DNA from: Apostichopus japonicus
Lineage: Eukaryota; Echinodermata; Holothuroidea; Aspidochirotida; Stichopodidae
DNA length: 64,000 bases
Direction of reading: 5' to 3'
NCBI RefSeq assembly: GCF_037975245.1
Contig: NC_092580.1
Location: forward strand, 33,257,001 to 33,321,000
The notes below the pieces were generated by a model. It did not search any database, had not been told where the DNA came from, and saw nothing but the letters and a program-made list of their open reading frames with translations. Shown piece by piece: positions 1 to 64,000 of the stretch; positions within the stretch are counted from its first letter, which is position 1, and every line of letters starts with the position of its first letter. A program made the translations under genes and the position numbers.

Positions 1-756
1 CAAGTTTAGAGGTTTTCAGACTTTGACATCTGTGCCCAACTTGCCCTCAAGTGACCTTTGACCTCCACACAATGAAACAGGTTCTTGCATTTATCAAGAT
101 AGATCTATGTGGTCTGCAGCTATTCTAACTTACGACAAATGTCACCAGCATTGTCCTCTTTTATCATCTTCTAAAAACTTTGTTTATTAGTTGTAGCGGC
201 ATAAAACAATCTTTCTGCCCTGATAATGCCTAACAGTACTACCTTGAATGCTATATCACATTAAATTACAGTGAATCATATGTAAGTCTAGTAGGGACCC
301 TGACAGTTTTGAGATTTGGGAGAAGAAGACTCAGTGGTGTGGAGGGCTAGGTCGGACCCATGCAGGTACAATTATGTAAAAGTAGGACCCCTTTTTGGAG
401 ACTTACAGTACATGCTGATAATGGGAAAGCAAATAGCAGGTCTAGTAGTGATTCCTGGTACCAGGATGCCATGTATGAAATTCATCCAAGTTTTTATGTT
501 ATCTTCATAACACTTTTAGAAATTAACATCTATTGATCCTTGAAATCCACAAAATACAATCAATTTATGTTTCTTATTAAAGGGGACGTCCATATGACAA
601 TATGAAGTTCATTCAAGCTAAACAGTTGCAGTATGTTTGTTTACATTTTCAGACTGACGTCTGTTGCCCTCAAATGGCTATTGAACTTCACAAATTGCAA
701 TATTAGGTATCTTGTATATTTGTTCAGGTGTGAAATTCATCCAAGCTAATATCAAT

Positions 757-1110
757 AAATTAAATTTGTTTATAAGGTTTGCAGACTTTAGCCTATGGTT
801 GCTGAGTTATTTATTGCTATTCTGTGAATAAGTCCACTAAGTACAATTAAATTTGTTTACAAGATTTTCAGACTTTAGCCTAATGTTGCTGAGTTATTTA
901 TTGCTATTCTGTGAGTAAGTCCACTGAGTACAATTAAATTTGTTTATAAGATTTTCAGACTTGAGCCTAAATGTTGCAGAGTTATTTATTGCCAGTCTGT
1001 GAATAAGTCCACTGAGTACAATTAAATTTGTTTATAAGATTTTCAGACTTTAGCCTAAATGTTGCTGAGGTATTTCTTGGTATTTGGTGAATAATTCTAC
1101 TATGTACAAG
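757..1110. repeat. Tandem repeat, about 88 bp, 4 copies
   Basis: Four head-to-tail copies of a unit running roughly from 'acaattaaatttgttt' through 'cagactttagcct' and 'gttatttattg' to 'aagtccactgagt'. Copy starts near 843, 930 and 1018 give a period of 87-88 bp. Copies differ by a few substitutions and the last is the most diverged. No coding potential. Confidence 0.85.
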
Positions 1111-4100
1111 TTTTAACAGTGTAAGAACTTTGGAAAGGCAAAATCTTCTTTGTGGTGTTGCAAGTCACCAATACGTTTAACAATACCATCTGGACAGTGC
1201 CTCTATGGGGTACGTGGTCCACCCAGGTTGGATCTTTGGACACAGAGTAAATCTGTAAAGACACCCTCTATACGTCTTTCACAATGTAATTTCATCAAAT
1301 CAGGCTGCCAGGGTCGCCGATTTTGCTTCCCTCATGGTTATGTTTAGGCATGAAATGCTCCGTAGTGCAGTATTTGCTTCACTAATTTGATGTTTCTGTT
1401 TCTCACAATTTGCAAAGGGCCATACTTCCCTGCCCATCACCTCCCTTTTACCGTGGACCCTCGTATCTCAATTTTTTCAACCCTTGGATATTTGCCGCAA
1501 TGCCCTCAAAAATAATTTAGTTTCGGCACAAATGCTGATATGCCTTGAATCCATAGCCGTCGCATTTAGGCCTAACACTGTTGTTACATTGTAAACAGGT
1601 CTCGGAATACGGTACAATTTGCTTTTCAGTTCGATTGGCTAAGCTTACATTTTTTAATTGAACTTGAATGGAGTTAAATAAGTAACGAATAAGAATATTT
1701 AACTTCAAGTTGGTAACATTTCTATTTGTTCATAACGGAATAATACTGAAAATAAGGCAATATGTAATTAAAATTTACACTTTGGTAAAGATTGAAGATG
1801 GATGGTTTGTCTGAGATACTTTTTGAGATGGATATTTTGAGTAACTATCCTAAGCCCATTTCAAGCCATTAACAGGTGACATACACGTTGAGGTGGTTAG
1901 GCCATTCGCTTAGCACAGTGCTTACGGTAGTTGGTAAGATGTTCTATTTTCATATTTTGGAAATTTTTAAAAGATCAATTTTTTTTTCTTTCTGCAAAAC
2001 TTCACAGAGGTGATTTGGTACAAACAAAAGGATCGTGAGAGCCTTTATTTTACAATGAAAGCAAAAGGAAACAGGAAAATCACAACAATAATTGTTTCTA
2101 TCACATACTTTATTGCTGATTTCGTGTAAACAGGATATTTTCTCTTTTTCAAATAATGGGAATCGGCCCAATTATGAAAAAACCGAATCGGTAATTTCTG
2201 TTTAAGCATAATCGTTTGAACACTAGTCAAAACCATGTTTGTTCATTTAAACATTTTGTAAGCTTTTACAAATTTCATTTTCTCTTATCCTGTAACTCTG
2301 ATATGTATATATGCTTTGCTAAAGTGTTATTTTTACATTTTTCGGTTTATCTATTATTAATATGAAACACCTTTGGACTATTCTTTAAGGTGGACCGATG
2401 CACTACGTGGGAAGTGGTTCCTATACTTACCAAGTTGCATCTACATAGCACTTAGATATGAAGTTAAACCAAGCAGGGTTTTATTTGTTGAAATAATGTG
2501 TTAACAAGACTCCTTTGCCTTTAGCACTTGGCAAGACATCATGCATTTTACATGAAGAACAAAAGTGATTCAATCTGCCCAATGAAATATTTTGTAAATC
2601 CGAGAAGATAACTGTCTATGTCTGGTAAAGACGTGGGTAATTATGACGGCTGGATGTATGCCTAGGCTACTCTATTTTATCCAAATACTAAAAGGAACAT
2701 TAATGTCTTTGAACATGTAAATATGTGACATTAGGTGAACGCTTATCTTAGGCAAGTAGTTATAGTCAAATATAGCTCAAAGAAAAATGAAGCCCAATCA
2801 TCACTGCAGCTTCTATGAATTGATGGAGATCTTTGTGATGAACTCTTCCCCACCCCCCTCCCCCAATAACTATCCAAGGAGAGTCTTGTTTGGTTTGGGA
2901 GATATACTGTAAGCATTGGAATAGAGTGCTGCCAATTTTCCAATGAATGGCACTAAGTGGTGGAAACTTTAGCTTTAATGATAAATTAATCCCAATCTAC
3001 AAGGTGAACCAAAAAAGGAAGACACTGAAGCAAACCCCAGTACAACATTAGGTCATGATGAAATGTCATGATTTAGGTTCAGTGTTCTTATAAAAAATAT
3101 GTTGCAAAGTCATACACAGGGTGTCCCTTTGATGCCATATAGACTTCAAATCTTCAGTCTTGTTTAAGAAAGAACTTAAAACTGTTATCTAGCTATCTCT
3201 TGCAATGGACTGTTTCTTAAATTTGTTTTGCATGTTGATAATTTCATGTTGTCATCATATACAGTGATTACATTGCCTAAAAGACCCTGGAGGTGAAGGT
3301 TTCAAATCTGCCAGCTTTTCTATAGTTATACTGATGAGACATGTCTGTCTAGCATAGGCCTGTTGTAGCAGAATGGATAACACAAGTGCACAGAACTGAG
3401 ATGATGCAAAACAACAATGTTTTGGTAAAAATATGGAAGAAATATACTTATCCTAGACATTATATGTGATATTGTGATATCTCTTTCCAAAGGAAAGCAG
3501 AACCACAGTCAGGACTCAAATTTAACGGTCTTCCTATCGTCCTAGACGACCAAAAATTACGACAGACAACCTAAATCCCTGCTAAGATGGAGGCCTATTT
3601 GCGTTCAACACTTTGTATAAAATTTGGAAAATCCCGATTTTTTAAAATAAAAATCCACCCCCCAAAAAATGATAGTAGCTTGTTGGTATTGCCCCCAATT
3701 CATATTAGAAACAATGCAAGAAATAGTTCACATTTTGGTACATTGTGTAAAGAGGGAGAAAGCCTACACTTTACTGTATGTGAATACTGTACATATGTAC
3801 AGTACCATAAACTTTGTACACTACAGAGTACAGACCACTGATCTTAGTGGTACAGACCCTGGCGGCCACAACCACACTTGCTTTCTACCTCACGGCGCAC
3901 GCACACGTGTATGACAAGCTAGCTGGAGTACAATGTGTATGCAGTACCATACTGTGCATGTGGGCACACCGCATCCTCGTTTATGTTGCTGCAATTTATG
4001 AGCTGTATACCCTGGGCTTACCCTCTGTCTCTGGAAATGATTACAGAAATCATTTTTCACTACCAGAGAATTCCCGCAACAAACCATGATTAATCATTAA

Positions 4101-4364
4101 AAGTGGCATACACCACATAAAATGTCTATAACCCTAAACTACAGTTCTATCCAGTTTGGACAACCAAAAAATGCTTTGGACAACCAAATATGAAGCCTTG
4201 AATGCAAAATTGTCCAAAGGACAACCTTAAAATTTTCTTAAAAATGAGCCCTGACAGTGCAATTACATTTTTGAGATACGAACTACAAAAGGTATTGAAT
4301 GGTGGTCTCTGGTGATTGACGACATAGGCTTACAGTAAGAAGTACCACTACTACTAGTATAGTC

Positions 4365-4641
4365 AGTATTGCGAAGTTCGGCATACTGCGAAGTTCAGAC
4401 ACCCTAAGAAATACACGATTTCACCATGAAAACCTACAGGAAGAGCCACATTTCACCAAAAAGTACAAAGCTACAGTTATTTTCTCTCCAAAATGACCCG
4501 TGTGCAAGAAATTACTTACATATTTGTCAATAAAATGACGAAGATCTATGAAGTCTGTTATAATTACTGAAAGAGCAACTGCGCCACCAAGTTTATCACC
4601 AGCGCCACACTGTGGGTTGCGTGTCCGAACTTCGCAATACT
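4365..4641. repeat. Short inverted-repeat (MITE-like) segment
   Basis: A perfect 17-bp inverted repeat, AGTATTGCGAAGTTCGG at 4365-4381 and its reverse complement at 4625-4641, encloses 277 bp. A second tgcgaagttc lies just inside the left arm (from 4387), and a third outlier (gtccgaacttcg) lies at 4825-4836. The ends look like those of a small non-autonomous DNA element, but no clear target duplication is visible. Confidence 0.5.
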
Positions 4642-5745
4642 CTAGCAAAGAAATACCAGTTCCACAATCACGAAGAATCTTCTTGGAAAACAACGTGAAA
4701 ACAGTTTGCAGGCAAGAAAGTTTGGCCGTGTATTGTACTATAACACAATTCTCCCACCATATGAAGTATATTTTCAGGTGATTTATACCAGAAGATTTAG
4801 TTTTGGGGTGTTTTAAGTCTTACGTGTCCGAACTTCGAAGTCACCATGCTATATGCAGTAGGCGACATTTATCTTTTTCATAACAGTAGGAACTAAGAAT
4901 TGATATGAAGTTCACCACGAAAACCTGAAAAGAATTTACAAGTTTAACCGACCACAGAAAAAGGACAAATGGTATTGATTCGCGACAAAGTTTTATCGAT
5001 GCCAATTGTGGTTTGCGTTATCACACCTGCTAGTGCTACTGTCGCCCCTTGCACATTCTTGACAAGGATTAAAAAACCTTTTACTATTACTTACTAAGTT
5101 TGGCTAGGCTAGTAACATTCTGTTAGGACCTACTTAAGTAAGTTAACGTCATAGGTTCTTGCCATTTAACAAACAAAACAACACATCCTATAAAAAATAA
5201 ATCTTAACCAGCAATCCTAACTGTTAAGGCCTAAATTATATAACGGCAGCCTAAATTAGTGTAGGCCTAGGCTAGACGTCCTGACGAGGCACTCAACTGG
5301 TTTCGTGAAACGGCTCCCTACATTAGCCCTAAATGCACAATGCATAAAATTACTGGTAAGATTTAATTTTTCACGCGCAAAATTGATGGTCTACCCCGAC
5401 AGATATGGGTCCCAAAATAAAATGAAGTAATACAAAAATTGTTATCGTAGATTTATATAGCCAAAGGAGAAAGTTATATGATGTTTTGTTTATGATTCAA
5501 GTGGATTGAATTCAACACGAAATTGTTTACGTACACTTCTAGGAATCACAAACAGCAGAGAGACTGATCTGGTGGTATGGACATAAGATAATAACTGCAC
5601 CGTTCAAAAGTATGAACTCAGCGTAGCCAATCATCCCATCGGCCGAAGTCCTAAGATGAAGTTATGACAAACAGAATTCGATACAAATTGTGTAATATGA
5701 TGCATACTTACATAGTTTTGTCATTTGCAGGCTGAAATTTTGAAA

Positions 5746-8700
5746 ATGGAGGTAAGTTCTGTGATGTATTTAACGTAACAAATTTTAATAAATCACAGTT
5801 TTTAAGTTGTGATGTTGTTACATCAAGCGCTCCAATACATACAGTACTTTCACGTTAAGACTAGTGTAACAGTAAACCTAGGCCTTGGCTGTATCCTGGC
5901 TTGAGTTGTATAATCTCATAAAAATTGGGTTATCATTATTTCTTTGTTAAAATGTGAGACAGCACAATTGTTCTGATGATGTTGATCACTCCCTCTCCTT
6001 TAGTCTAAAAAAATCACTGTTTTATAAGTTGTAATGTTACTGTTATCAGCCATCAAAAAGAAATTGCCTGTACCAGGACCAAATATTATGCAGTCTACTT
6101 TAAGTTTAATTTAAAAGAATGAGTCTGGAATTCACTTGGATTGACCTTAAATGTGTTCAAATACTCTCCTTCTCTTTTAGCAAATATAGCATGAAAAGAA
6201 AGAATAACATGGGAATATTTCTTTCATTCTTTTTATTGGACACAAGTAAATATCAGTCTAGCAGATGTACAGTAACTTAAGTAAGAAAGCTAACACAAGA
6301 GAAGCTACTTTGATAGTGATGATTTGGACATTGATTTGGCTTCACATTTGTGAAAACCCATTGGGACATTTGCTAGCACATCACATCAAGTTTGGCTTAG
6401 TTCAGTTATACGTTTATGGTAAAATCATAAAAGTTCCAAAAGTGCATCATAATACAATAGGTCCCTTGACTAAATTGCAACTGGCCCATGTAGCCCACAT
6501 CACACAGCTTGTCTCTCCAAAATTGTGGGGAAGATATGTGGCAATCAATCATGTTTTTTATGTCGAAAGCTATTATCAAATGCTTCCAACATGTTATGTA
6601 TAGTGATGCGAACAACTTGTCTATTTTTTCAGTAAAACATATTTTTAATAAATTTTAAACAAAGATCAAGAGAATTATCATTTTCGATAGCCTATGTACA
6701 TCACTTAATGTTTGCCATTGTATGCTTTATCTGAACATCATACTAATATTCTGGCATGCCTTATTTTGATGATCTTGCTTTATAGACACAACTGAATCTA
6801 CCTTATTGATACAGACTGCTAGGGTACTTTGTTATTAATATTTAATATTATTCCTTCTTAATTCCTTATTGAAGAAAGTGCATATAGCAAAATGCACATG
6901 AACCATAGCTAAATAGTATTGGGGTAACAAAGTTAAGTTTAGGATGACATGCGAGCTTGTTAATGTTGTACAGAGTTGGAATTTAGAAACCACCAGTGGG
7001 ACCTAAACTGTTATCTCCCTGTTATAATATAATTGTAAGAATTTACGGCACCATTGATTGATTAATATGAGAATTTCTGTCAATGTGCAAACTACTGTAT
7101 GTGTGTTGAGCAGAATTTTATAGATCACTAACTGCAAATTAATGTACTATATTTGGGGCATTCAAAGCAACATTGATCAGATTTCATGAATGAAAAGTGA
7201 TAATACAGTTTTTGTATACATGACCATTTTCATTATTTTACTGTTGAGCAAAATTCATAACTCTTAAAGGGAAAGAAAAAAGCCTTTACTATTCAACCCA
7301 GAATGTATTTTCTGCTACTTGTATAAGGCATTACACTGGTGCTATCCATGATCTATTTCAGAGTTCCATAGATGAATTACTTGCCACCTTGGCAGGAATG
7401 GGATTTGAGCTTGAGCAGTGTCAGGCTGCAGTGCATGCTGGGAAAGTAACGGTTCAGTCCGCCGTTGACTGGTAAGCATTCTACATAGAAAAATGTTTAC
7501 ACCAAACATAATCGTTTCAAAGGCTATTTTTTATTATTATTCATAAATAGGTGTAACCTAAATGCAGATAACAAACAGGTCACTTGCAGACATTTTTCAA
7601 CTTTTAACAATTTGTAAAGGATGAAAAGTGTTGCATGTCATCCTTATAAATATGATCTGTCCTTCTTGGTTCTTGGTTGATTCATTGCAATTTATAAAAC
7701 AATGCATCAACATTATCTTTTAGGCATGGCTTTTGGTGCTAGCAACTTCTTCAGTTTAGCCTCAAAGCCTAAGGAGCATTCCAGACGAATATTTTAATGC
7801 TGATTGAGTAAAACCCAGTAAACTTTTAGAAATATGACTAGTTCACAAATTTAGCTGTTGCATTGTACACTGATACTGTATGTCAACACTAAAATTCTGT
7901 GTAAAGTCATCCTCTGAAGGCCAATCGGTATTGACCACAAAATATGCTAGAAAGTGAAATATTGGTCACTCATGTTCAACATCAACAGGCATTATACTGC
8001 CACCACAGAGCATTTGTTCCTCTCTTACTCTTAGACGTTTGATTGTCCAATTGAACCCCCTGCCCCCTCCCCCTGAGTCAGAACCTCCAGCAGAGTATTT
8101 CTGAAACTTCTAGCAGTTTATAATATCCTACTTTTGGGCGCAACACTGATGACCTTTAGCTTGCAACACACCTTTTAAAATGACACCATCTTTTGTACCA
8201 CATTTTCCCTGATGACATCACAGACCAACCATTAAAGTTCCAATACATTGATTAGCTTTCGAGAACTATCTGTTGTGGTTTTAGTCCAAGTTTAGTTTAG
8301 ATAGGGTGGAGCTGTAGCAGATGTATGTAAAAAAGAAGAAAGTGCAGATATTATTGTTTTAACATTTATAGCTATACTATGTACCTTACAGTGTAAAACC
8401 TATATCTAATTCTTTGTCTTGTTTAACAAGTGTCCCAACAGGAGCAGACAGCTTGATCATTTTGCTAAGATTCGTAGTCTCTGCGTATGGACCATTGAAC
8501 CCCCAACCGACCGTTGTACTAGCTACAGTATTTCCTTCCCTTGTGTGGAAGGTAATTGCTGAGGTTATTTCATTTTGTACACCGTATTTCTTGATATTTA
8601 TCCTCAGGATTCTTCAAGGAGGTGCCTCCGTTCAACAAAGCACTACAATCCCATCCAGAGCAACGCCATCACTTAGCCTACGATCGGTCTCTAGTGGCGA

Positions 8701-11700
8701 GGTTTGTTTCTACTCTACTCTTCTCTTGTTTCAGAGGGCCGAGTTAAATGATACTGACCATCCTCACTATTGGACCATTGGTCAAACCTTGTCCATATTC
8801 CTTTGCATCCAGGTAACAAGCTGGTAGCAAAAGTTACCCTGTTAATGCAGATGGGTGTGTGGGTCAGCTAAATTAGAAATCTCTTCACCAGATATTCATG
8901 AAAAGAAATGATTTGGATAAATTGTAGTAGGATTGTCACAAGAAGTGCTTTTTTTTGAGAACCTCTGCTGACTTTGAAAAGGCAGCATCATACAAGAGGT
9001 GGCTTGCTATGCATCCGACGATTGGGATTATCATTATAGTTAATAATATATTAATATTATTATTATCATAATTATTATTAATATTATTATTCATTTTCTT
9101 AATATTATTATGATTAAAAAGAACAACAATAAATATAACAATAAAATAAAATGTTTAGGCAAAAGAATAGTTTATTGTGTATTGCTGAGAAACAGGAAGT
9201 ATCACAAACTTTGTAGAGAATATTTGTTAAAGTCTTAAGCCTGAATCAATGTGTTGAGAAGTTTGAGTGTCACAATTGAAGGCAACCAGCTTTTGATTTA
9301 CTAAATTATTAAGAGGAAATTGGCCTTAATTATGAGGTGTTTTACATCACATTCGTCATCCTCTCGTAGGGAACTACCTCATCTAATGACATCGCATATC
9401 CATCATTCATGATGCCGCCGATCGGCACAGAAAACACCATTCCTGCATCAATAGATGAAACCCCATCGACAGCAGCTAGCGGGGTGGTCAGTCGTTTCCT
9501 CCTCAGCGACGACAAGAGGGAGGATAAAAATCGGTGGGAGAAGAAGAAACGTGAGGAAGACACGTCTTGGTTCAAAGAGAAGAGAAAAGAGGAAAAAGAG
9601 GTAGGAGGATATCATGACTTGATACATTACCATAGCAACCATTGGTTGTTAGGTAACATTCTCAGAGATGGAATCTGTCCTGAGGTGAATGTGTTGTCAA
9701 CAGTAGATGTGTTTACGACTGCTTGTTTGCATGAAGTGACTCAATGAATTGAATAACAAAGACTAACCAACCATCATCTCTGTGCTAAGTGGTAGACTTC
9801 TTAAATTTGAACAACTCCCCCCTCCAAAAAAAAATCCAGCCTGTGGAATTCTCTTCTTAGTGATTTCAAAATGTGCTCTTCAATTGGTCTTAATGTCAAC
9901 TTAAAACCTATCTTTTTAAGCAAGTTTTTGATGTCTAATCTGTTGTGCTTTCTTTTTGCATCTTTAAAATATTTTATTCATTTAGCTTCTATTCATTCTT
10001 CTTTTATTGTGCAGTGCAACAGCAAATTTTTTTTTTTTATAGTTGGGGCAATTTATAAATAAATTATATTATTATCATTAGATAGAACTAAGATAAGCTG
10101 AGCAAAATATTATTCCTAGTTTTTTGGTTTACGCAAGTTACTGAAGACTTCGGCAAAGTGTAAATATGACAGATTTAGGTATGAATTTCTATGGATTTCC
10201 TGTATTTATTGCAATGTAGTAATGGTATGGAAGAAGTCTATACTACTGAAGTTCTTAACAAAAGCTTTAACCGGCAACAGTTTTCAGTATCAACACTGTT
10301 TATGTGCACCTTGAAAATATGAAAAGGAAAACAGAGAAAATGCCATTTGGTGGCACCTCCTGGTGGCTCTGTGAATTCACAAATTGGCCTCAGACAAGAC
10401 AATTAAGCCTGATACCTCCCAAAGGCAACAAGACTTTCCTGAGATAAAAAAAAGGGAGTTGTTCATTACAGATATCTAAGGATTGTAAATGTTGCTATGG
10501 TGGATTACCATGGCAACTTTCATTTTCTTTTTTACAGACGAAAAAAAGGCATAAGTAGGTGGATAACCTACGGCAACCATTTACTCTGATTATCATATTT
10601 TCAAAGGTGTAAATTTGTAGTTTGAAGCTTTGGGAATTGGAGGCTTTTTGAAATCATATCTATGTGCAGAACTTAGGTTACCCTGGTGACTGGTTTTGCT
10701 TTTCTTTATAGGCTAAAGCCAACATACTGAGAGAAATTCAAGCAGATCGAGAAGCTAGAAAAACTAAACTTACTGCGCAATTCACAGCACCGCCATCGTC
10801 TACTCCAAAAACATCTCATGTGGGGCATACAACTGACAATGGATGTACTCTTCAGGTATGCACAATCATATGAAACTGTTGCTATGAAATGTGGTTGGGT
10901 GGGTGAGGGGGAGGGGAAGGGGGGATGGAGAGGGCGAGGGGGACGAAAAGGGAGAAGGAGAGAAAAGGAGATCAGCAGAAGTAGGAGGAGAAAAGCTGAT
11001 TTACTAAGGTTAACGTTCTCACTGAGTAACAGCCGTAGTTTATCTTGCTATGTTTGGTGGTTGAAGCAAAGATTTTTGTCTTCATGGGAAAATTATAACC
11101 ACAATATGAGGTTAAAAGTAGTAACAAGTTTGAATTATTTTTTAATTTGTGCATTATATATGGATCAGTGGTATCCATTGCTTACAGTAACTGATTTTAA
11201 TTGTGGAAACTGGACATGGGGAGGGTATGTACCAAAATCTAGGGATTACACCCACTCTTGCTCTCCCCTCCCCCATTCCCTCCTTACCCCCCCCCCCAAA
11301 AAAAAATTGTTATTTGTTTATACTTTCTGAAACAGAATTCTAGTTTGAGTAAATTATTTCTGTGTTGTCTTACTTGTCTCTGTAACTCAGCCACATCCAC
11401 ATTTGGGCGTTTAATAAAAAAATCAGAACCTTTGATTTACTAGTTTATAGAATTGTCAAGGAATGTTAAGTCACATGAAAAAAAATGTCATAAGTTGAGA
11501 AATAAAATCACAAGTTTCTACTAATTATGGCTTTTAGTTAATTCTTGATCAAATAATTAAGAGTCAAAATACATCATCACACTTGGGCAACATATACATT
11601 TCAATTAAAGGAGTTTTGTATCAAATTATTTACCCCTATGTCATGTTTAGCTTGTAGTCAAGTTGACATGAATGTTAATCATGTAAGGTTTTGTAACATT

Positions 11701-14700
11701 AGTGTCTATAGCCAAATAATTCATTTTTCCGGGGGGGGGGGGGAGGGGGTGGAGAAGGTAAAATTGGTGTAATAAAAGAACAGATTTGTGAAGCATTGTC
11801 AGGTCTGTTTTTCGAGAAAAAAAATTAAAAAATTGTAAGAAGTGCAAGATCAAACTGCCTGTTTATTTCACTGATGCAAATATCCCCCTCCCCAACTAAC
11901 CCCCCCCCCCAACAAGTGAAATCAGGACTTGATTTTGATGAAGTTATTTGATCATGCTAAGCCAATATGAACTAATGACCCTTAGCACTGTTGAATTATT
12001 TTCCAAGGCATATAGACAATTTCAGTAAGAAATCAAGATCAGCTGTTGATTGATGAAGATGGAAGGGTTTTACATGCAAGAACACTAATAATCTATTTAA
12101 ATAATCTATGATAATAAATAATCCTGCCTGGATTTCAGTACTAAAAATAGTTGTAAATAAAATTTACCTCAATGCTTTAATGCAGCTATTGAATTTGGTT
12201 GTAAATTTTTAATAAGACTACCAAGCATTAAATGAATAAAAAATATATATATTTTCTTTTTGACAAGAGAAGAAGTAGTGAAGGGGGGAAAGAGAAGCGA
12301 TGTATTTCTGTTTAGCTGCTTCACTTGTTTAAATCTGAGACTTTGATATGAGAAATCTTACCCTGGTAGATAACTTTTCATAGAATGTATTGTTGAGATC
12401 GTGAGCGTGACGCCAGCATTTTTACAGAATCCTCAATTATTCAGAGACGAAAAGGACAATCAATTAAAAGAATGAGACTGTGTGTAAAACAATAGAAATA
12501 TTTAGCAGTAATAATTAAACATTTATTGACATGTAATCAAAGGAAATCTTCGAAAACCCCTTTTTGTTAAATATTGTAATGTCTGTTACCTAGGTAACTC
12601 TCTTTAATATCCTTGCAACAGTGTGAAATGGACAACAGATGAGGAAATTGTGTGAAAGCCATGAAACATTGCGGGTAATGTTACAAATAAAGGAAGGGCT
12701 CTTAGAGTGTTGTTACTGATACACTTACAGACATAACAAACAAAATGTTGAAATTGTTCTTATAAATAAACAAACTGCAGTATACCAGGAAGCTTTGTGG
12801 GCATGTTTTGGGATTCTCATCCACAGTGATAGTTGTTGCCAGGGTGACAGACTCCCGGAGAAGTTCTTGTTACAACTGCATTAAACTGCATTGTCAGCAG
12901 ATCCACAGAACTCTCACTAAATTTACTTTGCCGGATGGAGAAGCCATACGAACTATATTGTGAACTTACAAAACTATATCGAAAATTTATTTACAAAGCA
13001 CGGTGTTAATACTTGTAATTCTGATTAAACTGTGGAATATCTTTAGGGTAACACCAGTAGATTGAACTAGCCTATTAAGCTGTAACAGCCTGTGTAAACC
13101 GCACTATAAGCAAGATTGTAGTTTGGTAGTTGGTAAGAGAAGTGAGGAGTATTAAATAGTTGCTACTGGTCATTTGTGGTTACTTGCCATAGGCAGGCAA
13201 GTAGTAACCTATGCAGTCAAGTTGGTGTGTATGTAATGTCCTAGCTTGGAAACATGTTATCTCAAGATAGGTAACCTCTGTAATAGTTTTACACAATTTT
13301 GTGTAGGTCAGACTTCATTTAAGGTCACCAGGGTCAAAACTTGAAATCCTTGTAAACACGATATCTGGATAGGAAACTTTATTGCTCTCATGTCATGCAT
13401 GTGGCTTCCCTACAATGAGTACAAGAAGCTTGTTGTTTTGGGTGGAGGTCAAAGGTCATTTGGGGTCATGAAAGGTCACACTCTGTAAAATTTACAAACA
13501 CATACCTTGCAAACACAATATCCCCAAGATACTGTAGGTTACATCATATAGCTCATATTTGCCATGTGACTTTCTTAAAGTGAGTACAAGGACCTGATTA
13601 TATTGAGTGGAGATAAACATTCACTTGGGATCAGCAGAAATCCAAATGTCCAAATATCAAATTGTTAACTATTACAAGAGCAAATTAGGCTCTTTGTTGT
13701 TGCAATGAGCATGCAATATAAATTACCAACAACAAGCAATGTCCGTCTGTCTTTCTTTCATAATTGTGGTATTATGTCACATGATTCCCTGTCATCAAAC
13801 CATATAAACACTGACTCTGGTTAGATCTATACTGCTCTCCATCTGCAGTATGAAATTCAGCCAGGGTTAGCTTGCAAACTACTCTTGTGCTGCATATGAA
13901 ATGTATTTTAAAGGCAACTAACTGCTGGGAGGGGTTTCCCTCTGGTTATCATCAGTAATGATTCTTTGATATTCCTCTCCTAAAGATTCGGACGCCATCT
14001 GGAAAAGTTCACAGGGAGAAATTTACGGCCCAGTGTACCCTTTACAGAGTTGTTGAGAGATTGAGAGAAGCAGGAGAAGACTTAAATTCTGTTGATTTTG
14101 TCCAGGTTAGATATCTTCTGCTTTTCTGTGACTTCTTCACATCTATTCACCAACCTATGTATCTCTCCTCCAGTGTACATATTGGTGTTCTTTTCACCAG
14201 CCTACACATCTCTCCTACAGTGTATATGTTGGTGTTCTATTCACCAAACCTACACATCTCTCCTACAGTGTACATATTGGTGTTCTTTTCACCAACCTAC
14301 ACATCTCTCCTACAGTGTTTAAATTGGTCATGAGTAGTGCACTACATTTGTCTGGACAATTAAATTTGCTTTTGGGACAACCAAAATGTAAGTCCTGAAA
14401 AAGATCTTAAGAATTTGTCCCATGTATATGTATTTATATATTATGTATTTTTTAAATTTTAATGTGTGAGTGTATTAATATGTATATTGTTTCAAGTTTG
14501 GCATCCAATTATTCATGCCTTTGCTCAGTAATTATTATTATAGAAAATGTTCTTCTTTGTGAAGGCAAGTGTGATCTTCGTTGTCATGGATATGTACTTT
14601 TTATATAAAACACTTAAATTTATGTGCTTGGGATATTATAGTGAATGTGCTTGATAAAATGGTTGAAGTTATGTATATATCTGGTAAATAGAGCTTGTCA

Positions 14701-17700
14701 AATTACAGTGTTGTATCTGGTGCATGAAACTAGTCTACCCATGAAGAATATTGGTTGCTATGGATACTGTGCTTATGTTCTGTTACATCATTCATGTTGT
14801 TAATGTCATTGCGTTACCAGGAGGTCATTCTTGAACTTGAGACTGGTATGTAGGCTGTTCTAGCTGACTGTTAATTTGTTTCGCTTTGAACATGTCATTT
14901 TCCTGTCCTTAAGATGAGTTTAATGCTGTTTTTTGGTAAAAAAGTAACTCTGTTAGTCATCAAATATTCATGGATATGAGCCACTATGTGGATGACAACT
15001 TCAAAATTTAATTTGATATAGTAACTTGTTTATGATCAAATGACTAAATAAGGTGTTAATACTCATTTTGAATAGCCAGGTGTGGAGCAGAGAAAGAAGG
15101 GATGAGTCCTGTGTCTGCTATGTGCCTGTTATCAAGTGTTTATCATTGAATATATCATATAGAGCTATCAGACCTGTAAATTGAGGTGGCAACATCTTAC
15201 AAATTTGCCCTTATATGTTTAGTTTCATAGAGTAAGTTTTTTTTTTTTTTTTCGTAAAGATTTTATCAAATTTAGAGAAAGATTCATTAAAGTTTTCCTG
15301 GAAGAGTCTGAAAGATTGCTATTCAGATATTGGTAGTGAGCCTTTTTGTTGATATCTTTTTTGCTCTTTTCTTGTCATTAGCCATTTCCTCCAAAGACAT
15401 TTACGGAGTCGAAAGACTTTGATAAATCGCTATCGGAACTCCGCCTAACACCTTCAGCTTCTCTCGTAGTCAGACCAGCAAGGGATGAACCACCTGTGAA
15501 AGGTGAGATGTTAAGCTGGTCACCAGGTGGTTTGGTGGATTGATTGAGTGTGATTCTGCGATCAACAGTGAAAGGGATGATGGGGGGAATGGGGGGGGGG
15601 GAAGGTGTGAGACTGAGGAAGATATTGAAGAGCCTTCTTTGCTTGTATGGAAAACAAAAGTATAAATTTAGTACCGAGCAACAGACATAGAGAGATACAG
15701 AGGCAAGGGGAATATGAAAGGGAGGTGGGGTGGGGGAGGGGGTGGTGGAATGGAGTGGAGGAGAAGGGAGGTGAGAGAACTAAATCTTTGCACAGATTAG
15801 CCCATATAGTTGTTCAGTGAGTCGTAGTCCTCAGTTAAATCGGCTAAATAAATATACAACCAAAAGGTTGTAGGTGACTCGGAGTGACCAATCGGAATAG
15901 TTAGATTGCTTAGGGTCTGGATAAATTTTAGTTCCTGCCTAAGAATGATATGGTATAAATGAAGACGTTTTCTCGATTTGAACTCAAGGATTTTCAAATG
16001 TGTAAAAGAGTGACAGCTGCAGTAGTGGATAGGACACTTGGAAATTTAGGCTTCACATAGCATGCACCTTGACCCTCCCCCCTCTTCCCCACCCATGTAG
16101 GAGCCATGACCATGAAGCAAGGTAGAGTTTAACTTGTGTTTAATCCTTCATATGTATTGTCTTTTCTCTCAATCAGTCCAACGACAGGATGAGCCATTAG
16201 ATTTTGCTGGTTTGGATAGCGTCCAGTCCACCTCTCAAGATGAGGCAGGTTGTTCAGATTTATCTGAAAGTGAGAATGTAGAAAATTTGGAAGAGAGTGT
16301 GAGGGTGAACGCTCCCACCCATGAGGAGGAGGAGGAGGAGGAGGAGGAGGAGGAAGAGGAGGAACAGCATGAGTTAGATTCTGTTGGGGGCGGGGTAGGG
16401 TTCAATCTGCCACCAGATCTTCATCTGCCAAGGGAGCTGGTGGACCAAGACAATCGGTTAGCGCATCCGAGAGGCGGCCCGCCACACAGACACGATCAGT
16501 TTAATCAAGAGATCGAGAGACAAGCAGGGTTTGTCAATGAACTTGGGCTTGGAGGTTTGATGAGAAGTAAGAACTGAAGGGAAAATAATGTCAAATTACA
16601 TAGTAATGATGACCTGAACACATTTATTTTTGCAATGTTGACAATTTTTTTGGTTACTTGCTATATGCAGGTTTTACTGTAGTGAAATGTGTCCAGCTGC
16701 TTAATGAGTGTAATGTACAGGGGTGCAACCACAATGTTTGTACTGGAGGGGAGGAGGGGGGGCAAAATATTGTTGGTAGCCCCTCCCGTTTGAGAATTTT
16801 TTTGTAAAATGCTGGGTGCTTTTGATGCAAATATACTGCAATATTTTGAGTTGAAGAAAGTTTAGCTGTAAAGGTTGCCCCCTGGTGATGTTACAGTTAG
16901 GGCAGTATTTCATTTGCCAAACTTTGAACATCCTAATGAAACGTCATGGTAATGATTGACGTAGTGTTACATTTATTCTTTTGGAGAAATTCTTGAATTA
17001 ATTTTGCCCTCGTGGCTGTTATCTTGAAGGAATGCGTGGACCTCATGACTGGGGAGAGGGTCAGAAGTTACAAGGAGATGCAGCAGGGCAAGGTCAGGAG
17101 GATGGGGAACAGATGGATGTGTCACCTGACTCAGCCGTTGTAGCAGGTACTGGTCTTCAATCAAAGTTGAAAGTATTTCTTAGAATTATTTCAACAAAAC
17201 AGTAGATTTTCTACCTTATTTTAAGCATCCCTATTAAAATGATAAAATATTAAAATTTAGGCATTTTTATTTTCATTAGTTTGCTTTTGAAAAGTATTAT
17301 TACTATATATACTATTACAACAAAAAGTTGAAGATTGTTTCCGTTGCCCCTGACTTATGCTAGAAATTGCCAAAAAATGGTTGCACACATTCAAAGTTTC
17401 AACATGCATTTTATCTGTAACTTAAGCCTTATGTAAACACAAAAGTCAATGCATCTTTACATGCTTGGGCTCAATTAACATTTAGATTTTAATTATAACA
17501 AGTACAACGATTGGAAACCAAGCTCTCATAATGGGCCAAAATTTTAGCAAATATGTACATTGTCCAGAACGTGTGATTATTCAACACACAATAGTATAAA
17601 AAAAAGACTGTTTTAGACCATTTGATTGATACATAATGAGTCCTTAAATGCTAAAGACCAACCACTTAAAAGGTTTCTTGCAAACTTAAATCCATATTAA

Positions 17701-20700
17701 CATGCTAAAATGTGGAGCCAATACTAATAATCTTGAAATTTACTTGTTTCTTGGCAATTTTATAGTTCTCTCTGGACTCTTTTATCAGCTGCTGCATTAC
17801 AACGATTGACTACAAGTTGCCATGGTAATGCTGAGGTCACCGAGGGCACTGCCACAGACAAACCAATCTCCTCCCTCTCGGACATGTGTTTCAAAAGTGT
17901 TTTGAAGTCCATCGACACCAAACCAGATCAACAAGCTACACCAGTTCATCTGGAGGCTATACCCAGTCATGTGGCCGTCAAACTCTTGAACGAGCTCAAG
18001 AGATCTGGTAGCCTGAGACCGAAGATTCTTCAGCTATTTCTGCCGTGGTAAGAGACAAGACTACAGTCCAGGGATTAAATGTGTGCTTATGTGGGATTTA
18101 ATTGTGAAACAAATACCATTGAACAGCTATTTAGAGGGAAAACTGTATCATGGAATTATGGATTAAATGACACCATAAGAAAGTTAATGATCTTAAGTGT
18201 GAACAAAATCACAGATTTCAGATACTGGTAATGCTTGCCCAGATGCTAGTGTATGTTGCATGTCTCTGAGGTACTCATTTGAAAGAAGAACAGTAATTAA
18301 ATGAACTGAATGTGCTAGCATTGTATAATCTCAGTCTGAGGGCTGGAATTAATGAAACATACTACCATTGTACAATTTCTGTTTGTGCGCTGGAATTAAT
18401 GAAACATGCTAGCATTATACCATCACTAAATAGAGAACAGGAATTGAAGCAACATGCTAGCATTGTACAATCTCTCTCTGAGGGCTGGAAATAGAGCAAT
18501 ATGCTAGCCACATGCTAGCATTGTACTATCATTGATAGAGAATAGGAATAAATGCAACTTGCTAGCATTGTACAATATCTGTCGGAGGGCTGGAAATGGA
18601 GCAATATGCTAGCCACATGCTAGCATTGTACTATCACTGATAGAGAATAGGAATTAATGGAACATGCTAGCATTGTACAATATCTGTCGGAGGGCTGGAA
18701 ATAGAGCAACATGCTAGCCACATGCTAGCATTGTTCTATCACTGATAGAGAATAGGAATTAATGCAACTTGCTAGCATTGTACAATATCTGTCGGAGGGC
18801 TGGAAATAGAGCAATATGCTAGCCACATGCTAGCATTGTACTATCACTGATAGAGAATAGGAATTAATGCAACATGCTAGCATTGTACAATCTCTCTCTG
18901 AGGGCTGGAAATAGAGCAATATGCTAGCCACATGCTAGCATTGTACTATCACTGATAGAGAATAGGAATTAATGCCACATGCTAGCATTGTACTATCACT
19001 GATAGAGAATAGGAATTAATGCCACATGCTAGCATTGTACAATATTTGTCGGAGGGCTGGAATTAAAGCAATATGCTAGCCACATGCTAGCATTGTACTA
19101 TCACTGATAGAAAATAGGAATTAATGGAACATGCTAGCATTGTACTATCACTGATAGAGAATAGCATTTTACAATATCTTTCTGGGGGCTGGAATATGCT
19201 AGCATTGTTCCATGTGTGAGGGCTGGAATTAAAGCAATATGCTAGCATTGCACCATCACTGATATAGAATATTAATTAAAGTAAAATGCTAGCATTGTAC
19301 CATGACAGACTGTATGTAATGTTTATTTGGCTGTGTTTAATAAAGGAGTGATGGACTCCAAGACTCAGTGACATGCCTAGTTTAGCGATATATATCAGAT
19401 TACAGGTAATAGTGTTGATTACTTGGTGAAGTGATCTGTCAAATTACCCAAGTTGGTAATATGGAATATGCACCAGATGAACTACTTAGGATAACTGGTT
19501 AAAGCTGGAATAAGTTACTGTGATCTTCTATGGTAACAAGATATAGAGTGATACGCTCTTGCTGATGTAGAATACAGACCGACAGGAGTGTTAAATACAT
19601 GTAAATACTGCACTGAACATTGCCATGTACACTTATACCATCCACACTGCACAAAGAAGTATTAAGCTTCCATTAACATGTTGCATATCAACAAAGGCAC
19701 CAACATTAGAAAACCAAAAGGTTGGATTAGTGGCTGCCCACATCTGAGGGTGGTATGAGTTAAATGTATTACCTTCCCATCGACTGAAAGTGTGTTACCT
19801 TTAACCTTTCACATTGATAACATCCAACAAAGTACATGAGATCTGATTTGTTCCATAAAATGGTTGCCATGAAGACTCCATTTTGTTTTCCTGTTGTCAG
19901 CCATCTGCGGGATCTCTCCCTTGACTGTTACAAGTATGCAACCAATGATCTTCTACAGTGTGTAAGCAGACATGCATTCCTCACACGACTTAGTCTGACA
20001 GCCTGCCAATTCATCACTGACCAAGGACTTCTGTCATTAACCAGTGAGTAACTCATGCTGCTGCTCCCTATTAGGCCTTTCTTAATACTGCCCTCTCTTG
20101 TTTTACTTATTCAATGCTTTATCTTGTGTGTGATTTCTGGGAGCTGCTACATGTGAGTACCCAGGGTGATTTTCAAGCAGTAGGGGCATAGCATAAACTA
20201 TTAGAGTAGTTAAATACTCATCTGCTGGAATTGGCCTAAATGATATGTACCATAGAAAAACATATAAAGAAATTCCTTTCTTAGTGTTAGTAATTTATGA
20301 TTGGTTCTTTCCTGTGATAGGTTCATTAATATTCATCATTTTGTGTGTTTGTGTGCGTGTGTGGATGTGCTGGTGTGTCTGTGTGTATGTCTGTCACAGC
20401 AAAACCAATCACAATCTTTACCAGCATATCCAATGGTAGTCTTGAACCTAGTAAAAGCCTGTAGTGTGGACCTGCCTTGGGTAGATATGAATCTCAACTC
20501 ATATCATCAGGGCGCATAATCATTTGTTTCATCAACAGTTGTAAATATTTTCCTTGATTCGACGCAATTTGCTAAGAGAAAGAAATATTTAAGCCTTCTA
20601 GCTCACCGTAACAATTTTCCCCAGAATTTGTTTTATATTCTTAGGGTTCATGTTTCCCCAGAATGATATTCTTAGGGTTCATGCTACCATCAAATCACCT

Positions 20701-23700
20701 GCATTGCTATATAGATTACATATTGATCACAGCCATTGGTATTTAGTTGCAGGTATTCAGGTATGAATATGCATTGATCCCATAATGATCACCAAACACA
20801 GTCTTTGCTTTTCAGTTGCAGGTTTTCATTTATGAATATGTATTGATGACATAATGATCACCAAACACAGCCATTGGATTTCAATTGCAGGTTTTCAGGT
20901 ATGAATATGTATAGATCCCATAATGAACGATCACCAATCACAGCCATGGATTTGATTGATTGATTTATAATGCCTATTCTGCTTACTGATTAATTCCCAA
21001 TTAACTCCCAACTTTCTCTGAGTTGATGAAGATTTTAATTGCTTCAACAATCTCTCTAGTCTTATTTACCTCGTCATCATACTGCTCATGATGTGACAGT
21101 TTTCCTTGCTTGTATTGTAAAGCATGGCAATACTTGTCATCCGTAGTCTGGGCATGGTCTATCATATCACCAATTCTATTTGTTACAATGGTTTTCTTTC
21201 AGGTTTGAAGAGGCTCCAACTTTTGAATTTGTGCAATAATTGGCAAGTCACAGACAAAGTCTTTCATCTTGTAACTGGTGAGTTAACTCTTTCTTTAACT
21301 CTTAAACCAACTTATAGAGGTTTCTCTCATATCCTATTTACTCTCACAGAGGAAGTTTGTGGTTTCTATTTCACCAAAACATAATTTATCATTACTTTGC
21401 ATGGTTCTGCTTTCTTCTTATGCAGAGCTTGGTAATCTTACAACTCTCATCTTGGAAGGGACATCAGTAACAGATGCAGGCTTGAAAACATTGACTTCTG
21501 GTAGTAACAAGATGCTCACCACTCTGAATTTGAACAGAACATCTGTGACTGACATTGGGGTAGCTTCCCTTACTAGTAAGTCTTTTAGCTCTCCTCCAGA
21601 CTTGCTTCAAGTCATTTTACCTCTGTATGATTTAACAATCTCTTTGTTTATCTCCTACCTCTCCTCTTCCCCTGTTGGTTTCTTGCTTTCTTCTCTCCAT
21701 TAATTTTGTCCCTTCTGTTACTGTTACTTGTCATTTAGCCTCTGAAGAAGATCCTGCTAGGATCGAAATGTCAGGCCAACTTACTTGTACACATTCTCTT
21801 ACACAGGCTCTCTAGTGGATGAGCAGTTTGCTAACAGTTTTATTTTATAAGTCATTCATTTCTTTTGTGTCAGTTTTGTGGGTGATGTCCTACATTTATC
21901 ACTTTTTGGTTCTCCTAGTTGTGGGGGATCACCTCATAAGTGAGCTAATCTTGTTGCTAGGAATTGATATTACAGTCCATGTGTCTATCAAAAAAAGCCT
22001 TTCATGTTTATCTGGTATATCTACATATATTGTCTCTATTCTTTCGCCTGATTAGATCTTCCAAATTTATCGGTGCTCGGACTAGAAAAAACTCTGGTGA
22101 GTATTTTGAATGGTTCAACATTGAATTGTCATATTTAACCTTACTTCCAGTGTAATTTTCATGGGATCTGTAGTTGTTTTCCGTGACTGATTGTTGCTAG
22201 GGAAACATAACTAACGTATTTCATGGTTGTTCCGTCGTCATGGTTTCCCCAATTGTGCTAGAATATCAAATAGTGGCTACTCACTGTCCGCTTCCAAATT
22301 GTGTACAACCATACTCTCGGAATGAACTAATTTCTTGAGACAATCAATCATGTAACTAACACTTGCTTCCAGTAAATATCTGTGAATAATTTGGATTGAT
22401 GGATCCTCCCGAGTTTTGAAAGCAGGTTTATTGTTCTAAAATTGATCATTAATCACTCCTCTTTGTAGGCAGCATTATTGTACCTTCACTCTCAAGAGAT
22501 TCATTTTTTGCCTTTAAACTTTCTGTTGACTGGCGCATATACACACGTTTACTTGGAGAGGTTAACATAAAATGGTAACATGATAGGCTTAGGGATGTTG
22601 AATTTAAGGTAATATAAACTGAATTGTATGGGTCTTTCCATCAGTATTCCTGAGGTTTTTCAAATAAGTGAGACATGTATAATTCTGTGCAATTAAGTAT
22701 GCTTTATTAATAAAGCTACCAGTCATAACAATGTATGTATTTGGTGAGACATCTCATTATAGAGTTGGTATAAAATATTACAAAAATTGCCAAAATTTCT
22801 GAAACCAATCCTTCAGTTGATTCTGTGTGTATTACCTACCCCCAACAATGCCACTAATTTGTATCCATTATTTAATATCCATTCTTTCATAATTCTTTGA
22901 TTGCTCACAGATTAAGCATCTAGAGGGCGTCAGTGTGTTATGTAAACTTCGTTCTCTGAACATCTCAAGGAACAGCCTAGTTGGCACGTCTGAATTTAAG
23001 TGCCTGCAGAAGCTGACAGGACTCTGTGTGCTCAATGTTGGTCAGATGGAAGATATGATGGGAGATGCAGTATTATTCTTTCTAGCAGGTGAAGATACAA
23101 TGCATATGCATATATGTAAATGCATATATGTAAATGATGCTTTCTGCACTCAGTTGGGACAATATTCTATATAATGTACTGTCATGTTCTGCCACTTGTT
23201 AGCACTTGTACTGACAGTATGAGAAGTATGAATAGTTTGGTTTGATTAGATGAAGGTTAGGAACTGCTCATACTGTCAGCACAAGTGGTTTGAAGCAAGA
23301 CATGAGAGGACAGTATAGAGTGGTATTAGCATTAAATCCTGGTCTGAACTGGCTGCATTATTAACAAGCCTTTACTGCAGATGATATCAAGTACTGGGAG
23401 GGTACAATTAGTTTTCTAGTGGAGTATGCTGCTGTAGTCTACACTACCTTCACAGACTTTGTTTACAATACTGTGTTATAATATTCTTTATCCCATTTCT
23501 TCACAGGCCTTGGCCTTAAACAGCTTACTTTACCAGACAGGCACACTACCACTGATGAGGGTTTGAAACACATTAGCAGTAAGTATGCAAGAATACTACA
23601 CGGTTGTTTGGGCTTGAAGCATGTAAATTATTAGTATGTATTCATTCTTACTGATGACAAAAACTAACACACATTAACAATGAGTATGTAGGAATACTAC

Positions 23701-26700
23701 TCAGTAGTATGGGCTTAAAGTATGTGACTTGCTAGTATGTGTTCATTCTTGCTGTGAGTATTCACTAAAACCTAAGTCAATTCAAAGTTAGCACAGGTAG
23801 TATGTAGGAATACTACTCAGTAGTATAGGCTTAAAGTATGTAACCTGTTAGTATGTGTTCATTCTTTCTGTGAGTATTCACTAAAACCTAAGTCAATTCA
23901 AACTTAGCACAGGTAGGTCTGTAGTGGTTCACTATTTTATATTTGTTGACTTCTTTCTCTAAATGCTTTCAAAATTGTTATCATTAAAGAAACGATAACA
24001 CCAGCATAATTGAGCCAAGTCACATATCAAGAGAACTACCGGAAAAAAGGTGAACTGGACTTTCTTTCTCTGATAGAGAATTAATTATTCACAATCAGAG
24101 CAAAGGTTCATGGAACCTTCTACTCCTTCCATACTTCCATTCCTTTCCATTCCTCCCATTACTTTGGCACTTGAGAACTATCTCTTTAAGAAATTTGGCT
24201 AATGTCTTTGGTTCTTTGCTTTCAGGTGAATGAAGTGGGTTGAAGAGGGGGAGGGGGGGGTAGTGAATGGCAGGATTAAACAGTCAAAACATGCATGTAT
24301 GTTATCCCAATAATTCATGGGGTACAAGATAAATATATTACATGACCAAAGAAACGTCATTGCTGATACTGTGAGCCTTGTGGCATTTTGTATTACTATG
24401 ATCTTTGGAATTTGTAACACATAAAAGTGAAGTCTACCTGTTACATTTATCAGGAGGACCCGAAAAAAACAATGGAGTAAATTTGTTGTCATTGATTTTC
24501 ATTGTTCTGCAGATTTACCTTTGGTTACCTTAGACCTGACAGATTACATTCATATCACAGACAGAGGAATCGAACATATCGGCAAGATTCAAAGGTATGT
24601 CTCTATATGTATTAGTTACCTTAGACCTGACAGATTACATTCATATCACAGACAGAGGAATCGAACATATCGGCAAGATTAAAAGGTATGTCTCTATATG
24701 TATTAGTTACCTTAGACCTGACAGATTACATTCATATCACAGACAGAGGAATCGAACATATCGGCAAGATTCAAAGGTATGTCTCTATATGTATTAGTTA
24801 CCTTAGACCTGACAGATTACATTCATATCACAGACAAAGGAATCGAACATATCGGCAAGATTCAAAGGTATGTCTCTATATGTATTAGTTACCTTAGACC
24901 CGACAGATTACATTCATATCACAGACAGAGGAATCGAACATATCGGCAAGATTCAAAGGTATGTCTCTATATGTATTAAGACTCCTTGTGAATAAGATTT
25001 TCAGAATGACTAAATGAGACACAAAGACCCGAAATTAATTTCAAAATAATATGTAAGATGGTGTTGGAACAAAACTTGGGACTAGAATGCATTCATCATA
25101 AACCATCTGTAAATTATTAACACAATTCTGCTTTAATTTTACTCTGCTTTACTCTGCTAGTAAAGATGTCTGTTATCCACCTGTTAAATATATGTATATA
25201 TTTGACAATAATATATAATAATAATAATAATGTATTGTTTTTACAACAACTATGTTTCTTGTGCAATTTCTCAGCCCTATGAACCCATCCCCCTCATCGC
25301 TGTATAAGACCATTTGTAGGGGATTTTGTAATATAAATAAATAAATTTTAAGTAAATAATATTTAAAGATTTGCATTTTTACTCTCTCTCTCTCTCCCTC
25401 TGCAGTCTGAAGAAATTATCTCTGTCAAATGTGAAAGTCACAGATGCATCGATGCATCACATAGCAGGTAAGTGAGGCCTCACAATCATAGTTGACAACA
25501 TGCATAAATACCTGTGAAACCAGTCATTTTAGTTAGGGAGGCAGTAAATTCCACCGTGTTCTCCCAAAGTTGGATGTTTAATTTACTCCCATGGAGTAGA
25601 TTCCATCCCACATCTCTTCTGCCTCCTCCCCCCCCCTAAAAAAAAAAAGAGAAAAAAAGCATAACAGAGTTTTTTAAGAAGGTTATGACTGCCTGTATTC
25701 ACAACATACAATCCAAGTTTGGATCGTGACGTTGACATTAGAAATTCATTACCTTATGAGGAGTTTTGTTCAAAGTGATGGTGGCTGAAAGGTTGGTGGG
25801 CTGTCATCCAAGGAGCATTGCATAATTTACCTCAATGAATTGGGTTTGTAAAGAAAATAAAAGTAAATACAAAAAGCTTGCTAAAGTTGTCAAATACAAG
25901 CTCATCTGTTGTACAATGTTGCATGACTTGGACTGTCTTGAGACTTGTTAAAGTCTTCTGACTGGCCTTGCATATGTAGATATGAAGGAATCTGGATGGT
26001 GGATGGGGGGAGGGGAGGGGGGGAGGGGAGGGGGAGGTTCCTGATGTTTATGTTTGACCCTCCTTTAATTAGATTCCTACTCAGTGTGTAAGTGTAGCTA
26101 TTCAGCCTTCCATATGTGCACATTGTGGTTGCTTAACATTCTCAAATAACTGTCATTGAATCAATTGGTTATATACTGTTGGGTCCCCTCCCCCTCCCCT
26201 CCTCCACCCCTTCCCTAAAAAACACTGTCAACAACAAGCACAGATTGGAAAGTTAAATGAGAATTGAAGAGCGAGGAAATTATTTGCTAACAAGGACTCA
26301 AACCAGTTACTGCTGGAATATAAGTACACCAAATAAAACACAAAAAGAAGCAAGGATCAAATGAAGTACCCCTGTACCTCTCACAGGACTAATCCCTCCC
26401 CCCCCCTTTCTACTGATATTGTCTTTATTCTATGTCTTGATGCATCCGCCCATCCTTAAAGTCTTTCAATATGTCTGTTTATTTCCATTTCTCGAAAAGG
26501 TTTATCGGAGCTTATAGATTTGAATCTTGACCGGACTCTGGTCACTAACACTGGTGCTATGCAACTCCATTCTCTGAAGAGACTTCAAGAGCTTAGTTTA
26601 GCAGAAACAAAGTAGGTTTACCATTTTGATACTTTATGTGAAGTGTCTTAATCCTCCAATTATGTACAGAACGCTCAGAAATAAGTTACCTTCCTCTGCA

Positions 26701-27570
26701 AACCATTCCCAAGTGTAGACTTGGAGGCATTATTATTTTGTCATGAGAAAAAAAAAAAAAAAATTCAATTTCTTCAAAATTTCTCTTTAACAGAATTACC
26801 AGCAAGTTGTTAAAGAATGGCTGTTTGAATAAATGTGTACATCTGACACATCTTAACCTCAGCAGGACAAACGTATCCAGCATAGGTATGTTTCTTCAAA
26901 CTTTCAGAACAGTCACGGTTTGTGATGCTTCTTACATGTGTCAATGTAATCAACAATTTTTAATAAACTTTTAGTTCTTCACTCTGGGTGATTATGTATT
27001 GTTTTTTAAATGAAGTTTTCAATACCTTCTCCGACAAACCTCCACAATTGTGACCTGCCAACCGCTGATTGTCACACCCGTTCCATTTTTCATTACATTT
27101 ACTTTGCAAACAAGTGAGAATAAGAAAGATAAGGACAAAGTCAATCGCTCTGTCAAGTGAGTTTTTCGCACAGAAATACAACTTTTATGCCAAAATATTT
27201 TGTAAAGTAAAATGAAGCAGATATGTTGTAGTCAACAAAACCTGTAAAAGCAGTGATCTTTTGAGCCAGATCATGTTATTGCTGCTTTAGCAAGTTACCA
27301 AATAATATTTTTAACGGGGTAAGAAAACTTTGATTTTGTTCTCATTGGACTCATGTTCTCTGCCTTTTTCTCTTCTTTTTTTCCATGTCAGGAATAGAAT
27401 GTCTGATTTTACCCAAGCTGACTCATCTCAACTTGGATCAAACCTACGTCAAGGCAAGCGAGAAGGAGGAGTTGATGAGGAGATGTCCATCAATTAAAGT
27501 ACTCCGTCTCACCGGATTGAAGGAACCTCCGAGGTTTCTCGATGACGAGGATGATGATGTCAATGACTAG
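5746..27570 (+). CDS. UBA-UBX-BC-box-LRR protein (925 aa, 21 coding exons)
   Basis: Coding exons: 5746-5751, 7362-7471, 8608-8701, 9370-9600, 10712-10855, 13986-14105, 15382-15502, 16177-16566, 17030-17146, 17789-18047, 19901-20043, 21203-21277, 21426-21575, 22056-22096, 22911-23088, 23507-23578, 24513-24594, 25406-25467, 26500-26611, 26794-26885, 27392-27570. All introns are GT-AG, all phases join, and the total is 2,778 nt. Domains in order: UBA (residues 4-39, MGF loop at 15-17); charged helix/coiled coil (about 112-168); UBX (about 190-268), whose p97-contact loop reads FPPK (237-240) rather than FPR; acidic linker with 14 consecutive Glu (325-338); BC-box-like SLSDMCFKSV (473-482) followed by IPSHV (502-506); AMN1/ZYG11-type leucine-rich repeats (about 532-905); acidic tail (917-925). 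The UBA-helix-UBX half resembles UBXN1/SAKS1. The BC-box plus LRR half resembles ZYG11/ZER1- or PRAME-like cullin-2 receptors. The start ATG has A at -3 and G at +4. The protein is probably cytosolic or nuclear, with no signal peptide or membrane segment. Gene structure is very secure; a role in p97- and cullin-linked ubiquitin handling is inferred. Confidence 0.9.
9030..9140. repeat. AT-rich (ATT/TTA)n low-complexity tract
   Basis: Imperfect runs of attatt and aatatt in the intron between the third and fourth coding exons of the UBA-UBX-LRR gene. It is a degenerate trinucleotide microsatellite with no other feature. Confidence 0.7.
13344..13640. repeat. Two diverged copies of an interspersed repeat
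   Basis: The segments starting 'cttgtaaacacgatatc' (near 13350) and 'cttgcaaacacaatatc' (near 13506) are about 155 bp apart. Both continue through a 'gtgagtacaag'-like core to 'gaggtcaaaggtcat'- or 'gagataaacattcac'-like ends. This indicates an old tandem or nested repeat inside the large intron 10856-13985. The rest of that intron shows AT-rich DNA and poly-G/poly-C runs only. Confidence 0.5.
14150..14330. repeat. Minisatellite, about 47 bp, 4 copies
   Basis: Units containing 'atctctcctacagtg' and 'ttggtgttcttttcacca' recur at 14161, 14208, 14256 and 14303. The array begins 45 bp after the donor of the exon ending at 14105. Each unit contains a pyrimidine run plus cag that resembles a splice acceptor, but no exon follows. 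Confidence 0.8.
18311..19302. repeat. Satellite-like tandem array, about 105-bp unit
   Basis: About 1 kb of repeats lies in the intron 18048-19900. A unit holds two 'tgctagcattgtac' elements, an 'agggctggaa' block and a 'tatcactgatagagaatagg' block. Successive copies near 18561 and 18666 are 105 bp apart. The palindrome tgctagca recurs throughout, and several higher-order deletions and duplications are visible. Non-coding. Confidence 0.9.
20738..20948. repeat. Tandem repeat, about 70 bp, 3 copies
   Basis: Three units share 'gttgcaggt(t/a)ttca', 'tatgaatatg' and 'ataatgatcaccaa(a/t)cacag' with a period near 70 bp, in the intron 20044-21202. The remainder of that intron has a GT-rich microsatellite near 20343-20395 and no exon. 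Confidence 0.7.
21709..21805 (+). repeat. Retroelement remnant with hammerhead-like core (copy 1)
   Basis: This segment shares about 90 bp with 29613-29705. Its core is CTGAAGA at 21742-21748, then A, then a 5-bp stem GATCC/GGATC (21750-21754 with 21760-21764), then GAAA (21765-21768) and TGTC (21769-21772). The 4 nt before the core (GCCT) pair with the 4 nt after it (AGGC), extendable to 7 positions with one mismatch. The order of stem I, CUGANGA, stem II, GAAA and GUC matches a minimal type-I-like hammerhead with almost no stem III, as described for the flanks of Penelope-like retroelements. One extra A after CUGAAGA departs from consensus, so activity is doubtful. It lies in an intron of the UBA-UBX-LRR gene. 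Confidence 0.55.
23579..23920. repeat. Tandem repeat starting at a splice donor, about 117 bp
   Basis: Two near-identical units begin 'agtatgtaggaatactac' at about 23682 and 23799. A third, more diverged unit begins 'agtatgcaagaatactac' directly at the donor of the LRR exon 23507-23578. Each contains 'ttagtatgtgttcattc', and the two near-identical units end in 'cttagcacaggt' or 'gttagcacaggt'. Intronic, non-coding. Confidence 0.75.
24525..24979 (+). repeat. Five tandem 91-bp copies of an LRR exon plus its donor
   Basis: The unit comprises the last 70 nt of the exon 24513-24594 plus 21 nt of following intron (gtatgtctctatatgtattag). It is repeated exactly five times (455 bp) with only a handful of substitutions. 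The first copy is the functional exon end. The other four lie in the intron, each with an intact gtatgt donor and a weak 'attag' before it. Because 91 is not a multiple of three, reading through or using a later donor shifts the frame and meets a stop within the next unit. Only use of the first donor (24595) preserves the protein. Confidence 0.95.
26005..26037 (+). other. Perfect short-loop G-quadruplex candidate
   Basis: Five runs of at least four guanines separated by single adenines (26005-26010, 26012-26015, 26017-26023, 26025-26028, 26030-26034) lie on the sense strand of an intron of the UBA-UBX-LRR gene. Single-nucleotide loops favour a stable parallel quadruplex. Other G-rich sense-strand tracts lie at 10904-10953 and 15722-15770. 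Confidence 0.6.
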
Positions 27571-28267
27571 ATTCTGCTAGAGTTGACCTCTTCTGGATCT
27601 TCATGATTCCGTGGAAGGGATTTACAGCAGTTGCTGATTGCTTGAGTGATATTGTGTGCTTTGAGAGGTATTTCTGAGGTTACCAATGATTATTTGTTGG
27701 GAGTGAGAGGGGGTGGAGGCGGGTGGGAGTAAATTGGGGTTTTACTAATGTAAAAACAGCAATCTATAGTTGTTTTAAAGTTGCTGACATTAACATTTTA
27801 TCTTTGCTAGCGGCCCACCAACTCTGTGTTCTTTGCTTAAAATCATTAATATTTCAAGCCGCCTGATCACAGCTTTGACACAACTCCGTCTTCATTACTT
27901 GGGAAGACCATGCTAAGTGGAGCAGTGTGTGTGTACATAAGACTACAACTTATCAATAGTTTGACATTTTTAGCTAGCACTGACAAAAACTGAACATGTA
28001 ATTTTTTTTCCAGACTGGCAGTTGTCAGTGTGCAGTGGTTGTTTCACAACTAAAGTTACCCAGTATTAAAGTCAAATGTAACCAATCAAGGGTCAGTAAT
28101 TTGACATGTGACCTTAAGGAGCATGGATCATTAGCAAAAGGCAGTCTTTTGTGTACTCTTGTCGGTTGTTTGGTGTGTCAGGGGTCAGTTGTTGGACAAA
28201 CAGGTAGGTCATGACGGCGTAGTTGAGTCCAGTCATGATCAATGGAGCAGTGTGCGGCGGGACTTTA

Positions 28268-28273
28268 AATAAA
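28268..28273 (+). promoter_or_regulatory. Polyadenylation signal AATAAA of the UBA-UBX-LRR gene
   Basis: This is the first AATAAA after the stop codon at 27568-27570, giving a 3' untranslated region of about 0.7 kb. A T-rich stretch (gtgctttattt) follows, as expected near a cleavage site. No coding ORF lies between stop and signal. Confidence 0.65.
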
Positions 28274-28290
28274 CTGTGCTTTATTTATGA

Positions 28291-30116
28291 CATGTTAGCT
28301 TTTGCTCAATCAAAATAGGTAGAACCTATATTACAGCTTTATACTTCTGACCCTGATTACAGCCACAAAGATTATACAAACAGGGCTAAATGTTAATTAA
28401 AACTTTGATCTGAGTCAACAATCCTCTGTTTGCTGCCCTGCCCCCTTAGTGACATAAGCAGACATGACAATCCCATGGGGGGGGGCATTGCAGATTGGAA
28501 GGGGTCGTGTTCTTCGCTGTTTGTACGATGGTGGAGAGTAACCTTGCACTTAACTTTAAGTACTGTGTTAAATATATACTATATGTAGCTGCACTGATAG
28601 ACACTGTACATGCCAAGATTATGAACGTCAAATTGTAACCACTTTTTCCAATAATTTTAGTCCACACAAACTCAGCAAACATGGCTGAAAATGAATACAT
28701 TAGAAGGAGGAAACATCAATTTGTATTTTGAGGTACTTTCAGAAAGGATTTCACCTAAATAAGAGAATACTGTACATTTCAAAACTTGAGCAAAGTTCGG
28801 AAATTTAACCCTTGCTCCGAGAGTTTTGACTCAAGACCTTTGCAAGTCGAAATTGATCTTATTCTGGCGGAATATGATGAAACTGTGGATGAAATCACAA
28901 ACAGTAGATGTAGGATGGAACTAAACCACAGATCAACATCAGAGAAATCATCATTAATGTTGTCATTAAGGTTAACATTTAATGCTCTTAGCCAACAAAG
29001 TTACCGTATACCATCCTACATCTAACAGACTACTTTAAGAATTGTGATTTGTATATGAAAAATAAACTTGGGGCTAGGTTTTAGTTGATTTGACTGAAAT
29101 AGTTGCTAGTGAGTTATGCCAAATAAATATATTGAGGAAAACATAACAGTTTTAACACAAAAGAAATAACTCTTTTTATTATTGCAACTAAATTGTTATT
29201 TCGTAGCATTTTTGCCAATTTCTATGGTGGAAGTAGCTATGTTTGTTACAACCATTGTTAATACAACTTAATCATTCTCAATGAAACAATATTAATTCAA
29301 AGTTTCTTTCTTTTTTTCTGGTGTTTGGCAATTTTAAGTGCAACACAGTGCTTTCCTGATGAGTAATGAAACATGTGTAGAGCCTAACATTAGCCTACCA
29401 CACTTTCTCAGCAGATGTGACTAGGCCTAACCTAATTTGCTTGTAAGGTTCAAGGCAGACGATGCTATTGTCATCCAGTGAATAAGTTTCATACCAGCTG
29501 AAGGAGCAGAAATATGGATAATGATATGAATCATATTATTAGTAAATTAAATCGAGGATCTCATACTAGTGCGTAGGAAGTCAAAACTGACATTGTATAA
29601 TGTGTGTGTATTTGTCCGTTCTGTTACTGTAACTTGTCATTCAGCCTCTGAAGAAGATCATGCTAGGATCGAAACGCCAGGCCCTCTTACTTTCACACAT
29701 TGTATAATTTCATGTGTAACAACAAAAGACAAAAATCCAGCATTAGTGTAATACCGATTTATGTGAATCAGTGTGTTCATTCAAGGTCTGTTTAAATGCC
29801 TTTGATTGATGGGCACCTTTAATTTCACATAATCATAATAAAAAGTATTCTTATTAATCATTATAATATTGAATGAAAACTCAGGGTTCTTGGAACAATT
29901 TTACACTATCAAGAGTTACTTCAATATATATTTGTATTATATTTGAATTCCAGTGTTGTAATAGCTTATTCCTTGAAACATTTCTGCAGCTTTATGCAAA
30001 ATAAATAAAATTATCATATAATCGTCTTTGGGGATTTTTGGGGTCATATTCAAATAGTTTTTGTATGTGTGTATTTGATTGCTGGCTATGAAAAATTGCT
30101 ATTTGCTTTTTTGATT
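28291..30116. other. Intergenic DNA, no gene seen
   Basis: AT-rich sequence between the UBA-UBX-LRR gene and the transposon-bearing repeats. The 79-aa ORF at 28786-29025 has no recognisable domain or splice context. The only structured item is the hammerhead-like repeat at 29613-29705. Confidence 0.55.
29613..29705 (+). repeat. Retroelement remnant with hammerhead-like core (copy 2)
   Basis: Second copy of the repeat at 21709-21805, same orientation. CTGAAGA at 29648-29654, A, then GATC (29656-29659) pairing with GATC (29667-29670) around a short loop, GAAA at 29671-29674, then CGCC. Flanking GCCT and AGGC can pair as stem I. Relative to copy 1, stem II has lost one pair and the cleavage triplet reads GCC instead of GUC, so this copy looks inactive. 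Confidence 0.55.
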
Positions 30117-31395
30117 CATGAAATCAGGAACCATGCATAAACGGGCCTACATTCTTAATGTAATCAAATTACAGGTTCCTTTTTATGAAGGACCCCCTCA
30201 TATCCCTCCTAATGACCCCACCCTCATCCCCATACAGGTATGATGCCAGCTTTTGTCTCCATTTTAAGATTAAGAAAAACTAAGTTTAATTGAGTGACGT
30301 GCACAGAATTTAAAGGTGGGGGTACCAAATTCTAACTTCCCCAATGGCAGACTAAGTTAGGTAGAGGGCATTGTGGATGAAGAGGGCATTAATGGCAGAC
30401 AAAGTTAGTAGAGGGCGTGAACTGTTATGGATGTGACGATGTATGGGGGGTTCTCGTCTAGAAAAGAAAAACCTTAAAATTTTTCATGAAATCAGGAACC
30501 TTGCATAAACAGGGACAAATTAAAACGAATGACAATTGACTTTGCACAGGGTTAATTATCATTCGCGAATGACAACGAAGGACAGTGGTGAGAAGAGATA
30601 GAATGATTAAAGGAGTGGAGTAAATGCGGTTTTTGGTTTTCTGCGCAAAAATGATTTGAGGACAATCGCATGTTACGTGGTTGCAGGGTTTTGGTGTAAT
30701 TAACGGATAGAAACCACAGGGAATTTTTTGTGTGAGAATGCGCTTGAGTGCTGTGCTTTTTACCTCTGTAGATTTATATAGAAAGATAACTGAAGCCGTT
30801 TCAAGATCATAGTATTGTTAGTTTCTAACAATTAATATCGGAAAAATGACGTTAAATTTACTTTTTCAAATCAGACTTACAATTTCGCTTACTATAAAGT
30901 GCGTTTGTATCTTGTCCGTACTTTACTAGATCTGTAAGCCACGCACTTCGCGTCCACTCGGTTTGCGTGGCTTTAATATACCCACGAAATCTGAACTGTG
31001 ATATCCGGTTGAAGCAAATGTCTGTGCTGCACTGTCATTCGTTTTAGTCAACGCAATTTTTTAGTATGTACAACTTATTGTCATTCGTTATGTGTAACGC
31101 AATTGTCATTCGTTTTAGTAACACCCCATAAACAGACCAACATTCTGAACTATCAAATTACAGTTTTCTTTTCTGGAAGTACCCCTTCTTATCCCTCCTG
31201 ACGACCCCAGCTTTTGTCACCATCTTAAGATTCTTTAGTGACGTGCACAGGATTTTAAAAGTGGGGGTGCCAAATTCTAGCTTTCCCAATGGCAGATTAA
31301 GTTAAGTAGAGGGCGTGAACTGTTATGGATTTGACGATGTATGTTTCTTGCCTAGAAAAGAGAAACCTTAAAAAATTTCCACATGAAATGGTGTT
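30117..31395. repeat. Two tandem copies of a ~365-bp repeat, second interrupted
   Basis: Copy A (30117-30484) begins 'catgaaatcaggaacc' and includes 'gtgacgtgcacag', 'gtgggggtaccaaattcta' and 'tagagggcgtgaactgtta'. Copy B starts with the same text at 30485, is interrupted by the 615-bp transposon at 30512-31126, and resumes at 31135 with the same blocks to about 31395. Confidence 0.8.
30512..31126. mobile_element. 615-bp non-autonomous DNA transposon, 8-bp TSD
   Basis: The element starts GGGACAAATTAAAACG and ends CGTTTTAGTAACACCC. The terminal 27 bp form an imperfect inverted repeat (GGG, then variable positions, then AAAACGAATGACAATTG identical in both arms). It is flanked by direct repeats CATAAACA at 30504-30511 and 31127-31134. 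Because it interrupts copy B of a tandem repeat whose copy A has no insertion, the boundaries are well supported. Internal 'tgtcattcgtt' motifs recur near the right end. No transposase is encoded. GGG ends with an 8-bp duplication would fit Merlin- or hAT-related transposition, but the superfamily is undecided. Confidence 0.85.
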
Positions 31396-34370
31396 TTCTG
31401 CTGTATATTTTTTATTCTCTTTTGCCAAATTTTGTGTAATTGACTTCTAGATAACAAAGATAACAACATTACATCAGTCGCTTCCATTCATTACTTATCC
31501 TTGCGTAAAATGTGTTTGCTGACTCTGTGAAATCTTTTGTGAATTTCTTCAACAGGAACCGAAAAAGAAAGAAGAACACAAGATCCAAACTGACTAAGAT
31601 GCATTGAAAGTTTTAATCATCATAAATTAGAATGACATTCATTTAATAATAACAATAAAATCATTTTCACATCCATAACATTTCACTTAAAAGAAGGAAA
31701 AAAATGTCATAGTCGAAATGAATTTGACCCAATATTTTAGTATTCATCAAAATATGGTTTGGATATGATCCAGTAAGACATCCCGTTAAGTGATCTGTTT
31801 AAGACTCAGCATTCACGTTCAAACATTTTTTGGCAATAAAATTCATCATATGAAAGGCCCCCTCTCCTTCCCCTCTAGACCGTTAATCAAGAAACTTGAA
31901 AACGATACCCTAAATTTATTCGGTGATTTTCAGTTGTAAATTGGACTCGTTAATAACACTGTTGATGACCAAAAACCTCATTATTAAAATAAAATGCAGT
32001 ACTTAAATTATTCAATAATGAACATTCCTTGAGGACAGAAATGAAAAAAATGGATGTTGTCAGAACTAGGTTAATTAATTCTGCTACATTGGGAGAGAAA
32101 CACGTACAAGACAGGTCTTGTATACAAACTGGATAAGTTTATTGAAGATTTAAACATTTTATCAACATTTGAACAAAGATCTCAAAAATTGAAAGTGAAA
32201 TACGTTGTAGTAACAAAGCGTGGTTAATTTGATTTAAAATAAAAAATGGAGAATGGAGTATAAATTCTTTATTGCACAACCGGCCTATTCCCGATACATG
32301 GTAAAATATTTACACATGTATACCTTTGTTCCAGCCTTAAAGGAAAATACCAAATATAAATAAAACTTAATGAAATACAAAAAAAAAAAAAGTAACTAAA
32401 TTCTTTTCAATCTGCCCTCAGCTCAGTGTTATGGACTGTCTTTCTTTGGTTGACCCTTGAAAAGTTGATTTCATATTTTCCTAAAATGTCCAGACAATTG
32501 ATTAATCAATTGTGCAAACAATTATTCGAATATTAAAAATACTGCCCATAAAAGAGGGAAAGAAATTTGAAATCTTTCAAAAATGAAAAACAATTGAAGT
32601 AAATTATTTGACTAATGAAGATGATGCTGATATGAAATACATCTATTGTCCTATGTAGTGGGATGTATGTGTGTGTGGTAGGGGGGGGGGGGATGGTCAT
32701 GTTTCCAGCGGTAATATATGAGCAGGTATCACAACGGGTCCACTACTAAGGGGTTGAAAAAGCATAAAAAAAATTATATTTACAGCTTTTTGGTATGCCT
32801 TGTTAACGATAACAAATTAGCCCATATTGACCCAATGCCATCTGTTCGGGGATCAGAAATACGAAATGCCCCTTTGGATGAAAAACAAAATGCTTTCTTT
32901 CCGCGTGCCATCCCATCAATCAAACTCGTCTATGGGTGTTCCATCGATGTGTCATGCAGCCATGTCTTCACTTGGATCACGCATATCCCTCCAATCCATA
33001 GAAATGATGCTCCAATCACATCAGTAAATCCAACAACCAGATAAGAGCTTCATTCCGTGGATGATGTGTTTCCGATTCAAGGATTATACAAGTGTACTAG
33101 AATTGTTGGTGGCAGTGTTGAATAAAGTTATTCTGAAGCGAGGTCCTTTCAGCCCACCGTAGGAACCTACACTCAAGTTAGCCATCGATAAATTCGATAG
33201 GCTACAGAACGAGTCGCAAAGAGGGTCTCATACAGTCCTTGTCTTCCATTGCTTTAGGTGGGCTTTGGTCTGATGTGGGGAGCGAAATAATTTGAAACAC
33301 TGGAATGAAAATGAGGAAACAAAGATAATCTAACCTCTTGAATAAAAATTTGGAAATTGGTTGCGGTGTACCTATTTCTACCGCACCCAAATACGACTTG
33401 CAGCATACCGTCAAGTTCCTCATAATGTATGTACTACTGAGTAGCGAGCCTACTCTAACCTAATCAAATACGTTCGCATATTGCCATCTCCTACCCGTGA
33501 ACAAATATGCTTTAGCGACGTACTGTTTCTTACCTCAATAAATATGTTTACAGCGTTTCTACCCATAACTCATCAAACAAATATGCTCCATATTTTCTCA
33601 TACCTCATCACAAACGCTTGATATCATGCTCAATTGCGTGTTGCATTAATATGATACTTTTATTTAGGTTTAAATTAAAACAATTTACATTATAGTGAAA
33701 CTAAATGGCCTCACGTATTGACGCAGCCTATGCACACAACAGCTAACTGTTGAAAACGAAGCAGCTCGCTAAGAGTTAGGAGCACGTGTCATATGTTGCG
33801 CGTGTTTTCAATAGGCTAAGTACTATATTTACTAAGTTTACAACCTTGTAACTCAACATGAAATGTACAACTTCGCAGGTGAAAGCAAGTTAAACTCACA
33901 AAGGAAGCTGTACTAGGCATTCACGGCCACGATTTTCATGAGGGGATTGAAATGATGCTTAGGGTAAGTCATTCTAACTGCATTTTCCATCAACAAGTAC
34001 GTATTGTTTCCAACTTATCATTTTATACCTAACCCCACCGACCTGACACACATAGATCACACCACCGAAACACACTTACAACTTTGACAATATCGGGGAC
34101 GGTCCTCACCCACCCTTCCCCCAGAGAAAGTGAAAATTTAGAAGCCAAATGGTGCATTCTGATGGCACATTGACGCTTAGTAAAATAGCTTTATAATTAG
34201 ATCGACTTAAGATAAGGTTGTGTTAATAAATATTTCTGAATTTTTGTCTTACTTGGGATGTACCGTCCTTGATCATGCCCGCGTTCAGGGCCTTGAGGAG
34301 CGGTCTAGTCCCGCAACAACTGAATGTGAGCAATCTCCCGACTAGGAGTTAACCCCCCATCTGCCCCCCT
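31396..34370. other. Intergenic DNA, no gene seen
   Basis: AT-rich DNA with short unrelated ORFs (for example 108 aa at 32718-33044) that show no domain, no codon-level conservation signal and no splice partners. A poly-G run occurs near 32680. Nothing further could be supported. Confidence 0.5.
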
Positions 34371-35009
34371 CAAGGGCGGCGGAACCGGGGGGCACAGGGG
34401 GCACTTTTCCTCAGGTTAAAAATGTGCCCTTTTTCTACATAAAAATTGAGGTGTCTCAAGTTAGTAAGAGAACCAGAATGAATACTCGGGAAGGGCCGTT
34501 TCCGGCCATCTGAGGGGTTTGTAAAACCAAAAATTTTCTTGTACGCTCCGCGCCAACTGATGGTGGCGCTCCGCTCAGATATTCGTGCATACAACTTTGC
34601 TAATCCTGGCTATGCCCCTGACTTTTAATGAATCTCTGTGGGTCAAACTCAAAGCTATTTCGACTGCAGGAAAACTTTGTTAAGATACTAACAAGAAATA
34701 AAATCTAATTCGGAAGATTCCTACATTAGCAACTAGCATGATTTCACCTCATTTGGTCTCAAAAGAAAACTACTTCCTTGTTTCCCAATTTGCACATTGG
34801 ATATTGCAGTGCTAGCATAAAAATTTTCCTTGAGGAGGAGGGGGGGGGGGGTTGATGGAGTGATGTGTATACGCAAATAAGATAATACAATAAGAGTTAT
34901 AAAGGGTGCTAAATATAAGGCTGCATCAGTCGAATCAAATTTCTGCAAAGTGCCCTTTGATGTCGGTGCCCCCCCCCCCCCAGATTAAAAGTGCTTCCGC
35001 CGCCCTTGG
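34371..35009. mobile_element. Probable non-autonomous element with CAAGGGCGGCGGAA ends
   Basis: CAAGGGCGGCGGAA at 34371-34384 and its near reverse complement at 34995-35008 bound about 640 bp. Both ends continue inward into G/C homopolymer followed by a 'gggcac' or 'gtgccc' block. The inside is AT-rich and non-coding. No convincing target duplication was found, so this may be part of a larger repeat. Confidence 0.5.
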
Positions 35010-38000
35010 CCCCCCTTCACGCCGCTCTAAAGAGAAATGATCTCAAAGATTGAAATTAATACTCTTTGGAATTATATTGTACTCTATTTTCGAGAGAACT
35101 TAGTCACGGTACATCATAGCATACATCTGCAGTAATATTTACACATTTTCATACTGTTAAAAGTATTCAATTTTTCTTAATCAAGTTGACTCTCGTTATC
35201 GTGATATGACAATAATGATACAGCCTCCCATATAGCATATTTAAAATATCTAGGCTCAGGGCCGAATGAAAGTGACTTGAGATCGATCGTTCATTTTCGG
35301 GCGGAACCCAGTGCAGAAATGTATATTGAAAAGAAAAACAAGTATATATCTTACCGAGGGATAAATCGTGCAGCGTGAATGATATCGCTCAGTTCTCCTG
35401 TGAAGTACATCCCGCTCCATCACCGGGAAGAGATTAACCAGTCCTCTTCTGGCATTTGATTTAGTCCAAAACATGCGTGTCGAATACATGAAAGCCACTG
35501 TAGGCTACTACAAACTGTGGTTCAAACTAATGATTGCGTAAGTAATTATCTGAATTACGGAAGCTATGTTTCCACGTGGACATATATTTAATATGTTCTA
35601 TCATGGAGGTCTGTTTTTACCTCCATGGTTCTATTAACATCTTAATTCTCAGTTTTGTGGCTCTTCTTGCTTCACAATCAGACACTACCACGTAGGCCTA
35701 CGTAGTAATACTAATGACGCTCAGCTCACATTATATACTGTTGATGCGGCATGCAGCTGCATGGTGTGATTTGATATAGCTGTGTAAATAACACAGATTT
35801 ATAACAAACCAAACCCATTAACATGAGACAAAGGAATGAACGAAAGATTATCGGCTCATTGATGATGTCATTGCAGAGATGATCAAATTAGAAATAAAAC
35901 AATTATCGCTACAGATAAACAGAGGTACAACAAGATCTTGAAAATAATCATAAAAATCTCTAAAAGGTATCAAGATGTTATTCATACTTCCTGAGTGGCG
36001 GAAGTCATTAATAATATGCAAAATCATAAATAAAAAAATAAATACCGGTACGTTGCAGGGCGGTGGGGGTTGGGTGGGGTTTTGATGTTAGATTGATACG
36101 TATATACGTGCATCAACGACTTGTTTTTAGATGTAATTGTGAAAATGCTTGCACAAACGGCTACCAGAAAATTAAGTAAAATATCTCAACGCAGATATCC
36201 GCATCCTCATATCTTTCTCAGTGCTCCGCGGCATCTCAGAAGTTTAGTTAAGATAACATATATCTTCTCTTTGTGTGATCGATATAATGTGCCAATTAAA
36301 ACTTCATCTATAGAAGAACGAAAGAAATGAACCTACTGAGAAGAGGCTTGACTTAAGATTAATGTAGGACCAGGGAATTCGTTTTCTTGGTTTATGACTC
36401 CTCTCCAAGCCCCCAGCCCCCCCCCCCCCTCTCTCTCTGTCCCCGCTAAATATATATCAGGATATATATTAGGAGGTAAACTTATGCCTATGCTTCAAAT
36501 ACGTGGCGATATAGGTCCATTATATGACCGATAGAAGGCCCTTGTTTTATTTTATCTATATTTTAGACTGTGTCACACAAACGGTTCGAGACGGGTGTTA
36601 TCAAATTTATGGTTCAATTTATCATTAATTCAATATTTGAACAACTGTCACTAGTTTGCAGTCAGAGACTGGAAAAATTAGTGTGTAAAGTAAAACAGTG
36701 ATTTATTGACCTTTGTTCATCAATATTTGTGCAAATCGAATGCTTTGTCTAAAAACCATCTGAAATTATTATTTTACCACCTGCTGGCCCTATGAATATT
36801 CATCGATTTGTAAATATTGCATTATTATTCCCAAACTCTTGTGTTAGTTTCATTACCACCGTACTTCTGGTATGACAGGTGTGTACGTGAGGTCACAAAG
36901 CCAAACCAATGTCAGCAAACACGCCCAACGGCCGGATGCATAATTCAATTGGTAGATGATTTAGATCTGTACTCCTCAAGTAACTAGTTCACTTCCTACT
37001 TTCATGATTTGACAACTTTTCATGATTTGCTTGTAAGAGAACTAGTTTTCTGTCAGCCAGCTATGCGCTCATTTCGTTTTGCTTAGTGAAAATCAAACAA
37101 GCGCAGAACTAATCTCCCACAAAAAATGTAATTAGAACAATCTTGCGTTTTGACCTAAATTTATTGCAATTTATGTATGATGTACAATTTGGCGTCTAAA
37201 ATGTTATTTTTTCGGGGAGAAGGGAGAGAGGGATAGGTTGCGACTCCCAGACCCTCTACACGTGAGTCTGCTTCAAGGACCCCTGAGACACATCCATTCG
37301 TTTCTAAATTTCTGCATCCAACCCTGTCAAATATATGAAATGAATGGGTTTAAATGAACTATGTAGATCGTGTGCAATAACTATGAAGGACCGAAGTATC
37401 TATAAAAGCAGAGAAGAGTACAAGCAAATGTCTAACATAAGGATCAATATTTTCAGATCATATTGCTTTATTTTTCATAATATTCAATCAAACGCACATT
37501 CTACTTCATTACTCCTGAGTACCATAGAAAATTGTAAACCTAAACAAAAATGAATATATAAAAGAAGTTAAATGAAGATAAAATCGTCATTACCGTCATT
37601 AATAGTGAATACCAGACACGTACAGGTTAATGAAATGTATCAAAAAATTTGCTATGGTGAAGTCACAAGTGAGTTGGTATATGCCTTGGTTGTGTTGGTA
37701 TATGTGTAAAAACACACATACAAACACCCTCATGTCCACAGTGTGTGTACTTAAAAATCAGGAACACATCAACCAGGAGAGACTGAAGCATAACTTTGAC
37801 AAACAAAATAGTGGGTTTGATCTTTGACTTCTCTCACAACTCCCCCCCCCCCCAACCCCAAACTACCACCCAAAGCCCAATTTTCCATACTATAGCTCTA
37901 AAACACACTCAAGGAGAAACTTTAAATAATTGCTCTCTTCAGTGTAAAAGCATGTCATAGTTAGGCCTCAAGGAGGGAAGTTGGGAGTGCTACAGCGTAT

Positions 38001-38803
38001 ATCCTGAAGTCAATTAAGGGGAGGGGGGTAGGGATATATGGAAGAGAGAATGTATGGTCATTTTCATAGTATAAATAAGTTTTATTAATCAGAAAGAGAA
38101 GCATAGTGTGAGATGTTGTTCCAATTAATTTGTTACACTTGGCTTATTACATAAAACTCTGTAAGTAAAAATATGCAAAAAAAATGATTTAAACATAATT
38201 AAAGAGTAAAATAAAAGAATACATAATAAATCAGCTGCTTAAATCTTTTAGCTTAAAAATCACTAAAAGTAGTTCTCTTCCAATACGGAACTAAACATTG
38301 GTCATTTCATAGCTGATTGTATGAAGTCAGAGGACCAACTGTGTCTTTCTGTGTCTAAATATTTTACTGAAGTGAAACACCTTAATTACAGTCTGAAATT
38401 TCACCTCATATATTGAAAAGTAAAAAAAAACAATGTTTTCATCAACACTTTTTCTCAGTGTTTTGCACCAATACTGAGGAAATGACAGTAAAACACATAG
38501 CTGTGTCCACATTTGCATATAATATCATAATTATGAATTTTGTAGTCTGTACTCCAAAATAACAGGCTGAAAAGCTTGATGAATATTAAAATGAGTGATA
38601 TGGCCATATTTTTCATCATTATTTCATCACTTGAATAATTACTACTCAAATTATTTTCACATCTTATAAAATGTTCACATTACTCTCCACATAATATATT
38701 TCCACTGAACATTTTGCTTAGGACAATAAATTGTGTAGTAAGATAATTAATAAGACATTAATCTGTTACCTTAACTTGATATAATTACTCTTCATATTTA
38801 CAA
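35010..38803. other. Intergenic DNA, no gene seen
   Basis: AT-rich sequence with poly-C and poly-G runs near 36418, 37843 and 38020. Short ORFs such as 36121-36330 have no recognisable features. This lies beyond the 3' end of the esterase gene, and no exon of either neighbouring gene was found in it. Confidence 0.5.
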
Positions 38804-38809
38804 TTTATT
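38804..38809 (-). promoter_or_regulatory. Candidate polyadenylation signal of the esterase gene
   Basis: AATAAA on the minus strand (TTTATT on plus), about 445 nt past the stop codon at 39255-39257. It is the first clear match downstream. The choice is by position only. Confidence 0.4.
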
Positions 38810-39254
38810 ACATATCTCAGTTTTGAAATTATAAAATTCACTATAAATCTGATCATGGAAACACACATCTCATCGTCATGTAACAGAAACAGGTTTCTGA
38901 ATACTAATAAATGTCAGACAGAAGAGAGCCTCTCCTCCCCACCCTTCCCTCCCCCAATACAGTATCAATCATATTTCCTCTGAACACCATGGCAAACTTA
39001 AATATATTCAACCAGTCATGTAACATATATGTATCATATATACTCTTTATCCACCTTTTTTTCTTTTAAAAGTAAAATTGGATTTTACAAAATTTAGTGA
39101 ATCTTTGAGAGAAGTAAAATGACATCAATCCTTCCCTCTTCACTCCTGACAACAATCAGCTGCCAAAGAGTGTGACCAGAAATCAAATACAGTTTTATCT
39201 ATACTTCAGACAGAGGTAAGGAGCACCGATAGTTGTATAAAAGTCCACGATATA

Positions 39255-42200
39255 TCAAAGTTCATCGGAGAGATGCTTAAACGTTCCTTCCTTTAAAACA
39301 TGCACCGACGAGAAGACTGTGTTCCAGAATGCGACCTTGTTTGGTTTCAAGTTACCAGCTATTTCTGGTATAGGTCTCAGCTGCATATATGTCTTCTCTG
39401 TGTAAGAATATGGAGGCCAGTACGGAAGCTGAAATTTCTCACCGTTAGGGTCACTGTTACGTGTAAAAAGAAGAGAGATTCCCTAAAGATTAGCTCATCT
39501 GTGTAAATCATCAACAATTTCCTCCGGGTAAATATTCTTGTAATTAACAGAACACTGTTAACCATAGCAAAATGGTACACCAAAATGCAGACATGTTTAT
39601 CAGTTTTTGCACCTAAAACTTAACTATGTTTATAGTTATCGATGATTTGCATAAAATGCATGAACCTTCAATAAAAATCATTCAACTTACCTTCTTAAGC
39701 AGTGAAATCTGCACTGCAAATGTAATTATGTAAAAAGTAATACTGCTAAGTGATATCCACGCCAAACTTAAAAATGTTGAAATCGAAAAGATCATATTTC
39801 AAAACTCAAAGCTGCTAAAGGACACCAATATCCCTGCCAATAATTCTCAAATCCTTGAACTTTTGCTTTTTTTCTGTTCACATTCTTCACTGTGAAAAGT
39901 ACAAACAGAAGTGTTGTTACTGAAAATGAGTACCAGTAACTTGTTATGATAAAACTTCCAAATTAAAGTCGTAAAATTAGTACAGACCTTTAAGCACTGT
40001 GATATCAGTTTAAACTTGTTCAAGTCCTTGCTACTCTTGTTTGTAAAGATGTATCAATACCATAATTTGTCGGAAAAGGACACATTTTTCCTTCCTTCTC
40101 CAGGTAAATCACTAACAGACTTATAACTGTCTCTATTGCATAACACAGTGATTACCGCACAGTGATAACCGCACAGTGATAACCGCACAGTGACAACCGC
40201 ATCCTATTTACTGTTTTATGTTTTATTCTCTTACCCATATTTGGCAAAGTTAGCCCAGTACGTCATCATGACATCAGAGAGAGATTTCTCCTCCTCAGTG
40301 AATGTAAAGCTGCCTTGTCTCTCTTTGGTCAAAAATGGGAAACCATGAACGAGTGGTTCCTCTGCGCCATGATCAGCACCCACAAACTCTGGTCCATGGT
40401 AATACGACGGTCTGTGCTGGAACTCATAAACAAATGTATAAAATCCAGATTCTACCAAGAAACAACAGAAAATAACAGGGAGATTTACAAAGAGCTTAAT
40501 GCAAATCAATTAGGTTGATAGATGTTTTATGAATATTACTGAGAGACAGACAAATTCAGGAAATATAAATATTAAATTCAAGAGATATATTATAGAGACT
40601 TTAAAATGAACAACTTTGCTTCAAACTAGCAGCTTAAGATCTACTATTGAGATTTACACACACCAAAGGGTATTTGTATAAATGAAATTAGTATTTTCAT
40701 CACAGAAATTTGAGCTGATTATTTAATTTTTCAAAAAAATTACACATAGAATGAAAGCTCTGAAGATGATACAAATTTTTTGAGGCTGTCCAGTACTCAA
40801 CATAAGAAATGTTTTACAGACATTTTTCAAAACTCAATCCCCCCCTGATTTACCGGACGTATAATCGGCTATGGCTAGGGTAGGTGCGATCACAAACCCA
40901 TCTCCAATGATGTGGCCGAGTGTTTGGAAGGCCGTCTGGTCTGTGATCCCCTCCGGGCCACTGTAAATGTCCTCGATCCGTGATATTAAGTTAGAGAGAT
41001 CCCCCGGGACCAACTTGGAAAACTAGGAAGAGAAATGAAAGGCTTTATTAAACTGGTTGTATGTAAGACCAAGCGAAGGAAACTGGTAACAAATTATCCT
41101 CTTGAAACTAATTGAATGCTTTGGCCTCTGTTAATCAAGTCTATTCAATTAATTAGATGCTTTGAGGTCAAAAAGGTTCTGCAACTTAGTGGCAAATGAG
41201 CTATAAAATTATAGAAAGACCACATTGTTTTATATCCATGGTCTTATTAAAAAATAAATCTTGATGGAATCGGTTGATTTGAAAATGGAATGTGCAAAAT
41301 ATATGTATTTTAGGACAACATCCTTGGATGCTAGATCGTACAGTATTTTTCATGACAGAATATTGCCATCAACATTTATGCCTCCCAACTAGCCCTTTGA
41401 CAAAAAAGAAAGACGGATTTTTTTAACAACCTTTTCATATTTAAGAGTTTAGAAAGATTTTGTATCTCTGTATCGTGTGACATTGAATAATCATTGGCAC
41501 TGAGTTGCTGTTCTCAAATCTTTTCTGAAAATTTATGACATCTTTCTTTTTATCAAAACAATTTGGTGATGTAAAACTTTATACCTCCTGTACCATCATC
41601 AGTCTGAACATATCAACACCAAACTTGCTCAAATCTATCCCAGAAGGTCCACGTGTTGCAAGCAGGCCATATCCACCCTCGTTATTGTTGAATCCAATCA
41701 ATATATCTGCCTTGACTCGGATTAACCCTGCCTGATATAACTTCATGGGATAGTCCAATAGAAATCTCCCATCGACCACCGGTCCAAATGGCAAGAAGGG
41801 CTTGTCGGGTGATTCTGGGATCTTGACCAGAGATATGTCCTCCGCAGATTTAGTTCTCAAGCAGTTGATGATTCTCTCCGTGTTGTTGCCCGCACAGCCG
41901 ACCGCTTCTGCCATGATGCCTCCCCACTTGGATGGGTTTTCTACCACAACCATCGCCGAGTTTGCGGGACCGCTCTGTGTGATGACTCTGTGAAATAATT
42001 GCTGATTGGAAGGAACTAAGGGATGGATGGAGGTGCACATGCCGCCAGCCGATTCTCCAAAGATGGTTACCCGTCCGTTGTCACCGCCAAAGTAGACGAT
42101 GTTATTCTGGACCCAGCGGAAGGCAAGTTGTTGATCCAGCAAACCATAGTTTCCCGGGGCACTCTCATCACCAAAGGAGAGGAACCCTAGGGGACCTACA

Positions 42201-43025
42201 CGGTAATTAATCGCCACCACTATGACATTCTGGGATTCGGCCAAGGCTGATCCATCGTACAGGGCATTTCCGCCGTTGACAAATGCTCCGCCGTGTATCC
42301 ATACCATGACAGGAAGTCTTGAATTGGTGTCTAAAGTAGGTGTGTAGACATCTAGGTGAAGACAGTCCTCAGATGGTTTTTTCGATGGTATTGGGTACCC
42401 ATGGTAAGCAAGCGCAAGCAGTTCCATATCTTGGGGACACAAAGGCCCATAGTCCGTGGCATCGTAGTCACCAGCTGGTAGAGTACGGGGTGAAGGGGCC
42501 GAGAATCGGTTGCTACCGACAGGAGGGTTTGCATAGTAAATCGACCTGAATGCAAAGACCGGTCTGTTTCCACCATCGGTTTGGGTAACCTTGCCTCGTA
42601 TATTTGTGTGACCAATGTTGACCACAGGGTCAGTGGTCACCTCACCTGAAAAGGGAAACAACATGATTAAAATTTAAAAAGTGCAACCATTACTGAAACT
42701 ATAGGTCCCATAAATGTCTATTGCACATGGCTGATTCTAAAATTGTTAGGACAAAATTTAGCTGTTTGCAGACTTTAAGAAAATAGCAATCCAGATATAT
42801 ATATATAGCAGTCCTTGATGACATTAAATTTCTCAGACATTTTAAAATGTTCTTCTCACTAAGCTTCTGACATTAAAAATGAGGTTTACCAAGCAATTTA
42901 TTTCCATTTCTGTGTTTCTGTGGCAGACATTTCGGTTTATTATATAACTTACCAAGGATGCATTGTAAACAGTAGCAGCAGGTTATAACTACAAGCAATG
43001 TCAGCAACCGGTGCACAACCATCAT
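39255..43025 (-). CDS. Secreted/ER carboxylesterase, cholinesterase superfamily (572 aa)
   Basis: Five coding exons on the minus strand: 43025-42953, 42645-41585, 41022-40854, 40451-40235, 39453-39255. GT-AG throughout, phases join, 1,719 nt. A type-B carboxylesterase hydrolyses carboxylic esters with a Ser-Glu-His triad. Here the nucleophile is Ser223 in GESAG, the acid Glu347 in NNNEGG and the base His462 in GADHG. The oxyanion loop HGGAF, the EDCL motif with its partner cysteine (PLCPQD), and the closing 'YW.NFAK.GDPNG' signature are all present. The N terminus is a hydrophobic signal peptide (MMVVHRLLTLLVVITCC). The C terminus is SDEL, a KDEL-type ER-retention signal. Length matches the family (about 530-600). 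It lacks the tryptophan-rich choline-site features of acetylcholinesterase, so it is better called a general carboxylesterase, with bile-salt-lipase-like resemblance around the catalytic His. Substrate unknown. A possible splice acceptor (ttcaacag) lies just before the start, suggesting a separate 5' untranslated exon. Confidence 0.95.
40144..40200. repeat. 14-bp repeat, 4 copies
   Basis: Four copies of 'cacagtgataaccg' with single-base variants, in the last intron of the esterase gene, about 30 bp beyond the donor of the exon ending at 40235. Confidence 0.75.
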
Positions 43026-43913
43026 GTTGAGTTACCTGTTGAACAATCAACTATATATTTCCAAAAATGTAAACATTGATCAAATTATGTAAGCATTAGG
43101 GTGGATTTAATGTTTATTTTTAAAGATGTCTGAAATTTTGTTGGAATTAAATATAATGCACAAAGCTAATTTCCCTTATGGCAGGAATATGGATGCAGCT
43201 ACTATTTTCCTAGTATTGTCTCTCCTACTCACAGTTGAAGTGTACCCCTTCCAATTTAGGGAAATATTGATTGAAAGAGGCCCCATTGAGAAATTTTTTC
43301 CACATGTTTTTGGAAATTAACTGAACATTTGGTTTTGGTCAGATTATAAAATCTAAGATTGTTATCTTAAGATACCCAAGCTTTCGGCACTGCATTTGTA
43401 TCAATTCCACGAAATATCAAAATAGCATGTGGCATGAAAGTGACTAATACAAGGCAGGTAATTTACTTGATAATACTGATCAACAGTCCTGTCTCACTAT
43501 AACAAAACATTTTATGAAGTCTACAGCTGTCCAAATTTGTCTTTGAAGTCTCACCCACAATCGTTGTTCCTCTAAAATCATTATGGTTAGACTGGCCTGC
43601 TTGCTCTGGACTGCGACCGAGCAGGGGGAAAATGACTAAGTTAGGCTAGGCACAGTTAGCCTCTAGATACAATGTTTCTCCAGTTCGCTTAAAGTACATT
43701 CACACTTACTTTTGTACTGTATAATTACTTTCGCGGATAAAACAATGCACTACTTCTAGCTTAACCACCTAGGTCTCATATTTCATATTATGGGATCGTC
43801 TAGAGAATTCTTACCTGACACCGAAAACAATGCAAAGGATTGCTGAGCACTAGCCTACGGTGGTATGATCTAACTAATATTGTTGTACACACTGGTAGTG
43901 GCCGAAACTAGTA
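43026..43913. other. 5' flank of the esterase gene
   Basis: About 0.9 kb between the esterase start codon and the foldback transposon. It should contain the esterase promoter and perhaps an untranslated first exon. The 64-aa ORF at 43126-43320 on the plus strand has no recognisable features. No TATA box could be assigned. Confidence 0.45.
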
Positions 43914-45096
43914 AGCCCGGCAGCCCAGTGTACTTTGATCAAACGAACGAGGTACCAATATCTGAGTATTGGAACATTTGGGGAAAAACCCAGTATATCC
44001 AAAAGTGGATGTCTGCCGGGGTCCCTCTGCTGCATGTGGCCCCTATGGCCGGTTAAAGGGGGCCCAAAAATGCATTTGATCAAACGAACGAGGTACCACT
44101 TGGAACCAATGTCAACTTAATGCATGAATGCCACATAGTAGTGAATGGCCCATGCCAGACAAATTTTCTGCTGCAAAGGGCCCGCCAGACGCCCCAAAAG
44201 GGCCCCTAAATATGCATTTGATCAAACGAACGAGGTACCACTTGAAACCAATCTCAACATAATGCATGAATGTCACAAAGTACTGAATGGCCCATGCCAG
44301 ACAAATTTTCTGCTGCCAATGGCCCGCCAGACGCCCCCAAATATGGCCCAAATACCCATTATCGTAGCATTGACCCAGATTAAATATGCAAGGTACCACT
44401 CAAAACTGGTTTAGAACGCTCGGGTTAATCTTACAGACTATGGAAATCATCATGCCAGACAAATTTTCTGCTGCAAAGGGCCTGCCAGATGCCCCAAAAG
44501 GGCCCCTAAAAATGCATTTGATCAAACGAACGAGGTACCACTTGAAACCAATCTCAACTTAATGCATGAATGCCACAAAGTACTGAATGGCCCATGGCAG
44601 ACAAATTTTCTGCTGCCAAGGGCCCGCCAGACGCCCTTAAATATGGCCCAAATGCCCATTATCGTAGCGTTGACCCAGATTAAAAATGCAAGGTACCACT
44701 CAAAACTGGTTTGGAACGCTCGGGTTAATCTTACAGACTATGGAAATCATCATGCCAAACAAATTTTCTGCTGCAAAGGGGCCGACAGACACACTAAAAA
44801 AAGGGCCCCAAATGGGCTATGATCAATCATAGTTGGTACCACTCAAAACCAATATCAAATGAAAAGGTACTTTCCACAGAGTAAAGAACTGCCAATGCAA
44901 GACAAATTTTCTTCTGCATGGGTCGTTTGAGCAAATGCATTTTTGGGCCCCCTTTAACCGGCCACAGGGGCCACATGCAGCAGAGCGACCCCGGCAGACA
45001 TCCACTTTTGGATATACTAGGTTTTTCCCCAAATGTTCCAATACTCAGATATTGGTACCTCGTTCGTTTGATCAAAGTGCACTGGGCTGCCGGGCT
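43914..45096. mobile_element. 1,183-bp foldback DNA transposon, 164-bp TIRs
   Basis: The left arm 43914-44077 (starting AGCCCGGCAGCCCAGTG) is repeated in inverse orientation at 44933-45096 with only a few mismatches. Between the arms are direct repeats: a 142-bp unit (44078-44219) followed by two about 300-bp units (44220-44519 and 44520-44819). All share 'gatcaaacgaacgaggtacc' starts and 'agacaaattttctgctgc' blocks. The phrase gatcaaacgaacgaggtacc also lies inside each terminal arm. No transposase ORF; the ORFs here are repeat translations. Flanks (agta and atag) do not give a clear target duplication. It lies between the 5' end of the esterase and the 3' end of gamma-COP. Confidence 0.9.
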
Positions 45097-46359
45097 ATAG
45101 TTGTTCACGCTAGAGCTGAGATTTTTCGTGAGTGCGGGAATAGCCACAGTTGTATCATGGGTAGAGGAACTTTCGGATCAGCAGAACGACAAAACGCAAG
45201 TGGTTATTAGCACAACCTTGCTTGCAGACCCAAAATACAAGTTCACATCTTAAATTTGAATTTTATCTGGGGGAACCCCTAAATAGGACAGTTTATTTGA
45301 AACACTTGATCTTGCAAAGGCCAATCACAATGAATACTCAGGCACTATTCAATGATAATATTATACAACATGACATGCAAAGACCACCTTAAATAAAAGC
45401 AATAGAGAAAGAAAGATGAAATAAATGACAAAAAATGTAATTCAAGGAAATGTCTCAAATATTTATTCATCAAATAAGATATGTTTACACATCCAACGAT
45501 ATTAAGCAATACTTTGTCATATAGCAAACAAGTGAAGAATGGTGTATTATTAAACTTTTTTAACATATTTGTTGAGGGAAACTCTCTCAACTTGAAAATC
45601 TAACCTGCAAAGTCACTAGGAAGCAATTCTGACTATAACTCAAAAGATAACCTGAATTCAGCCACCATTGCATTCATGCACTGACTATTATTTTAATTAA
45701 TTAATTACTAAGTACTGCATGATTAGCATCCTGCCAATACCTTTTGAGTAACTAGGACGCATTAATGGTGACAACTAAGTGACCAGAGTCACTCCTCGTC
45801 TCCAGCTGAACAGCTCTCTTCTTTATAGAATTTGTTGAATTTTGTTCAACAAATTGGCTGTAACAATTGCTTATAACAGAACCATTATTATTATCATAAA
45901 AAGTAGCTTTCTCCCGACCTTCAGGACAGTTCTTCTACAGTACATTAACCTAGAGAATATAAATGTTCTCCAATCAACTTCACCACAAGGGAGATATATT
46001 TATTTGGAATGCTTAACTGTTCTGTTTAGCTCATCTATGAAGGTCCTTTCACAATACAGCCAAACTACATTTAGTGAAGAGAAAAACAAATACAGAGTGA
46101 ATTCTCAAGAAATATTTTGTACCTTTTCGTTAGCTAAATCTCTAGCTTCATATTAAAAAGGAATGGGTTTATTTCATCAGCAGTAATATACTAGTAACCT
46201 TCTGGAATATGCCCAAAGCCACAAGCTTTCCATGCATTCAATGACTGAATATGTCCAGAGCTACAAGCTATCCATGCATTCAATGAATAAATACAGGATT
46301 GGTTTGAAGGTAGGTTTGGGGTAGTGAGGGGAGGGGCTTAGGATCTTACATCAGCAGTT
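45097..46359. other. Intergenic DNA between esterase and gamma-COP
   Basis: AT-rich DNA, no recognisable coding exon. A near-duplicate phrase around 'acaagctttccatgcattcaatga' occurs twice (about 46220 and 46266), a short tandem duplication. The ORF at 45842-46156 has no domain. Confidence 0.5.
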
Positions 46360-46365
46360 TTTATT
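46360..46365 (-). promoter_or_regulatory. Candidate polyadenylation signal of gamma-COP
   Basis: First TTTATT (AATAAA on minus) found past the gamma-COP stop at 46966-46968, giving a 3' untranslated region of about 0.6 kb. Assigned by position and motif only. Confidence 0.35.
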
Positions 46366-46965
46366 CAAAATAATATTTAAATAAATAGGAGAAGACTCAG
46401 AAGAGAATACCTATCTTTTGGCCACGACCTTTGTTACCATGATCCCAAAAGTTATCCAACGCATTTCAAAAGATATCCAACACACTTGTAGCTGTTAGTC
46501 ACAAGCAGCATTGTGTCTTGTGGTTATAAATATTCATAAAGTAAATACGAAACATACTCAGACCAGGAGATAAACTAATAAGCATTATTTCTGATGCGTT
46601 GGTAAACCCTTCTCTCTCCTTTTGTACTGGCCGAGAAAAAAAGTTGTAGCAACCCCTGGGATTGAGTCAGTTTGTGATATGATTACAATTTGACAAATTA
46701 AGACAACGGTTAACATTAGATCAATAGCCACAACCATGACATGACCACTAGTAGAATAAGTTAGATTCTGTAGGATTGATAGCTTCTGTGAACAAGTTAA
46801 GCTGTGCAGTTAAACTTTTTTTCATTTCCAAATAAATTCTCGTAAAATAAATCTGATGATCATAATATGTTTTTTTTCTTGGAGGTCCTTTCACAAAGAT
46901 GCAAAAGTAAGACCGATTTAATTAAACAGATATAAAAGAAACGCCAAAAGAAATCATTCCTCTCC

Positions 46966-49900
46966 TCAACCGACGGCAGAAGTGATCAATTCGCTGATTT
47001 CTGGATCAGTACTGCGAACAGTAATCTGCATGGTGACTGTATCCTGCAGGGCGAGTCTGGACTTCACCAGGACATCGACGCCCCCCCTGAACACCCCCGC
47101 CAGGTAGAGAGAGTGTGAACTCTTGCCTTCCGGTACCTTGTCTGACCTTTCGCACGGTTGCATGCCCAGGAAACTTACTATATTATTGATAGCCTCTGTG
47201 GGTGAAAAGGAGAATTGGTGAATACGTTACACCAACTGATAAACTGAAAGTATTTACTTAGAACGTAGCATGACAGGTCAACGTCTCTGACAAAATCAAA
47301 TATCTGTGTTTACAACAACAAAGTCGAAACCTTTCTCTTACTTTCAGATGTAAGAAATATCAACCCTTACCATCTGAATTCTGACAGATGTACCTAAAAA
47401 TTTATCATGGAAAGCATAATCCACTAGAAACTCAGGGGGTAAACAGGAAATATCCATATCAGATACAAAAACATCTGAAGGATTTTCTAAAAATCACCGT
47501 TTTTTAAAGTTTGTAGAGACAGTTGATTAGACAATTAGCAACCAGAGCAGTGCCAAAACAATGTTCTCACCAAATGGTATATCTAATGAAACAAGACAAA
47601 CAATAATACACACTTCAAAGACTTACTTCAATTTGTCAGTTGGCACTTCAAGTAATATTAAGCTTTTGCAGTTTTTAAATTTGTTAAGCTTTCAATTTTT
47701 CTGATTAAAATCTGTCAGCCCAGTTTACCACTCTGATGATAGTCAGTATGAGATGACTTAATTTCTCTCTTAATATATTCATTAGACCCTGTTGAAGTAG
47801 CCTAGGTAATTGCTACTCTATTACATCTATGGAAAGGGAAATAAACAGAAAAAAAGGGAAAACAGACCTTCTAAAGTCTTTGCTGACAGAGCAAACGTCT
47901 CTTCGAGTTCATGTTCGTCTCCAATCTCTTCCCAGGAGGCCATAAAGTTTGGTTTCATCACCCTCTGTACATGGTCTGAAAATGTGAGCTCAGCATCCTC
48001 CAACTGAAATGGAATTAAAATTGTTCAATTGATGTGAATGGAGGGCAATGAATATTCATGAAGTCAGTCTGGAAACATGAAGAATGCTTCTTGAGTCACT
48101 TAACAACTGTATGTTCTGGTTATATTGAAATCACTTGATGAACTTTATTCTTTTTATAGTTACATAGCACCCCCTACTTCAAGGTGTCCTTGGTGAGTCA
48201 GGAACTAATTCCGTATTCTAGTTTTAATTGATATGATGATCCATAATCACTTATATCATCGTTCGATTAATAATTATTCGGGGCACTTACCACATATTCG
48301 TCTTCATAGCCATCTTCGTCCGCTTCTCCAGTGTTAGGATCGCAGTCTTTCACTGAGTACTTTAATGTGTTACTAAATATAGATGAAACTGGGGGAAGAA
48401 AAAAAAGAATTATAAATTATTGCAATTTGATAGTAACATTTGTTGATCATTTCATCCTGCAACTGTTCGGGATCACAACAATGATCAATTTATTACCGGA
48501 CATGGTAGATGGCTTATGAAAACTAAAGGGCTACCTTCTCCAGAGCAAGAATTCAAAGCAGAGTCAAGAATTGTGCAGTGCATCATAAATGACTGGTTAC
48601 TGATTATGATTATTTATCAGTCAAATATGAGAAACATAATTTCAAACATAATTTGTACAACTAACATTTCCCCTGGCGCTCCCTACCTCGATCCAACGCT
48701 CCACCCAACCCTTCCCACACTTGTGTATGTGTATATAACTGTTAATAGTACAATACTGACCTTCTGTGTTATCTTCTGGAAGCTGTACTAGTGTGTATGT
48801 GATACCTGGTTGGTTGTATTTCAGCACCGGTGCTGTTACCACTGATTCCACCTCAAAGCCCTCTGCTGAGTCCATTTGTACGTATACTTCTTCCAATTGC
48901 TGATCGTTCAGTGTATTTGTGCAATCAAACTATAACGAGGACCAAAAACATATCAACATAAAATATGAAAATATCTTGCTAAGCATAACAGTATTAGCAA
49001 CTAGCTCCATTCACAACAATCATAAAGATATATTAAGCACGACAGAATTGCTACTAACCAACTCATAACATACCAGTGACAAGAAAAATGCCAAGTACCT
49101 GTCAAGCATGACAGTGTAACTAACCAGCTCATTACATAGCAATCATTTCATATTACTTCATATCTTTAACATTTTTTATTGATATTTTTTTATTTATTTT
49201 TTAATTCCCCCCACCCTCACAACAATATCACATATATACATATATATCCTACATGAAAGCATTGGTGAAACAGAAGAAACATTTCAAAGATCTCACCGAT
49301 CATGAGAGGGTCACCTGCAACTTGCACATCATGGAAAATGAAAATAATTTAAGCACCGGTCAACCAGGACATTGTTACCAACTCAGTTGTTTACATAACA
49401 ATGACGAAGAAACATATTTTTTTCTTTCTTTACCTGAAACACGACATGTTTTGAGAAAGTGTGTTTGATGCAACGAACAATGTATTCCGTCTCTGACTCT
49501 GTAAGTTCAGCAGGTTTACTAGATTTGAAGAGAGGACCGATGTGTGCAAACTCTGGAATGGCAGCAAGTTGTTCTGTAGGAGATAACAAAAATAAATATC
49601 ACATACCACATGAACCTGCAATAATAACAAATGGAAGAAAATAAGCTGAGAGTTCTACCAGCCCACACTACCACAAAACTTTAATTCTTGGAACAAGATC
49701 TTTGCAACAGTCCTTTCACCCACCCATCCAACCCCCCCCCACTCCCCCAAATTACCAACATTCATGGAATTAAAAAAGTTAGGTATATCTTGCTTACCAG
49801 CATATATTTCTTGTGTTGGAGCTGAGGCCTTCTCGGCTGGTCGTGAGGTGGGACCGAGATCGCCTGGTAGAAAGAAAAGTACAAAATGAAACAAACCTAT

Positions 49901-52900
49901 AACTATGTTGTCAAATAATGTGACTAAAAGAAAAGAAAAGAACAAAATATGAAAGCTGACACTTCCTGAGTCAGAACTAACAGAATATTCTGTTCAGATA
50001 TGTTCACCCCAAGTCTGTGAATTGGTGGTACCATCAGTTTAAGTAAGAATCGACTCACAATATCAACATTTTAATTCTAATACAGTGGAAACAGAAAAAA
50101 GATGTGGTATATGCCTTGCTTTGCTAGTCAAATTATGAAGTTGAGTAAGCCAGAAAATATTTCTCAATGAATCCCCAAATGAAAACTTCTTATAATAAGT
50201 AAATTGACACCACATATAGTTGCATCTACCATTTCAAGCCATACAAAAGACACAAACAAAAGATATATTTTTAAGCTGTGTGTTGGTATCACAACAGATG
50301 CTCGATCTACAGAAAATCTTGTTTGATTCTCAAGACAAATATCAACATGTTACTTTTGAAATCTACAAGATTTTAATAATTATATCCCTAAGCCTACCCT
50401 ACCTTGCATATTAAATGCTGGACACTTGCTATCATCTCTGTCAACTGATAAGAGCAATCACCAACTTGTCTCAACTGTTTGAGACATCAATTTCAGGTCA
50501 CAACACTTGCACATAACAATCGTTATTTGAGTGGCGAACAATTGGATCAACCTTAATATACACTAAGGTCGTAAAAATCTTACAACAGAAGGTAATTATC
50601 GGCTTTAACAGAATATTACTGCTCTGACATCATAGAATATGACCATGATAAGAAAAAGAAAAAAAGAACAAAAACTCACTTTTGACTTTCTTTTCACCAA
50701 ACGGTTGTGTATCCAATGGCACTGTTTTCATATCAAATGGTTGCTCAGAAGGTTCCAGGGTGTAGTGGTGGAGGGCCCTCTCCAGACCGACAACAGACAC
50801 CGAAAGTCCTGAGGTAAAACAATGACAATCATTAACAAGGAGGTCATGTGATGGTTAGTTCAGAGCAGACTCCAGCAGCAGTTATGGTTACAATGAATAT
50901 TCATGACAATATTAAACTATGTGTCTTTGATGACAAGAGTATTGTAGAGAGAATATATACTGTATATTGCCACTTAATGTCACATTCCACACTTAAAACA
51001 TATTGAGATATGTACAGTAATACAAGGTTGTACTGGACAAAGAGATAGTGGTGGGGATACTACAAAACACTACAAAATCACACATCTTTTATGTTCTTGA
51101 CATGCATACCTTGTTTATCTGTTCACAAATGCACTTGAATGCCTGACCGCCCCCTTCCCTTCCGAACTGGCACTCCCCCCCCACACCATGTGTCAAGGAC
51201 ACGCTTTAGTCAGTCAAACATGGATGAAAATTTCAAAGACATGTCCGATAATCATGACCATAATGAATCACTGTATGAAGGGGACTGACCACCCAGTCAT
51301 AATAAAAGAGACTGGAAGGTTAATTATCCTTCAAGCTTTCTCTGGCACAGGTGTACAAGCCACTTGACAAAAGGTACTCAAGCGGCAAGTATTACAAATG
51401 TGCCTGGAATCGTTTTAGGAATACTACAAAACATGGAGGGAACAACATTGGCATTTTGTTTTTTTTCATTTTCTAATCCTAAAGCAGTGAATGTAGAAAG
51501 GTTCCCTCATATAAAAGTTGCTATGGAGCTAGTGGACTTTATCAGATACCAAATAAATGAGTCCTGGCATAGTTGAAAGTTGTGAATTTAAAAACAAAAT
51601 CACACATCTTTTATGTTCTTGACATGCATACCTTGTTTACCTGTTCACAAAGGCACATGAATGCCTGACTGACCCCCATACCTCTGAACTGACACTTGAA
51701 CTTCCACCACCCCCCCCCCCCCAACATGTGCCATCCCAGTACAAACATTACTGTGACAAGACTAACCATTTAATATATATGCTGAGTTGAGAGCTTTCTG
51801 GTTTTCTGCCAGGACGCTCAGATAGAATGTAGCTCTGTCTCTGACCTCATCATCACTGTCCAACAACGACCTGCAGAAAGATAAATAGCACGTCCTCTGT
51901 TTCTTCGATTGGAAACAAATACATTAGGCACTAGTGTGAAATTGATCTTCTTGACCGGCAGGACTGCACCAAAGTCCTGAATATTTCGGTCATTCTTTTC
52001 TCCGAGCAATCCAAATATTTTAACCACATGCAAAGGCATGATCATTTCTGTCTTAACCAAGTGATACAGATGCATAATGTTGTATATTTTCAAAGTGGGC
52101 TTATGGATCTATCATGCAGATTGGGGATTTCAGTTTTGTGAGACAGTAATTTGCATGAAGCAAAGCCTATCAATTCCTTGTGATACTTCGCCAGAAAAAA
52201 AGGCATAAGCAAGCAAAAACGCATCGGAATAACTTGACAATTCCTGTAACACTCAAAGGAGATTCACACATGATTCAATTATCGAATACAGAGAAACAGC
52301 TGAGTTGCGTAGTGTAGCACAAGTTAAGGAGACATAATATGCACATGGAACTACATGCAAGTCAATGTTAAAAGCATACAGCAAATTGGGCCATGTACTG
52401 AATTGCATCGCTGATTCGCTTCAGATGCTAACTTGAGGAGGGGCTCCTGCTAACTGTTACGAGCTATAATCTAAATATAATTAAGTCATGCAAATCAATT
52501 TTGTTAAGCTGTGGAGCTACAAAGTAACGAGGAAGCAGGGATACTTACCTCTCTAACAGAACCAAGATACTGGGAAGGAGAGCCTCACAGTGGGCACCAA
52601 ACTTGGCCAACGAACTCACAGCAGCTGAGAGAGATAATGTGAAGTTAATTGAGTGGCGGTTGTACCGGCTGCATACAGGGTCCTGACCCGATTAATTACA
52701 AAATGTTTGGAGGGGACTGACCAACCAGCCATGATAATAGAGACTGGTAGGTTAATTAACCTTCAAATGTTTCTCTTGCACAGAGTGTTGTAAGCCACTT
52801 GACATAGGTACCCAAGCAGCAGGTATTACAAATTGTGCCTTGTATCTTACAGCATAGAAAACAGGGATGAGCCAGCGGTAAAAAAAAAATCACGGAACTT

Positions 52901-55900
52901 TGCCAAACTTGCGGTATAGGCTCCAGTTCGTATGCAACAGTGTGTAAGGATAATAGTTCTTGTCACAGAGGTAGAAAAGAAACCATGGATATTCCGCGAA
53001 TTTGCGGAAAAAGCTCATGCCTGAGAAAAGTATCGAATTGTAGCTCATGATTCTTCCACACAGAATAATTCTCTTCAAATTAAGATTTCCACAAGACTGA
53101 ACAAGAAATGCACAGATCTCAAGCTATCTCAAAGTTATTCTACGACGAACGTTGGAAATTAAAGAATTAAAGATAATTAAAGAAAGTTGTTTATAGCTCT
53201 TTTTGGATTGAAGTTTTACAGCTAGACTCACAGGAGTCTGAAGAGTGCAACTGTTTTGAACGTCATCCACAAATACGAAACATATCTGCAATGCAATACG
53301 ATAATACCATGGAAACAAACATGTATATACATGTTAAACTGAGGGCCCCTACTATGCAACATACATGAGTTATGTGTGTTCGTGGTAATCGGGGAATAAC
53401 TTATTTGGCATTGCATACCAGATAGGCAAAATGGTAAAAATTTGCTATACAAGTTCAGAGATGACAAAACTGGTACACAAAATTATTCCCTGGTAATACT
53501 AACATATAAGCAAGCCTGTATAACTGCACAAATAATTATGATTTCGTACTTCATTTTTACAAGTTGGTACAAATATTGCATCATACTGGGATGCATGTAG
53601 TGAGTGTGTGTCTGTGGGGTGGAGGAGTTGGGTGGGGGGGGGGAGCGGAGTTACAAGAGTAAGCTCACCTGCACGTATGGCAGCATTCTCTAAGATCACA
53701 CGATTGTAGATGAATCTGATGTACTTGGCTGGGTTCAGTGTCCTTGGGCCCTCTTGACCAAGGAGATGTAAGATGCGAGTGGCTAGGGAGGTGTGCTCAC
53801 AGTCCTCTATGAACTCACAGAGATGAGATAAGCCTGCCTCTTTGGCTTCTGGGTTTTCCTCAATAATTCCAACCAGACTGTTCACAATGGCCTTCTTGTA
53901 CTCGTAACCACCCTATAGAAAAAGAGGGGCAAGACACGAAAGGCAATAGCAATTAGCAGCAGGATACGACACAGCATTTTCAATGTAGCTACTCTATGGG
54001 TGTAGCTACTCAATATGAGCGTAGCTTCTCTATGAGTGCAGCTATCTATGAGTGTAACTAATCTATGAGTTTAGCTACTCTATGAGTGTAGCTACTCTAT
54101 GAGTGCAGCTACTCTATGAGTGTAGCTACTCTATGAGTGCAGCTTCTCTATGAGTGTAGCTACTATATGAGTGTAGCTACTCTATGAGTGTAGCTACTCT
54201 ATGAGTGTAGCTACTCTATGAGTGTAGCTACTCTACGAGAGTAGCTACTCTACGAGTGTAGCTTCTCTACGAGTGTAGCTAATCTATATGAGTGTAGCTA
54301 ATCTATGAGTGTAGCTACTCTGAGTGTAGCTACACTATGACAGTAGCTACTCTATGAGTATAGCTACTCCATGAGTGTAGCCACTCTATGAGTGTAGCCA
54401 CTCTATGAGTGTAGCTACTCTATGAGAGTAGCTACTCTATGAGTGTAGCCACTCTGAGTGTAGCTTCTTTATGAGTGTAGCTAGTCTATATGAGTGTAGC
54501 TAATCTATGAGTCTAGCTAATCTATGAGTCTAGCTACTCTATGAGTCTAGCTACTCTATGAGTCTAGCTACTCAGAGCCCTACTACACAAGTTGTATTGA
54601 AGGTGATATGGAATCTTCAAAGGAAGAACAAAACCAACGTAAACTTACATCATCCCTGAGCATGGAAGCCAGGAAGTTCATCATGACGGTGTACTTGCGG
54701 GGAAACTTTGAACAGAGCGAGCTGACGGCATCGACTACCACGACTTTGAACTCGTCCGAGATGTCTGACATGAATGTACCGATCTGTTTCATCAGTCGAT
54801 CAATACTGCTCTCACTTCCAGTCTTGAGGAGCGTCGTGATGGCAAGGGTTGCTATGCTGCGATTCACATCCGTGATGAGATTTTCCAGGTCAAGATTGCA
54901 AGCGGTGACGGCAGCGGGATGTGTCATGGCAACCTTAGTGGGATGGAATGAATAGTTACAAATAAGTCATTGTTTTCACTGTAGGTATGAGTTTTCCTGG
55001 GATAACCACTGAATTATAAATCCAATTAATATATTAACTTGATAAATGAATGTATAATACAATATTATGAATCACTGTATGAAGGGGACTGACCACCCAG
55101 TCATAATAATAGAGACTGGAAGGTTAATTATCCTTCAAGCTTTCTCTGGCACAGGTGTACAAGCCACTTGACAAAAGGTACTCAAGCAGCAGGTATTACA
55201 AATGTGCCTGGAATCATTTTAAGTGTAGCTAATATCTAACAGTTACAAATATAAATATAGCAGCAGTCTTTAAAATTTTGAATTAAAATCAGCCTTCAGT
55301 CTTGAGTTACAACTTCAGGTGACCAGTCTGTGATTTGTAAACACTCGTTGCGGTCACGTCAGCTGAAAGGTCTCATTTGAGAAGAAATTGAGACCATAAC
55401 AACTTCTGACTTCTTGCTAGACCGACCCAAACTAACCGATATTAGAATAACATCACATCTCTTGTCACCATGTCAACCAATCACAACAGTTTTCTACTGA
55501 GCATATTCAAGACACCACCTGATTGGTCTGTATGAGTGCACAGAGGTATGTAGACCTGTCCATGGTACTAACTAAAACCGTGTCTTTTAGACCTGATCCT
55601 GCAAGATTGATTTGACATACCTTGTTAAGAGTCTTGGTGGCTGCAAACCTGAGCGTTGGCTTGGGAGAGCTCAGGAAGAGTTGTAGGACAGAGACTGCCG
55701 GGGCTAGCTCCCTGGCAGAGGTATCCTTCATGTTAACGATGGCATGAGCAGCTTCATAAATCACCATCTGGATCGCAAAGATCATTAATTGGATTAATTG
55801 TGTTTAATTACATGAAGCTTGAATACTTGAACACAAGATCAATCATGTATCTTGGTTTTAATTGGGCAATAAGCTATTAAAAATCAGTCAAGCTGCTAAA

Positions 55901-58900
55901 TGAACTGCAATATCTGTACATACCGTACAAACCTTAGCATTAGGCAATCTCTATTAATAAACTCTTCACTTACTTCACTCAAAACCTTTCTTGGCAAAAG
56001 TGTTACTAATAAAGACTTGTCAGGCAGGATAGCTAGATATCTTGATAAGTATTTATTCATTTATTTATTTATGCATACATATATATATGTATATTTATAT
56101 ATATATTTATTTATTTATTTATTTATTTACTTATTTATTATATTTATATATATATTTATTTTATTTATTTATTTATATATTTATTTATTTATTTATTTAT
56201 GTATATTCATTTATTTATGCCTCTCATTACTCCATGTACAGACAATCATCCTCATCGTAGCTTCAAGTCATCTTAGAACAGACAAGACCTGTTACTTACC
56301 TCACTCTTGTGACGAAGACAACTTTCTATGAAATCAACCAGAGGACTTGCATCTCTGTTGAAGATAAATAACAACGAAATTAAATAATACACTAGCATGG
56401 ATACCCTGGTCTTGTCTTGTCAAAAATACTAATCATCTTGTTAAAATAGGGATAATTTACTTTGTTCGAGATAACGAGTCTTAATTATTACTGCAGGAAA
56501 ATCTTATCATATCCCTTATGAAAATTTGCCCACAAGTGACCCCTCGGCCGGGGGGGGGGGTGGAATTCACTGGGGTTAAGAAAAAGAAGGTAACTTATTT
56601 AACTAGAAATTCCACCAAGATAAGTTACAATTGTAGTGTACATGTGTCATAATTAAAAACATAGAAACATCAAAATTAAAAATCTCCTCAAAACAAAATC
56701 TTACCGATACTCTTCCTTCTCAAGGAGCTTGGCAGAAATACGAATCTGTTGTCGGAAAAACGCAGATAAATGAAACAAATTAGAATAATTTTTGGAAAAA
56801 CCCCTTAAGATTTGTGGTAAAATATACTTTGTTATTTACACATATTATTTTCATTATTTCAACAAAACAGAAGTGATGCATTATCCCCCCCCCCACCCCG
56901 CCCCCATCATTCACCAACAATTAAAAACTGCACCACATTCTACAGCAGATGTTGTTAACTGTTAATTCAGTGTCCCCAACTCTCTCGCCTGTGTGTCTAT
57001 AGAGTGACGTAGCTTGACTTAGATCTGTTAGCTTACCAGAAGACAAGTCGCATATGGCGACTTCAAGCCTCCTTTGGTGTACTTGGACACCATCTTGGAC
57101 ACTGCCATGGGGTCATTTTTCCTGACGTAGTGGAGTAGGCCGAGGGCGTGGTACTGGACCATGATGTTATCACTGGAAGCGGCCTCTTGTACCTCGTTGA
57201 CCCATCGTCGGACAACCTCCGGGTTCTGCTTCATAATGTGCTATAATATAAAAGACAGATTGGACGTTGTAAAACATGGGTTAACCTTCTAAACGGATAC
57301 CTGGCAGAAATCAGCTTATAGCAACAACCAGAGACCATCAACTTAAACATATCTTAGAGTCGCTTTTTGCTTTAATTTCTGTAAACTTTTTACACAATAA
57401 AATGTGATGAATACTAAGGATTTATATAATACTAGGCATTTACATGTGCATAGGAGAAATCTTATAGAATCAATTGGTATGAGTAATTCCTTGTTAATTA
57501 ACCTTTGTTTAATGCCCAAAACAATTGATAGAGCTGCCCTACTTGACTTTGATCAAATGTAACATTGTTTTAAGCATGTTGGCAAGATTTGGCAATTTAA
57601 GTAAACCAAACGAAGAAAAAAATAGGTTTTCTCCCCCAACAAATCCTCCTTTCAATCTACAAAACAGGGTGGGAATTTTACGGTACGCCGGTACGCTAGC
57701 ATACTGGCATGAAAATATGGCTTACCAAAATAAGAAAATCAAATGGGCCTAGTACTACACACCCTTGTAATGAGCGTACCAAAAATTCTGACCGTAAGTG
57801 ACTGCATCGGACTGTAGTAGGCTTATCTGCAATCTGCTTCTAAGTTACGGATTATTAATTTGTCGCGCAGCTAGCAAAAAGCACCAACGAACAGGCCGTA
57901 CACAGCTGGCTGCTAGCTCAGCGATCGTGCCTGGACCGTCACATACCTACGACTAACTGTGTATGCATCGCAAATTATTCCAACTTCACACATGAACTAC
58001 GCAATTGCCGACGGCAATTGCGTAGTTCATACTGTACATGTGCTCAGAATTTTCCCAGGTACCCTGCCAAACAACTGTGCGCTCATCCCCTGTCTAACAC
58101 CTGTTTGTTAACATTTTTGGCACGTTTCCAAGAAACGTTTCATGGAGTATTCCCCATGATACACGAGGCACAGTTCATACACGCAGCACAAGATATCAAG
58201 CTATGGCCATCTTTATGAAAGTAAACCTTGTAATAAAATATGTTTTAGGCCACACGGCATGATTAACCAATGCTTAAAATTATTTCTATGTTCTTGTAGA
58301 AAACGTCAAGTTTGCAAAATACAATTAGTTGTGTTTTTGTAGTTACGTGAGATCCGTAACAGACGAGGTGGTTAGGCTATTTGCTATACACTTAACTATG
58401 GTAGGACATTATTTTTTCCGTATTTTTGGAAATTCTAGAAAATACTTTCTTTTCCCCCCGCTTAACACCAGATGTGGTCTTACGGTTTATTCAAAAATGG
58501 GTGTACTAGAGCCTTGTTTACATGACATTAGTTGTATGTAGCACGATATGCCAGTTTTGCGTGAATTTTTCGAAAGTGTTTTCCTGGATCTTTCGTAAAA
58601 TTTGAAAGGACCCAACTTACTTTTCGTACACAATTGGTAATTTCTCTACTGATTTTCAGAGTTTTTTTACGATCTCCAGTCCATACATTTCCTTTGATCA
58701 TGTATTTGAATAACTAATACCAAGTCGAGTATTCGACCTGGTATTGTCTGGTCGGAGAGTTCAACGTGATGGACAGGGATTGTAATTATTTCGATCGAAC
58801 ATGAATTGACTGGATTATCTGCGCCGCCGCTGTCGGCTCGATTTAAAGTACACTTGTGCCGCGAATCAGGAAGTTTTCACAAAAGGATAACAGCGTTCAG

Positions 58901-61900
58901 GTCATTGTGCTGTGCTTACCGATTCATGAATTGTGCTTACCAACTGAGAAATCTTGGCTCATGTTGGTAAGCACATTTCATCAAAAAATGAAAAAATGCT
59001 TACCAACTTTTTTTGCCGAATTCCCACCCTGCTACAAAACTCTTTCTTATGGAATGCTTTATCTGTTATCATAGCAACATGCTACACATTGCCTCACAAA
59101 ATGCAGAGTCATTTCAGTTTTTGTATACAGAACCTTACTATTTTCAGTATTTTAACATTAACATACATGAACCTCAAAAGTGTTATAAATACAAGCACTC
59201 GATTATTCCCTGTTTCTCTGATAGAAGAACAGCACACTTTATTGGTAAGAAAAGTTACATTTTGAACAATAGTACTCTCTGACCAAAGACCTTTTGATTC
59301 ATCTTCCAAACAAGCAGAGAGACGATAAGTACCAAAAGTTCGCAGAAACTCACCAATGAGGATGCCAGAGCTGCGCTGGAAACGCTTGGCACTTTGTCAA
59401 CAATGGCTTGCTTCATAAACCGCTCTATGGCTTGAAGCATCGTACTCTGTGTATGGATGAACGAAAATGAAGCATATGTAAGTCATATGATTATGAACTT
59501 ATTGAAGACCAAGCATCATTATCAAACTGTTGATTTGAACAATAAGTATGTTAATTTAATGCAAATGATTAACATCCAACTACAATTACACAATTCCGAC
59601 CAGAGAGGATATGCAAATGATGTGGAAAGAGTGACAAAGAAACTTTAAGACCGAACTACATATTGTTTTTTTGTGTCTACCTTGGATAATTTCTTCTACA
59701 TTGGACCAATGAAAGATTATTCTGTATAAACAAAGTTTAGCATGTACTTTTTCTCTCACAAGTTGAAGGTCGTTGGAGGTGATCAAACTTTAAGTTCATG
59801 TTACACTGAATGTTTATTAAGATGTATTGAAAGAAACATTGACAGTGTATCGTATAATGCTGGGCTAGTGATGCACAGAGAACACACATGCCTGTACCAC
59901 ACATTCGACGGCATTCCTGCGATCACATCCCAAAGGTCGAAAGTGATATACTCAAAGCAAAGATAATAAAGTTACTGACATCGGTGATTTTGCAGAGTGC
60001 TCGGATAGCTGCAGCTCGGTAAAGGTCCTCCTTGCCAGTCATATCCCTGGTCAGACTGCTGGTTACGATGATGACATCATCAGCGATATCAGCCATCTCC
60101 TTGATTAGAAGGTACACCATCCGACGAAGCGTCACCTGTAAAAAATGGAAAGGAGTGTGATTAGCCTTTACTTAATGTACTAGACATGATCGTAATGAGA
60201 ACTGAGAAAAATGAATAGAGTTAAGGGTGCTCTATTAGAAAGAGGAACATTCGTACATGAAAATAATCCTCCAGCCTAAATTACAATGAAAGAAACAATA
60301 AGGGAGAGCATATTAGTATATGTGACAAGAATCAATTAGGGAGAGCATACTAGTATATATGACAAGAATCAATTAGGGACAGCATACTAGTATATATGAC
60401 AAGAATCAATTAGGGACAGCATACTAGTATATATGACAGCAAAAAAAGAAAAAAAAGTAAGCTGATTGAAAAGGGGACCACAGCTGTTGACATAGAGGAA
60501 ACAAAATCAGGCTACTTACATCACTTGACTGAAAAAGTTTTGTCATGGCAAAAAAAGTCCCTGTGGCTTCTGTTCTCCCAAATTGTTCTCCTTGGTTCAA
60601 GACATACATGATTTTTGTCAATGTGTGACAACATTTTCTTGGCTTGATTGGAGTTTCATTGAAAGAACGGGCCTGTAAAGCAAGGAGAAGGTAATTGGTT
60701 TTTCATTGTATAATTTGAATGATGCAAATTTATCAATAAAAAAAAATTAAAAAGGAAGAAAAAGGGAAACAAATTTCCCCAGTATTTTTCTTTTGAGGTT
60801 TATTCAATTTGCTTAATCTATAAATAATGAAATAGTAAGCTTCTGTGTAGATCAACTGATATCATGTACAAGAATGTGTTTACATTTATTTGGTTAATTG
60901 CATTTCCTATATATTTTTCACATTGTTTACACACATTGTTTACACGCCTGTTGTACATTCTTGAAAACCAAGACAGGGGAACACAGTGATTAACAGCAAA
61001 AATAAGAACCATGTTTCAAAACTCTGTTATTCCACTCTTATGTCATGTTGTGACCAAAACTAATATTCAAAAGTGTTTACCTCTTGGATGACAGTGCTCT
61101 TCTCCAGCCCTTGGAAGGGGTTAGATGAGGCACCTACAAAGAAAATGAAAACAAACACCAGTAATAAAGAAATGAAGCATTTGTTCACAACACACTGATC
61201 AATTCCCTTCCAAGCTTACTATCAATTTCTAAGAACAACAAAGTTAAAGCCATAAGACTTAATTGAGTAGACTGCTCAAATGATCTCTAAATGTATTGAA
61301 TAGCTAGTCAAGGTTCTGATACTAGTATCCCACAAGCACTTACTATTTACACTTGTCTTGATATGCCTTGACACTACATTAAGGTACAAAGAAGCACACA
61401 ACCATACAGTAATCTATGGTTTGAAATGTTCCATGGAAACTAATCTACAAATTTAGGCAAATTGAAATCTGCACTTTTATACAAAGCTATTCAGACATCC
61501 CAATGGCAGATGATACATCAGGCTTGCTAAGACTTCATTGTTATTGGTGGCATTAAGGATAGTCAATCCACACTGACCTTGGAATATATCAAATTTGGAT
61601 TCTGTTTGTTTGATGACTTCAACTGACCCTCTGAAGGCAGAGTGAAGTTTTAAATTTATCTGTTTATTCTTAAGTTTTACCACCAAATACTAATGTGACT
61701 ATGCGACCAGCATGTCCTAGCTTTGTCCTGGAGCATAGCCTAGGCCTACCAATCATAGTCGTTAGGCTGACACAAGTTACAATCATTCATAGTTTATTAG
61801 TAGACACAGGCCTTGTCTTATTTAGGCTGTTAAACAGTCTTTTCGGGAATCTTAAACTTCCCTGATTTAAACTAGGTCAAACTTAGGCTCACCCGTAATC

Positions 61901-62181
61901 CACAAACAGCACAATTGTACTCTAGCCGCTAACAGTAAAAGGTCGGCTACTAATACTAGCACAGTAACTCTGTTCACCCTAAGTTTGGCCTATTGCTTAG
62001 GCTACACAATATCTGCGAACACATACTTAATACACTAGGCCTAAGTTGCTAACGTTAGGACTTAATTGATCCTTGCTACGCTTGGTAAACAAAGGACGAA
62101 TGTGTTCAAAATGTGCTTTGAAATAAAAATCAAAGTTAGAATACCTTCTTCTTCGTCCTTTTTGTCTCGCCTCAACATCAT
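46966..62181 (-). CDS. COPG: Coatomer subunit gamma (gamma-COP), 871 aa, 20 coding exons
   Basis: Minus-strand exons: 62181-62145, 61133-61081, 60672-60520, 60135-59980, 59446-59354, 57240-57037, 56745-56705, 56354-56300, 55767-55621, 54933-54649, 53912-53669, 52624-52549, 51870-51767, 50808-50680, 49863-49798, 49573-49434, 48929-48761, 48388-48291, 48003-47868, 47195-46966. All phases agree; 2,616 nt. Gamma-COP is a core subunit of the COPI coat, which buds vesicles for retrograde Golgi-to-ER and intra-Golgi traffic. It contacts ARF1 and dilysine cargo/p24 tails and pairs with zeta-COP. The N-terminal adaptin-like helical trunk covers about residues 20-540 ([29 protein letters not shown]). 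A linker is followed by the C-terminal appendage (about 600-871: [17 protein letters not shown]). Length equals vertebrate COPG1/2 (871-874), and no break is visible. Two in-frame ATGs open the ORF. Very secure; essential housekeeping gene expected. Confidence 0.98.
51073..51690. repeat. Direct duplication flanking a repeat insertion
   Basis: About 75 bp starting 'aaatcacacatctttta' at 51075 recurs at 51597 with few changes (tcttgacatgcatacc, gttcacaaa, gaatgcctgac), both ending in C-rich DNA. Between them sits a 156-bp interspersed repeat copy. Both lie in the gamma-COP intron between 50808 and 51767. Confidence 0.75.
51263..51419. repeat. 156-bp interspersed repeat, copy 1
   Basis: Nearly identical to 55067-55222, sharing 'gaaggggactgaccaccc', 'ggttaattatccttcaagc' and 'acaagccacttgacaaaagg', and more distantly to 52709-52850. 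Probably a SINE or MITE. No terminal inverted repeat or poly-A tail is obvious. Confidence 0.8.
52709..52850. repeat. 156-bp interspersed repeat, copy 2 (diverged)
   Basis: Same family as 51263-51419 with roughly 15 percent difference and small indels. In the gamma-COP intron between 52624 and 53669. Confidence 0.7.
53983..54573. repeat. 17-bp minisatellite, about 30 or more copies
   Basis: Uninterrupted array of 'gagtgtagctactctat' variants (gtagccactct, gtctagctaatct and others), about 590 bp. It ends about 75 bp from the donor side of the gamma-COP exon 54933-54649. Non-coding and likely length-polymorphic. Confidence 0.95.
55067..55222. repeat. 156-bp interspersed repeat, copy 3
   Basis: Almost the same sequence as 51263-51419 in the same orientation, in the gamma-COP intron between 55621 and 54933. 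The very low divergence from copy 1 indicates recent activity or gene conversion. Confidence 0.8.
56050..56219. repeat. (TTTA)n microsatellite
   Basis: About 170 bp of TTTA repeats with interspersed atatat tracts, in the gamma-COP intron between 56300 and 55767. Translations of it give meaningless Tyr/Ile/Leu ORFs. Confidence 0.95.
57665..59031. mobile_element. 1,367-bp non-autonomous hAT-type transposon, TSD CTACAAAA
   Basis: The ends are CAGGGTGGGAATT (57665) and AATTCCCACCCTG (ending 59031), a 13-bp terminal inverted repeat. Perfect 8-bp direct repeats CTACAAAA at 57657-57664 and 59032-59039 flank it. CAGGG-type ends plus an 8-bp duplication are the classic hAT signature. Subterminal 'tgcttacc' motifs occur at least four times near the right end in both orientations, and once as ggcttacc near the left, typical of hAT transposase-binding repeats. 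No transposase is encoded. It sits in the 2.1-kb gamma-COP intron between exons ending at 59354 and starting at 57240. Confidence 0.92.
57992..58030. repeat. 39-nt near-perfect palindrome inside the hAT element
   Basis: Two perfect 19-bp arms, ATGAACTACGCAATTGCCG and its reverse complement, are separated by a single A. Could form a long hairpin or cruciform. Confidence 0.9.
60301..60437. repeat. Tandem repeat, about 37 bp, 4 copies
   Basis: Units 'agggagagcatactag' plus 'tatatatgacaagaatcaatt' with small changes, in the gamma-COP intron between 60520 and 60135. Confidence 0.85.
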
Positions 62182-62603
62182 TATCTGGATCGTAAATGCT
62201 AGTAGAAAAATCCAGGTGTATCAGACACCGCAGCAGCCGTATTTTCGTGTGTAGAGTACACGTCAAGAGCAACACGAACCTTAGTTCAAAGGTCAATAAA
62301 TTTTCGACACGGAGTGTAGAAGTAGCTCACCAGTCGTTTGCAAAGTCAAATATATACGTCATCACAATGCTACTCGCGACGAGGCTGTCGTGTACTTTGT
62401 AATGACACTGACGGGTGGTGGTGGGGGGGGGGGGGGTGATCTGTAGCCAGCAATCAACAGCAATTGTGTTATCAAACCTTATTTAATTGATGTAACCGGG
62501 TAAGCCAGAGCTTATTTTGCAGAGACCTAGCTTACAACGACATCATACAAAAGCAACCGTAATGAATGAACGTACAGTAAAATATGAACACATACACGGC
62601 TTA
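62182..62603. other. 5' flank of gamma-COP
   Basis: Immediate upstream region of the gamma-COP start codon, expected to contain its 5' UTR and core promoter (reads right to left). A 12-bp G run lies near 62424. No TATA box was identified, which is common for housekeeping genes. Confidence 0.45.
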
Positions 62604-63087
62604 CCAGTCAAAACGTCCCTTTACCAAAACTTCCCGTACCAAAACGTCCCCGCTTTTGGTCAAAACGTCCCCGTTGGTCAAAACGGCACCGTAAGTCGAA
62701 ACGTCGCCGTCTATCACATTCATTCACAATTGTGAATATATATTAATTTTCATACTTTATATATAAATATATATAAATTTTCATACTTTTTCGAAAGCGA
62801 ATTTTCAGCGGAACATAAAAAAAAAAAAGTCACGACATTCAACTTCACAAGTCACGACATTTTACGGAAGCAAATATTCGGAAAAAGCAAAAAAAAAAAC
62901 ATTAAACACATTATTAAATATTACATCTAAAAACTAAAAACATCCACACTTGCATTCCAACTGATTATAAAAGCGGGGACGTTTTGACTCACGGGGACGT
63001 TTTGACTGCGGGGACGTTTTGGTAAAAAGTGGGGACGTCTTGGTCTTAAAAAAGCGGGACGTTTTGGTAAAGGGACGTTTTGACTGG
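62604..63087. mobile_element. 484-bp inverted-repeat element with AAAACGTCCCC arrays
   Basis: The terminal inverted repeat starts CCAGTCAAAACGTCCC and is near perfect for about 30 bp. Inside each end the motif AAAACGTCCC(C) recurs several times, facing inward on the left and, as its complement GGGGACGTTTT, on the right. The centre (about 62735-62930) is AT-rich. No ORF of interest, so this is a non-autonomous element. Flanks read tta and ata, so any target duplication is short or decayed. It lies about 420 bp upstream of the gamma-COP start codon. Confidence 0.85.
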
Positions 63088-63809
63088 ATACCCATATACG
63101 ACAGATAATATTGCAGGTGGGGCAAGAAAGAATCACAAAGGATAAGTTTGTAAAAAGGTTTCAAAAGTTATGAAATCTGAGTCGTAAAATAATAACAGCT
63201 TAGTACCTATTGTGAGCATTCTCATGAGAAAGAAATGCTAAAAATAATTCCAACAGTTCACCATCTATCGAAGTCAAACATTGGAAACAATGTACAAGTT
63301 CCAAACTGCCACAGTGCAAACTAATGAAACAAACACGTCTTTATAGCCTCGATCTATTCTTACCAGAAATTTTCCCGGTTTCAAAAAATGATACCTTGAC
63401 GGCCTGTCAACTTCATTTGAACAATTTGTTCAACTTACCGGGAAAGGTCTTAACTCCGGTAAACTATTCCAACCGACATTAAGGCTTATACCATGAGCTT
63501 TGATTTCTGTGTTCACAGACATCGAGTGATGGTTGTAATATATCATACAGGGTTACCCCCGCCATAGGCTCCGTCATCAAGTAGCATATATACGTCGCAA
63601 CTCGATGTTATCAAGTTCGTCCAATCGTCATTTATGAGTTATTGGTATATAACTTATATCAAATCGTTATATTTTTGGCTGTGAAATACTCTTATTTTGC
63701 AAGGCTTTCACGTTTGCTAAAGAATGCATGACTTGTATCTACAACATACTAGACTTTTAACGAACAAAGCGTAAAAATTAGTTTGAAGAAACTTTTAAGT
63801 TGCATTCTC
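63088..63809. other. Non-coding DNA, no gene seen
   Basis: AT-rich DNA with no recognisable ORF, RNA gene or repeat beyond short homopolymers. Confidence 0.5.
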
Positions 63810-64000
63810 GTGTCTATACTATGCTATACTATACTATATACTATAATATACTATACTACACTGCACTATAATATACTATGTAGTAATATTCTAGTCACAA
63901 CATAACCATACCATACCATACCATACCAAACCATACCATACCATACCATACCATACCATACAATACCATACCACACCATACCATACCATACCACACCACA
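63810..64000. repeat. (CTATA)n and (CCATA)n microsatellites at the window edge
   Basis: First a degenerate ctata/actat tract (about 63815-63880), then about 100 bp of ccata repeats with rare ccaca and caata variants running to the last base, so the array may extend beyond the window. Confidence 0.9.

Follow-up and report, generated by a model that had tools for sequence, protein, structure and literature searches.

Gene structure and coding region

The locus examined here raises the question of whether the substrate-receptor arm of an E3 ubiquitin ligase and an adaptor for the unfoldase p97 could be carried by one polypeptide. Ligase and p97 are described as acting in succession through adaptors that operate in trans, with UBXN7 and CRL2-LRR1 on replisomes being a well-studied case (PMC9633789). 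Within the window (the whole 64,000-nt stretch of DNA that was analysed), the coding region at 5746-27570 of the forward strand comprises 21 exons in a single open frame. Exons 1-7 lie at 5746-5751, 7362-7471, 8608-8701, 9370-9600, 10712-10855, 13986-14105 and 15382-15502; exons 8-14 at 16177-16566, 17030-17146, 17789-18047, 19901-20043, 21203-21277, 21426-21575 and 22056-22096; and exons 15-21 at 22911-23088, 23507-23578, 24513-24594, 25406-25467, 26500-26611, 26794-26885 and 27392-27570. The exons were located by eye from three-frame readings and joined by script, the splice sites thus representing one chosen set. All 20 introns are of the GT-AG type, every exon junction is in phase, and the joined coding length of 2778 nt corresponds to 925 codons plus a stop, with no internal stop codons. 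The original prediction of 21 exons joining in frame into 925 aa was reproduced by this rebuild, which returned an equal start, end, exon count and length; moreover, the proposed architecture of UBA, UBX, BC-box-like motif and leucine-rich repeats (LRRs) stands within the joined frame. The first AATAAA 3′ of the stop codon occurs at 28268. A 91-bp unit is present in five copies at 24524-24978 (forward strand), spanning exon 17 and its donor, with the model using copy 1 only. Searches of Rfam returned no matches, and none of the 160 pattern matches from a viral-contig scan is a relative.

Candidate p97-binding elements

The N-terminal UBA domain (residues 6-42, exons 2-3, 7371-8617, forward strand) is identified through Pfam UBA_7, which scores 23.9 bits in the whole 925 aa, below its 27-bit cut-off, and 29.2 bits (9e-7) in a scan restricted to residues 1-70. 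The PF00627 UBA family falls below its 22.4-bit cut-off both ways, at 14.6 bits for the 925 aa and 19.7 bits for residues 1-70. By virtue of the UBA_7 match to residues 1-70, the protein is predicted to possess the UBA domain of UBA-UBX p97 adaptors. The UBX domain characteristic of p97 adaptors follows at residues 189-266 (exons 5-7, 10835-15474, forward strand), and is recognised by PF00789 with an E-value of 6.1e-13 and 49.2 bits, against a cut-off of 21. The Pfam search of the 925-aa product returns both UBX and LRRs clearly, and the UBX domain also matches UBX domains of solved structure.

Residues 237-239 of the UBX loop read FPP at the FPR position, and Arg197 is kept. UBX domains that bind p97 are described as bearing an R...FPR signature, and in OTU1 a YPP loop of the UBX-like domain enters the same pocket (PMC5389986). 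FPP in place of FPR makes p97 binding less certain, though it does not exclude it. A missing micro-exon within the loop is unlikely, as the alignment to UBX domain-containing protein 4 (PDB 2kxj) is gapless in this region. Amongst other UBX exons in the genome, FPR is found in L005 and L007, which we take to be UBXN1-like and UBXN4-like, respectively, and WPK in the presumably FAF1-like L006. Since the UBXN1-like exon, with its intact FPR, sits elsewhere in the genome (on C8), it is unlikely that the protein described here is the UBXN1 orthologue.

Downstream of the UBX domain is an acidic linker with a run of 14 glutamates (residues 325-338, 16323-16364, forward strand), encoded by a GAG repeat. 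This is followed in exon 9 by a probable SHP box, HDWGEGQKL (residues 411-419, 17044-17070, forward strand). The core of this element, WGEGQKL, fits the core of the consensus h(x)1-2F/W(x)0-1GxGx2L (PMC5389986), with the qualification that the first hydrophobic position can be Pro only. By chance, the core arises in 55 out of 5000 shuffled versions of residues 276-531 and in 121 of 5000 of the whole protein, with the full consensus, counting Pro as hydrophobic, found in 74 of 5000 whole-protein shuffles. A peptide search of the PDB with the SHP region produced no matches. A second p97-binding motif is probably present between the UBX and LRR halves. Neither this element nor the Cul2 box described below had been noticed in the original prediction.

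Putative VHL box and LRR domain

Exon 10 harbours the sequence SLSDMCFKSV (residues 473-482, 17872-17901, forward strand) and, downstream, IPSHVAVKL (residues 502-510, 17959-17985, forward strand). These satisfy, respectively, the BC box consensus (S,T,P)LXXX(C,S,A)XXX-phi and the Cul2 box consensus phi-P-x-x-phi-x-x-x-phi of CRL2 VHL-box receptors (PMC4878042). The strict BC pattern with a downstream Cul2 box is generated by 73 of 5000 whole-protein shuffles and 10 of 5000 shuffles of residues 276-531, and the loose BC consensus with a Cul2 box by 469 and 71 of 5000, respectively. Further matches to the loose BC pattern occur at 625, 689 and 778, within the LRRs, and to the Cul2 pattern at 53 and 80. 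Given these chance frequencies and additional matches, the motifs by themselves constitute modest evidence, and the assignment is instead carried by alignments to yeast RAD7 and to an in-genome ZYG11-like exon.

The adjoining LRR domain (residues 531-915, exons 11-21, 18046-27537, forward strand) contains approximately 16 repeats as judged by eye, of which a simple LxxLx[LIV] pattern recovers 15 non-overlapping matches; Pfam identifies it as LRR_8 (2.4e-15) and LRR_4 (1.7e-12). When the box is aligned together with the first LRRs, scores of z 7.3 against RAD7 and z 6.2 against the ZYG11-like exon are obtained, with 0 of 10,000 shuffles as good in either case, although the shuffles leave general LRR likeness uncontrolled. 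The box alone aligns more weakly to RAD7 (z 3.1, 109 of 10,000 shuffles), and weakly to the ZER1-like L001 (z 2.5, 149 of 5000). Box plus LRRs against L001 is dependent on the limits chosen, with z 4.5 (7 of 5000) or z 2.2 (414 of 10,000). The boxes of L001 and L002 themselves align poorly to one another (z 1.3, 537 of 5000). A further comparison by hhalign returned a probability of 69 (P 4.5e-5). In light of the RAD7 and ZYG11-like alignments, the BC-box-like element of the original prediction appears to be more than a motif match.

No Pfam family is detected at E 10 in the 135-aa box-region protein, and hence the VHL box is assigned by consensus and pairwise alignment. An F-box in its place is disfavoured, with neither an F-box nor a VHL-box family found by Pfam at this threshold in the box region. 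FBXL17 appears among the best 60 of 119 PDB matches (E 1.3e-6), its match beginning inside the BC box. The predicted structure of exon 10 alone (pLDDT 51) is uninformative.

Proposed function

The reading favoured here, with a probability of roughly 55 %, is that a single protein serves as both Cullin-2 substrate receptor and p97 adaptor, its UBA-UBX-SHP portion being fused to a VHL-box/LRR portion such that substrates would pass to p97 in cis. In such a scheme, the VHL box would engage Elongin B/C and CUL2-RBX1, the LRRs would hold the substrate, and RBX1 would direct formation of a ubiquitin chain upon it. The UBA domain and the UBX/SHP pair, tethered by the acidic linker, could then capture the chain and p97, and the ligase would hand the substrate to the unfoldase with no need of a distinct adaptor such as UBXN7. 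Regarding the earlier suggestion that substrate recognition and p97 recruitment are combined in one chain, the architecture is upheld, whilst the functional coupling continues to be inferred. More tentatively, the protein may represent a self-contained 'ubiquitylate-and-extract' receptor, in which a RAD7/ZYG11-type Cullin-2 receptor has its own bipartite p97 adaptor, so that a single chain would bring ligase and unfoldase to the same substrate. An ancient origin would make it a possible RAD7-like receptor of animals whose duties are spread over separate proteins in yeast and vertebrates.

It is also conceivable, if rather unlikely, that the protein is a p97 adaptor which uses its VHL box for docking on Elongin/CUL2 solely to position p97 at CRL2 complexes, with the LRR partner not being a degradation substrate. 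There is precedent in UBXN7, which uses its UIM for this purpose. It binds neddylated CUL2 and acts in this manner in trans, connecting p97 both with that cullin and with products of CRL2-LRR1 (PMC9633789); VHL-box proteins bearing LRRs, however, are described as receptors for substrates (PMC4878042, PMC13201589). Should a natural protein indeed join the ligase and p97 arms, as in the favoured reading, this would demonstrate that passage from ligase to p97 can be built into one molecule. It would also allow a clear-cut test of the idea that UBA-UBX adaptors function by keeping p97 close to the ligase, and supply a ready-made template for targeted extraction.

One transcript or two

Any such activity would depend upon both halves residing in one product. 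Bridging exons 8-10 display coding character and outscore open intron windows, with 0 of 15, 0 of 364 and 0 of 28 open windows (4000 drawn each) scoring as high as exons 8, 9 and 10, respectively. Exon 10 has no in-frame ATG directly upstream, and the one Met that it encodes, M477, falls within the BC box; translation beginning in this exon alone could therefore not give an intact BC box. Together, the open frame, the coding character and the absence of an appropriate start in exon 10 support, but do not prove, that the UBX and LRR halves belong to one transcript.

The alternative, which is considered unlikely, is that the locus yields two products, with the joint protein scarce or absent: an adaptor with UBA, UBX and SHP elements that stops after exon 8 or exon 9, and a VHL-box-LRR receptor driven by an internal promoter. 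Read-through of either of these two exons does soon reach a stop, and 3 AATAAA and 8 ATTAAA signals lie between exons 7 and 11, although A+T-rich introns may yield these by chance. Potential starts are offered by an in-frame Met just 5′ of exon 8, by M404 in exon 8, and by M407 and M434 in exon 9. Against separate products, the junctions are all in phase, and exon 10 could open a protein of the LRR half alone with its BC box intact only if upstream exons gave the start.

Comparison with known systems

Yeast RAD7 (PDB 5zb2), a partner of Rad16, has an Elongin-C-binding box followed by LRRs, an order that the predicted fusion protein may share, and to our knowledge has no UBA or UBX domain. It is the best match in a single-sequence PDB search with the box region (E 0.65), with ZYG11B absent from the 10 matches returned. 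As yeast RAD7-Elc1 works with Cul3, this match lends something to the idea that a different cullin, Cul3 or Cul5, is brought in by the Elongin-binding box, but the fit of the downstream motif to the Cul2 box consensus renders this improbable.

The genome contains separate genes, on C2 and C22, matching LRR_Zer-1 and ZER1-like_2nd, the latter presumably being the ARM part. In the fusion protein, the LRR_Zer-1 match is weak (Pfam E 0.36), no ARM family is present among the 12 Pfam families listed for the 925-aa product at E 10, and the product ends after the LRRs, in contrast to the C-terminal ARM of ZYG11/ZER1. With ZER1-like_2nd genes located elsewhere and no ARM match here, a ZYG11/ZER1 orthologue can be ruled out. 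What is shared with the CRL2 receptors ZYG11B/ZER1 is the order of VHL box and then LRRs, the box being described as N-terminal in those proteins (PMC13201589), whereas the fusion protein has UBA, UBX and SHP elements upstream of it.

In the published titles and abstract openings covered, which concerned combinations of UBX and LRR with elongin, cullin or VHL box, including in echinoderms, no such protein is mentioned. UBXN7, FAF1 and SAKS1/UBXN1 share UBA and UBX domains with the fusion protein, and we know of no LRR or VHL box in these or other UBA-UBX adaptors, nor of an E3-recruiting box in p47 or UFD1-NPL4. The last two make a bipartite contact with p97 through a UBX or UBX-like domain together with an SHP box (PMC5042407, PMC5389986), an arrangement that the UBX domain and probable SHP box of the fusion protein would resemble.

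Gene model and reading frame

Rebuilding the gene at 5746-27570 (+) from three-frame readings of the raw DNA, with splice sites picked by eye to hold frame, yielded a model of 925 aa, containing 21 exons, 20 GT-AG introns and a sole stop at its end. This reconstruction reproduces the start, end, exon count and length of the original prediction. All sequence modules share one reading frame: the UBA-UBX part comes from exons 1-7, an acidic linker from exons 8-9, the BC and Cul2 boxes from exon 10, and the leucine-rich repeats (LRRs) from exons 11-21. A Pfam scan returned no match better than E 5.7 for the linker, and exons 8-10 were therefore tested separately for coding character, by contrasting codon usage learned from the remaining 18 exons with triplets of the introns, and with 4000 random intron windows of equal length drawn per exon. 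Exons 8, 9 and 10 each score highest in the frame of the model, and none of the open intron windows scores as high (0/15, 0/364 and 0/28, respectively).

Less probably, the LRR half is a separate gene with an internal promoter, which would then have to start within exon 8 or exon 9, immediately ahead of exon 8, or farther upstream. An in-frame methionine directly before exon 8 is consistent with this, as are polyadenylation-like hexamers within the introns (three AATAAA and eight ATTAAA in the interval of exons 7-11). Such a gene could not, however, begin at exon 10 with an intact BC box, as reading from the preceding stop up to the exon reveals no ATG in its frame, and the sole methionine of the exon, M477, falls within the BC box. 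Past the stop codon of the 925-aa model, the first AATAAA occurs at 28268.

The window occupies C20:33257001-33321000 in a genome of 671,581,487 bases and 35 contigs. Searching this genome with the N-terminal half placed all six matches at the gene's own locus, whilst the best match of the LRR half outside the locus displays 32% identity (E 5.8e-5). The gene is single copy, in the sense of being without a close copy in this genome; the N-terminal search did not return UBX exons known from a PF00789 family scan, and distant relatives would therefore escape it.

The proposed p97-adaptor half

The UBX domain originally proposed is recovered by Pfam (6.1e-13), and the best PDB match of this half is likewise a UBX domain (2kxj, 2e-4), with 2lbc, a UBA match, and FAF1 entries ranking next. 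For comparison, the PF00789 scan provided exons at three other loci, which we take to be UBXN4-like, UBXN1-like and FAF1-like. Nearest is the UBXN4-like sequence, its two exons joined by hand, which is identical at 25 of 76 aligned columns (z 14.9); the UBXN1-like and FAF1-like domains score z 7.1 and 5.9, respectively. The same scan left out the gene's own UBX, which spans three exons, and may therefore miss further split UBX genes. The signature of p97-binding UBX domains is described as R...FPR (PMC5389986); here, Arg197 is retained and the loop reads FPP at the FPR position. The FAF1-like exon has WPK, and the loop is therefore variable elsewhere in this genome too. The UBX-like domain of OTU1 is described as inserting a YPP loop into the pocket (PMC5389986).

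A probable SHP box, HDWGEGQKL, lies in exon 9, and matches the core of the consensus h(x)1-2F/W(x)0-1GxGx2L as given in PMC5389986, its first hydrophobic position being a proline at most. Of 5000 shuffled versions of the protein, 121 contain the core, as do 55 of 5000 shuffled linkers, and a peptide search of the region against PDB gave no matches. Together, UBX and SHP would make a bipartite p97 contact, as described for p47 (PMC5042407). For UBXD9, recent structural work, as cited in PMC8495200, finds the SHP box dispensable.

The proposed Cullin-2-receptor half

The BC box (residues 473-482) and Cul2 box (502-510) each match the consensus published in PMC4878042, and the box with the first LRRs aligns to yeast RAD7 and to L002, a ZYG11-like exon on C2 of the same genome, upholding the BC-box-like motif of the original prediction. 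The box region matches no Pfam family, and the case for a VHL box appears stronger from homology than from the motif match. Box plus first LRRs scores 60 against RAD7 (z 7.3) and 57 against L002 (z 6.2), each with 0/10,000 shuffles, whilst eight of nine control windows from residues 1-520 score 19-28, the ninth being dropped for overlap with the query. The box alone gives z 6.6 with L002 (1/5000), z 3.1 with RAD7 (109/10,000) and z 2.5 with L001, a ZER1-like sequence (149/5000). Box plus LRR against L001 gives z 4.5 (7/5000) or z 2.2 (414/10,000), depending on limits, and the L002 and L001 boxes compare at z 1.3 (537/5000). Profile comparison returned a probability of 69 (P 4.5e-5). A joint profile of the gene, L001 and L002 finds RAD7 at 0.044 and ZYG11B at 1.2e-11, the latter value not being independent because ZYG11B relatives are in the profile. 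The LRRs, also foreseen from the sequence, find generic PDB matches, topped by bacterial LRR proteins (among the best 60 of 119).

RAD7 and L002 (5436-6485 (+)) align to one another over the box and LRR start better than the gene does to either (z 10.2, 0/10,000 shuffles), and this therefore suggests one ancient box-LRR module, hinting at a common origin of RAD7 and ZYG11. ZYG11B is described as carrying a VHL box then LRR, as here, before adding an ARM domain (PMC13201589), whereas in CRL2-Lrr1 the order is reversed, with LRR preceding VHL box (PMC8682755). ZER1-like_2nd matches belong to genes on C2 and C22, and orthology of the present gene to these was therefore rejected. A 1027-aa open frame (L002 2-3082 (+)), which precedes the ZYG11-like exon on C2, appears retroelement-polymerase-like by eye.

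Proposed mechanism

In known families, a VHL box engages Elongin B/C and CUL2, UBX and SHP both contact the N domain of p97, and UBA binds ubiquitin. A substrate held by the LRRs could be ubiquitylated by CRL2, and p97, brought by the same chain, would then pull it. A single chain is proposed here, whereas vertebrate UBXN7 is described as bridging in trans via neddylated CUL2 (PMC9633789); a connection between UBX proteins and the VHL ligase has also been described (PMC5216831). Searches of open-access literature on UBX/LRR/Elongin/VHL-box combinations yielded no account of such a protein, and the architecture may already be present, unnamed, in sequence databases.

Repeats and neighbouring sequences

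Five near-identical 91-bp units occupy 24524-24978, each containing the greater part of LRR exon 17 together with the donor site of that exon. As the unit length of 91 is not divisible by 3 and the model acceptor precedes copy 1, the additional copies appear to be intronic, a minisatellite that expanded out of an exon-intron boundary. Minisatellite arrays with periods of 47, 105 and 152 bp (18315-19164) lie in the intron that separates exon 10, with its BC box, from exon 11, where the LRR exons begin, and a GAG repeat (16323-16364) encodes 14 glutamates in the linker, a run possibly variable in length. Elsewhere in the window, open frames on the reverse strand match carboxylesterase (PF00135, 6.4e-109; 41582-42673 (-)) and Adaptin_N (PF01602, 4.9e-19; 53502-53912 (-)), the latter of which we assume may be a coatomer gamma exon.
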